A stretch of DNA of 64,000 bases from Lamellibrachia columna (taxonomy: Eukaryota > Annelida > Polychaeta > Sabellida > Siboglinidae), in NCBI GenBank assembly GCA_963662155.1, contig OY759267.1:34762976-34826975 (forward strand), written 5' to 3'. The notes below the pieces were generated by a model. It was not told the DNA's origin. It made no database searches and saw only the letters and a program-made list of their open reading frames with translations. Below, piece by piece: positions 1 through 64,000 of the stretch (position 1 is the stretch's first letter; the number at the start of each line of letters is the position of its first letter). Position numbers and translations under genes: made by a program.

Positions 1-2893
1 AGAATTGTCAAAATGTGATTGTTTTTAGAATAAAAAACGCACCATTGGCTATTTTGTAATTAAATAGAAATGGAAAATGAGAAGGCCGACAACATTGTAT
101 ATGCATGCTTTACAACAATTTACCAACAAATTAACTCATGCTATTGTCATCAACCCATTTGTGAGTGTGTGACAACAGGCTTCATTGATTCTAAATGTAT
201 TGTATACTGCCAACCAATAATTGTTAAACATTTGTCCATTTAGGCAAGGAGATCCTTTGTTTTTGTTGTAAGTTGAGACATTTTCCTGATTAATTCAGAG
301 TACCCCGACTATGAGACAGCTTCCAAGTATGCGAAAAAGGCAGAGGATACATCTAATGTTGAGCCAGATGAAGCACAGGGGAAGCGGCATTGCCGAAAGC
401 CAAAACGCTACCAATCTCCTGATTCACCGGCAGTAGTTAGTGAAGAGTGTGGAGAAGATGGTAATGAAAATTAAAATGCCCCATCTCATATTTGCTTTTA
501 TCATCCAATATGTATATCTTCCCAGTAGAGCGGTCTGTAATGAGAGGTGTCTATATGTTACAGAATTTTAAAGATGACCAATACTTTTATCCAAACATTT
601 GTACATGGCCTTTTTATTCAACTAAAATCAATTGTAAAATTTTATATCATACATTATTCAACATTCATAAGTATAGTGTGTACATGTGTTTGCAACACAT
701 TTCTTATTCTACCTTATTTGATGGGAAGTTAATGTGGTGTACATGTTTTCTATTTTCACAAATGATTTTGAAATGTGATTTGTGGACATTCTGTTGTTAT
801 GAAAGACTTTGGTGTCTGATTCTGGACAAATATCAATTTGATTGTAGGTTTAACTTCAAGAACATATCGGTATTCTACCAAGACAAACTCTGTACAACCC
901 TGAAAATAGTTTCAGATTCAGAAGTTGAGGAAACTCCAGATACTGTGGAAACAGTTGCACTCCCTCCACCTCCTTTCAGTTTCTCAGGTAACAATTATGC
1001 AAAAATACATAAAATATAGTTAATGTTCAACAAAGGACAGTGGAACTTGATTAATCCTGACACCTTGATACCCACTGTATGTGTCTGGATTAACGAGCTA
1101 TGATTTTAATATCAAAAGTATCGTGCATTTACTGTACACATGTCTATCACACTTGTTGAATACTATAACATAATGTGGACATTAAATGTCATCTGATTCA
1201 CTTGTACAGGTCTAATGGCTATTTATTGAAGAAGTCTGAGTTTTGTCTGCTTGGTTTCTCTATATCTACTATTGTAAGAATGTGATGTCTCTGTCCAAAT
1301 GTATATCCTAAATATTTCATGTCACTGTGACTTTCATGTCAAATAAACTAATAGATAATAATATATAATTGTAACATTTATGTTCAATACAGCACTGGAT
1401 ACTGAAAGTGGCAGTGATTTGCCCAGAGGTAAATCTTCTAAGCGTACAGAGCCACCACTTCGACCTAGTTGCAATTCATCCCAGGCCCAACTTAAGCTGC
1501 CGCAAGTTCTCGGCAAACAACAACGTCCACAGGGTGATGGACTGCAAATGGAGAGTCCTGGCAGATCACAGATGATGTCGAGCTCCTTCTGCATTCAAGG
1601 TACTCCTTTATGCTTCTTTACATGTAGGCCGTTTTAAGTGCTAATATACCATTGGTCTTTCCCTACTCAGGGGACCCCATGGGAAAATTTGACACTGTTT
1701 TTATCCTCCTTGTCACCCCATTAAATAAGCATCATTCAATTAAATAAATGCCCCTTTTCTTACCATTTGGGGGTTGCTGGCAGGGGGAGGACCCAACTAA
1801 AATTGCTGGCATTGGTCATTCCATAATCAGGGAACCCCAAATGAAGATTTGACACTCTTTTTAGCCTTGGCACAATTCCCATAAATAAATGTACTTCTTT
1901 CTCACCCTTTGGGGATTGCTTGCAGGGGGAAGCCCCACCTAAAATTGCTTGCATCGGTTCAAGCGGATATAGTTGTCTCAATTTTTCAGTTCTGGCCAAG
2001 CTAGAGAAACTGGAGAAAACAATGCAGGAGATAAAATTATCTCTCGTCACTTCACAGCCAGATGATGACTTGACATAAGACACCATTCTGCCTAATGGCA
2101 AGAAACTGAACACACTCAATGAACTGAGCAATTTTGAAAAACAGTTGGGTGAAGATGATGACATAAGGAATTGATTTAGTATGTTTAAGATATGTTTGAG
2201 TCAATTATAAAGTGGCATTGCTTTTTTACTGTATTTTTGAAGCAACCTTAGAGTCTAAATTAATTTGGAAAGCTTTCTATACAGAACCTATTTCTAGGAA
2301 TTATTGTGACATTTCAAATTATGCTTAAAGGTGTGAAATATAAATTATTTCATGAATGTATGAATATCAAAATGGTCCAGCTTCATAATTGTTTAGTCAA
2401 TAATGTTTGTGTTCCTTCAAGACAAGTTCACTTCATATAGCTACAGATACTCTGACTGTAACTGATTGTTGGTCCAACATTATAACATGGGAAGCAAAAG
2501 GTTAAAATAATTTAAAAAAAAATAAATTACCTATTTATTATTGGTTTAGGAATACAAATTTGCTTGTGAGTGACAATAATGAGTTTCTGCAAGTGCATAC
2601 ATACATATGTACGTGTGTGCGCGCGTGCGTGCATGCATGCATGCAAACAATTTTATAATATAGAAATGATCAAACTTTGTTCCTTTAAAATAGAGTTGTC
2701 ATTTTATATAAAATATATATTTATTTTACACAGATTCAAATTCTTTCGTCACTAGAGGGTGCAAGCCTTGCTAGATCCTGCAGGGCCATTATGCGGTCAC
2801 TGATGACTCATGGCCTTATGAGTTTGTTCGGTGTTATGGGGCAAAAGGGAAAACTACCCTTTCGAGACCATCTGCTGTGCAAAGTGGTCTCAA
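1..2893 (+). pseudogene. DUF4806-domain protein gene, copy 1, 5'-cut and stop-interrupted
   Basis: Exons, numbered as in the second copy: 299-460 (begins after ATTAATTCAG, encodes EYPDYETASKYAKKAEDTSN), 916-987 (DSEVEE...PPPPFSFS), 1393-1599 (Ser/Gln-rich linker), 1990-2174 (coiled, then KKLNTLNELSNFEKQL) and 2734-2893 (LARSCRAIMRSLMTHGLMSL, ...KGKLPFRDHL). The last two resemble the N- and C-terminal halves of DUF4806 (PF16064-like), a domain of unknown function common in invertebrate proteins and often near transposons. A TAA at 2076-2078 replaces the TTA (Leu) of copy 2, so this copy is interrupted before the domain. The first exons lie outside the window. Introns follow GT/AG rules. Confidence 0.65.
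2591..2646. repeat. Alternating purine-pyrimidine tract
   Basis: About 55 bases of alternating purine/pyrimidine: ATACATACATATGTACG, then GTGTGCGCGCGTGCGTGCAT, then GCATGCATGC. It lies in the intron before the last DUF4806 exon. Such tracts can adopt left-handed DNA. The second module A copy has the same tract at 43750-43801. Confidence 0.7.
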
Positions 2894-3267
2894 GTAAGTA
2901 TATTTCCATTGACCTGTGTGCTTATTATATTATCATGATCTTACTATAAGCAATAGTTGTTTATTGATTACTAAACAATTTTTTTTCTTTTTTCTAACAA
3001 ATTCCCTTAACTTACAAAATCGTGGGCGCATGAATACACAGCTATTTTTTTGTAAATATTGACGGGCATCGCACATGGGGGCATTTTAAAAGAGCTGGAG
3101 GCATGTGATTTTGATAAACGTTGGTGAGCATGTCAATGAGATGATGGCAGTTGCTGCATATTTATTTCAGAATTTTTGATGGTCAGGTTTTCTTATAATC
3201 AGACAAAACGTTAACATGGCCACCTGTGGTCTGACTCCAACTGTGGTCTGACTCCAAATAGAGTGTC

Positions 3268-3660
3268 ATGGCAACGGAAACAGAAAACATGGATGTTGAT
3301 TTTTGTAAAAAGTACACTGCAAAATTACAAGAAAAGGTGGTATTGTCTGCCAATGGGCAGTGTCAGTTGTGGACAGGGTGCAAAAAAGGGAAATTCAGTG
3401 ACTATGGTGTGATTAATTGCCGTTTTGAGTGTGGCTACAGAACGGTTACAGTGCATCGTTTAATTTATATGCTTGAACACAAAATGACACGTGTTGAACC
3501 TGGCTTAGATGTCAGTCGTCTTTGTCTTAACAGTCTGTGTCTGACAGCAAGTCATATCTCTATGGAGCCACATTCCATAAATAACAACAGGCAATATTGT
3601 GTTAGTCAAAATGTATGCTTTGGTCATGCACCATATCCAAAGTGTATGTTGCAATTCAAG
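3268..3660 (+). pseudogene. His-Me finger (I-PpoI-like) endonuclease exon, copy 1, catalytic His lost
   Basis: The ATG at 3268 opens a 131-codon exon ending at a possible donor (TTCAAG|GTATTT); the reading frame stays open to 3735. The fold signature is the zinc-loop His-Me finger of I-PpoI: Cys32/Cys38 region, C86, C91, H96, then N105, then C111, C117, H120, C126. In the second copy residues 83-88 read SHLCHN, as in I-PpoI; here they read SRLCLN, so the expected general-base His84 is Arg and His87 is Leu. N105, 21 residues after position 84 as in I-PpoI (H98 to N119), is kept. The protein should therefore fold poorly or be catalytically dead. A separate duplication of CTGTGGTCTGACTCCAA occurs just upstream (3223-3257). 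Confidence 0.7.
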
Positions 3661-3974
3661 GTATTTCAATGGCAATGCAATAGTAAAACTTACATTTTTC
3701 TAGATGTGTTGAATCCTTCAGTTTTTTTAAAGTAGTGTCGTCTGCTGTAGTCAATCTTATGCAGTTGTGTCTGTCAGCCCATGCTGAGTGATGTCTTCGA
3801 ATGTCGATTGATGTATAGCTCACAAGATGGCACCATGTGCCAGTCATGGTCCATTGTCTGTTGGTGGTTTCTTGTATTGTGGTTGCAGGTCTATGAGTGA
3901 TGAAACTGGGAGAAAGTAGAAAGTTCACATTTGTAAGAAGTGTTCTGTTTTCTGTTTGTTTCATAATCTACCCT

Positions 3975-6241
3975 CTACTTTCTGCTGGCATAACTGTTAT
4001 CAGCAGACTTTCGTGATCGCAATGGCTTAACTACTGCTGCTGGCGTTTCTGAAGCTGGCTTTTTCTTCCCTTTAAGAGTAGATGGTTTTGGATCAAGCTG
4101 ACACTTCAGGTATCGATCTTCTGGACGGCGGTTTCTGTTTGAATCGAAGTAGTTCTGCATGCGCTTTAACTTGGTATGACGGATATGCAGACGCACTGAT
4201 GATCGACGTTTGTATTGTCTCTGGTATTCCACCTCATGCTGGATTTGCTTGACAGCTCTAGCGACCTGTCCACCTCTCGTAATAGGACAATGTACATTCT
4301 CCAACTTGCGCAGAATTGAATTCCCCGCTCCATAATTTATGCGATCGATCACTGAACTCACTCGTCCATGTGCATTTCTACTGAATTTAACATTCTTCGG
4401 CAATGAAGCACTGAATGATCGGTTAATGGATTCATTCTTGTCAGTTGTAAGTCTGTGTCGTGTCATCTGGAGTGCTGAATTTCCAAGTCGCATTTCTATT
4501 AATCCTTTAAGTGTTGCTCGGTCTTCATCTGTCATATTGAGTCGTGTCAGGCCACATGCCTTCAAATGCTGTGACCTTTTCCACCAGTTGTTTCGCTTGC
4601 CTCCACGACAGACAATTCCATGTCGGTGGGTGACAGTTCTGACATGAGCCAGAATAACAGTCCAGTGTTGCTTGGATTATTTTTGGCATCTTAGTAGTTA
4701 TCATTCTAATGTCACCAGCATGAAGTGTGACCTTTTCCACCAGTTGTTTCGCTTGCCTCCACGACAGACAATACCATGTCGGTGGGTGACAGTTCTGACA
4801 TGAGCCAGAATAACAGTCCAGTGTTGCTTGGATTATCTTTGGCATCTTAGTAGTTATCATTCTAATGTCACCAGCATAATGTGTAGATTTTCTGGCATCG
4901 TGTTCTTACATCCTCTGCAAAATTTGTCTTGTTTTCAGCTCCCACAATGGCATACTCTCCCGGGAACATTCTGGATGAGAAAGATGCTCTCATGATATGT
5001 CAGAACTGTGTCTGACCGAGATGTGTTGTGTCAGCCTGCCGTTCTGCCGCGACTGTTGGCATGGCATCCTGTAACCCATGAAATGCTTTCGCATCACCGT
5101 CTGTTGCAACGAATTTTAGTCCGACCTGTTGTTGGGCAAAGCTCACTCCGATTTGGCGGCCTATTTCATATGCTGACATTGGATCGACCACACGAATCGT
5201 GGATGTACATCCTTGATGGCCTGTGCACGACACCTTTTGACCTTGATTGCGAAGTGATGAGCCTTGTTTGCATAGCTTGTTTTCCATGTGAAAACCTAGA
5301 ATCTCATGCTTGTCCGTCTGCCATTCAATCGCGGTTCCCACTGCTTGACTTGCACTCTGTCCACAACCGTAGCTGTTTTTCAGGGATGTTGATTTGTACC
5401 TCACATCCATGCTTATATTGATTGGTGCATTTGCTGGAAGACCACGCAGAACATTTATCTCTGGTTTTTTCCCTCTTCTGCTGTAGGTCATCAGTCGTGG
5501 ACTGAGAAGTAATTGTGGCAACCCGGTTGGATGTCCTTTGCATCCCGCTTCGACTTGGGGGAGGTGTGTTTGTTGTGGGCAGAATGTGTCGCAACTTTGT
5601 GTTTCCCATCGTTGTATCTTGTAGTCCTACATGGATGGCTACATTTGGAGCACACGGTTTCTGACCAGGACTGCCCGTGTTTACTTCGGAATACAGTTTA
5701 TACATACGTGACTTGTAGTGACAGGCTGTAAAGGACAATAACTGTTGCCAACACAAACCAAATTTTTTCTCATGTACTTCGAAGTGTGGAAGAATACATG
5801 TGTCCTCTCTGCTAGCATGCTCTTTAAAGCAATCATTCCACATTGCTGCATTTTTGTCCACACTAAGTAGACGCATTTCAGAAACTGCATGAATATCTGT
5901 CTGTACGTCAGCTTGAAGATAGATGTATGTTAGGTCAGGGCATTGATCAAGCTGTGGCCGTAGAATGTTGCTCGTGCCTGGCCGGCCCTCTGCGTCTGAA
6001 ACTGCCAGCAACCTTGAAGGAGTGGTTTGCACCACTCTGTCAAAGTCATCCTGGCTTAGCCGTGGCAACTAAACCCCACTGCTAACCCCACTGGGTTCCT
6101 GTTGGATTGCTGCATCTGATGGTTTGTGGTAACAGTGGCCGGTCTTGAAGCCACCAATTTTCATCTTAATTCCACCAGCAGGTGGACATTTCTCCTCACT
6201 CTTCTACTACTACTACTACTATCATGTGTTGTCTCCTCCAT
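3975..6241 (-). pseudogene. Mutator-like transposase (PF20700-type), copy 1, decayed
   Basis: The presumed start is the ATG at 6241 (MEETTHDSSSS...). The N-terminal region has a poly-Ser tract from a TAC microsatellite, then a Cys/His segment; the core has INVLRGLPANAPINISMDVR, a C-x3-H-x2-C motif and VATDGDAKAF, where the Asp residues look like the first two DDE acids; the C-terminal third (3975-4565) has SLPKNVKFSRNAHGRVSSV. Lesions private to this copy: loss of one T in the Ser tract (about 6202, frameshift), TGG to TAG at 6069-6071, a 1-nt insertion in the T run near 5465-5470, and an in-frame deletion of about 69 bases near 4017. Lesions shared with copy 2: a TGA at 5000-5002 and a 156-bp internal duplication. 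Confidence 0.75.
4571..4882. repeat. 156-bp tandem duplication inside the transposase, copy 1
   Basis: Two adjacent 156-bp units (starting at 4571 and 4727), each containing GTGACCTTTTCCACCAGTTG and GACAGTTCTGACATGAGCC. The length is 52 codons, so it keeps frame, and on the minus strand it duplicates TTKMPKIIQATLDCYSGSCQ. The same duplication is in copy 2 at 45782, so it predates the duplication of module A. Confidence 0.85.
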
Positions 6242-7267
6242 TTTAAAATCCCAGGTAAATTCAAGTAAAATTACTAATGAAAGTGGCAAAACCGTTATCT
6301 GAATGCAAAGACGTATAATCCACCTGGGAAACCAGATGACAGTGACAGGAGACCAGTATATTAAGGGGGGTGGGGACATCTTCAATCTAATGCAGCCTTC
6401 CTCTGATAAGTTACATCAAAACAGAACAAGTCACATTATAATATAATTACTTAGCAGTCAACTTTTGTTTATTTCAGTTAATTAGACACAGTCACCTTTA
6501 CTCAAGTCCATGTGAAGAGCACACATCTATTGGGAGTTGAGAAAATCCTGGACAGGCCCATCTGTTATCTGATATGGCCTAGTGAGCTGACGTAACTGTT
6601 TCACATGGAAGGTGAGTTGTTTTTGAGGACTCCACTAAGTAGGTTATGTAATGTTATGCAATTCGACAAGTTGAGGTGTCTGTCTTTTCAGTAATCCACA
6701 TTCAAAAGTGATATTTGGGTCTGTTTACATAGGTGTATTGTGGCTCCAGGTAAAACATTATTATAACTTTCAGTATGGAATAACAACTGGCTATATAGAA
6801 TTTGATTACAGAACACATGCTGGACTATTCCAAAAATTATGTTACAAGTTAATTCGAGTGAACTGAAAAAGTGAGTGTATTCGAGTATCGTACTAGAATA
6901 CAGACTGTCTCAAGCTGAAGTAGCTCATATATGTGTGTTCTGCCCACCACAGGTGGTGGTTCCTTGTCTATGTAAGCAACTCCAACAACTAGGTAGGACA
7001 TAGATTTTTTGCATGAATGCATGATTTTCATTTACCTTTATCAACAGTCTAAATTAAAAAAAATTCTGCACAGTTACCATTTTTATTTGGGGTAAGACCA
7101 CAGTTGACCTTCCTGTTTACTGTTTCACACGAATGTAGGGCACGCGAAATTGTGAAATGTGAACTTAATAATTTCATATTATGTGACATGAGTGACTTTG
7201 AGCATGAATATTCACATATTTGTTTATAGAAGCTATTGGCTGTGAAATAGTGCATTGTTTGGATAGT

Positions 7268-7579
7268 TTAAATGGCGGAGGGATTTATGGGAATTTTTCT
7301 GCTATGGGCCACGTGGGCGCATGAATACACGTCGGAAACTGCTAGCAATCCTGAAGGAGTGGTTTGCACCACTCTGTCAAAGTCATCCTGGCTTAGCCGT
7401 AGAAACCAAACCCCACTGCTAACCCCACTGGGTTCCTGTTGGATTGCTGCATCTGATGGTTTGTGGTAACAGTGGCCGGTCTTGAAGCCACCAATTTTCA
7501 TCTTAATTCCACCAGCAGGTGGACATTTCTCCTCACTCTTTCTACTACTACTACTACTATCATGTGTTGTCTCCTCCAT
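7268..7579 (-). pseudogene. B-unit truncated transposase N-terminus
   Basis: An ATG at 7579 opens about 103 codons: MEETTH, poly-Ser, EEKCPPAGGIKMKIGGFKTG, RLSQDDFDRVVQTTPSG, then at the fusion point LLAVSD the sequence leaves the transposase and ends VYSCAHVAHSRKIPINPSA. The catalytic core is absent. The frame is open in this unit. Whether it is expressed cannot be told from sequence. Confidence 0.55.
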
Positions 7580-8607
7580 GTTAAAATCCCAGATAAATCC
7601 AAGTAAAATTACTAATGAAAGTGACAAAACCGTTATCTGAATGCAAAGACGTCTAATCCACATGAGAAACCAGATGACCGTGACAGGAGACCAGTATATT
7701 AAGGGGGGCGTGGGGACATCTTCAAACTAGTGTAGCCTCCCTCTGATAAGTTACATCAAAGCAGAACAAGTCACATTATAATATAATTACTTAGCAGTCA
7801 ACTTTTGTTTATTTCAGTTAATTAGACACAGTCACCTTTACTCAAGTCCATGTGAAGTGCACACATCAATTGGGAGTTGAGAAAATCCTGGACAGGCCCA
7901 GCTGTTATCTGATATGGCCTAGTGAGCTGACATAACTGTTTCACAAGGAAGGTGAGTTGTTTTTGAGGACTCCACTAAGTAGGTAATGTAATGTTATGCA
8001 ATTCGACAAGTTGAGGTGTCTGTCTTTTCAGTAATCCACACTCAAAGGTGATATTTGGGTCTGTTTACATAGGTGTATTTTGGCACCAGGTAAAAAATTA
8101 TTATAACTTTCAGTATGGAATAACAACTGGCTATATATAATTTGATTACAGAACACATGCTGGACTATTCCAAAAATTATGTTACAAGTTCATTCGAGTG
8201 AGCTGAAAAAGTGAGTGTATTCGAGTATCGTACTAGAATACAGACTGTCTCAAGCTGAAGTAGCTCATATATGTGTGTTCTGCCCACCACAGGTGGTGGT
8301 TCCTTGTGTATGTAAGCAACTCCAACAATTAGGTAGGACATAGATTTTTTGCATAAATGCATGATTTTCATTTACCTTTATCAACAGTCTAAATTAAAAA
8401 AAATTCTGCACAGTTACCATTTTTAATTGGGGTAAGACCACAGTTGACCTTCCTGTTTACTGTTTCACACGAATGTAGGGCACGCGAAATTGTGAAATGT
8501 GAACTTTATAAATTCATATTATGTGACATGAGTGCCTTTGAGTATGAGTATTCACAGGTTTATTTATAGAAGCTATTGGCTGTGACATAGTGCATTTTTT
8601 GGAGAGT

Positions 8608-8919
8608 TTAACTGGCGGAGGGATTTATGGGAATTTTTCTGCTATGGGCCACGTGGGCGCATGAATACACGTCGGAAACTGCCAGCAATCCTGAAGGAGT
8701 GGTTTGCACCACTTTGTCAAAGTCATCCTGGCTTAGCCGTGGCAACCAAACCCCACTGCTAACCCCACTGGGTTCATGTTGGATTGCTGCATCTGATGGT
8801 TTGTGGTAACATTGGCCGGTCTTGAAGCCACCAATTTTCATCTTAATTCCACCAGCATGTGGACATTTCTCCTCACTCTTTCTACTACTACTACTACTAT
8901 CATGTGTTGTCTCCTCCAT
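8608..8919 (-). pseudogene. B-unit truncated transposase N-terminus
   Basis: Same composition as the unit at 7268, open from the ATG at 8919. Small substitutions: CPHAGG for CPPAGG and FDKVV for FDRVV. The tail after the fusion ends INPSAS. Confidence 0.55.
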
Positions 8920-9647
8920 TTTAAAATCCCAGGTAAATCCAAGTAAAATTACTATTGAAAGTGACAAAACCGTTATCTGAATGCAAAGACGTCTAATCCA
9001 CCTGAGAAACCAGATGACTGTGACAGGAGACCAGTATATTAGTGGGGGTGGGGACATCTTCAAACTAGTGCAGCCTCCCTCTGATAAGTTACATCAAAGC
9101 AGAACAAGTCACATTATAATATAATTACTTAGCAGTCAACTTTTGTTTATTTCAGTTAATTAGACACAGTCACCTTTACTCAAGTCCATGTGAAGAGCAC
9201 ACATCTATTGGGAGTTGAGAAAATCCTGGACAGGCCCAGCTGTTATCTGATATGGCCTAGTGAGCTGACGTAACTGTTTCACATGGAAGGTGAGTTGTTT
9301 TTGAGGACTCCACTAAGTAGGTTATGTAATGTTATGCAATTCGACAAGTTGAGGTGTAATCCACACTCAAAGGTGATATTTGGGTCTGTTTACATAGGTG
9401 TATTGTGGCACCAGGTAAAAAATTATTATATCTTTCAGTATGGAATAACAACTGGCTATATAGAATTTGATTACAGAACACATGGTGGACTATTCCAAAA
9501 ATTATGTTACAAGTTCATTCGAGTGAGCTGCAAAAGTGAGTGTATTCGAGTATCGTACTAGAATACAGACTGTCTCAAGCTGAAGTAGCCCATATATGTG
9601 TGTTCTGCCCACCACAGGTGGTGATTCCTTGTGTATGTAAGCAACTC

Positions 9648-10239
9648 GATTGCATAGATCATTATAATCCAACTTGGATGCATCTTGGGAAATCTTGAGA
9701 AGAACACAGGATTGAATTTGGTGGATTTTATATTTGTCTAAAGCGTGGAATAGTGATCGGATAAGTATTATTATTGCGTGTATATTAAACATATACTTAA
9801 AAGAGTCCTTGTTTAGTCAATAGTTGCTGTTAAAATTTAGCGATAGGTGTAATTTATGGTAGTTTATATCGTAGGTCTCTGAGGACTCGGTAGCGCGAGC
9901 GATAATTAAGGGTTGTTGTTTTCAGTTGATTGGGTACATAATACGAGACGTAATATTATTGTAAATAATTTAGTACATATTAAATATTGAAAACCTAAAT
10001 ATTTTGTTTTAGCAACATTTATTGTTAAAAGTTAGACGTAGGTAGTAATTCAGTGTTATTTAAATAAGGTCACTGAAATTTCGTTAGCGCGAGCGATATT
10101 ACGTTTTGTTAGTCAGCTGTTACATAGAAAGTAAGTTGCAAGGCAGTAGCTGTAAATTTAATTAAGACATAATTAACATACTATAAAGTGTGTATTACAG
10201 CACAAAAACAGTCTTTGTGAAGACTACCTAGTGTAAATT
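9648..10239 (+). other. Leader segment of the inserted LINE with two degenerate direct repeats
   Basis: No coding region is visible. Two related stretches of about 190 bases carry GTAGCGCGAGCGATAATTA (near 9890) and GTTAGCGCGAGCGATATTAC (near 10083), each followed by a GTTGTTTTCAGTTG or GTTAGTCAGCTG motif. These could be promoter monomers of a 5' UTR. I cannot assign the segment to the LINE with certainty, but it lies inside the target duplication. Confidence 0.45.
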
Positions 10240-10540
10240 AGAACTAGAGGACATGAGGTAAAATTAGTAAAGGATCAATGTAGATTGGACATCAGGAAGC
10301 ACTCGTTCTCACAGAGGACAATAAATGAATGGAACAAATTGTCTACAGATTGTGTAACTGCTACCAGCGTGAATATGTTTAAAAACAAGGTTGACACATA
10401 TATCAGGAGGGCGGGTTATAAGTAGGTGAACATTGTTGGACTCTCGATAAGCCAATGGCTTCCTTGTCCACTTGCCATCTGGGCCTTTGGCTTGGATGGC
10501 AAATCTTGTTAAATCTTGTTAAATTGATTATAAACGGATT
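10240..10540 (+). repeat. Extra LINE 3' end lying upstream of the full LINE
   Basis: This stretch aligns with the true 3' end at about 14340-14633: both carry AATGAATGGAACAAA, GTGAATATGTTTAAAAA, GGCGGGTTA or GGCGGGCTA and CTCGATAAGCCAATGGCTTC, then CTTGTTAAAT repeats. It is diverged from the downstream copy (many substitutions), so it came from another member of the family. Confidence 0.8.
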
Positions 10541-10568
10541 ATAAACAAATACAAATTTAATTTCTAAC

Positions 10569-10724
10569 ATGGCGCCGTGCAAACGCCAAGTAAAGGCGAA
10601 ACGTAATTTGATATGCTCTAGCTGCGACAGCTGGATATACTTTGCAAAGTCCGGGTGTGTAAATTCGTGGGCGGAGGTGCAGGCGGATGATTTCCATTTC
10701 GTGCGTAGGGGTGTAAGACAGTGA
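10569..10724 (+). pseudogene. LINE ORF1 zinc-finger (PHD-like) 5' part, frameshifted from ORF1
   Basis: The ATG at 10569 opens 51 codons with ICSSCDSWIYFAKSGC, SWAEVQADDF and FVRR, the start of a PHD-type finger seen at the N-terminus of CR1 ORF1 proteins. Two surplus G bases in CGTAGGGGTGTAAG shift the frame and give a TGA at 10722. Without them the frame would run into the SGNH ORF. Confidence 0.6.
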
Positions 10725-11665
10725 AACATCTGCAGGAGCAGGTGATTGAGCTAAGGCATATGATTTTGATGATGACAGGGCAGGGTGAGAGAGAAGTGAG
10801 CAGAGGTGGTGAGAATGATGAGAGCAGAGGTGGTGAGACCGAGGAGAGCAGAGGTGGTGAGACCGAGGAGAGCAGAGGTGGTGAGACCGAGGAGAGCAGA
10901 GGTGGTGAGACCAAGGAGAACAAGGAGAGCAGTGGCAATGTGAGGGAGAAAGCTGGTAAGAAGAAGAAAGATGACAGAAGGCAGAGAATGCAACAAAAGA
11001 GAGGTAAGCGGGTGAGTGGAGAGGGATTGCCAGGTGGTAAGACAGTAAAGGTTGATGATATGAGAGAAAGGGGGCATACTAGTAGTGTGCAACAGAAAAG
11101 GAGCTTTGCTGATGTAGTATCACAGGGGAAAGCGAGGAAAGCCCAGGTATTTATGGGGGATTCCATCATTAGGAAAGTGGATAAAATTGTAAATAGAGGA
11201 GATGACATAACAGTATGCCTACCAGGGGCAAAAGTAGAGGATATAGCAGAGAAGGCAGGACAGGTCATGGGTGGTGGCACGGGAGGTGCTGTTCTCGTGC
11301 ATGTGGGAACGAACAATGCAGAGAAGGAGGGAACGTCATCCATCGTTGGTAAGTACAGGAGTTTGATCAAGACACTTAAAGAGGCACGAGTTGGGCAGAT
11401 CGTATTGTCGGGGATATTACCAATAATGGGAGGCAGGGGTGAGGAATATAGGAACTGTAGAAGGATGGCGATTAACACACAGGTACAGAAGGTATGTATG
11501 GAGGAGGGAGTAGGCTTCGTAGACATGTGGTTAAACTTTGTGGGAAGAGGTGACTTTTTCATGAGAGATGGACTACATCTGACAGGGAAGGGTGCTGCAG
11601 TTCTAGCGTGTGAGTTTGTCAGAGTTGTCGACGAGGGCACAGGTACCATAAATTATTTAAACTAG
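10721..11665 (+). pseudogene. LINE ORF1 with SGNH/GDSL esterase domain
   Basis: An open frame of 314 codons from 10721. Residues about 30-66 are acidic/Arg repeats (ESRGGETE), 74-105 are Lys/Arg rich. A SGNH hydrolase domain follows: GDS block at 146-148 (VFMGDSIIRKVD), the VHVGTNN block near 194-199 and the catalytic Asp/His pair in RDGLHLTGKG (D283, H286). Esterase-type ORF1 proteins belong to CR1 and related LINEs and act in the retrotransposition particle. The domain itself looks intact; the link to its zinc finger is broken upstream. Confidence 0.8.
10796..10918 (+). repeat. 24-bp coding minisatellite in ORF1
   Basis: About five 24-bp units (GAGAGCAGAGGTGGTGAGAC plus CGAG), encoding ESRGGETE repeats; the central three are identical. 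Confidence 0.85.
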
Positions 11666-11752
11666 ATGCGCAGGGGGAACTGACAGAGAAAACTCAAAGG
11701 AGTACTACTACAAATACACATCCAAAGAAATGTTCACCAATAATTTCAGACA

Positions 11753-14534
11753 ATGAACTTAAATGTGTATGCTTAAATGCCAGGAGCATAGTAAATAAAA
11801 AAAAGTGAGTTAGACATTATGGTAGCAGATATTGATCCTCATGTAATAGGCATCACAGAATCATGGGCAAATGAAGATATAGTAGATGCTGAGTTAGCAC
11901 TGACAGGCTATGTAATGTTTAGGAAGGGTAGACGAGAAAGAAGGGGAGGTGGAGTAATTTTGTATATTAAAGAATCTATCCAAGCATATGAAATTACACT
12001 GAAAAGTGAAGCAGATAGTGTGGAAGCAATTTGGTGTAACATAGTTACCAGGAACTCAACATTAACAATAGGAATAGTTTATCGTAGTCCTAACATAGGA
12101 CAAGAGGAAGATGAAAAATGACAAAAGGCGATAAGGGAGGTGAGCAAGGGAGAATGTGTTATAATGGGTGATTTTAACCATGGCCATATACAATGGGAAT
12201 CATTTGAGAGTGCTGGAGGTGACGACCATCAGTTTCTACTTCTAACACAGGATTGTTTCCTTACTCAACATGTCTTGGAACCAACCAGAGGTGGGAATGT
12301 GTTAGATTTAATTTTGTCTTCTCAAAATGAATTAGTTGACAATGTTGAAGTACACGAACCTTTGGGCTCAAGTGACCATAACCAAATCTATTTTAATATA
12401 AAAGTAAAAACAGGGAATACATATAAAAAACAATTGAGGAGGAACTTCAACAAAGGCAAATATAAAGTGATGAGAACATATCTAGCAAATATAGATTGGA
12501 ATAACTTGCTGAAGAACAAGACAGCAACAGAATGCTGGACTTGTTTAAAATATGAGATTGAGGGCATTATTGAGAAATTTATTCCATTAAGAAAACAAGG
12601 GAAAAGATCCAGGAAAAAACACCTGTTAAAAGAAGCTATTAGAAAAATTGCTCACAAACAGATGCTGTGGAGGGTCTATAAACACACTGGAAATGTAGAA
12701 GACTACACAAACTACAAAGAGGCACTTAACCTAGCTACAACTGAAATTAGAAAATCTAAAATAACCTTTGAAAAAAAATTGGCAGGTAATATAAAAAATG
12801 ACAGCAAGAGTTTCTATGCTTATGTAAGGAGTAAACAGAAAGTTCGAGATAAGGTCGGACCTCTGGAAAACAACAGTGAAAACATAATTTCAGATGGGTT
12901 CCAAATGGCAGAGATCCTGAATGAGTATTTCAGCTCAGTTTTTACCACATAAGATATCAACTCACTTCCAGTTCCATTGACTAAATTTGAGGGCAATAAA
13001 TCAGAACATTTAGGGCAGTTATTTGTAACTCCTGAAATTATAGCAAAGAAAATTAAGAAGATGAAAGATAATAAATCACCTGGAGTTGATGGGATACCAC
13101 CAAAACTGCTAAAGGAAATTGTTGATCAAATTGGTACACCACTTGCAAACTTATTTAACTTGTCACTAGAAGAAGGAATAGTTCCTTCAGAATGGAAAGA
13201 AGCAAACATTACGCCGCTATTTAAGAAGGGATCGAGGAAGAAGCCAGAACATTACAGACCAATGAGTTTAACATCAGTTGTATGTAAATTACTCGAAACA
13301 TTAATTAGAGACCACATGGTGGAATTCCTCGTAAAACATAAATTAATAAATACATCTCAACATGGATTCCTAAAAGCAAGGTCATGTGTAACCAATCTCT
13401 TATGTTTTTTAGAAGAAATTACAAAGTGGGTAGATGACGGGTCACCAGTGGATGTTGTCTACTTAGATTTTCAGAAAGCTTTCGATAAAGTGCCACATCA
13501 AAGATTGTTACTTAAACTAAAAGCCCATGGTATAGGCAATGATGTAATCAACTGGATAGAAAAGTGGCTTACACACAGAAGACAGAGAGTAATAGTAGAT
13601 GGTGAGATTTCAAACTGGAAATCTGTTTTGAGTGGGGTACCACAGGGATCAGTATTAGGTCCTATACTGTTTTTAATATATATAAATGATTTGGAGGATG
13701 ACATATCTAGCAAAGTACTCAAATTTGCAGATGACACAAAAGTATTCAGAAAGGTTACTAATGATACAAATAACCAAAGTTTACAGGATGATCTGGAAAA
13801 ATTAGTTAAATGGTCAGAAAAATTGCAAATGTTATTCAATTTTGGGAAGTGTAAATGTATACACATAGGACATGGAAATATGGACGAGGAATATAAAATG
13901 GGGGATGCTGTACTAGGTAGAACCACACAAGAAAAGGATTTAGGAGTAACATTTAATGCTGACATGAAAGTTTCAGAGCAATGTGGGATTGCTGCTTCGA
14001 AAGGAAATCAAATTCTAGGGCTAATTAGGAGAACTATCACGTATAAGGAGAAACATTTAATTGTACCCCTGTACAAAGCAATAGTTAGACCACATTTGGA
14101 ATATTGTATTCAAGCATGGAGGCCATATCGTAAAAAAAGACATAGATAAGCTAGAAAGAATACAAAGAAGAGCAACTAAGATGATTCCAGAATTAAGAGA
14201 CCTTAGTTACGAAAGTCGCTTATTACAATGCGGTTTGACAACACTAGAGACCAGGAGACTAAGAGGAGACCAAATAGAAGTGTTTAAAATAGTGAACGGT
14301 TATGAGGATATTGAAAGGAATATGTTTTTCAAACTTAAAGAAGGCAGTAGAACCAGAGGACACAAAGCAGCATTAGTTAAGGAGCAGTGTAGGTTGGACA
14401 TGAGAAAGTACTCTTTCTCACAGAGGGTGATAAATGAATGGAACAAACTGCCAAATGATTGTGTTAATGCTAGTAGTGTGAATATGTTTAAAAATAGAAT
14501 TGACAGATATCTGATAAGGGCGGGCTACACATAG
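11753..14534 (+). pseudogene. LINE ORF2: APE endonuclease and reverse transcriptase, broken
   Basis: The frame begins in NELKCVCLNARSIVNK (11755). The endonuclease has ITESW, IMGDFNHGH and SSDHNQI; the RT has SPGVDGIPPKLLK, HYRPMSLTS, VVYLDFQKAFDKVPHQRLLL (motif A), SGVPQGSVLGPILF (motif B) and LKFADDTKVF (motif C). The C-terminal tail continues through 14181-14534 (LERIQ..., WNKLPNDCVNASSVNMFKN). Lesions: an extra A in the A run at 11797-11804, TGA at 12119-12121, TAA at 12950-12952 and an extra A at 14132-14138. The motifs and the SGNH ORF1 place it in the CR1/Jockey group. The catalytic residues themselves are kept, so inactivation is recent. Confidence 0.9.
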
Positions 14535-14923
14535 ATGAGAAAATTGTTGGACTCTCGATAAGCCAATGGCTTCCTTGTCCACTTGCCATCTGGAACTTGT
14601 TGTTCGAGATGGCAAACTTGTTAAATTTTGTTAAACTCCAACGACTAGGTAGGACATAGATTTTTTGCATAAATGCATGATTTTCATTTACCTTTATCAA
14701 CAGGCTAAATAAAATTTTTGTCTGCATAATTACCATTTTTATTTGGGGTAAGACCACAGTTGACCTTCCTGTTTACTGTTTCACACGAATGTAGGGCACG
14801 CGAAATTGTGAAATGTGAACGTAATAAATTCATATTATGTGACATGAGTGCCTTTGAGCATGAATATTCACAGGTTTGTTTATCGAAGCTATTGGCTGTG
14901 AAATAGTGCATTTTTTGGAGAGT

Positions 14924-15235
14924 TTAACTCGCGGAGGGATTTATGGGAATTTTTCTGCTATGGGCCACGTGGGCGCATGAATACACGTCGGAAACTGCCA
15001 GCAATCCTGAAGGGGTGGTTTGCACCACTCTGTCAAAGTCATCCTGGCTTAGCCGTGGCAACCAAACCCCACTGCTAACCCCACTGGGTTCCTGTTGGAT
15101 TGCTGCATCTGATGGTTTGTGGTAACAGTGGCCGGTCTTGAAGCCACCAATTTTCATCTTAATTCCACCATCAGGTGGACATTTCTCCTCACTATATCTA
15201 CTACTACTACTACTATCATGTGTTGTCTCCTCCAT
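14924..15235 (-). pseudogene. B-unit truncated transposase N-terminus
   Basis: Open from the ATG at 15235. The Ser tract is followed by RYSEEKCPPDGG instead of RKSEEKCPPAGG. It lies downstream of the LINE, in the unit that the LINE split. Tail ends INPSAS. Confidence 0.5.
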
Positions 15236-15993
15236 GTTAAAATCCCAGGTAAATCCAAGTAAAATTACTAATGAAAGTGACAAACCCATTATCTGAATGC
15301 AAAGACGTCTAATCCACCTGAGAAACCAGATGACAGTGACAGGAGACCAGTATATTAGGGGGGGGGTGGGGACATCTTCAAACTAGTGCAGCCTCCCTCT
15401 GATAAGTTACATCAAAGCAGAACAAGTCACATTATAATATAATTACTTAGCAGTCAACTTTTGTTTATTTCAGTTAATTAGACACAGTCACCTTTACTCA
15501 AGTCCATGTGAAGAGCACACATCTATTGGGAGTTGAGGAAATCCTGGACAGGCCCAGCTGTTATCTGATATGGCCTAGTTAGCTGACGTAACTGTTTCAC
15601 ATGGAAGGTGAGTTGTTTTGGAGGATTCCACTAAGTAGGTTATGTAATGTTACGCAATTCGACAAGTTGAAGTGTCCGTCTTTTCAGTAATCCACACTCA
15701 AAGGTGATATTTGGGTCTGTTTACTTAGGTGTATTGTGGCACCAGGTAAAAAATTATTATAACTTTCAGTATGGAATAACAACTGGCTATATAGAATTTG
15801 TTTACAGAACACATGCTGGACTATTCCAAAAATTATGTTAGAAGTTCATTCGAGTGAGCTGAAAAAGTGAGTGTATTCGAGTATCGTACTAGAATACAGA
15901 CTGTCTCAAGCTAAAGTAGCTCATATATGTGTGTTCTGCCCACCACAGGTGGTGGTTCCTTGTGTATGTAAGCAACTCCAACAACTAGGTAGG

Positions 15994-16330
15994 ACCATTC
16001 CTCCAAGTTATACAAAACCATCCACTTGGTTGAACTCCTTATCATCCAAAGTAATGTTCAAGTCCTCTCTCTGATGTCAAACCCACATCTCTTCTGTCTT
16101 CTCCCGGCTAATTATCGGTCCGTGCTTCTTGAACACCCCCTTCCATTCCTCCATCACTTCCTGTAGTTCTTGTTTATGTGTGTGCTATGATGGCCAGATC
16201 GTTTGCATACATCCCCTTCCTGAGAACATCCTTTATGCTGATCTTCCTGCTGATTAGTGCCACCACCATGCTAAAGAGTAAAGGGTCATTTCCTTGCATC
16301 TAACCGATGTTAACTTTAAACTCTTCCGAC
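15994..16330 (-). pseudogene. Non-LTR RT fragment (RT core part), first partial C unit
   Basis: On minus this gives SEEFKVNIG, a stop, RQG(N)D-P-LLF, then the second RT acidic motif region. It is the first, truncated C unit, and its 3' half was lost at the B-C fusion. Confidence 0.5.
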
Positions 16331-17318
16331 AACCCATATCCAACCACAACTCTTCTTTTTGTTCTCAGGAAAATGACAGTTCTGGGTGTTGCACGCCATG
16401 AGACAGAACTGACTAAATACAACCAACTCATTACAAAGTCAGACTCCCAGATAAGTACAAAAGGTGTTGGAATGAACAGGTCAGCCAGGGAGTGAACTGT
16501 TAAGCACGTTGAACAATCCCAAGGAGTGGATACAGTGCTGTGTAAACATAAACATGCCTTTACTTTAGGTCTTTTTACAGGTGCTGCGGCAGCCAGGAAC
16601 AATTTTGGTGGACCGAGAGCGAACAATATCAAGGGTCTCTTCCATCGGGTCGCGCTTGCCTATCCCCACTTTGTGTGTTTGTACAGGTTGGTGTCATAAG
16701 TAGAAATAACCGCCTTGGAAACAGGCCATTCATGGTGCTCTTGCAAATTCATTGGATTATGAGTTAAACAGACATTGCAAAAACTGTAACAATGAATTGT
16801 GGGGGAGGGGAGAATGTCACATTAGATTGAGAAACTAACTTTTACAGTTGTTCTAATAAATCAGTATTTGTGCTTAGTACTAATGGCGTATGTTTTGGTA
16901 ATCAGATTGATTTGTTTAATGTTTTTATTGATACTTTCACTGTACATCCTTCTTTTCAAAGGATATTTGATTTTTATGAGCATGCTGTAGTCAAGAAGAG
17001 TTCGTCGTTTATATGAGTACAACCATATGGTAAAATGCATATTGCTCAAACAGAGATACATATGAGAGATTGATTTTTAAATATTTAGCAAATGTTCTAT
17101 TGAAATAATATTTTTTCTCATAAGCAATTTATACACTGCTTATGAAAATGTTGACCATATTTTAGATTTATTAAACCTAATTTTTTTTTACCAAACTAAC
17201 GGTGCTTTTCCTCTTTTTTCACTGATGTTCATGGGTTAGGTTCAGGTAAAATATTGTCGAGTCACTCTTTCTGTTTTTTCTTTCCATACTTTTCTATCGG
17301 CTGCCCCCTCTCCATCTT

Positions 17319-18200
17319 TCATCTTCCCCCTCTCCATCTTTCATCTTCCCCCGATCTTCTCAAATCCCACCTCACGCAGTCCTTCGATCTTAGCTGTTCA
17401 TTCCACTTTTCTTGCATCATTGATGTTTTTTCACCTTTCTCTTCCACTCTCTTTAGTAGTATGTCTGCATCCATCCTTACCATGTGGCCTGGCCATTTCA
17501 TCTTGCTTCTCACCAATCTTCCTGTTGAACTGTTTTGTTGCATCACATATTTCCTCAGGTCGTTCATCCTTCTTTCGTCAACCCTCTTTGTTCGTGTTAT
17601 TCGACAAAACCAGAACCAACTTTCAGCTGCTGTTGTTGTTCTGTCAACGCCACTGTCTCCATATACAGATTAAGGCATGCTTGTGCAACACAAGCTCTCA
17701 GGACTTTCCTTTTCAGCTTTTTCAAAATGTTTCTGTCCAACATGACTCCCTCTACCTTTCCCCAAGCATTCGCTCCCTGTTGTATCCGGCATCGCATTTC
17801 TACCTCTGAATGCCCATCCTCATTAACCATTCCTCCAAGTTACACAAAGCCATCCACTTGGTTGAACTCCTTATCATCCAAACTAATGTTCAAGTCCTCT
17901 CACTGATGTCAAACCCATATCTTTTCTGTCCTCTCCCGGCTCATTATCGGTCCGTGCTTCTTGAACACCCTCTTCCATTCCTCCAACACTTCCTGTAGTT
18001 CTTGTTTTGTGTCTGCTATCATGGCCAGATCGTTTGCATACATACCCTTCCTGAGATCATCCTTCATGCTGATCTTCCTGCTGATTAGTGCCACCACCAT
18101 GATACAGAGTAAAGGGTCAATTCCTTGCCTCTAACCGATGTTAACTTTAAACTCTTCCGACAACCCATATCCAACCACAACTCCTCCTTTTGTTCTCAGG
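17319..18200 (-). pseudogene. Non-LTR reverse transcriptase remnant in C unit
   Basis: Read on minus in several frames: RTKRRVVV, SEEFKVNIG, stop, RQG-D-LLF, VVALISRKISMKDDLRKGMY, then YANDLAMIADTKQELQE where YANDL stands for the YADD catalytic box, FKKHGPIMSRERTE, QGANAWGKVEGVMLDRNILK, KVLRACVAQACL, LETVALTEQQQQ-like, TGRLVRSKMKWPGHMVRMDA. The YADD to YAND change removes a catalytic Asp. The LINE family resembles RT proteins abundant in marine invertebrate genomes; I do not assign a clade. Decay is by stops and frameshifts. Confidence 0.75.
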
Positions 18201-19148
18201 AACATGACAGTTCTGGGTGTTGCACGCCATGACACAGAACTGACTAAATACAACCAACTCATTTAAAGTCAGACTCCCAGATAAGTACAAAATGTGTTGG
18301 AATGAACAGGTCAGCCAGGGAGTGAACTGTTAAGCACGTTGAACAATCCCAATGAGTGGATACAGTGCTGTGTAAACGTAAACATGCCTTTACTTTAGGT
18401 CTTTTTACAGGTGCTGCGGCAGCCAGGAACAATTTTGGTGGACCGAGAGTGAACAATATCAAGGGTCACTTCTATCGGATCGGGCTTGCCTATCCCCACT
18501 TTGTGTGTTGGTACAGGTTGGTGTCATAAGTAGACATAACCGCCTTGGAAGCAGGCCATTTATGGTGCTCTTGCAAATTCATTGGATTATGAGTGAAACA
18601 GACATTGCAAAAACTGTAACAATGAATTGTGGGGAGGGGAGAATGTCGCATTAGATTGAGAAACTAACTTTTACAGTTGTTCTAATAAATCAGTATTTGC
18701 GCTGAGTAGTAATGGCTTATGTTTTGGTAACCAGATTGATTTGATTAATGTTTTTATTTATACTTTCACTGTATATCCTTTTTGTCAAAGGATATTTGAT
18801 TTTTATGAGCATGCTTTAGTCAAGAAGAGTACGTCGTTTATATGAGTACAACGATATGGTAAAATGCATATTGCTCAAACAGAGATACATATGAGAGATT
18901 GATTTTGTAAATATTTAGCAAATATTCTATTGAAATAATGTTTTTTCTCATAAGCATTTTATACAGTGCTTATGAAAATGTTGACCATATTATTGGATTT
19001 ATTAAACATAACTTTTTTTTACCAAACTAACGGTGCTTTTCCTCTTTTTTCACTGATGTTCATGGGTTAGGTTCAGGTAAAATTTTGTCGAGTCACTCTT
19101 TCTGTTTTTTTTTCCATACTTTTCTATCGGCTGCCCCCTCTCCATATT

Positions 19149-19985
19149 TCATCTTCCCCCTCTCCATCTTTCATCTTCCCCTGATCTTCTCAAATCCCAC
19201 CTCACGCAGTCCTTCGATCTTAGCTGTTCATTCCCCTTTTCTTGCATCCTTGATGTTTTTTCACCTTTCTCTTCCACTCTCTTTACTAGTATGTCTGCAT
19301 CCATCCTTACCATGTGGCCTGGCCATTTCACCTTGCTTCTCACCAATCTTCCTGTTGAACTGTTTTGTTGCATCACATATTTCCTCAGGTCGTTCATCCT
19401 TCTTTCGTCAACCCTCTTTGTTCGTGTTATTCGACAAAACCAGAACCAACCTTGCAGCTGCTGTTGTTGTTCTGTCAACGCCACTGTCTCCAGATACAGA
19501 TTAAGGCATGCTTGTGTAACACATGCTCTAAGGACTTTCCTTTTCAGCTTTTTCAAAATGTTTCTGTCCAACATGACTCCCTCTACCTTTCCCCGAACAT
19601 TCGCTCCCTGTTGTATCCGGCATCGCATTTCTACCTCTGAATGCTCATCCTCATTAACCATTCCTCCAAGTTACACAAAGCCATCCACTTGGTTGAACTC
19701 CTTATCATCCAAAGTAATGTTCAAGTCCTCTCTCTGATGTCAAACCCATATCTTTTCTGTCCTCTCCCGGCTCATTATCGGTCCGTGCTTCTTGAACACC
19801 CTCTTCCATTCCTCCAACACTTCCTGTAGTTCTTGTTTTTTGTCTGCTTTCATGGCCAGATCGTTTGCATATATCCCCTTCCTGAGAACATTCTTTATGC
19901 TGATCTTCCTGCTGATTAGTGCCACCACCATAATAAAGAATAATGGGTCACTTCCTTGCCTCTAACCGATGTTAACTGGAAACTC
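19149..19985 (-). pseudogene. Non-LTR reverse transcriptase remnant in C unit
   Basis: Same remnant one period later. Here the frame is open over 170 codons (19149-19661), covering QGANVRGKVEGVML, LETVALTEQQQQLQ, TRTKRVDERRMNDLRKYVM and TGRLVRSKVKWPGHMVRMDA. YANDLAMKADKKQ is at about 19850-19880. The 5' end is lost at the fusion with single-copy sequence. Confidence 0.7.
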
Positions 19986-20391
19986 TTCCGACAACCCAGA
20001 TAAGATTCCAATAAAGCTTCCCAGGCCCGGAGACAGTGGTGGTCAACAATGACTCTCATCACGACCACACAGTTAATATAAGCTGGTTTACTGACATGAC
20101 AGTAGTTGGTGTAATGCTGGTATCGATATGAAAAAAGGCAGCCATATTTATTATCTTTATGATGACATAGAAAACAAAATAAAATCTTTTAAAAATTTAA
20201 TCCCCACCCCCGGGGGCCCATATGGACGGTTCCCCATTTGACCCTCCATGTTCGACAGAAGGGGAATAGTACACAACAGACAGACCAACATAAACTTCTT
20301 GATATGTTAGATATAGTACACAGAATATGTGTATGCAGACATTGAAAACTAAAGCTGATTGAGTGTTGTTGTTTCTGCGTGCTACCTACAG

Positions 20392-20844
20392 ACATGCAGA
20401 AGTTCCCGCTGCGTATGAAGGAGAAATACCATAGTAGGGACTGTGTTACAGCCCTCAGTGTCTATCTCGCCCCCACAACGGGTGAGTCTCCCTGCTTGCT
20501 ACATTTGACTAGAATGTTAGAACTAAACGTTATGAATTCTGACTAATTCATAGCAACTACAATTATGACTAACGTCTCATTTAGATGTGTTGATTATATT
20601 TGTTACGCTAATGTGCAAGTTGCTCCTTTGAAGCAGGGCTGTTTTGGTATTGTCCATTGCTCGACTGTTTTCAGCCCTGAGTGGGAAATGTATTGAGATA
20701 GCCTACTGGACAATTTCGGGAGCTGCGCAAATGATTCTGCAGCAACCAGAGTCAGTTGGAAAGGGCCACAGCTCTTCAAAACGTTCTCTGTACACACCAA
20801 TCCCATCACCAGGGTGATGTTTTCAACGAAGCATTGCGTCTCTG
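20392..20844 (+). CDS. Two phase-compatible exons of an unrecognised protein
   Basis: Exon 20392-20481 follows CTACCTACAG and ends at G|GTGAGT; it reads MQKFPLRMKEKYHSRDCVTA and LSVYLAPTT. Exon 20743-20844 follows GATTCTGCAG and ends TCTG|GTAGGT; in the phase left by the first exon it reads ATRVSWKGPQLFKTFSVHTN and PITRVMFSTKHCVS with no stop. The phase match and consensus splice sites support a real gene fragment. I do not recognise the family. Confidence 0.45.
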
Positions 20845-21088
20845 GTAGGTCCAATTATCAAGTATATTTCTTTGGAAAATATTCAAATATACCTGGAAAA
20901 GCTTTCTTTCATGATGATGACCATGTCACATTTATGGGTTGATTTTTAGTGGGCCATCATTTACATATACTGTGACATCCAAAGTTCTATAAAATATACA
21001 AGTAAAAGCTTGGTTTTCTTTTCAAGTAATCCAAGTTGAAGCATTGATTATGATCATATCAGCTTTAGTTTGATATGACGCGGCTTAC

Positions 21089-21303
21089 CAGTATCAGGGC
21101 CTTGAAATATTGAAAGTGAATCACTGTAGCTCATTGCTGTGTTTGCAGTGTGCTCTGAGTACAACCATGTACATTCGTGGAACGTGACCTGATTCCTTGG
21201 CATGACCAGCACACAGCCCGGCTCAGTGGCCTTGGCATCATTCAAGTTTACTCCATAGAGAGGGTGGAACCACACCTTCAGTATATCCACAGTAACAACT
21301 TTG
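21089..21303. other. Ambiguous exon, strand undecided
   Basis: On plus, CAG at 21148 and TTTG|GTAAGT at 21303 frame a segment reading CSEYNHVHSWNVT, stop, FLGMTSTQPGSVALASFKFT, stop, RGWNHTFSISTVTTL, so it would be a broken exon. On minus the same DNA is open for about 70 codons (VWFHPLYGVNLNDAK, TFHECTWLYSEHTANTAMSY) and ends at ACTG|GTAAGC (21089). Either strand could be coding. Confidence 0.3.
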
Positions 21304-22024
21304 GTAAGTCAGGATCTAGAATTTGACAGGATCTATAATTACAAGTATTATATATTTCAGTAAATTAGATTATATATTAAGATACGTAATAACTTTTTTA
21401 TTGGAAAACTGGACACCCCCTTTTTTGTGGATCCGATCAGTTGTGCTTAGTTGCTTAGTAGCTTTTTACAGCACTCACAACTGTCAGAAGGTACTAGAAA
21501 CAGCGGTCGCCAAAAACTTAGTCATAGTAAAGACATAGTAAAGGGAAACTTGCAGAAAATAAAATATAAACGCCAAACAGTTGAACTTAGTTTCCGATGA
21601 AAGACCAATCTGGAGAGGACTTATTGCGAACTAGGTGAGCAGTCATAGTCGCAACCACAGCTGACAGCGAGAGAGAGGCAATATGCATTTTACTACATTT
21701 AACAGCCAGTGCATCCTTTCTCCGTTCTCTCAAATCTGTTTGCCTGTCAGGGAAATTCTTCAGTATTAATTTACTAGTACAACCATTCTCAATTCTTTTA
21801 GACAAATGGTCGTTTATTACAAGGAAATGCTTCTAAATGAACTGCCAAAGCATCGTTCTTTGTTCTGGAAAAGAGATTGTTTTAAATGGTCAAGCAGCTT
21901 TCTGTAAGTTAAAAAAAAAATTCTAAATTAAGTTATTTTGTAATTTCTGTAAAATATTATAATGATCAAATTACAACACTGACTGATATGTATTGCCTGT
22001 ATAGACTTGATGTCATCATTCCAG

Positions 22025-22197
22025 GTGCCAACATCAAACCTCAGTCAAAAAAGTCAGTACACAACATGACTACATCAGTGGACGACACAGAGCCATTCGA
22101 TTACACAACAATTGACGTACCAGCAGTAAAGACGTCACGACAGGACGGCGTCGGTGTCACCTGGGACAAACCACACAAGGATGAGAACATCGACAGC
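22025..22197 (+). CDS. Module D exon 1 (orphan exon), copy 1
   Basis: It follows CATCATTCCAG and ends GACAGC|GTAAGT. Open reading: ANIKPQSKKSVHNMTTSVDD, TEPFDYTTIDVPAVKTSRQD, GVGVTWDKPHKDENIDS. The frame is intact here and in copy 3 (60145) but broken in copy 2. Product unknown; the hydrophilic, Thr-rich composition suggests an extracellular or disordered linker. Confidence 0.5.
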
Positions 22198-22226
22198 GTA
22201 AGTTCTTGGCTCATGCTGATTATTGC

Positions 22227-22665
22227 ACTCACAGCCAAGTCAGTCTTTACGCAGACATTACAGCTTACTTGAAGTGTAAAGTGATTGTTGTACTCACAGC
22301 CCAGTCAGTCTTTACACAGATATTACAGCTTACTTGAAGTGTAAAGTGATTGTTGTACTCACAGCCAAGTCACTCTTTACACAGATATTACAGCTTAGTT
22401 GAAGTGTCAAGTGATTGTTGTACTCACAGCCCAGTCAGTCTTTATTCCGACATTACAGCTGACTCGAATTAAAAAATTATTCTTCCACTCACATACCAGA
22501 GTCTTTATATAGGCCATACAACTGACTCAAAGTGTCAAATAATTATTGCATTCACATACCAGTTAGTCTCTATACAGATATAACAGCTGACTTGTAGTGT
22601 AAAGTGATTTTTGCACTCGCAACCCGGTTAGTCTTTCACGGACATTACAGATTACTAGAAGTGTA
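22227..22665. repeat. 65-bp minisatellite, about 7 units
   Basis: ACTCACAGCC(A/C)AGTCAGTCTT recurs at 22227, 22292, 22357, 22422, 22487 (diverged), about 22550 and 22615. Later units are more diverged. It starts inside the intron right after the orphan exon. Confidence 0.85.
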
Positions 22666-22977
22666 AAGAGCTCTCTTGCTCTTGCATTAAAAACACGCGG
22701 GAAGGAGTTGTAGACCGAACTGCCCCAGGTATATGGGTAGCTGTCTTGCCCCAGGGGGCACCAAGATGGCTTTTTGGGGTATTTTTACTACTGCAAATGT
22801 TGATCCTTTTATGGTCGTCGGCACACTGCTTCAAATGTTCATCCTATCATTCCACTAGTATTCAAAAGATGTGTAATATAGATGTAATGTTTGGTCGAAT
22901 TATATATATTTTTGGAATGGAACCATTGGTTGATTCAGACAGAAAAGGAAGCATTTAAGTAGACAGGTTTTCTTACA

Positions 22978-23227
22978 CCTATGTGTAACAAGATATTTGT
23001 AAAACAAATATGTAACATATTCACATGGCCTGCATTAAAAGAAACTGTAGAAAATTTGACCCATTCATTTATTGGCTTTTGGGATGATGAAATGACGACA
23101 TCTGTTAATATCATTGCAGACACAATGGGTCAGCTCTTTACTCCATCTCTCGTGAGTAGTACGTCACCACGAAGAAGTGAGTTGGTTGTTGTGCATCAAT
23201 CAGCTGAGATTTTCCCAGAAGCATATG
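22978..23227 (+). CDS. Module D exon 2 (orphan exon), copy 1
   Basis: Open frame reading ALKETVENLTHSFIGFWDDE, MTTSVNIIADTMGQLFTPSL, then VVVHQSAEIFPEAY, ending TATG|GTAAGTGAGC (23227). The start is uncertain. A possible next acceptor is TACCGTTGCAG at about 23434, giving VDGPT and a stop. The exon is almost identical in all three D copies. Family not recognised. Confidence 0.45.
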
Positions 23228-23639
23228 GTAAGTGAGCAAGGAATATATATTTAGACTGAATTAATATTACACCATTAATTATTTCAATACTATGCGGGAA
23301 AGTTCATTTTGGCAAAAGTGTACCCTGTACGTGAAAACGCCCACATACAAATGTATTTATTATTACCTTTGTTAAATTTAATTTATATAAATGTTATAAC
23401 TTATTGTATTATTAAAAAAAATACCGTTGCAGTCGACGGTCCAACATAATGAAGATATTGCCATATGGTTTCTCCTGGAAGTGTTTAAGGACAATCAATG
23501 CAGACTGTTCTGGCGACACAGCAAATGATCAAGTGTTGACTGAATTAATACCATTCAGTGAACCATGTGTAGGTGTTAAATCTGTTATTGACCAGACTTG
23601 AGCGAATCTACACACTGGGTAGTGGGTCCAAGAAGTGTA

Positions 23640-24070
23640 TGGAAGGAGACCATTTTCTTGCTGAAGCTATCTGCCGCATTTGATACCATTGGTCACAGGA
23701 CAACTTATTAAAAGTGTGTCAATGTGGTGTGGCATATCTGGAACAGAGCTGGTTCTCATAATATTTAACTGATAGATGCAAAAGAATGAAGATAGCGAAT
23801 TGTTTCTCAGCTACGCTCCCTACTTCACGTAATGTTCCTCAGGGTGTTTCACTCTCTACGCTACTCTACTTGGCTCAGTTATCCAACGTCACAACTTGGA
23901 TCACCAAGTGTATGCTAATAAATCACAGACCTATGCTATTTTGGCTACATGAGATACAAATCACTTCCAAAACTAGCTCAGGGATTGTCTCCACAAAATC
24001 TTCCATTGGATGACAGAGACCACATTAAAGTTAAATGCAAGTAAATCCGAGTTAGTTATTATTGGTGGGG
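23640..24070 (+). pseudogene. Degraded LINE reverse transcriptase remnant, copy 1
   Basis: Across frames it reads LLKLSAAFDTIGHRTTY (RT motif A, normally LSAAFDTIDH), RMKIANCFSATLPTSRNVPQ followed by GVSLSTLLYLAQL (normally VPQGSVLGPLLF). This resembles the CR1/L2 or Jockey type and is unrelated to the RT in module C. Many stops. Confidence 0.7.
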
Positions 24071-24963
24071 TAAATTTTGCATGTCTATTTGAATCGATTA
24101 GGTGCGCACAATATGTTGCAAGACGTTTCCTTATGTGTCAGACTTTAGATTGCATGTAGAGAAGCACAGTAAAATCAAAACGTGTGGAAAGCATTAGCTT
24201 AACAGTGTCGCCTGGCTGTTCTTCGATGAGAACAAATTTGCATGTTTGCTGGAGTGCCATAAAACACTAATATTATATAGCCTTTTTGTTTAGGGAGTGA
24301 CGTAGAGTGATATAATGAAAGCATTGATTTACTAAAATGCAAGGAAGGACATCAACGTAATAATTTACATGTAATTGATTACGGATTGACAGACGTTTGC
24401 TACGATGACAATAAAACTGATGCCGATTGACCAACTAATGCGAATCGAGAATAATAACCTGAATCTGAATATGTAATGATCGATGTACTTTTGTTTAAAA
24501 AATAAGAGTCCAATGACGTGAGTGACACTTAGCATTATCTGCTATTTGGTTGCACCTCCTATCGGTCGCTGGAGAGACCAATCCACAGTCACCGGGTCTC
24601 TTATGGTTACATATCGAGCAGCTCTCAGGGGAGAGATTTGTCGGCCCCCAGACCTTCCTGTAGTTCTCCAGCCAAACTACTGACAATCCCTATATGTTGA
24701 GCTTGTAACCTCCTATGACAACACGACAACCCGTTTATATAGTAGGTAAACCTATTTAGCTGAATTTGTGGTGTGAACTCTTGAAACAGGTTAACTTTAC
24801 ATTTAACTGATATAACAACTACTAATTAAACAATTTAGTTAATTAGAATGTTTCTTATATGGCATAGTTCATGTTGTAATGCTGCAAAGTGTATAACATG
24901 CATAAATAATATTACTAGTCTATGTTATTGATATTTAATTATGCAGATCTAGTGGTGAAATTA

Positions 24964-24999
24964 TGCGCATGCGCCGGAAGTTATCACTCTAAGATGGCG
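24964..24999. promoter_or_regulatory. NRF-1 / ETS / YY1-like motif cluster, copy 1
   Basis: TGCGCATGCGC (palindromic NRF-1 site, 24964-24974) overlaps CCGGAAGT (ETS/GABP, 24974-24981) and is followed by AAGATGGCG (YY1-type, 24991-24999), whose ATG opens a 9-codon frame (MASTRTLAV). This is the layout of a TATA-less housekeeping promoter in animals, possibly bidirectional. It lies in otherwise AT-rich DNA. Confidence 0.55.
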
Positions 25000-27019
25000 T
25001 CTACTAGAACGTTGGCCGTGTAATTGATATCAACAACCCTACAAAACCCTGTCTTAGGAATACAACACACTCCAAGTGGAAAAGGTTTATTATATTGGCA
25101 ATAGTATCAGCGGACAGTTGTGATAACTGGTATGTCTGTTTATTATCTATGCATCTAGCAATTCCCACCGCCGTTACTTTGTTAACTGTTACGTTAGCCA
25201 ACAATAAGCCAAAACGCATAGAAAGTGTCTCGTCTCCTTGCCAGCAACAGTCTAGCCAAATTTTCGTGAGACTAATACACAGTCATGAGTTGCATCAGAA
25301 GCAGAAAAACATAGTTGTCACTAATAAGTAATCTGTCCCAATACATTAATCAAAACTCCATATGAAATGATCAATCGTTTGTAGAATGAATAAAATATGT
25401 ATCAGAATTAAAACCATATCAAATATGTGTACTCCGTAGTACAGATATTATTTATCTACAAAGCCAAATAATGTTTATACACAAATCTTCCGCATTCTGG
25501 TAGGTCACAAAGTCCCTGTTTATAATGCTCCTTTTGTTAGTAGCTGTCTCGAATCATCTCTTTCTTCACCAATTTCGTCCGACTGGCTGTCAACGCAATG
25601 CATTTCTACCTATCTAGATGAGATCAGCTTTTACAGAGAACACCACAGGAAGCACGCAGCGTGTGCTATTGATATACAACGTATGTTGAAGCAGATAACA
25701 TGCACTCCAACACGGATGTAGCTCACGAAATGCTATCTTGCACACTCCTCCATATTTCTCCAATTGATCATTCTTCGGTCATGGTAGGCCGTACACCGTA
25801 TACCAATTTTTGGAAGAAGAATCACCAACTTCGCATGGATTGCTATATAAGACACGCTAAATGCAAGAACTCCCCGCATGTTGGCTGGTAAACAGGAATG
25901 AACCATTGTGGTCTGTTGTCTGTGCTGGCGGAAGTAATCAACGAACTACGACACGCATTGTCCATGCGCTCGGACGGCGTTGTCCTGTTTGCATAACATA
26001 ATCTATTGCAGCACCACGCCTTGACACCTGTCAACGCCCTGAATGACGTTGTAATCCTCACTTAGAAGCGCAATTTCTAAGTCGCAATTATTCTGGTATC
26101 CTAATTGTATCGACACATGCGTGTTGTTCTATTGAGGATACGTAATCGTTCTGTTTACAGCAATTTTCTCAACATGGTTACACCAAAAAATAATAGTACG
26201 CATCAGTTAGTGTACGTTCAGTGTTCAAAGTGTTTTACACTTCACCCCTAGCACACCTGTTCATTCCAACTCCATCTCGACTTCTCTGGGAAGCACTCAG
26301 CCATGCTGCAGTTACTGCTCGAAGACCATTCGTACGTATAATCACCACTGCATATAGCCAGATACTCATTCATACAAACGAATGAGCTGTGGCAACGTTC
26401 GGTGAAAAAAATTGCCAAAGCTTCGAAACGGCAGCAAGACGGTTCAAGCTAGGGTTTTCACGACTGGGAGCCTGACGTTCTATCTGGAACGTTGTCACGC
26501 CCCATTCGATGGGAGAGAAGGAGAAGGGTCAGAGAAGAAGCGAGGAAGGGAGAGGAGGCAGCGCGGGAGGGAGATATGCCGTTTGTTTGTTAATGCAGAC
26601 ATGTACAAGTGTTTAGCAATATTTAATATGGCCATGGTTCGCACCACGCTGTAGCTTACTCATGCGCGCATCTTACTGCTAACACTAGTACGAAAAGTAA
26701 AATAATAAACCGCGCAAAAACAAATGTTGCAACATAGGCCTCTATAGCTCAATGCGCATACCAGCTCATATCACGGCATGTGGCTTTTATTAAACGTCGG
26801 CAGGGAAGCGTGTCCGCGTATCAGTGTTTGTTACACACGTGTATCCTGGTACAAAGTCAACACTTGTGTCGCACGCGGTGTCTTTGATGGGGAGCGTTGA
26901 ATGCTATATCAAAGATGATTGATTGTTTGCTATAATGTTTACATCATCTAACGTGTGTCCTGGAACGAAACTAGTATTGGTATCGCATCAAAGAGACGTC
27001 GGAGTCGTGCATCAGTGCT
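25000..27019. other. Part of module D without recognisable genes
   Basis: Short open frames on both strands are not supported by family similarity. GC content rises from about 25900 to 27300, with many CpG (CGCTCGGACGGCG, GTCGCACGCGG). A purine-rich run is at 26508-26573. The whole stretch is conserved in the D2 copy and in part in D3. Confidence 0.5.
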
Positions 27020-27308
27020 TCACTTGACCTGGATGGAGGCAGAGTCTTGTAAGAGCAGTTGCTGTAGACGTGGGCGAATGGAAGAAGATTGGGTGACGTC
27101 GAGCAAGACAAATATGTATTTGGGCAGCGGTTTGATGCTGCCGAGCGCCGTCGTCATGAGTTCGCTGTCGTCGATGAACTGTCGCATCAAACATACGACC
27201 ACATTGTCGCCGTTGTCGAAGCCTCCTATTTTCGAGGCGCCGACGTCGTCGCGATCACCGACGTAGAGACGCAATCCCCACTCGTCTTCGACGTGTTTCA
27301 ATAGTTGA
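27020..27308 (-). CDS. Probable TIR-domain exon, copy 1
   Basis: On minus, after GTTTGCAG, an open frame of about 95 codons reads QLLKHVEDEWGLRLYVGDRD, GASKIGGFDNGDNVVVCLMR, QFIDDSELMTTALGSIK and YIFVLLDVTQSSSIRPRLQQ. The order (LRLYV-x-D-RD-x3-G-x2-I, then VVVCL-x3-F-x3-SE, then IFVLLDV) matches TIR boxes 1 to 3, but the helix between boxes 1 and 2 is shorter than usual and box 3 is absent. It is CpG-rich, unlike its neighbours. Upstream exons are cut off by module C at 27389. Other Rossmann-like folds are possible. Confidence 0.45.
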
Positions 27309-27388
27309 CTGCAAACTTAGCGCGAGATTATCGCGAAGCCACCCTGGCAATAGACAAAGTTAGCGGCGTGTTGGATTTACAGTGAGCT

Positions 27389-29848
27389 CACAGTTGTTCT
27401 AATAAATCAGTATTTGCGCTGAGTAGTAATGGCTTATGTTTTGGTAACCAGATTGATTTGTTTAATGTTTTTATTTATATTTTCACTGTACATCCTTCTT
27501 GTCAAAGGATATTTGATTTTTTTATGAGCATGCTGTAGTCAAGAAAAGTACGTCGTTTATATGAGTACAACCATATGGTAAAATGCATATTGCTCAAACA
27601 AAGATACATATGAGAGATTGATTTTGTAAATATTTAGCAAATATTCTATTGAAATAATGTTTTTCTCATAAGCAATTTATACACTGCTTATGAAAATGTT
27701 GACCATATTATTGGATTTATTAAACATAAGTTTTTTTTACCAAACTAACGGTGCTTTTCCTCATTTTTCACTGATGTTCATGGGTTAGGTTCAGGTAAAA
27801 TATTGTCCAGTCATTCTTTCTTCTTTTCTTTCCATACTTTTTTATCGGCTGCTCTCCATCTTTCATTTTCCACCGATCTTCTCATATCCCACCTAACGCA
27901 ATCCTTCGATCTTAGCTGTTCGTTCCCCTTTTCTTGCATCCTTGATGTTTTTTCACCTTTCTCTTCCACTCTCTTTACTAGTATGTCTGCATCCATCCTT
28001 ACCATGTGGCCTGCCCATTTCATCTTGCTTCTCACCAATCTTCCGGTTGAACTGTTTTGTTGCATCACATATTTCGTCAGGTCGTTCATCTTTCTTTCGT
28101 CAACCCTCTTTGTTCGTGTTATTCGACAAAACCAGAACCAACTTTCAGGTGCTGTTGTTGTTCTGTCAACGCCACTGTCTCCAGATACAGATTAAGGCAT
28201 GCTTGTGTAACACAAGCTCTCAGGACTTTCCTTTTCAGCTTTTTCAAAATGTTTCTGTCCAAAATGACTCCCTCAACCGTTCCCCAAGCATTCGCTCCCT
28301 GTTGTATCCGGCATCGCATTTCTACCTCTGAATGCTCATCCTCATTAACCATTCCTCCAAGTTACACAAAGCCATCCACTTGGTTGAACTCCTTATCATC
28401 CAAACTAATGTTCAAGTCCTCTCTCTGATGTCAAACCCACATCTCTCCTGTCTTCTCCCGGCTCATTATCGGTCCGTGCTTCTTGAACATCCCCTTCCAT
28501 TGCTCCAACACTTCCTGTAGTTCTTGTTTTTTGTCTGCTATCATGGCCAGATCGTTTGCATACATCCCCTTCCTAAGAACATCCTTCATGCTGATATTCC
28601 TGCTGATTAGTGCCACCACCATGACAAAGAGTAAAGGGTCATTTCCTTGCCTCTAACCGATGTTAACTTTAAACTCTTCCGAAAACCCACATCCAACCAC
28701 AACTCTTCTTTTTGTTCTCAGGAACATGACAGTTCTGGGTGTTGCTCGCCATGACACAGAACTGACTGAATACAACCAATTCATTACAAAGTCAGACTCC
28801 CAGATAAGTACAAAAGGTGTTGGAATGAACAGGTCAGCCAGGGAGTGAACTGTTAAGCACGTTGAACAATCCCAAGGAGTGGATACAGTGCTGTGTAAAC
28901 ATAAACATGCCTTTACTTTAGGTGTTTTTGCAGGTGCTGCGGCAGCCAGGAACAATTTTGGTGGACCGAGAGTAAACAATATCAAGGGTCACTTCAATCG
29001 GATCGCGCTTGCCTATCCCCACTTTGTGTGTTGGTACAGGTTGGTGTCATAAGTAGACATAACCGCCTTAGAAACAAGCCATTGATGGTGCTCTTGCAAA
29101 TTCATTGGATTATGAGTGAAACAGACATTGCAAAAACTGTAACAATGAATTGTGGGGGAGGGGAGAATGTCACATTAGATTGAGAAACTAACTTTTAGAT
29201 TTGTTCTAATTAATCAGTATTTGCGCTGAGTAGTAATGGCTTATGATTTGGTAACCAGATTGATTTGTTTAATGTTTTTATTTATACTTTCACTGTATAT
29301 CCTTCTTGACAAAGGAAATTTGATTTTTATGAGCATGCTGTAGTCAAGAAGATTACGTCGTTTATATGAGTACAACCATATGGTAAAATGCATATTGCTC
29401 AAACAGAGATACATATGAGAGATTGATTTTGTAAATATTTAACAAATATTCTATTGAAATAATGTTTTTTCTCATAAGCAATTTATACACTGCTTATGAA
29501 AATGTTGACCATATTATTGGATTTATTAAACCTAACTTTTTTTTAAACTATCGGTGCTTTTCCTCTTTTTTCACTTATGTTCATGGGTTAGGTTCAGATA
29601 AAATATTGTCGAGTCACTCTTTCTGTTTTATCTTTCCATACTTTTCTATCGGCTGCCCCCTCTCCATCTTTCATATTGCCCCTCTCCATCTTTCATCTTG
29701 CCCCTCTCCATCATTCATCTTCCCCCGATCTTCTCATATCCCACCTCACGCAGTCCTTCGATCTTAGCTGTTCGTTCCCCTTTTCTTGCATCCTTTATGT
29801 TTTTTCACCTTTCTCTTCCACTCTCTTTACTAGTATGTCTGCATCCAG
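27389..29848. repeat. Module C, about 1.3 units, between D1 and B array 2
   Basis: It begins in the C spacer (CAGTTGTTCTAATAAATCAG), passes through a full RT remnant and spacer, enters a second unit and stops at TATGTCTGCATCCA, fused to the B sequence GTATATTAGGGGGGG. The same two junctions bound the copy at 53897-56384. Confidence 0.9.
27811..28700 (-). pseudogene. Non-LTR reverse transcriptase remnant in module C
   Basis: Same remnant as the C array: YANDLAMIADKKQELQ near 28550, VEGVILDRNILKKLKRK, TGRLVRSKMKWAGHMVRMDA at about 27990-28060, and ending WERKKKE-like basic sequence near 27811. Stops and frameshifts throughout. Confidence 0.7.
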
Positions 29849-30898
29849 TATATTAGGGGGGGTGGGGACATCTTCAATCTAGTGCAGCCTCCCTCCGATA
29901 AGTTACATCAAAGCAGAACAATTCACATTATAACATAATTACTTAGCAGTCAACTTTTGTTTATTTCAGTTAATTAGACACAGTCACCTTTACTCAAGTC
30001 CATGTTAAGAGCACACATCTATTGGGAGTTGAGAAAATCCTGGACAGGCCCAGCTGTTATCTGATATGGCCTAGTGAGCTGACGTAACTGTTTCACATGG
30101 AAGGTGAGTTGTTTTTGAGGAATCCACTAAGTAGGTTATGTAATGTTATGCAATTCGACAAGTTGAAGTGTCTGTCTTTTCATGAATCCACAGTCAAAGG
30201 TGATATTTGGGTCTGTTTACATAGGTGTATTGTGGCACCAGGTAAAAAATTATTATAACTTTCAGTTTGGAATAACAACTGGCTATATAGAATTTGATTA
30301 CAGAACACATGCTGGACTATTCCAAAAATTATGTTACAAGTTCATTCGAGTGAGCTGAAAAAGTGAGTGTATTCGAGTATCGTACTAGAATACAGACTGT
30401 CTCAAGCTGAAGTAGCTCATATATGTGTGTTCTGTCCACCACAGGTGGTGGTTCCTTGTGTATGTAAGCAACTCCAACAACTAGGTAGGACATAGATTTT
30501 TTGCATGAATGCATGATTTTCATTTACCTTTATCAACAGGCTAAATTATATTTTTTTTCTGCACAATTACCATTTTTATTTGGGGTAAGACCACAGTTGA
30601 CCTTCCTGTTTACTGTATCACAGGAATGTAAGGCACGCGAAATTGTGAAATGTGAACTTAATAAATTCATATTATGTGACATGAGTGCCTTTGAGCATGA
30701 ATATTCACAGGTTTGTTTATAGAAGCTATTGGCTGTGAAATAGTGCATTTTTTGGAGAGTTTTAACTGGCGGAGGGATTTATGGGAATTTTCTGCCATGG
30801 GCCATGTGGGCGCATGAATACACGTCGGAAACTGCCAGCAATCCTGAAGGAGTGGTTTGCACCACTCTGTCAAAGTCATCCTGGCTTAGCTGTGGCAA

Positions 30899-31078
30899 CT
30901 AAACCCCACTGCTAACCCCACTGGGTTCCTGTTGGATTGCTGCATCTGATGGTTTGTGGTAACAGTGGCCGGTCTTGAAGCCACCAATTTTCATCTTAAT
31001 TCCACCAGCAGGTGGACATTTCTCCTCACTCTTTCTACTACTACTACTACTACTACTATCATGTGTTGTCTCCTCCAT
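30899..31078 (-). pseudogene. B-unit truncated transposase N-terminus with early TAG
   Basis: Open from the ATG at 31078 but stopped at 30899 by TAG where other units have TGG (SGV-stop instead of SGVWLPRL). The same TAG is in the module A copy 1 transposase (6069-6071). Confidence 0.55.
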
Positions 31079-32104
31079 TTTAAAATCCCAGGTAAATCCA
31101 AGTAAAATTACTAATGAAAGTGACAAAACCGTTATCTGAATGCAAAGACATCTAATCCACCTGAGAAACCAGATGACAGTGACAGGAGACCAGTATATTA
31201 GGGGTGGTGGGGACATCTTCAATCTAATGCAGCCTCCCTCTGATAAGTTACATCAAAGCAGAACAAGTCACATTATAACATAATTACTTAGCAGTCAACT
31301 TTTGTTTATTTCAGTTAATTAGACAAAGTCACCTTTACTCAAGTCCATGTGAAGAGCACACATCTATTGGGAGTTGAGAAAATCCTGGACAGGCCCAGCT
31401 GTTATCTGATATGGCCTAGTGAGCTGACGTTACTGTTTCACATGGAAGGTGAGTTGTTTTTGAGGACTCCACTAAGTAGGTTATGTAATGTTATGCAATT
31501 CGACAAGTTGAGGTGTCTGTCTTTTCAGTAATCCACAGTCAAAGGTGATATTTGGGTCTGTTTACATAGGTGTATTGTGGCACCAGGTAAAAAATTATTA
31601 TAACTTTCAGTATAGAATAACAACTGGCTATATAGAATTTGATTACAGAACACATGCTGGACTATTCCAAAAATTATGTTACAAATTCATTCGAGTGAGC
31701 TGAAAAAGTGAGTGTATTCGAGTATCGTACTAGAATACAGACTGTCTCAAGCTGAAGTAGCTCATATATGTGTTTTCTGCCCACCACAGGTGGTGGTTCC
31801 TTGTGTATGTAAGCAACTCCAACAACTAGGTAGGACATAGATTTTTTGCATGAATGCATGATTTTCATTTACCTTTATCAACAGGCTAAATTAAATTTTT
31901 GTCTGCACAATTACCATTTTTATTTGGGGTAAGACCACAGTTGACCTTCCTGTTTACTGTTTCACACGAATGTAGGGAACGCGAAATTGTGAAATGTGAA
32001 CTTAGTAAATTCATATTATGTGACATGAGTGCTTTTGAACAAGAATATTCACAGGTTTGTTTATAGAAGCTATTGGCTGTGAAATAGTGCATTTTTTGGA
32101 GAGT

Positions 32105-32402
32105 TTAACTGGCGGAGGGATTTATGGGAATTTTTCTGCTATGGGCCACGTGGGCGCATGAATACACGTCGGAAACTGCCAGCAATCCTGAAGGAGTGGT
32201 TTGCACCACTCTGTCAAAGTCATCCTGGCTTAGCCGTGGCAACCAAACCCCACTGCTAACCCCACTGGGTTCCTGTTGGATTGCTGCATCTGATGGTTTG
32301 TGGTAACAGTGGCCGGTTTTGAAGCCACCAATTTTCATCTTAATTCCACCAGCAGGTGGACATTTCTCCTCACTCTTTCTACTACTACTACTACTACTAC
32401 TT

Positions 32403-32462
<60 letters not shown>

Positions 32463-32482
32463 TCATGTGTTGTCTCCTCCAT
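32105..32482 (-). pseudogene. B-unit truncated transposase N-terminus, long poly-Ser
   Basis: Open from the ATG at 32482. The Ser tract is enlarged to nearly 30 residues with Arg interruptions by the TAC/TTC microsatellite. The usual RKSEEKCPPAGGIKMKIGGF segment and the fusion tail VYSCAHVAHSRK follow. Confidence 0.55.
32379..32462. repeat. TAC trinucleotide microsatellite, expanded
   Basis: About 27-28 TAC triplets with one TTC interruption; most other B units have 5 to 8. It encodes poly-Ser on minus. Confidence 0.9.
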
Positions 32483-33506
32483 TTTAAAATCCCAGGTAAA
32501 TCCAAGTAAAATTACTAATGAAAGTGACAAAACCGTTATCTGAATGCAAAGACGTCTAATCCACCTGAGAAACCAGATGACAGTGACAGGAGACAAGAAT
32601 ATTAGGGGGGGTTGACATCTTCAAACTAGTGCAGCCTCCGTCTCATCAGTTACATCAAAGCAGAACAAGTCACATTATAATATAATTACTTAGCAGTCAA
32701 CTTTTGTTTATTTCAGTTAATTAAACGCAGTCACCTTTACTCAAGTCCATGTGAAGAGCACACATCTATTGGGAGTTGAGAAAATCCTGGACAGGCCCAG
32801 CTGTTATCTGGTATGGCCTAGTGAGCTGACGTAACTGTTTCACATGGAAGGTGAGTTGTTTTTGAGGACTTCACTAAGTAAGTTATGTAATGTTATGCAA
32901 TTCGACAAGTTGAAGTGTCTGTCTTTTCAGTAATCCACACTCAAAGGTGATATTTGGGTCTGTTTACAAAGGTGTATTGTGGCTCCAGGTAAAACATTAT
33001 TATAACTTTCAGTATGTAATAACAACTGGCTATAGAGAATTTGATTACAGAACACATGCTGGACTATTCCAAAAATTATGTTACAAGTTCATTCGAGTAA
33101 GCTGAAAAAGTGAGTGTATTCGAGTATCGTACTAGAATACAGACTGTCTCAAGCTGAAGTAGCTCATATATGTGTGTTCTGCCCACTACAGGTGGTGGTT
33201 CCTTGTGTATGTAAGCAACTCCAACAACTAGGTAGGACATAGATTTTTTGAATGAATGCATGATTTTCATTTACCTTTATCAACAGGCTAAATTAAATTT
33301 TTGTCTGCACAATTACCATTTTTATTTGGGGTAAGACCACAGTTGACCTTCCTGTTTACTGTTTCACACGAATGTAGGGCACGCGAAATTGTGAAATGTG
33401 AACTTAATAAATTCATATTGTGTGACATGAGTGCCTTTGAGCATGAATATTCACAGGTTTGTTTATAGAAGCTATTGGCTGTGAAATAGTGCATTTTTTG
33501 GAGAGT

Positions 33507-33824
33507 TTAACTGGCGGAGGGATTTATGGGAATTTTTCTGCTATGGGCCACGTGGGCGCATGAATACACGTCGGAAACTGCCAGCAATCCTGAAGGAGTG
33601 GTTTGCACCACTCTGTCAAAATCATCCTGGCTTAGCCGTGGCAAACAAACCCCACTGTTAACCCCATTGGGTTCCTGCTGGATTGCTGCATCTGATGGTT
33701 TGTGGTAACAGTGGCCGGTCTTGAAGCCACCAATTTTCATCTTAATTCCACCAGCACGTGGACATTTCTCCTCACTCTTTCTCCTACTACTACAACTACT
33801 ACTATCATGTGTTGTCTCCTCCAT
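33507..33824 (-). pseudogene. B-unit truncated transposase N-terminus
   Basis: Open from the ATG at 33824. The Ser tract carries a Cys (SSSCSSRRK), and NGVNSGVCLPRL replaces SGVSSGVWLPRL; NGVNSGV is shared with the copy 2 transposase. Confidence 0.5.
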
Positions 33825-34844
33825 TTTAAAATCCCAGGTAAATCCAAGTAAAATTACTAATGAAAGTGACAAAACCTTTATCTGAATGCAAAGACATCTA
33901 ATCCACCTGAGAAACCAGATGACAGTGACAGGAGACCAGTGTATTAAGGGGGGTCATCTTCAAACTAGTGCAGCCTCCCTCTGATAAGTTACATCAAAGC
34001 AGAACAAGTCACATTATAATATAATTACTTAGCAGTCAACTTTTGTTTATTTCAGTTAATTAGAAACAGTCACTTTTACTCAAGTCCATGTGAAGAGCAC
34101 ACATCTATTGGGAGTTGAGAAAATCCTGGACAGGCCCAACTGTTATCTGATATAGCCTAGTGAGCTGATGTAACTTTTTCACATGGAAGGTGAGTTGTTT
34201 TTGAGGACTCCACTAAGTAGGTTATGTAAAGTTATGCAATTCGACAAGTTGAGGTGTCTGGCTTTTCAGTAATCCACAGTCAAAGGTGATATTTGGGTCT
34301 GTTTACATAGGTGTATTGTGGCTCCAGGTAAAAAATTATTATAACTTTCAGTATGGAATAACGACTGGCTATATAGAATTTGATTACAGAACACATGCTG
34401 GACTATTCCAAAAATTATGTTACAAGTTCATTCGAGTGAACTGAAAAAGTGAGTGTATTCGAGTATCGTACTAGAATAAAGACTGTCTCAAGCTGAAGTA
34501 GCTCATATATGTGTGTTCTGCCCACCACAGGTGGTGGTTCCTTGTGTATGTAAGCAACTCCAACAACTAGGTAGGACATAGATTTTTTGAATGAATGCAT
34601 GATTTTCATTTACCTTTATCAACAGGCTAAATTTAATTTTTGTTTCCACAATTACCATTTTTATTTGGGGTAAGACCACAGTTGACCTTCCTGTTTACTG
34701 TTTCACACGAATGTAGGGCACTCGAAATTGTGAAATGTGAAATTAATAAATTCATATTATGTGACATTAGTGGCTTTGAGCATGAATATTCACAGGTTTG
34801 TTTATAGAAGCTATTGGCTGTGAAATAGTGCATTTTTGGAGAGT

Positions 34845-35142
34845 TTAACTGGCGGAGGGATTTATGGGAATTTTTCTGCTATGGGCCACGTGGGCGCATG
34901 AATACACGTCGGAAACTGCCAGCAATCCTGAAGGAGTGGTTTGCACCACTCTGTCAAAGTCATCCTGGCTTAGCCGTGGCAACCAAACCCCACTGCTAAC
35001 CCCACTGGGTTCCTGTTGGATTGCTGCATCTGATGGTTTGTGGTAACAGTGGCCGGTTTTGAAGCCACCAATTTTCATCTTAATTCCACCAGCAGGTGGA
35101 CATTTCTCCTCACTCTTTCTACTACTACTACTACTACTACTT

Positions 35143-35200
<58 letters not shown>

Positions 35201-35231
35201 TACTACTACTATCATGTGTTGTCTCCTCCAT
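34845..35231 (-). pseudogene. B-unit truncated transposase N-terminus, long poly-Ser
   Basis: Open from the ATG at 35231. Poly-Ser of about 30 residues with two Arg interruptions. Apart from the repeat length it is nearly identical to the unit at 32105. Confidence 0.55.
35117..35211. repeat. TAC trinucleotide microsatellite, expanded
   Basis: About 31 triplets with two TTC interruptions; the first is at the same place as in the tract at 32379, the second is private to this unit. Confidence 0.9.
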
Positions 35232-36255
35232 TTTAAAATCCCAGGTAAATCCAAGTAAAATTACTAATGAAAGTGACAAAACCGTTATCTGAATGCAAAG
35301 ACGTCTAATCCACCTGAGAAACCAGATGACAGTGACAGGAGACAAGAATATTAGGGGGGGTTGACATCTTCAAACTAGTGCAGCCTCCGTCTCATCAGTT
35401 ACATCAAAGCAGAACAAGTCACATTATAATATAATTACTTAGCAGTCAACTTTTGTTTATTTCAGTTAATTAAACGCAGTCACCTTTACTCAAGTCCATG
35501 TGAAGAGCACACATCTATTGGGAGTTGAGAAAATCCTGGACAGGCCCAGCTGTTATCTGATATGGCCTAGTGAGCTGACGTAACTGTTTCACATGGAAGG
35601 TGAGTTGTTTTTGAGGACTCCACTAAGTAGGTTATGTAATGTTATGCAATTCGACAAGTTGAGGTGTCTGTCTTTTTAGTAATCCACACTAAAATGTGAT
35701 ATTTGGGTCCGTTTACATAGGTGTATTTTGGCACCAGGTAAAAAATTATTATAACTTTCAGTATGGAATAACAACTGGCTATATAGAATTTGATTACAGA
35801 ACACATGCTGGACTATTCCAAAAAATATGTTACAAGTTCATTCGAGTGAACTGAAAAAGTGAGTGTATTCGAGTGTCGTACTAGAATACAGACTGTCTCA
35901 AGCTGAAGTAGCTCATATATGTGTGTTCTGCCCACCACAGGTGGTGGTTCCTTGTGTATGTAAGCAACTCCAACAACTAGGTATGACATAGATTTTTTGC
36001 ATCAATGCATTATTTTCATTTACCTTTATCAACAGTCTAAATAAAAAAAAATTCTGCACCGTTACCATTTTTATTTGGGGTAAGACCACAGTTGACCTTC
36101 CTGTTTACTGTTTCACACGAATGTAGGGCACGCGAAATTGTGAAATGTGAACTTAATAAATTCATATTATGTGACATAAGTGCCTTTGAGCATGAATATT
36201 CACAGGTTTGTTTATAGAAGCTATTGGCTGTGAAATAGTGCATTTTTTGGAGAGT

Positions 36256-36570
36256 TTAACTGGCGGAGGGATTTATGGGAAATTTTCTGCTATGGGCCAC
36301 GTGGGCGCATAAATACACGTCGGAAACTGCCAGCAATCCTGAAGGAGTGGTTTGCACCACTCTGTCAAAATCATCCTGGCTTAGCCGTGGCAACCAAACC
36401 CCACTGCTAAACCCACTGGGTTCCTGCTGGATTGCTGCATCTGATGGTTTGTGGTAACAGTGGCCGGTCTTGAAGCCACCAATTTTCATCTTAATTCCAC
36501 CAGCAGGTGGACATTTCTCCTCACTCTTTCTACTACTACTACTACTACTATCATGTGTTGTCTCCTCCAT
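36256..36570 (-). pseudogene. B-unit truncated transposase N-terminus
   Basis: Open from the ATG at 36570. Private changes: SGFSSGV, and the tail VYLCAHVAHSRKFPINPSA. Confidence 0.5.
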
Positions 36571-37945
36571 TTTAAAATCCCAGGTAAATCCAAGTAAAAT
36601 TACTAAAGAAAGTGACAAAACCGTTATCTGAATGCAAATACGTCTAATCCACCTGAGAAACCAGATGACACTGACAGGAGACCAGTATATTAAGGGGGGA
36701 CATCTTCAAACTAGTGCAGCCTCCCTCTGATAAGTTACATCAAAGCAGAACAAGTCACATTATAATATAATTACTTAGCAGTCAACTTTTGTTTATTTCA
36801 GTTAATTAGACACAGTCACCTTTGCTCAAGTCCATGTGAAGGACACACATCTATTGGGAGTTGAGAAAATCCTGGACAGGCCCAGCTGTTATCTGATATG
36901 GCCTATTGAGCTGACGTAACTGTTTCACATGGAAGGTGAGTTGTTTTTGAGAACTTCACTAAGTAAATTATGTAATGTTATGCAATTCGACAATTTGAGG
37001 TGTCTGTCTTTTCAGTAATCCACACTCAAAGGTGTTATTTGGGTCTGTTTACATAGGTGTATTTTGGCTCCAGGTAAAACATTATTATAACTTTCAGTAT
37101 GGAATAACAACTGGATATATAGAATTTGATTACAGAACACATGCTGGACTATTCCAAAAATTATGTTACAAGTTCATTCGAGTGAGCTGAAAAAGTGAGT
37201 GTATTCGAGTGTCGTACTAGAATACAGACTGTCTCAAGCTGAAGTAGCTCATATATGTGTGTTCTGCCCACTACAGGTGGTGGTTCCTTGTGTATGTAAG
37301 CAACTCCAACAACTAGGTAGGACATAGATTTTTTGAATGAATGCATGATTTTCATTTACCTTTATCAACAGGCTAAATTAAATTTTTGTCTGCACAATTA
37401 CCATTTTTATTTGGGGTAAGACCACAGTTGACCTTCCTGTTTACTGTTTCACACGAATGTAGGGCACGCGAAATTGTGAAATGTGAATTTAATAAATTCA
37501 TATTATGTGACATGAGTGCCTTTGAGCATGAATATTCACAGGTTTGTTTATAGAAGCTATTGGCTGTGAAATAGTGCATTTTTTGGAGAGTTTAATTGGC
37601 GGAGGGATTTGTGGGAATTTTTCTGCTATGGGCCACGTGGGCGCATGAATACACGTCGGAAACTGCCAGCAATCCTGAAGGAGTGGTTTGCACCACTCTG
37701 TCAAAGTCATCCTGGCTTAGCCGTGGCAACCAAACCCCACTGCTAACCCCACTGGGTTCCTGTTGGATTGCTGCATCTGATGGTTTGTGGTAACAGTGGC
37801 CGGTTTTGAATACAGACTGTCTCAAGCTGAAGTAGCTCATATATGTGTGTTCTGCCCACTACAGGTGGTGGTTCCTTGTGTCTGTAAGCAACTCCAACCA
37901 CTAGGTAGGATATAAATTTTTTGAATGAATGCATGATTTTCATTT

Positions 37946-39285
37946 ACCTTTTTTCAAAAATGTAATAAATTTTTTTTTTATGTTATAATAATATCAAAAT
38001 GTGCGAAGCGAAGCCAGCGACAGCGATTGATGTCGGCGGCAGCGCAAAACAAACAACACGTTGATACTCGTTCATTGACATTGTTCACCTAATGTTTCTT
38101 GAGAATTGTCAAAACAATTCTAAGTAGGTTTAAGCAGGCCCAGTTGGCATTTTCCCCTGGCGGCAGAAATTCGGGATCCACGACCGACCGCGTTATATCC
38201 GAATCCGCGTAATATTACATTACATCGTAAATATAATCGTTTTCGCGACGCGAAACCAACGAAAATACGAATTCGTCATCCGCATATGAAACGATGTTAA
38301 GTGGTGCGTAATAAATGTATGCTTCGGTCGAGATCGGTTGAAAGACGAGGTGATACAATTATTAATTCTACCTATTGTATTTTTCTGTGTTTTATCAGCT
38401 TACATACTACGTTTGTCAAATCATATACGTTTTCGGCTGCTCAGGTCCAGGTTATTATTTTCGATTCGTAGGCCTGTTGGTCCAGTACATCATCATCGTA
38501 GTAGATCTATTCCATAACAAAATACGTACGTGTGTTTTATTCAGTTCAAGAGTCAAGAGGGTGTGACATTTAAAAATAATACACGTTGATGCTAGTATAC
38601 TCGTTTAATAAGTTCCATAAACTGCATATTGCCGTATAAGATAATGGTGCAAGCACACGGGGCTTCGACAGCGTTCTTGGTCTTGGTGCAGCGGGCGGGG
38701 GTCGCTGTTGTTTAGTAGCTCCCTGGTGGCAGATATGAGAACACCTAACGCGCCTCGCTTACAGCGCGGTCCGAAGTCGTGGACCCCGACTACCGCGTTA
38801 TAACAAGGCTCGACTGTAGATGCAACGAGGTATGTAGCTAACTGATGAATAACCAAAAGTCACTTAGAATGTATTAGTATTACAAATGTATTGTTTTTCA
38901 TTGTTAAACTTGATGTCAAGATCAATCTCAAAATGCAGCACGCTGTCACATGTACTTTCCCAAATGTTATCCTTGTCAAATATAAGGCTAATCTACCAAC
39001 TTAATACTGTGTAGATCTGAGACAGTTGTGTCCAGTGACATTACTTATTTTGTGTAATCATCACTATAGCAAGGGGTGGTATAGTAGTACTACACTACCC
39101 CTAGCAGCAACACTAATTAAGTTCCAAGTTTCAACAGGGTTATCTGCCAGCTAGGGGTACTGTTGATCAACTGTCCATTTAGTAGGGGATTGGCCAACAT
39201 ATAACATCTGCCATGACTTATCTTCTGCATCATTAGTTATAGAGGAAATTTGTTTGAGCAGGATATAGACGCGTTGAGTGCCCAT
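37946..39285. other. Single-copy intergenic stretch upstream of DUF4806 copy 2
   Basis: It is not found elsewhere in the window. Its left part is CpG-rich (GCGAAGCGAAGCCAGCGACAG near 37998) and holds a MITE-like element (separate entry). From 38830 to 39285 it is AT-rich, with no gene recognised. A 5' UTR or promoter of the DUF4806 gene would lie here. Confidence 0.5.
38165..38825. mobile_element. Possible degenerate pogo/Tigger-like MITE
   Basis: The left side reads TCGGGATCCACGACCGACCG then CGTTATATCCGAATCCGCG; the reverse complement of the right side reads TCGGGGTCCACGACTTCGG then ACCGCGCTGTAAGCGAGGCG and starts CAGTCGAGCCTTGTTATAAC. The two are recognisably inverted copies, and the CGAACCGCGTTATA style is familiar from pogo/Tigger termini. 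No transposase is inside. The left terminus is eroded, so exact ends are unknown. Confidence 0.4.
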
Positions 39286-42200
39286 ATGAAAAGAGCACGG
39301 AAACGGGAATATTGCAGAAGATGGATGTCGGAAAAGAGAATAAAGTCCAAAATAGATGCAGATACACGTGAATTAATTGGAGACACTTCCGAAAATGAAA
39401 CATCAGAAGATGTGACAGAATTTCAAGAAAGCAATAATGACCAAGTTGAGCATAACACAAATGCTGAACATGACCACAGTGATGAACATGACCACAGTGT
39501 TGAACATGACCACAGTGATGAACATGACCACAGTGATGAACATGACCACAGTGTTGAACATGACCACAGTGTTGAACATGACCACAGTGATGAACATGAC
39601 CACAGTGTTGAACATGACCACAGTGATGAACATGACCACCATAGTGACAATGTTACTAATGATGATTATGATGACAATGCATACAGTGATACTATTACTG
39701 ATGACATCCCTACTGACAGGGAAGTAGAATCATACAGTGAGAGTGAATCATCAGAAAGGTGAGGTCTGGCAGAAATCCTGCCGCCCAAATTGTGAAAAGA
39801 CTCTTCGAAGAAATACAACATGAAGAGGAGTATACAACTCTACAAAGACATATTTATCATAGACGGCCAGATAATGCATACAGATCTAGTACTGTGAAGT
39901 GGTTTGTGTGGAGAATAGACAAGAAGACACATACAAATGCAGGATTTACCATTCACCAGGGGCTTTATTTATGCACCCATGTGATTCTCGGACTATTGGT
40001 GGCTGCACAGTGCGGAGAACAAACTATGAAATGAAAATTGTTGAAGGAAAAGTCCTAACTAAGAGATGTATAAGGATGGACTCTGGCAGTGACATTGTGT
40101 TTATTCAGCTCCTTCATGACTACTGAGGTACACACGCACACACACATGCTTACTTTGTTAATGTCCTTTGTAAAAAATCATATTGTATTATGTTAATAGC
40201 CATGATATTTGAGCCACCTGTTATAACTAACATATTACAAACATTAAAATATAGAGATGAATAAAACATTCATATGTAATTTGTAAGGCATAGAAATGCA
40301 TGCTGCACATGAAAACAAAATCAGTTTTCCAGAACCTATGTATCAACTGATAGAAGCTTGGGCTATGTCATTGATTATGTATTAGTATGGGACAAAACTG
40401 TGGAATTCGTTGAATGTCAGTGTAATTAATATTAAATTTTTCAATTATTTTAAAGCATAGAGAAAATATAAGCTTTGCCTGTGTAAAACTGTACAAGCTG
40501 ATTTGTAAACAGTTTTGATTTGATTTCACATCTCCTTGGTTTCAGTGTAGCCATGCCATACTCTGTGGTTCTTTTCAAAGAAGGTGATGCTGTGGAAGTG
40601 GAATGCGTACCAACATCATGGATAGAAAAAAGAGGAGATGGGGTAAGTAATAAAAATGCAATTTTTGTGTGGAATACTAATTATGGCTTAATTGGTTATT
40701 TGCAGACATTACCCAGGCTGACTACGTAAGAATTTGTTTTAGTGGAGAGGGGGAGGGTTCGTGTAAAAACATTTGGGTTATATTTTGAGAAAACCCGTGA
40801 CAGAAAACGCAGCCAAAATATCAAATAGCCAAACTTTTTGTCTCTCAATATGTATACTTAAATACATCTACAAATAGACAAAGATAAGGTCAGTTTGTTA
40901 CATTAACTATTTAATTTAATGTTAGTTATCTTTGTCATATTTGTTTAACTTGGCAGAAAATTTACTACTGGCCATCTGGAAATGACCAGAAGAAGAAAAT
41001 AAAGAGGAATGAAATGCCTGACAAGGCGCAGTGGACAGCATACAATGTTCGCATCATAGGCAAAACTGGTAATGCACATTATTCATAGTTACATATTAGA
41101 TTCATGATATGTAAAGTAGAATATAGGAGGGGTGGTTTGTTGCAGTCATGTTCTCATGATAGAGAATTGTCAAAATGTGATTGTTTTTAGAATAAAAAAC
41201 GCACCATTGGCTATTTTGTAATTAATTAGAAATGGAAAATGAGAAGGCCGACAACATTGTATATGCATGCTTTACAACAATTTACCAACAAATTAACTCA
41301 TGCTATTGTCATCAACCCATTTGTGAGTGTGTGACAACAGGCTTCATTGATTCTAAATGTATTGTATACTGCCAACCAATAATTGTTAAACATTTGTCCA
41401 TTTAGGCAAGGAGATCCTTTGTTTTTGTTGTAAGTTGAGACATTTTCCTGATTAATTCAGAGTACCCCGACTATGAGACAGCTTCCAAGTATGCGAAAAA
41501 GGCAGAGGATACATCTAATGTTGAGCCAGATGAAGCACAGGGGAAGCGGCATTGCCGAAAGCCAAAACGCTACCAATCTCCTGATTCACCGGCAGTAGTT
41601 AGTGAAGAGTGTGGAGAAGATGGTAATGAAAATTAAAATGCCCCATCTCATATTTGCTTTTATCATCCAATATGTATATCTTCCCAGTAGAGCGGTCTGT
41701 AATGAGAGGTGTCTATATGTTACAGAATTTTAAAGATGACCAATACTTTTATCCAAACATTTGTACATGGCCTTTTTATTCAACTAAAATCAATTGTAAA
41801 ATGTTATATCATACATTATTCAACATTCATAAGTATAGTGTGTACATGTGTTTGCAACACATTTCTTATTCTACCTTATTTGATGGGAAGTTAATGTGGT
41901 GTACATGTTTTCTATTTTCACAAATAATTTTGAAATGTGATTTGTGGACATTCTGTTGTTATGAAAGACTTTGGTGTCTGATTCTGGACAAATATCAATT
42001 TGATTGTAGGTTTAACTTCAAGAACATATCGGTATTCTACCAAGACAAATTCTGTACAACCCTGAAAATAGTTTCAGATTCAGAAGTTGAGGAAACTCCA
42101 GATACTGTGGAAACAGTTGCACTCCCTCCACCTCCTTTCAGTTTCTCAGGTAACAATTATACAAAAATACATAAAATATAGTTAATGTTCAACAAAGGAC

Positions 42201-44047
42201 AGTGGAACTTGATTAATCCTGACACCTTGATACCCACTGTATGTGTCTGGATTAACGAGCTATGATTTTAATATCAAAAGTATCGTGCATTTACTGTACA
42301 CATGTCTATCACACTTGTTGAATACTATAACATAATGTGGACATTAAATGTCATCTGATTCACTTGTACAGGTCTAATGGCTATTTATTGAAGAAGTCTG
42401 AGTTTTGTCTGCTTGGTTTCTCTATATCTACTATTGTAAGAATTTGATGTCTCTGTCCAAATGTATATCCTAAATATTTCATGTCACTGTGACTTTCATG
42501 TCAAATAAACTAATAGATAATAATATATAATTGTAACATTTATGTTCAATACAGCACTGGATACTGAAAGTGGCAGTGATTTGCCCACAGGTAAATCTTC
42601 TAAGCGTACAGAGCCACCACTTCGACCTAGTTGCAGTTCATCCCAGGCCCAACTTAAGCTGCCGCAAGTTCTCGGCAAACAACAACGTCCACAGGGTGAT
42701 GGACTGCAAATGGAGAGTCCTGGCAGATCACAGATGATGTCGAGCTCCTTCTGCATTCAAGGTACTCCTTTATGCTTCTTTACATGTAGGCCGTTTTAAG
42801 TGCTAATATACCATTGGTCTTTCCCTACTCAGGGGACCCCATGGGAAAATTTGACACTGTTTTTTTCCTCCTTGTCACCCCATTAAATAAGCATCATTCA
42901 ATTAAATAAATGCCCCTTTTCTTACCATTTGGGGGTTGCTGGCAGGGGGAGGACCCAACTAAAATTGCTGGCATTGGTCATTCCATAATCAGGGAACCCC
43001 AAATGAAGATTTGACACTCTTTTTAGCCTTGGCACAATTCCCATAAATAAATGTACTTCTTTCTCACCCTTTGGGGATTGCTTGCAGGGGGGAGCCCCAC
43101 CTAAAATTGCTTGCATCGGTTCAAGCGGATATAGTTTTTTCAGTTCTGGCCAAGCTAGAGAAACTGGAGAAAACAATGCAGGAGATAAAATTATCTCTCG
43201 TCACTTCACAGCCAGATGATGACTTGACATTAGACACCATTCTGCCTAATGGCAAGAAACTGAACACACTCAATGAACTGAGCAATTTTGAAAAACAGTT
43301 GGGTGAAGATGATGACATAAGGAATTGATTTAGTATGTTTAAGATATGTTTGAGTCAATTATAAAGTGGCATTGCTTTTTTACTGTATTTTTGAAGCAAC
43401 CTTAGAGTCTAAATTAATTTGGAAAGCTTTCTATACAGAACCTATTTCTAGGAATCATTGTGACATTTCAAATTATGCTTAAAGGTGTGAAATATAAATT
43501 ATTTCATGAATGTATGAATATCAAAATGGTCCAGCTTCATAATTGTTTAGTCAATAATGTTTGTGTTCCTTCAAGACAAGTTCACTTCATATAGCTACAG
43601 ATACTCTGACTGTAACTGATTGTTGGTCCAACATTATAACATGGGAAGCAAAAGGTTAAAATAATATAAAAAAAGATAAATTACCTATTTATTATTGGTT
43701 TAGGAATAAAAATTTGCTTGTGAGTGACAATAATGAGTTTCTGCAAGTGCATACATACATATGTACGTGTGTGCGCGCGTGCGTGCATGCATGCATGCAA
43801 ACAATTTTATAATATAGAAATGATCAAACTTTGTTCTTTTAAAATAGAGTTGTCATTTTATATAAAATATATATTTATTTTACACAGATTCAAATTCTTT
43901 CGTCACTAGAGGGTGCAAGCCTTGCTAGATCCTGCAGGGTCATTATGCGGTCACTGATGACTCATGGCCTTATGAGTTTGTTCGGTGTTATGTGGCAAAA
44001 GGGAAAACTACCCTTTCGAGACCATCTGCTGTGCAAAGTGGTCTCAA
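39286..44047 (+). CDS. DUF4806-domain protein gene, copy 2, eight exons (last one beyond a stop)
   Basis: Exons: 39286-39758, 40546-40642, 40957-41068, 41461-41622, 42078-42149, 42555-42761, 43144-43328, and 43888-44047. The first seven join with matching phases and no stop. Exon 1 is basic (MKRARKREYCRRWMSEKRI) then an acidic His-rich repeat; exons 2-4 give the head typical of DUF4806 proteins (YSVVLFKEGDAVEVECVPTS, KIYYWPSGNDQKKKI, AQWTAYNVRIIGKT, EYPDYETASKYAKKAEDTSN); exons 5-6 are a linker; exon 7 has VLAKLEKLEKTMQEIKLSLV and the DUF4806 N-half, ending DDDIRN-TGA. Exon 8 (SSLEGASLARSCR..., KLPFRDHLLCKVVS) looks like the C-half, but I find no GT donor joining it in frame. The protein is probably nuclear; its function is unknown. 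Start by first ATG; an upstream exon joined at TTTGAGCAG (39270) is possible. Confidence 0.65.
39466..39648 (+). repeat. 18-bp coding minisatellite, ten EHDHSD/EHDHSV units
   Basis: Ten near-perfect units of GAACATGACCACAGTG plus AT or TT, encoding a 61-residue acidic, His-rich tract. D and V versions alternate irregularly. The last unit has an extra CAC (EHDHHSD). Metal binding is conceivable. Confidence 0.95.
39890..40126 (+). other. Possible alternative exon in DUF4806 intron 1
   Basis: After GATCTAG the frame is open to TGA: YCEVVCVENRQEDTYKCRIY, HSPGALFMHPCDSRTIGGCT, VRRTNYEMKIVEGKVLTKRC, IRMDSGSDIVFIQLLHDY. The Cys/Arg spacing looks protein-like, but the acceptor is weak, and exon 1 joins exon 2 in phase without it. 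An overlapping frame (39759-40034) is also open. Confidence 0.3.
43750..43801. repeat. Alternating purine-pyrimidine tract, copy 2
   Basis: Identical in design to the tract at 2591: ATACATACATATGTACG, GTGTGCGCGCGTGCGTGCAT, GCATGCATGC. Confidence 0.7.
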
Positions 44048-44412
44048 GTAAGTATATTTCCATTGACCTGTGTGCTTATTATATTATCATGATCTTACTA
44101 TAAGCAATAGTTGTTTATTGATTACTAAACAATTTTTTTTCTAACAAATTCCCTTAACTTACAAAATCGTGGGCGCATGAATACACAGCTATTTTTTTGT
44201 AAATATTGACGGGCATCGCACATGGGGGCATTTTAAAAGAGCTGGAGGCATGTGATTTTGATAAACGTTGGTGAGCATGTCAATGAGATGATGGCAGTTG
44301 CTGCACATTTATTTCAGAATTTTTGATGGTCAGGTTTTTTTATAATCAGACAAAACGTTAACATGGCCACCAATGCAATTCCCAACTGTGGTCTGACTCC
44401 AAATAGAGTGTC

Positions 44413-44805
44413 ATGGCAACGGAAACAGAAAACATGGATGTTGATTTTTGTAAAAAGTACACTGCAAAATTACAAGAAAAGGTGGTATTGTCTGCCAATG
44501 GGCAGTGTCAGTTGTGGACAGGGTGCAAAAAAGGGAAATTCAGTGACTATGGTGTGATTAATTGCCGTTTTGAGTGTGGCTACAGAACGGTTACAGTGCA
44601 TCGTTTAAGTTATATGCTTGAACACAAAATGACACGTGTTGAACCTGGCTTAGATGCCAGTCATCTTTGTCATAACAGTCTGTGTCTGACAGCAAGTCAT
44701 ATCTCTATGGAGCCACATTCCATAAATAACAACAGGCAATATTGTGTTAGTCAAAATGTATGCTTTGGTCATGCACCATATCCAAAGTGTATGTTGCAAT
44801 TCAAG
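44413..44805 (+). CDS. His-Me finger (I-PpoI-like, zinc-loop) endonuclease, copy 2, motif intact
   Basis: ATG at 44413, open to 44892, with a possible donor TTCAAG|GTATTT at 44805. Residues 82-97 read ASHLCHNSLCLTASHI: H84 as general base, C86/C91/H96 as zinc ligands. N105 in SINNNRQYC sits 21 residues after H84, matching the H98-N119 spacing of I-PpoI. A second zinc site can be built from C111, C117, H120 and C126. Upstream C32/C38 could give the fourth ligand of site one. No homing intron is seen; the gene lies between DUF4806 and a convergent transposase. Role inferred: DNA cleavage, perhaps cargo of the element. Confidence 0.7.
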
Positions 44806-45116
44806 GTATTTCAATGGCAATGCAATAGTAAAACCTACATTTTTCTAGATGTGTTGAATCCTTCAGTTTTTTCAAAGTGTCGTCTGCTGTAGTCAATCTT
44901 ATGCAGTTGTGTATGTCAGCAAATGCTGAGTGATGTCTTCGAATGTCGATTGATGTATAGCTCACAAGGTGGCACCATGTGCCAGTCATGGTCCATTGTC
45001 TGTTGGTGGTTTCTTGTATTGTGGTTGCAGGTCTATGAGTGATGAAACTGGGAGAAAATAGAAAGTTCACATTTGTAAGAAGTGTTCTGTTTTCTGTTTG
45101 TTTCATAATCTACCCT

Positions 45117-47458
45117 CTACTTTCTGCTGGCATAACTGTGATCAGCAGACTTTCGTGATCGCAATGAATAAAGATGATCTTCCCTGTTTGCAGTTGGCAG
45201 TGTTGTCTTTCTGCGGCGACTCCTTGTGACCACTGGCTTAACTACTGCTGCTGGCGTTTCTGAAGCTGGCCTTTTCTTCCCTTTACGAGTAGATGGTTTT
45301 GGATCAAGCTGACACTTCAGGTATCGATCTTCTGGACGGCGGTTTCTGTTTGAATCGAAGTAGTTCTGCATGCGCTTTAACTTGGTATGACGGATATGCA
45401 GACGCACTGATGATCGACGTTTGTATTGTCTCTGGTATTCCACCTCATGCTGGATTTGCTTGACAGCTCTAGCGACCTGTCCACCTCTCGTAATAGGACA
45501 ATGTACATTCTCCAACTTGCGCAGCATTGAATTCCCCACTCCATAATTTATGCGATCGATCACTGAACTCACTCGTCCATGTGCATTTCTACTGAATTTA
45601 ACATTCTTCGGCAATGAAGCACTGAATGATCGGTTAATGGATTCATTCTTGTCAGTTGTAAGTCTGTGTCGTGTCATCTGGAGTGCTGAATTTCCAAGTC
45701 GCATTTCTATTAATCCTTTAAGTGTTGCTCGGTCTTCATCTGTCATATTGAGTCGTGTCAGGCCACATGCCTTCAAATGCTGTGACCTTTTCCACCAGTT
45801 GTTTCGCTTGCCTCCACGACAGACAATTCCATGTCGGTGGGTGACAGTTCTGACATGAGCCAGAATAACAGTCCAGTGTTGCTTGGTTTATTTTTGGCAT
45901 CTTAGTAGTTGTCATTCTTATGTCACCAGCATAAAGTGTGGCCTTTTCCACCAGTTGTTTCGCTTGCCTCCACGACAGACAATTCCATGTCGGTGGGTGA
46001 CAGTTCTGACATGAGCCAGAATAACAGTCCAGTGTTGCTTGGATTATCTTTGGCATCTTAGTAGTTATCATTCTAATGTCACCAGCATAAAGTGTAGATT
46101 TTCTGGCATCGTGTTCTTACATCCTCTGCAAAAATTTTCTTGTTTTCAGCTCTCACCATGGCATTCTCTCCCGGGAACATTCTGGATGAGAAAGATGCTC
46201 TCATGATATGTCAGAACTGTGTCTGACCGAGATGTGTTGTGTCAGCCTGCCGTTCTGCCGCGACTGTTGGCATGGCATCCTGTAACCCATGAAATGCTTT
46301 CGCATCACCGTCTGTTGCAACGAATTTTAGTCCGACCTGTTGTTGGGCAAAGCTCACTCCGATTTGGCGGCCTATTTCATATTCTGACATTGGATCGACC
46401 ACACGAATCGTGGCTGTACATCCTTGATGGCCTGTGCACGACACATTTTGACCTTGATTGCGAAGTGATGAGCCTAGTTTGCATAGCTTGTTTTCCATGT
46501 GAAAACCTAGAATCTCATGCTTGTCCGTCTGCCATTCAATCGCGGTTCCCACTGCTTGACTTGCACTCTGTCCACAACCGTAGCTGTTTTTCAGGGATGT
46601 TGAGTTGTACCTCACATCCATGCTTATATTGATTGGTGCATTTGCTGGAAGACCACGCAGAACATTTATCTCTGGGTTTTCCCTCTTCTGCTGTAGGTCA
46701 TCAGTCGTGGACTGAGAAGTAATTGTGGCAACCCGGTTGGATGTCCTTTGCATCCCGCTTCGACTTGGGGGAGGTGTGTTTGTTGTGGGCAGAATGTGTC
46801 GCAACTTTGTGTTTCCCATCGTTGTATCTTGTAGTCCTACATGGATGGCTACATTTGGAGCACACGGTTTCTGACCACGACTGCCCGTGTTTACTTCGGA
46901 ATACAGTTTATACATACGTGACTTGTAGTGACAGGCTGTACAGGACAATGACTGTTGCCAACACAAACCAAATTTTTTCTCATGTACTTCGAAGTGTGGA
47001 AGAATACATGTGTCCTCTCTGCTAGCATGCTCTTTAAAGCAATCATTCCACATTGCTGCATTTTTGTCCACACTAAGTAGACGCATTCCAGAAACTGCAT
47101 GAGTATCTGTCTGTACGTCAGCTTGAAGATAGATGTCTGTTAGGTCAGGGCATTGATCAAGCTGTGGCCGTAGAATTTTGCTCGTGCCTGGCCGACCCTC
47201 TGCGTCTGAAACTGCCAGCAATCCTGAATGAGTGGTTTGCACCACTCTGTCAAAGTCATCCTGGCTTAGCCGTGGCAACCAAACCCCACTGTTAACCCCA
47301 TTGGGTTCCTGTTGGATTGCTGCATCTGATGGTTTGTGGTAACAGTGGCCGGTCTTGAAGCCACCAATTTTCATCTTAATTCCACCAGCAGGTGGACATT
47401 TCTCCTCACTCTTTCTACTACTACTACTACTACTACTATCATGTGTTGTCTCCTCCAT
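45117..47458 (-). pseudogene. Mutator-like transposase (PF20700-type), copy 2
   Basis: Start ATG at 47458 (MEETTHDSSSS). The first block is open to 46211: poly-Ser; KIGGFKTGHCYHKPS; FGLCWQQSLSCTACHYKSRM; TTNTPPPSRSGMQR; INVLRGLPANAPINISMDVR; CTGHQGC; FVATDGDAKAFHGLQD, where Asp in SMDVR and TDGD look like the first two catalytic acids. A TGA (46211-46213) follows; in the same frame the protein clearly continues (MRASFSSRMFPG, FAEDVRTRCQKIY), then shifts frame through a 156-bp duplication and resumes in 45117-45776 (CGLTRLNMTDEDRATLKGLI, SLPKNVKFSRNAHGRVSSV, basic tail). The breaks are also in copy 1. Either it is a shared ancient pseudogene, or small introns and readthrough operate. Confidence 0.75.
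45782..46093. repeat. 156-bp tandem duplication inside the transposase, copy 2
   Basis: Units start at 45782 and 45938, spacing 156 as in copy 1. The two units differ at a few positions (GTGACC versus GTGGCC). Confidence 0.85.
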
Positions 47459-47982
47459 TGTAAAATCCCAGGTAAATCCAAGTAAAATTACTAATGAAAG
47501 TGACAAAACCGTTATCTGAATGCAACCACGTCTAATACGCCTGAGAAAACAGATGACAGTGACAGTGACAGGAGACCGGCATATTAGGGGGGGGGTGGGG
47601 ACATATTCAAACTAGTGCAGCCTCCCTCTGATAAGTTACATCAAAGCAGAACAAGTCACATTATAATATAATTACTTAGCAGTCAACTTTTGTTTATTTC
47701 AGTTAATTAGACACAGTCACCTTTACTCAAGTCCATGTGAAGAGCACACATCTATTGGGAGTTGAGAAAATCCTGGACAGGCCCAGCTGTTATCTGATAT
47801 GGCCTAGTGAGCTGACGTAACTGTTTCACATGGAAGGTGAGTTGTTTTTGAGGACTCCACTAAGTAGGTTATGTAATGTTATGCAATTCGACAAGTTGCG
47901 GTGTCTGGCTTTTCAGTAATTCACACTCAAAGGTGATATTTGGGTCTGTTTACATAGGTGTATTGTGGCACCAGGTAAAAAA
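47213..47982. repeat. Module B, partial unit at the transposase 5' end, copy 2
   Basis: It continues from the transposase N-terminal coding into the B 5' flank and spacer and stops at GTGGCACCAGGTAAAA, joined to module C (CTTTCCTTTTCAGATTTTTC). The same B-C junction occurs at about 59442. A GACAGT triplication (GACAGTGACAGTGACAGG) is near 47554. Confidence 0.85.
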
Positions 47983-48588
47983 AAAATATACTTTCCTTTT
48001 CAGATTTTTCAAAATGTTTCTGTCCAACATGAATCCCTCTACCTTTCCACGAGCATTCGCTCCCTGTTGTATCCAGCATCGCATTTCTACCTCTGAATGC
48101 TCATCCTCATTAACCATTCCTCCACGTTACACAAAGCCATCCACTTGGTTGAACTCCTCATCATCCAAACTAATGTTCAAGTCCTCTCTCTGATGTCAAA
48201 CACACATCTCTTCTGTCTTCTCCCGGCTCATTATCGGTCCGTGCTTCTTGAACATCCTCTTCCATTGCTCCAACACTTCCTGTAGTTCTTGTTTTTTGTC
48301 TGCTATCATGGCCAGATCGTTTGCATACATCCCCTTTCTGAGAACATCCTTCATGCTGATCTTCCTGCTGATTAGTGCCACCACCATGATAAAGAGTAAA
48401 GGGTCATTTCCGTGCCTCTAACCGTTGTTAACTTTAAACTCTTCCGACAACCCATATCCAACCACAACTCTTGTTTTTGTTCTCAGGAACATGACAGTTA
48501 TGGGTGTTGCACGCCATGACACAGAACTGACTAAATACAACCAACTCATTACAAAGTCAGACTCCCAGATAAGTCAGACTCCCAGATA
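47983..48588 (-). pseudogene. Module C fragment with RT remnant, before D2
   Basis: On minus it carries GVR-type RT core pieces and YANDLAMIADKKQELQE (near 48300). It ends with a 17-base tandem duplication, AAGTCAGACTCCCAGAT twice (48554-48587), directly against module D. Confidence 0.75.
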
Positions 48589-48682
48589 AATTATTTTGTA
48601 ATTTTTGTAAACTATTATAATGATCAAACTACAACACTGACTGATATGTATTGCCTGTATAGACTTGATGTCATCATTCCAG

Positions 48683-48836
48683 GTGCCACCATCAAACCTC
48701 AGTCACAACATGACTACATCAGTGGACGACACAGAGCCATTCGATTACACAACAATTGACGTACCAGCAGTAAAGACGACAGGACGGCGTCGGTGTCACC
48801 TGGGACAAACCACACAAGGATGAGAACATCGGCAGC
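48683..48836 (+). pseudogene. Module D exon 1, copy 2, broken
   Basis: Relative to copies 1 and 3 it lacks 14 bases after CCTCAGTCACA and 5 bases at AAAGACGACAGG, so the frame is lost; the donor GTAAGT has become ATAAGT. Confidence 0.75.
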
Positions 48837-48865
48837 ATAAGTTCTTGGCTCATGCTGATTATTGC

Positions 48866-49235
48866 ACTCACAGCCAAGTCAGTCTTTACGCAGACATTAC
48901 AGCTTACTTGAAGTGTAAAGTGATTGTTGTACTCACAGCCCAGTCAGTCTTTACACAGATATTACCGCTTCCTTGAAGTGTAAAGTGATTGTTGTACTCA
49001 CAGCCCAGTCAGTCTTTATTCCGACATTACAGCTGACTCGAATTGAAAAATTATTCTTCCACTCACATACCAGAGTCTTTATATAGGCCATACAACTGAC
49101 TCAATGTGTCAAATAATTATTGCACTCAAATACCAGTGAGTCTCTATACAGATATAACAGCTGACTTGTAGTGTAAAGTGATTTTTGCACTCGCAACCCG
49201 GTTAGTCTTTCACGGACATTACAGCTTACTAGAAG
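48866..49235. repeat. 65-bp minisatellite, about 6 units, copy 2
   Basis: ACTCACAGCC(A/C)AGTCAGTCTT at 48866, 48931 and 48996, then diverged units. One unit fewer than in copy 1. Confidence 0.8.
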
Positions 49236-49525
49236 TGTAAAGAGCTCTCTTGCTCTTGCATTAAAAACACGCGGGAAGGAGTTGTAGAGCGAACTGCCCC
49301 AGGGGGCACCAATATGGCTTTTTGGGGTATTTTTACTACTGCAAATGTTGATCCTTTTATGGTCGTCGGTACACTGCTTCAAATTTTCATCCTATCATTC
49401 CACTAGTATTAAACAGATGTGTAATATAGATGTAATGTTTGGTCGAATTATATATATTTTTGGAATGGAACCATTGGTTGATTCAAACAGAAAAGGAAGC
49501 ATTTAAGTAGACAGGTTTTCTTACA

Positions 49526-49775
49526 CCTATGTGTAACAAGATATTTGTAAAAAAAATGTGTAACATATTCACATGGCCTGCATTAAAAGAAACTGTAGAA
49601 AATTTGACCCATTCATTTATTGGCTTTTGGGATGATGAAATGACGACATCTGTTAATATCATTGCAGACACAATGGGTCAGCTCTTTACTCCATCTCTCG
49701 TGAGTAGTACGTCACCACGAAGAAGTGAGTTGGTTGTTGTGCATCAATCAGCTGAGATTTTCCCAGAAGCATATG
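49526..49775 (+). CDS. Module D exon 2 (orphan exon), copy 2
   Basis: Same frame as at 22978: NLTHSFIGFWDDEMTTSVNI, ending TATG|GTAAGTGAGC. Downstream, a 41-base deletion near 49975 removes the possible next acceptor and the bases that follow it. Confidence 0.4.
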
Positions 49776-50146
49776 GTAAGTGAGCAAGGAATATATATTT
49801 AGACTGAATTAATATTACACCATTAATTATTTCAATACTATGCGGGAAAGTTCATTTTGGCAAAAGTGAACCCTGTACTTGAAAACGCCCACATACAAAT
49901 ATATTTATTATTACCTTTGTTAAATTTAATTTATATAAATGTTATAACTTATTGTATTATTAAAAAAAATACCGTTTCTCCTGGAAGTGTTTAAGGACAA
50001 TCAATGCAGACTGTTCTGGCGAAACAGCAAATGATCAAGTGTTGACTGAATTAATACCATTCAGTGAACCATGTGTAGGTGTTAAATCTGTTATTGACCA
50101 GACTTGAGCGGATCTACACACTGGGTAGTGGGTCCAGGAAGTGTAT

Positions 50147-50577
50147 GAAAGGAGACCATTTTCTTGCTGAAGCTATCTGCCGCATTTGATACCATTGGTC
50201 ACAGGACAACTTATTAAAAGTGTGTCAATGTGGTGTGGCATATCTGGAACAGAGCTGGTTCTCATAATATTTAACTGATAGATGCAAAAGAATGAAGATA
50301 GCGAATTGTTTCTCAGCTACGCTCCCTACTTCACGTAATGTTCCTCAGGGTGTTTCACTCTCTACGCTATTCTACTTGGCTCAGTTATCCAACGTCACAA
50401 CTTGGATCACCAAGTGTATGCTAATAAATCACAGATCTATGCTATTTTGGCTACATGAGATACAAATCACTTCCAAAACTAGTTCAGGGATTGTCTCCAC
50501 AAAATCTTCCATTGGATGACAGAGACCACATTAAAGTTAAATGCAAGTAAATCCGAGTTAGTTATTATTGGTGGGGT
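50147..50577 (+). pseudogene. Degraded LINE reverse transcriptase remnant, copy 2
   Basis: As in copy 1: SAAFDTIGH-like and KIANCFSATLPTSRNVPQG. Only a few substitutions separate the copies. Confidence 0.65.
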
Positions 50578-51469
50578 AAATTTTGCATGTCTATTTGAAT
50601 CGATTAGGTGCGCACAATATGTTGCAAGACGTTTCCTTATGTGTCAGACTTTAGATTGCATGTAGAGAAGCACAGTAAAATCAAAACGTGTGGAAAGCAT
50701 TAGCTTAACAGTGTCGCCTGGCTGTTCTTCGATGAGAACAAATTTGCATGTTTGCTGGAGTGCCATAAAACACTAATATTATATAGCCTTTTTGTTTAGG
50801 GAGTGACGTAGAGTGATATAATGAAAGCATTGATTTACTGAAATGCAAGGAAGGACATCAACGTAATAATTTACATGTAATTGATTACGGATTGACAGAC
50901 GTTTGCTACGATGACAATAAAACTGATGCCGATTGACCAACTAATGCGAATCGAGAATAATAACCTGAATCTGAATATGTAATGATCGATGTACTTTTGT
51001 TTAAAAAATAAGAGTCCAATGACGTGAGTGACACTTAGCATTATCTGCTATTTGGTTGCACCTCCTATCGGTCGCTGGAGAGACCAATCCACAGTCACCG
51101 GGTCTCTTATGGTTACATATCGAGCAGCTCTCAGGGGAGAGATTTGTCGGCCCCCAGACCTTCCTGTAGTTCTCCAGCCAAACTACTGACAATCCCTATA
51201 TGTTGAGCTTGTAACCTCCTATGACAACACGACAACCCGTTTATATAGTAGGTAAACCTATTTAGCTGAATTTGTGGTGTGAACTCTTGAAACAGGTTAA
51301 CTTTACATTTAACTGATATAACAACTACTAATTAAACAATTTAGTTAATTAGAAAGTTTCTTATATGGCATAGTTCATGTTGTAATGCTGCAAAGTGTAT
51401 AACATGCATAAATAATATTACTTCTCTATGTTATTGATATTGAATTATGCAGATCTAGTGGTGAAATTA

Positions 51470-51505
51470 TGCGCATGCGCCGGAAGTTATCACTCTAAGA
51501 TGGCG
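51470..51505. promoter_or_regulatory. NRF-1 / ETS / YY1-like motif cluster, copy 2
   Basis: TGCGCATGCGC, CCGGAAGT and AAGATGGCG with unchanged sequence and spacing. Confidence 0.55.
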
Positions 51506-53528
51506 TCTACTAGAACGTTGGACGTGTAATTGATATCAACAACCCTACAAAACCTTGTCTTAGGAATACAACACACTCCAAGTGGAAAAGGTTTATTATT
51601 ATATTGGCAATAGTATCATCGAACAGTTGTGATAACTGGTATGTCTGTTTATTATCTATGCATCTAGCAATTCCCACCGCCGTTACTTTGTTAACTGTTA
51701 CGTTAGCCAACAATAAGCCAAAACGCATAGAAAGTGTCTCGTCTCCTTGCCAGCAACAGTCTAGCCAAATTTTCGTGCGACTAATACACAGTCATGAGTT
51801 GCATCAGAAGCAGAAAAACATAGTTGTCACTAATAAGTAATCTGTCCCAATACATTAATCAAAACTCCATATGAAATGATCAATCGTTTGTAGAATGAAT
51901 AAAATATGTATCAGAATTAAAACCATATCAAATATGTGTACTCCGTAGTACAGATATTATTTATCTACAAAGCCAAATAATGTTTATACACAAATCTTCC
52001 GCATTCTGGTAGGTCACAAAGTCCCTGTTTATAATGCTCCTTATGTTAGTAGCTGTCTCGAATCATCTCTTTCTTCACCAATTTCGTCCGACTGGCTGTC
52101 AACGCAATGCATTTCTACCTATCTAGATGAGATCAGCTTTTACAGAGAACACCACAGGAAGCACGCAGCGTGTGCTATTGATATACAACGTATGTTGAAG
52201 CAGATAACATGCACTCCAACACGGATGTAGCTCACGAAATGCTATCTTGCACACTCCTCCATATTTCTCCAATTGATCATTCTTCGGTCATGGTAGGCCG
52301 TACACCGTATACCAATTTTTGGAAGAAGAATCACCAACTTCGCATGGATTGCTATATAAGACACGCTAAATGCAAGAACTGCCCGCATGCTGGCTGGTAA
52401 ACAGGAATGAACCATTGTGTTCTGTTGTCTGTGCTGGAGGAAGTAATCAACGAACTACGACACGCATTGTCCATGCGCTCGGACGGCGTTGTCCTGTTTG
52501 CATAACATAATCTATTGCAGCACCACGCCTTGACACCTGTCAACGCCCTGAATGACGTTGTAATCCTCACTTAGAAGCGCAATTTCTATGTCGCAATTAT
52601 TCTGGTATCCTAATTGTATCGACACATGCGTGTTGTTCTATTGAGGATACGTAATCGTTCTGTTTACAGCAATTTTCTCAACATGGTTACACCAAAAAAT
52701 AATAGTACGCATCAGTTAGTGTACGTTCAGTGTTCAAAGTGTTTTACACTTCACACCTAGCACACCTGTTCATTCCAACTCCATCTCGACTTCTCTGGGA
52801 AGCACTCAACCTTGCTGCAGTTACTGCTCGAAGACCATTCGTACGTATAATCACCACTGCATATAGCCATATACTCATTCATACAAACGAATGAGCTGTG
52901 GCAACGTTCGGTGAAACAAATTGCCAAAGCTTCGAAACGGCAGCAAGACGGTTCAAGCTAGGGTGTTCACGACTGGGAGCCTGACGTTCTATCTGGAACG
53001 TTGTCACGCCCCATTCGATGGGAGAGAAGGAGAAGGGTCAGAGAAGAAGCGAGGAAGGGAGAGGAGGCAGCGCGGGAGGGAGATATGCCGTTTGTTTGTT
53101 AATGCAGACATGTACAAGTGTTTAGCAATATTTAATATGGCCATGGTTCGCACCACGCTGTAGCTTACTCATGCGCGCATCTTACTGCTAACACTAGTAC
53201 GAAAAGTAAAATAATAAACCGCGCAAAAACAAATGTTGCAACATAGGCCTCTATAGCTCAATGCGCATACCAGCTCATATCACGGCATGTGGCTTTTATT
53301 AAACGTCGGCAGGGAAGCGTGTCTGCGTATCAGTGTTTGTTACACACGTGTATCCTGGTACAAAGTCAACACTTGTGTCGCACGCGGTGTCTTTGATGGG
53401 GAGCGTTGAATGCTATATCAAAGATGATTGATTGTTTGCTATAATGTTTACATCATCTAACGTGTGTCCTGGAACGAAACTAGCATTGGCATCGCATCAA
53501 AGAGACGTCGGAGTCGTGCATCAGTGCT

Positions 53529-53817
53529 TCACTTGACCTGGATGGAGGCAGAGTCTTGTAAGAGCAGTTGCTGTAGACGTGGGCGAATGGATGAAGATTG
53601 GGTGACGTCGAGCAAGACAAATATGTATTTGGGCAGCGGTTTGATGCTGCCGAGCGCCGTCGTCATGAGTTCGCTGTCGTCGATGAACTGTCGCATCAAA
53701 CATACGACCACATTGTCGCCGTTGTCGAAGCCTCCTATTTTCGAGGCGCCGACGTCGTCGCGATCACCGACGTAGAGACGCAATCCCCACTCGTCTTCGA
53801 CGTGTTTCAATAGTTGA
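53529..53817 (-). CDS. Probable TIR-domain exon, copy 2
   Basis: Encodes the same protein as 27020-27308; I see no amino acid change in the open frame by eye. Cut off at its 5' side by module C in the same place. Confidence 0.45.
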
Positions 53818-53896
53818 CTGCAAACTTAGCGCGAGATTATCGCGAAGCCGCCCTGGCAATAGACAAAGTTAGCGGCGTGTTGGATTTACAGTGAGC

Positions 53897-56384
53897 TCAC
53901 AGTTGTTCTAATAAATCAGTATTTGCGCTGAGTAGTAATGGCTTATGTTTTGGTAACCAGATTGATTTGTTTAATGTTTTTATTTATACTTTCACTGTAC
54001 ATCCTTCTTGTCAAAGGATATTTGATTTTTTATGAGCATGCTCTAGTCAAGAAAAGTACGTCGTTTATATGAGTACAACCATATGGTAAAATGCATATTG
54101 CTCAAACAAAGATACATATGAGAGATTGATTTTGTAAATATTTAGCAAATATTCTATTGAAATAATGTTTTTTCTCATAAGCAATTTATACACTGCTTAT
54201 GAAAATGTTGACCATATTATTGGATTTATTAAACATAACTTTTTTTTACCAAACTAACGGTGCTTTTCCTCTTTTTTCACTGATTTTCATGGGTTAGGTT
54301 CAGGTAAAATATTGTCCAGTCATTCTTTCTTCTTTTCTTTCCATACTTTTTTATCGGCTGCCCCCTCTCCATCTTTCATTTTCCCCCGATCTTCTCATAT
54401 CCCACCTCACGCAATCCTTCGATCTTAGCTGTTCGTTCCCCTTTTCTTGCATCCTTGATGTTTTTTCACATTTCTCTTCCACTCTCTTTACTAGTATGTC
54501 TGCATCCATCCTTACCATGTGGCCTGCCCATTTCATCTTGCTTCTCACCAATCTTCCTGTTGAACTGTTTGTTGCATCACATATTTCGTCAGGTCGTTCA
54601 TCTTTCTTTCGTCAACCCTCTTTGTTCGTGTTATTCGACAAAACCAGAACCAACTTTCAGGTGCTGTTGTTGTTCTGTCAACGCCACTGTCTCCAGATAC
54701 AGATTAAGGCATGCTTGTGTAACACAAGCTCTCAGGACTTTCCTTTTCAGCTTTTTCAAAATGTTTCTGTCCAACATGACTCCCTCAACCTTTCCCCAAG
54801 CATTCGTTCCCTGTTGTATCCGGCATCGCATTTCTACCTCTGAATGCTCATCCTCATTAACCATTCCTCCAAATTACACAAAGCCATCCACTTGGTTGAA
54901 CTCCTTATCATCCAAACTAATGTTCAAGTCCTCTCTCTGATGTCAAACCCACATCTCTCCTGTCTTCTCCCGGCTCATTATCGGTCCGTGCTTCTTGAAC
55001 ATCCCCTTCCATTGCTCCAACACTTCCTGTAGTTTTTGTTTTTTGTCTGCTATCATGGCCAGATCGTTTGCATACATCCCCTTCCTAAGAACATCCTTCA
55101 TGCTGATATTCCTGCTGATTAGTGCCACCACCATGATAAAGAGTAAAGGGTCATTTCCTTGCCTCTAACCGATGTTAACTTTAAACTCTTCCGACAACCC
55201 ACATCCAACCACAACTCTTCTTTTTGTTCTCAGGAACATGACAGTTCTGGGTGTTGCTCGCCATGACACAGAACTGACTGAATACAACCAATTCATTACA
55301 AAGTCAGACTCCCAGATAAGTACAAAAGGTGTTGGAATGAACAGGTCAGCCAGGGAGTGAACTGTTAAGCACGTTGAACAATCCCAAGGAGTGGATACAG
55401 TGCTGTGTAAACATAAACATGCCTTTACTTTAGGTGTTTTTGCAGGTGCTGCGGCAGCCAGGAACAATTTTGGTGGACCGAGAGTAAACAATATCAAGGG
55501 TCACTTCAATCGGATCGCGCTTGCCTATCCCCACTTTGTGTTTTGGTACAGGTTGGTGTCATAAGTAGACATAACCGCCTTAGAAACAGGCCATTCATGG
55601 TGCTCTTGCAAATTCATTGGATTATGAGTGAAACAGACATTGCAAAAACTGTAACAATGAATTGTGGGGGAGGGGAGAATGTCACATTAGATTGAGAAAC
55701 TAACTTTTAGATTTGTTCTAATAAATCAGTATTTGCGCTGAGTAGTAATGGCTTATGATTTGGTAACCAGATTGATTTGTTTAATGTTTTTATTTATACT
55801 TTCACTGTACATCCTTCTTGACAAAGGATATTTGATTTTTATGAGCATGCTGTAGTCAAGAAGATTACGTCGTTTATATGAGTACAACCATATGGTAAAA
55901 TGCATATTGCTCAAACAGAGATACATATGAGAGATTGATTTTGTAAATATTTAGCAAATATTCTATTGAAATAATGTTTTTTCTCATAAGCAATTTATAC
56001 ACTGCTTATGAAAATGTTGACCATATTATTGCATTTATTAAACCTAACTTTTTTTTACCAAACTATCGGTGCTTTTCCTCTTTTTTCACTTATGTTCATG
56101 GGTTAGGTTCAGGTAAAATATTGTTGAGTCACTCTTTCTGTTTTATCTTTCCATACTTTTCTATCGGCTGCCCCCTCTCCATCTTTCATCTTGCCCCTCT
56201 CCATCTTTCATCTTGCCCCTCTCCATCTTTCATCTTGCCCCTCTCCATCATTCATCTTCCCCCGATCTTCTCATATCCCACCTCACGCAGTCCTTCGATC
56301 TTTGCTGTTCGTTCCCCTTTTCTTGCATCCTTTATGTTTTTTCACCTTTCTCTTCCACTCTCTTTACTAGTATGTCTGCATCCA
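53897..56384. repeat. Module C, about 1.4 units, between D2 and B array 4
   Basis: Same two junctions as 27389-29848. In the last part the CTCTCCATCTTTCATCTTGC line is present in more tandem copies than in the earlier module (56180-56260). Confidence 0.9.
54351..55200 (-). pseudogene. Non-LTR reverse transcriptase remnant in module C
   Basis: YANDLAMIADKKQKLQE, QGTNAWGKVEGVMLDRNILK and VRSKMKWAGHMVRMDADILV in separate frames. A base lost near 54568 (GTTTGTTGCATC instead of GTTTTGTTGCATC) makes an extra frameshift. Confidence 0.7.
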
Positions 56385-57300
56385 GTATATTAGGGGGGGG
56401 GGGTGGGGACATCTTCAATCTAGTGCAGCCTCCCTCCGATAAGTTACATCAAAGCAGAACAAGTCACATTATAACATAATTACTTAGCAGTCAACTTTTG
56501 TTTATTTCAGTTAATTAGACACAGTCAACTTTACTCAAATCCATGTGAAGAGCACACATCTATTGGGAGTTGAGAAAATCCTGGACAGGCCCAGCTGTTA
56601 TCTGATATGGACTAGTGAGCTGACGTAACTTTTTCACATGGAAGGTGAGTTGTTTTTGAGGACTCCACTAAGTAGGTTATGTAATGTTATGCAATTCGAC
56701 AAGTTGAAGTGTCTGTCTTTTCAGTAATCCACAGTCAAAGGTGATATTTGTGTCTGTTTACATAGGTGTATTGTGGCACCAGGTAAAAAATTATTATAAC
56801 TTTCAGTATGGAATAACATCTGGCTATATAGAATTTGATTACAGAACACATGCTGGACTATTCCAAAAATTATGTTACAAGTTCATTCGACTGAGCTGAA
56901 AAAATGAGTGTATTCGAGTATCGTACTAGAATACAGACTGTCTCAAGCTGAAGTAGCTCATATATGTGTGTTCTGCCCACCACAGGTGGTGGTTCCTTGT
57001 GTATGTAATCAACTCCAACAACTAGGTAGGACATAGATTTTTTGCATGAATGCATGATTTTCATTTACCTTTATCAACAGTCTAAATTAAAAAAAATTCT
57101 GCACAGTTACCATTTTTATTTGGGGTAAGACCACAGTTGACCTTCCTGTTTACTGTATCACACGAATGTAGGGCACGCGAAATTGTGAAATGTGAACTTA
57201 ATAAATTCATATTATGTGACATGAGTGCCTTTGAGCATGAATATTCACAGGTTTGTTTATAGAAGCTATTGGCTGTGAAATAGTGCATTTTTTGGAGAGT

Positions 57301-57615
57301 TTAACTGGCGGAGGGATTTATGGGAATTTTTCTGCTATGGGCCACGTGGGCGCATGAATACACGTCGGAAACTGCCAGCAATCCTGAAGGAGTGGTTTGC
57401 ACCACTCTGTCAAAGTCATCCTGGCTTAGCCGTGGCAACCAAACCCCACTGCTAACCCCACTGGGTTCATGTTGGATTGCTGCATCTGATGGTTTGTTGT
57501 AACAGTGGCCGGTCTTGAAGCCACCAATTTTCATCTTAATTCCACCAGCAGGTGGACATTTCTCCTCACTCTTTCTACTACTACTACTACTACTATCATG
57601 TGTTGTCTCCTCCAT
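57301..57615 (-). pseudogene. B-unit truncated transposase N-terminus
   Basis: Open from the ATG at 57615; CYNKPSDAAIQHEPSG replaces CYHKPSDAAIQQEPSG. Tail ends INPSAS. Confidence 0.5.
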
Positions 57616-58419
57616 TTTAAAATCCCAGGTATCTCCAAGTAAAATTACTAATGAAAGTGACAAAACCGTTATCTGAATGCAAAGACGTCTAATCCACCTG
57701 AGAAACCAGATGACGGTGACAGGAGACCAGTATATTAGGGGGGGGGACATCTTCAAACTAGAGCAGCCTCCCTCTGATAAGTTACATCAAAGCAGAACAA
57801 GTCACATTATAATATAATTACTTAGCAGTCAACTTTTGTTTATTTCAGTTATTTAGACACAGTCACCTTTGCTCAAGTCCATGTGAAGAGCACACATCTA
57901 TTGGGAGTTGAGAAAATCCTGGACAGGCCCAGCTGTTATCTGATATGGCCTAGTGAGCTGACGTAACTGTTTCACATGGAAGGTGAGTTGTTTTTGAGGA
58001 CTCCACTAAGTAGGTTATGTAATGTTATGCAATTCGACAAGTTGAGGTGTCTGTCTTTTCAGTAATCCACACTCAAAGGTGATATTTGGGTCTGTTTACA
58101 TAGGTGTATTGTGGCACCAGGTAAAAAATTATTATAACTTTCAGTATGGAATAACAACTGGCTATATAGAATTTGATTACAGAACACATGCTGGACTATT
58201 CCAAAAATTATGTTACAAGTTCATTCGAGTGAGCTGAAAAAGTGAGTGTATTCGAGTATCGTACTAGAATACAGACTGTCTCAAGCTGAAGTAGCTCATA
58301 TATGTGTGTTCTGCCCACTACAGGTGGTGGTTCCTTGTGTATGTAAGCAACTCCAACAACTAGGTAGGACGTAGATTTTTGGCGTGAATGCATGATTTTC
58401 ATTTACCTTTATCAACAGT

Positions 58420-58935
58420 CTAAATAAAAAAAAATTCTACAGAGTTACCATTTTTATTTGGGGTAAGACCACAGTTGACCTTCCTGTTTACTGTTTCACA
58501 CGAATGTAGGGCACGCGAAATTGTGAAATGTGAACTTAATAAATTCATATTATGTGACATGAGTGTCTTTGAGCATGAATATTCACAGGTTAGTTTATAT
58601 ATATAGTGCATTTTTTGGAGAGTTGAACTGGCGGAGGGGTTTATGGGAATGTTTCTGCTATGGGCCACGTGGGCGCATGAATACACGTCGGAAACTGCCA
58701 GCAATCCTGAAGGAGTGGTTTGCACCACTCTGTCAAAGTCATCCTGTCTTAGCCATGGCAACCAAACCCCACTGCTAACCCCACTGGGTTCATGTTGGAT
58801 TGCTGCATCTGATGGTTTGTGGTAACAGTGGCCGGTCTTGAAGCCACCAATTTTCATCTTAATTCCACCAGCAGGTGGACATTTCTCCTCACTCTTTCTA
58901 CTACTACTACTACTATCATGTGTTGTCTCCTCCAT
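58420..58935 (-). pseudogene. B-unit truncated transposase N-terminus fused to a longer open tail
   Basis: Open from the ATG at 58935 for about 171 codons. A small deletion removes the usual stop, so the tail INPSAS continues into STLQKMHYIYKLTCEYSCSK, HFTISRALHSCETVNRKVN and NCGLTPNKNGN. It shows that this region has no strong coding constraint, or that a new fusion was made by chance. Confidence 0.45.
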
Positions 58936-59442
58936 TTTAAAATCCCAGGTAAATCCAAGTAAAATTACTAATGAAAGTGACAAAACCGTTATCTGAATGC
59001 AAAGACGTCTAATCCACCTGATAAACCAGATGACAGTGACAGGAGACCAGTATATTAGGGGGGGGACATCTTCAAACTAGAGCAGCCTCCCTCTGATAAG
59101 TTACATCAAAGCAGAACAAGTCACATTATAATATAATTACTTAGCAGTCAACTTTTGTTTATTTCAGTTAATTAGACACAGTCACCTTTACTCAAGTCCA
59201 TATGAAGAGCACACATCTATTGGGAGTTGAGAAAATCCTGGACAGGCCCAGCTGTTATCAGATATGGCCTAGTGAGCTGGCGTAACTGTTTCACAGGGAA
59301 GGTAAGTTGTTTCTGAGGACTCCACTAAGTAGGTTATGTAATGTTATGCAATTCGACAAGTTGCGGTGTCTGGGTTTTCAGTAATCCACACTCAAAGGTG
59401 ATATTTGGGTCTGTTTACATAGGTGTATTGTGGCACCAGGTA

Positions 59443-60051
59443 AAACAATATACTTTCCTTTTCAGATTTTTCAAAATGTTTCTGTCCAACATGACTCCCT
59501 CTACCTTTCCCAGAGCATTCGCTCCCTGTTGTATCCGGCATCGCATTTCTACCTCTGAATGCTCATCCTCATTAACCATTCCTCCAAGTTACACAAAGCC
59601 ATCCACTTGGTTGAACTCCTCATCATCCAAACTAATGTTCAAGTCCTCTCTCTGATGTCAAACACACATCTCTTCTGTCTTCTCCCGGCTCATTATCGGT
59701 CCGTGCTTCTTGAACATCCCCTTCCATTGCTCCAACACTTCCTGTAGTTCTTGTTTTTTGTCTGCTATCATGGCCAGATCGTTTGCATACATCCCCTTCC
59801 TGAGAACATCCTTCATGCTGATCTTCCTGCTGATTAGTGCCACCACCATGATAAAGAGTAAAGGGTCATTTCCTTGCCTCTAACCGATGTTAACTTTAAA
59901 CTCTTCCGACAACCCATATCCAACCACAACTCTAGTTTTTGTTCTCAGGAACATGACAGTTATGGGTGTTGCACGCCATGACACAGAACTGACTAAATAC
60001 CACCAACTCATTACAAAGTCAGACTCCCAGATAAGTCAGACTCCCAGATAA
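59443..60051 (-). pseudogene. Module C fragment with RT remnant, before D3
   Basis: The same fragment and the same two junctions as 47983-48588, including the double AAGTCAGACTCCCAGAT at its right end. Confidence 0.75.
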
Positions 60052-60144
60052 CTTATTTTGTAATTTCTGTAAACTATTATAATGATCAAACTACAACACT
60101 GACTGATATGTATTGCCTGTATAGACTTGATATCATCATTCCAG

Positions 60145-60317
60145 GTGCCACCATCAAACCTCAGTCACAAAAGTCAGTACACAACATGACTACATCAGTG
60201 GACGACACAGAGCCATTCGATTACACAACAATTGACGTACCAGCAGTAAAGACGTCACGACAGGACGGCGTCGGTGTCACCTGGGACAAACCACACAAGG
60301 ATGAGAACATCGACAGC
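60145..60317 (+). CDS. Module D exon 1 (orphan exon), copy 3
   Basis: Intact: ATIKPQSQKSVHNMTTSVDD and so on, ending GACAGC|GTAAGT. Differs from copy 1 by N to T and K to Q. Confidence 0.5.
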
Positions 60318-60345
60318 GTAAGTTCTTGGCTCATGCTGATTATTG

Positions 60346-60420
60346 CACTCACAGCCAAGTCAATCTTTACGCAGACATTACAGCTTACTTGAAGTGTAAA
60401 GCGATTGAAGTACTCACAGC
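60346..60420. repeat. 65-bp minisatellite reduced to about one unit, copy 3
   Basis: A single ACTCACAGCCAAGTCAATCT unit, then ACTCACAGCCC runs straight into TTGCATTAAAAACACGCG. The other units seen in copies 1 and 2 are missing. Confidence 0.8.
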
Positions 60421-60718
60421 CCTTGCATTAAAAACACGCGCGAAGGAGTTGTAGACCGAACTGCCCCAGGTATATGGGTAGCTGTCTTGCCCCAGGGGGC
60501 ACCAAGATGGCTTTTTGGGGTATTTTTACTGCTGCAAATGTTGATCCTTTTATGGTCGTCGGCACACTGCTTCAAATGTTCATCCTATCATTCCACTAGT
60601 ATTCAACAGATGTGTAATATAGATGTAATGTTTGGTCGAATTTTATATATTTTTGGAATGGAACCATTGGTTGATTCAGACAGAAAAGGAAGCATTTAAG
60701 TAGACAGGTTTTCTTACA

Positions 60719-60968
60719 CCTATGTGTAACAAGATATTTATAAAAAAAATGTGTAACATATTCACATGGCCTGCATTAAAAGAAACTGTAGAAAATTTGA
60801 CCCATTCATTTATTGGCTTTTGGGATGATGAAATGACGACATCTGTTAATATCATTGCAGACACAATGGGTCAGCTCTTTACTCCATCTCTCGTGAGTAG
60901 TACGTCACCACGAAGAAGTGAGTTGGTTGTTGTGCATCAATCAGCTGAGATTTTCCCAGAATCATATG
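60719..60968 (+). CDS. Module D exon 2 (orphan exon), copy 3
   Basis: Same frame as in copies 1 and 2 (one change, PEAY to PESY), donor TATG|GTAAGTGAGC. The downstream acceptor TACCGTTGCAG is present. Confidence 0.4.
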
Positions 60969-61379
60969 GTAAGTGAGCAAGGAATATATATTTAGACTGA
61001 ATTAATATTACACCATTAATTATTTCAATACTATGCGGGAAAGTTCATTTTGGCAAAAGTGTACCCTGTACGTGAAAACGCCCACATACAAATGTATTTA
61101 TTATTACCTTTGTTAAATTTAATTTATATAAATGTTATAACTTATTGTATTATTAAAAAAAATACCGTTGCAGTCGACGGTCCAACATAATGAAGATATT
61201 GCCATATGGTTTCTCCTGGAAGTGTTTAAGGACAATCAATGCAGACTGTTCTGGCGACACAGCAAATGATCAAGTGTTGACTGAATTAATACCATTCAGT
61301 GAACCATGTGTAGGTGTTAAATCTGTTATTGACCAGACTTGAGCGGATCTACACACTGGGTAGTGGGTCCAGGAAGTGT

Positions 61380-61810
61380 ATGGAAGGAGACCATTTTCTT
61401 GCTGAAGCTATCTGCCGCATTTGATACCATTGGTCACAGGACAACTTATTAAAAGTGTGTCAATGTGGTGTGGCATATCTGGAACAGAGCTGGTTCTCAT
61501 AATATTTAACTGATAGATGCAAAAGAATGAAGATAGCGAATTGTTTCTCAGCTACGCTCCCTACTTCACGTAATGTTCCTCAGGGTGTTTCACTCTCTAC
61601 GCTATTCTACTTGGCTCAGTTATCCAACGTCACAACTTGGATCACCAAGTGTATGCTAATAAATCACAGATCTATGCTATTTTGGCTACATGAGATACAA
61701 ATCACTTCCAAAACTAGTTCAGGGATTGTCTCCACAAAATCTTCCATTGGATGACAGAGACCACATTAAAGTTAAATGCAAGTAAATCCGAGTTAGTTAT
61801 TATTGGTGGG
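61380..61810 (+). pseudogene. Degraded LINE reverse transcriptase remnant, copy 3
   Basis: Nearly identical to the copy at 50147, including LSTLFYLAQL instead of LSTLLYLAQL of copy 1. Confidence 0.65.
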
Positions 61811-62704
61811 GTAAATTTTGCATGTCTATTTGAATCGATTAGGTGCGCACAATATGTTGCAAGACGTTTCCTTATGTGTCAGACTTTAGATTGCATGTAG
61901 AGAAGCACAGTAAAATCAAAACGTGTGGAAAGCATTAGCTTAACAGTGTCGCCTGGCTGTTCTTCGATGAGAACAAATTTGCATGTTTGCTGGAGTGCCA
62001 TAAAACACTAATATTATATAGCCTTTTTGTTTAGGGAGTGACGTAGAGTGATATAATGAAAGCATTGATTTACTAAAATGCAAGGAAGGACATCAACGTA
62101 ATAATTTACATGTAATTGATTACGGATTGACAGACGTTTGCTACGATGACAATAAAACTGATGCCGATTGACCAACTAATGCGAATCGAGAATAATAACC
62201 TGAATCTGAATATGTAATGATCGATGTACTTTTGTTTAAAAAATAAGAGTCCAATGACGTGAGTGACACTTAGCATTATCTGCTATTTGGTTGCACCTCC
62301 TATCGGTCGCTGGAGAGACCAATCCACAGTCACCGGGTCTCTTATGGTTACATATCGAGCAGCTCTCAGGGGAGAGATTTGTCGGCCCCCAGACCTTCCT
62401 GTAGTTCTCCAGCCAAACTACTGACAATCCCTATATGTTGAACTTGTAACCTCCTATGACAACACGACAACCCGTTTATATAGTAGGTAAACCTATTTAG
62501 CTGAATTTGTGGTGTGAACTCTTGAAACAGGTTAACTTTACATTTAACTGATATAACAACTACTAATTAAACAATTTAGTTAATTAGAATGTTTCTTATA
62601 TGGCATAGTTCATGTTGTAATGCTGCAAAGTGTATAACATGCATAAATAATATTACTAATCTATGTTATTGATATTGAATTATGCAGATCTAGTGGTGAA
62701 ATTA

Positions 62705-62740
62705 TGCGCATGCGCCGGAAGTTATCACTCTAAGATGGCG
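62705..62740. promoter_or_regulatory. NRF-1 / ETS / YY1-like motif cluster, copy 3
   Basis: TGCGCATGCGC, CCGGAAGT and AAGATGGCG unchanged from copies 1 and 2. Confidence 0.55.
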
Positions 62741-64000
62741 TCTACTAGAACGTTGGCCGTGTAATTGATATCAACAACCCTACAAAACCCTGTCTTAGGA
62801 ATACAACACACTCCAAGTGGAAAAGGTTTATTATATTGGCAATAGTATCATCGAACAGTTGTGATAACTGGTATGTCTGTTTATTATCTATGCATCTAGC
62901 AATTCCCACCGCCGTTACTTTGTTAACTGTTACGTTAGCCAACAATAAGCCAAAACGCATAGAAAGTGTCCCGTCTCCTTGCCAGCAACAGTCTAGCAAA
63001 ATTTTCGTGCGACTAATACACAGTCATGAGTTGCATCAGAAGCAGAAAAACATAGTTGTCACTAATAAGTAATCTGTCCCAATACATTAACCAAAACTCC
63101 ATATGAAATGATCAATCGTTTGTAGAATGAATAAAATATGTATCAGAATTAAAACCATATCAAATATGTGTACTCCGTAGTATAGATATTATTTATCTAC
63201 AAAGCCAAATAATGTTTATACACAAACCTTCCGCATTCTGGTAGGTCACAAAGTCCCTGTTTATAATGCTCCTTATGTTAGTAGCTGTCTCGAATCATCT
63301 CTTTCTTCACCAATTTCGTCCGACTGGCTGTCAACGCAATGCATTTCTACCTATCTAGATGAGATCAGCTTTTACAGAGAACACCACAGGAAGCACGCAG
63401 CGTGTGCTATTGATATACAACGTATGTTGAAGCAGATAACATGCACTCCAACACGGATGTAGCTCACGAAATGCTATCTTGCACACTCCTCCATATTTCT
63501 CCAATTGATCATTCTTCGGTCATGGTAGGCCGTACACCGTATACCAATTTTTGGAAGAAGAATCACCAACTTCGCATGGATTGCTATATAAGACACGCTA
63601 AATGCAAGAACTCCCCGCATGCTGGCTGGTAAACAGGAATGAACCATTGTGGTCTGTTGTCTGTGCTGGCGGAAGTAATCAACGAACTACGACACGCATT
63701 GTCCATGCGCTCGGACGGCGTTGTCTTGTTTGCATAACATAATCTATTGCAGCACCACGCCTTGACACCTGTCAACGCCCTGAATGACGTTGTAATCCTC
63801 ACTTAGAAGCGCAATTTCTATGTCGCAATTATTCTGGTATCCTAATTTTATCGACACATGCGTGTTCTATTGAGGATACGTAATCGTTCTGTTTACAGCA
63901 ATTTTCTCAACATGGTTACACCAAAAAATAATAGTACGCATCAGTTAGTGTACGTTCAGTGTTCAAAGTGTTTTACACTTCACACCTAGCACACCTGTTC

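What the first reader, a model, noticed from the sequence alone, without database searches (positions are those of the whole stretch)
39286..47458. Composite unit: DUF4806 gene, I-PpoI-type endonuclease and Mutator-like transposase, duplicated as a block
Seen: three genes in a compact convergent layout, present twice in the window with the same spacing. Known: DUF4806 proteins, PF20700-type transposases and zinc-loop His-Me finger nucleases are each linked to mobile DNA in invertebrates. Inferred: the block is one large DNA transposon in which the nuclease and DUF4806 are passengers or accessory factors. I do not know this combination as a described element.
Basis: partly seen in the sequence, partly recalled or inferred. 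Interest (0 to 1): 0.75.

Follow-up and report, generated by a model that had tools for sequence, protein, structure and literature searches.

The report
Broken KolobokP transposon in giant repeats
The nuclease and transposase genes are the two genes of an already described animal DNA transposon (KolobokP) that is now broken, and the third gene is a fragment welded to it once and then copied along with it in huge tandem repeats, so this is mostly a new example of something known.

Summary
The I-PpoI-type nuclease (44413-44892, +) and the PF20700 transposase (47458-45117, -) are real, but together they are a decayed KolobokP, a Kolobok DNA transposon published in 2022 with exactly this pair (PMC9587614). 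The 1340-bp tandem units nearby are its shortened derivatives: a long terminal direct repeat (LTDR) plus a deleted internal region.

The third gene is a predicted multi-exon fragment (about 39250-44047, +) that I could not confirm as DUF4806. It is not part of the transposon as far as read: 8 of 18 fetched loci hold a KolobokP without it, and no LTDR was seen on its far side at five loci (2.2 kb read at three, under 0.2 kb at two). It was joined to a truncated KolobokP at 44168|44169; that exact junction occurs 125 times genome-wide, commonly about 100 kb apart.

All transposase copies read share one stop codon. Variation in nuclease, transposase and gene fragment looks neutral. The "block" is therefore a unit of a TE-built macrosatellite, not a new mobile element. 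The most interesting leftover is whether the nuclease started the expansion by cutting LTDRs, as proposed for KolobokP; nothing here shows it.

The parts
37978..44168 (+).
   Evidence: junction identical in the 11 fetched copies; 125 exact 36-mers genome-wide
40553..44047 (+). Seven predicted coding exons of the third gene (40553-40642, 40957-41068, 41461-41622, 42078-42149, 42555-42761, 43144-43325, 43888-44047); an acidic repeat-rich ORF lies upstream at 39250-39762
   Evidence: splice sites read by eye; exon 6 lacks a GT donor in all 12 copies read
44169..47577 (-). KolobokP internal region, nuclease-side end lost (canonical copies have about 550 more bp of internal region and then an LTDR)
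44413..44892 (+). [quoted passage not shown]
46211..47458 (-). Kolobok DDD/E transposase, N-terminal part up to the shared stop codon
45117..45887 (-). Transposase C-terminal part, in a different frame
45781..46095 (.). 156-bp tandem duplication inside the transposase
47578..47990 (.). LTDR (about 410 bp) on the transposase side; outer end AATATACT abuts repeat R
47990..48574 (.). Repeat R (retroelement-like; weak RVT_1 match, below the family cut-off, at 48196-48417, -) next to the LTDR in all 14 copies whose end could be read
29847..37977 (.). Tandem (LTDR-INT')n array, 1340-bp units; INT' is a deletion derivative of the KolobokP internal region holding the transposase N-terminus; ends with a jump at 37810|37808 and unit position 712 at 37977
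3004..3039 (+). Same third-gene|KolobokP junction in copy 1
   Evidence: C7:34765979-34766014
3268..3735 (+). Nuclease of copy 1; catalytic His84 changed to Arg and His87 to Leu
3975..6068 (-). Broken transposase of copy 1
6355..15995 (.). Second (LTDR-INT')n array, interrupted by a LINE at 9648-14633
56384..59451 (.). Third (LTDR-INT')n-LTDR array, between two R repeats, without third gene or full internal region

Best explanation
A KolobokP transposon (DDD/E transposase plus convergent I-PpoI-like nuclease between ~410-bp long terminal direct repeats) once came to lie in repeat R. It multimerised with internally deleted derivatives and lost its transposase to a stop codon. One copy lost its nuclease-side end and became joined to the 3' part of an unrelated multi-exon gene. 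After that the composite was copied passively, by unequal exchange and inter-chromosomal duplication, as part of a tandem macrosatellite (X - R - KolobokP multimer - R - X ...), with the gene-bearing form returning about every 100 kb. Shown: KolobokP identity, shared lesions, shared junctions, copy numbers, neutral decay. Inferred: order of events, the copying route, and that the arrays are continuous between the stretches read.
For: Nuclease and transposase match KolobokP's published pair and layout. LTDR-INT-LTDR copies are in 8 of 18 fetched loci, on C2, C11, C12, C13, C14; one is about 4.72 kb (L020) against 4.02-4.75 kb published. The same TGA stop is in 28 of 28 transposase rows, which are 24 distinct loci (L001=window, L002=L023, L003=L024, L007=L026). 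The 156-bp duplication is in 17 of 18 mapped loci. The same LTDR|R junction is in 14 of 14 loci whose outer end could be read, on C2, C5, C7, C11-C14. Third-gene|KolobokP junction: 125 exact copies, 0 in the reversed control. In five same-strand clusters (78 of the 100 listed places) spacing medians are 104, 103, 100, 119 and 140 kb on C2, C4, C5, C10, C7. Two 9.9-kb samples inside one C5 interval consist of the X-R-K units, one with a KolobokP lacking the third gene. Neutral variants: nuclease 14 syn/48 nonsyn/3 stop against 15.0/47.1/2.9 expected over 40 copies; transposase 18/61/4 against 20.9/59.0/3.2 over the 28 rows; third gene 2/14/2 against 4.5/12.7/0.8 over 10-12 copies.
Against: Nuclease ORFs are still open in 20 of 40 copies by a strict count (16 of 40 also keep the four motif residues checked), so loss is incomplete. 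L011 lacks the 156-bp duplication. The third gene's origin is unknown and no unfused copy was identified; two edges without the exact junction (C7:31005048, C7:31282020) were not read. Spacing on C7 is irregular (10-356 kb). Inverted repeats of the LTDR are only 8 bp here, and no target-site duplication could be shown.
Confidence: 0.8

Rival explanations
1. The three genes form one large DNA transposon in which the nuclease and the third gene are passengers.
For: The three stay together in 91 of 93 comparable edges. In this window unit sequence lies on both sides of the third gene (positions 542-712 at 37808-37977 and 960 onward at 44169).
Against: KolobokP occurs without the third gene in 8 of 18 loci and in L051. 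The left junction of the window is absent at L024, L026, L027, L028 and L029, which show a minisatellite there. The readable right ends are all the same R junction (14 of 14).
Confidence: 0.07
2. The nuclease itself drove the expansion: it cut LTDRs and repair by unequal exchange lengthened the arrays (the Kojima and Bao model), after the transposase was dead.
For: LTDR multimers in tandem (14 LTDRs in 64 kb). All transposase rows share one stop, so the copies multiplied after it arose. Open nuclease ORFs in 20 of 40 copies.
Against: No purifying selection on the nuclease (14/48/3 against 15.0/47.1/2.9). The catalytic His is lost in 4 of the 20 open copies and in copy 1. R and X repeats, which hold no nuclease, are repeated along with it.
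Confidence: 0.1
3. The third gene is a real DUF4806/BEN-type host gene family under selection that carries the transposon along.
For: Five of six predicted introns have GT-AG signals in all 10-12 copies read. DUF4806 genes lie in several copies on zebrafish chromosome 4 (one passage of PMC11075544 seen).
Against: No Pfam match. Neutral-looking ratios and two stop variants among copies, in a small sample; exon 6 lacks a donor in all 12 copies. It has no recognisable 3' end before KolobokP begins.
Confidence: 0.05

Closest known systems
KolobokP (Kojima and Bao 2022, Mobile DNA, PMC9587614)
   Same: DDD/E transposase with CCHC finger and DxxH; I-PpoI-like nuclease convergent and downstream; long terminal direct repeats; multimers; similar length
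   Different: Transposase broken in all copies read; LTDR ~410 bp (published ~450 or ~660); embedded in very large repeats; some copies fused to a foreign gene fragment
I-PpoI and other His-Cys box homing endonucleases
   Same: S/H, H, E and N motif residues align with I-PpoI 97/98, 110, 114, 119 (weak match E=0.0077)
   Different: Carried by a DNA transposon instead of a group I intron
TE-derived satellites and macrosatellites (recalled)
   Same: Tandem units built from transposon pieces, spread over chromosomes
   Different: Very long higher-order spacing (~100 kb) with a homing-endonuclease transposon as building block
DUF4806 (PF16064), described in a passage of PMC11075544 as a BEN subtype
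   Same: Exon order and N-terminal look resemble it in my recollection only
   Different: No profile match

Membership tests
KolobokP | DDD/E transposase with C/DxxH between second D and E | tested here: met
   D406-T-T-H409 in alignment A1; D281, D383/385; E (KNE) in the C-terminal piece; a model of relative P0035 (pLDDT 78.5) places the matching residues on strands and a helix in RNase H-like order (judged by position, no fold search possible)
KolobokP | CCHC zinc finger after the first D, and a second finger after DxxH | tested here: met
   C326, C341, H344, C347; CYSGSC...C
KolobokP | I-PpoI-like His-Me nuclease downstream on the complementary strand | tested here: met
   the structure model of the nuclease failed (pLDDT 38)
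KolobokP | LTDR-INT-LTDR with LTDR around 450 or 660 bp | tested here: met
   8 of 18 loci (partly deleted on one side in L014, L015, L022), LTDR about 410 bp, slightly short; not met by the window's own two copies, which lack the nuclease-side LTDR
KolobokP | LTDR with own 11-18 bp TIRs, 5'-RR...YY-3' | tested here: inconclusive
   AGTATATT...AATATACT: 8 bp, AG...CT, at outer ends only; microhomology with R could explain the right end
KolobokP | 3-5 bp target-site duplication | tested here: inconclusive
   Left and right flanks are R positions about 230 bp apart; all 14 readable ends share one junction
KolobokP | Multimers (LTDR-INT)n-LTDR | tested here: met
DUF4806 protein | Match to PF16064 | tested here: not met
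   no hit at E up to 1 and up to 10, for a fragment without its 3' end; none in the genome, but its controls also gave none

The most novel reading that the evidence does not exclude
A homing-endonuclease transposon whose transposase is dead has seeded huge tandem arrays, with copies on at least eleven chromosome-scale contigs: the nuclease cut LTDRs and forced unequal repair, amplifying everything next to it, including a foreign gene fragment, and then decayed neutrally once arrays were large.
Probability: 0.1. Interest if true: 0.65.

Novelty: new member of a known kind. Interest (0 to 1): 0.3.

Why it matters
It gives the "undescribed combination" its published name and shows how easily tandem repeats make unrelated genes look like one mobile element. 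It also offers a natural test of the KolobokP model: arrays with 125 identical junctions and transposase-dead copies separate spread by transposition from spread by exchange, and here the nuclease shows no sign of selection.

Tried and rejected
Passenger in one large transposon: rejected from copies without the third gene and from far-side reads. Nuclease kept by selection: not supported. Relatives in IMG/VR and GTDB genomes: none confirmed. Tblastn of the nuclease against phage records: 365 records, all under 60% identity, none covering 80% of the query; the best-ranked are HNH endonucleases at 28.6%. Rfam at gathering score and tRNA scan of the window: nothing. Nuclease structure: useless model. 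The genome-wide count of canonical junctions was not obtained: the first pattern came from one unrepresentative unit and found 1 match, and later tries did not complete. Also did not complete: PF20700 in the genome, an LTDR pattern count, and DNA searches with the nuclease and with the 5' part of the third gene (not repeated). Alignment A1 was unusable as a query. The open count treats any indel, including 3-bp ones, as broken; one of the 41 full-length nuclease rows I expected fell below its length limit, and the part rows of L001-L008 were left out; L050 and L051 were fetched later and are not in it.

Full report
What is there. The window lies at C7:34762976-34826975 of an 879.7-Mb genome in 30 contigs. 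Self-comparison shows a mosaic of large near-identical blocks: 1-6771 with 41163-47995, 22282-32396 with 48856-58915, and a 1340-bp tandem unit with 14 copies of its core. In the block, Pfam recognises a Mutator-like transposase (PF20700) and an I-PpoI-type zinc-loop nuclease (PF05551). The third gene, read by eye as seven exons, has no Pfam match and no database homologue at E 0.001. PF16064 (DUF4806) found nothing in the whole genome, though that search's controls also found nothing.

What the pair is. A library search led to PMC9587614 (parts 1-4 of 6 read, plus a term search), which describes KolobokP: a DDD/E transposase and a convergent I-PpoI-like nuclease between long terminal direct repeats, with solo LTDRs and multimers, in seven animal phyla. 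It does not mention DUF4806 in its main text. Searches for 'KolobokP' (one paper; with related terms, listing only) and for 'DUF4806' (four papers, of which I saw one passage each in two; with 'transposon': three) found no description of the three-gene combination; the library holds only open-licence papers. The window's transposase has the DxxH motif and both zinc fingers. A model of its relative P0035 (pLDDT 78.5) has an RNase H-like order of strands and helices with D251, D354/356 and E528 at the expected places; this was judged by position only, as no fold search was possible. The nuclease aligns with I-PpoI over its catalytic part (weak, E=0.0077) and keeps the equivalents of S97, H98, H110, E114 and N119. 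In copy 1 the catalytic His is Arg. Relatives of both proteins sit on contigs of the same length (1,070,295 and 288,120 bp), which suggests, but does not prove, that the pair travels together elsewhere.

The tandem unit. The 1340-bp unit is LTDR (~410 bp) plus a shortened internal region. Its right part equals the transposase N-terminus (47203-47565), and 18 bp next to it equal 44169-44186, so it is a deletion derivative of KolobokP. The arrays are therefore KolobokP multimers. One is interrupted by a LINE (9648-14633).

Is the third gene part of the transposon? Eighteen 10-kb loci around transposase matches were fetched (chosen by me from the 40 scored matches, mostly those off C7) and mapped. 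Eight contain a KolobokP whose nuclease side runs through the internal region to a second LTDR, without the third gene (with partial deletions there in L014, L015 and L022). Eleven (L009 has both forms) have the third gene joined directly to the nuclease side at the same base. On the far side of the third gene, L027, L028, L029, L024 and L026 show a 271-bp AT-rich minisatellite (read for 2.2 kb in the first three, 195 and 39 bp in the last two), not an LTDR; L028 has a diverged R-like stretch about 2 kb away. The unit sequence left of it in the window (37808-37977) is thus best read as a local rearrangement. All 14 loci whose transposase-side end could be read share one LTDR|R junction; of the other four, two continue as multimers and two are cut by the stretch end.

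Scale. A 26-mer at the third gene's edge occurs 118 times and a 36-mer across the junction 125 times, with 0 for the reversed control (each lists only the first 100 or so places). In the range listed by both, 91 of 93 edges have the junction; the two without are C7:31005048 and C7:31282020, not read further. Junction or edge copies are listed on C2, C4, C5, C6, C7, C9, C10 and C11, and one was read on C14; canonical copies were read on C2, C11, C12, C13 and C14. Same-strand spacing in five clusters that I picked (78 of 100 listed places) is about 100 kb on C2, C4 and C5, 119 kb on C10 (two intervals) and 140 kb on C7, where it is irregular. Two 9.9-kb samples inside one C5 interval are made of X-R-K units, one of them with a KolobokP lacking the third gene. 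So the repeat looks like a macrosatellite in which the fused form recurs; continuity between the stretches read is inferred.

Alive or dead. All 28 transposase rows (24 distinct loci) have the same TGA; the 156-bp duplication is in 17 of 18 mapped loci, L011 having one unit and L018 three. Among 40 nuclease copies 20 are open by a strict count, of which 4 have lost the catalytic His. Variants are 14 synonymous, 48 nonsynonymous and 3 stop against 15.0, 47.1 and 2.9 expected without selection. The transposase part gives 18/61/4 against 20.9/59.0/3.2. The third gene gives 2/14/2 against 4.5/12.7/0.8, in few copies. None shows purifying selection; the expectation is my simple model with transitions weighted twofold.

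Conclusion. A known transposon type, broken, was joined once to a gene fragment and copied passively as part of a macrosatellite. Shown: identity, shared lesions, shared junctions, copy counts, neutral decay. Inferred: the order of events and the copying route. Nuclease-driven growth of the arrays, proposed for KolobokP, remains possible at the start but has no positive support here.

Noticed in passing
window 9648-14633: A LINE with an esterase-like (GDSL) ORF, endonuclease and reverse transcriptase (PF13472, PF14529, PF00078) inserted in a KolobokP derivative array.
   Followed up: partly
window 21929-22668, 48587-49260, 60049-60422: Repeat X, present three times in the window, starts after a shared R piece or close to it and carries a 65-bp minisatellite; no gene recognised by eye in its ORFs.
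   Followed up: partly
window 39465-39639: 18-bp tandem repeat encoding EHDHS(D/V) repeats in an acidic ORF upstream of the third gene.
   Followed up: no
window 32379-32462, 35119-35211: CTA microsatellite lengthens a poly-serine stretch of the transposase N-terminus in derivative units.
   Followed up: no
L021 6274-7805 and L022 2056-3217: Two copies on C14 and C12 carry an unmatched insert at the same transposase position.
   Followed up: no
L027 591-2271: 271-bp AT-rich minisatellite (CCCAGCAAACACAATACTG...) next to the third gene in five loci.
   Followed up: partly
L011 1158-3112: This C2 copy lacks the 156-bp transposase duplication yet has the shared stop codon, so the stop may be older than the duplication.
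   Followed up: no
protein P0048: A KolobokP-like transposase is filed under a bacterial endosymbiont of the tubeworm Escarpia laminata; probably host DNA in the assembly. A GTDB scan with it confirmed nothing.
   Followed up: partly
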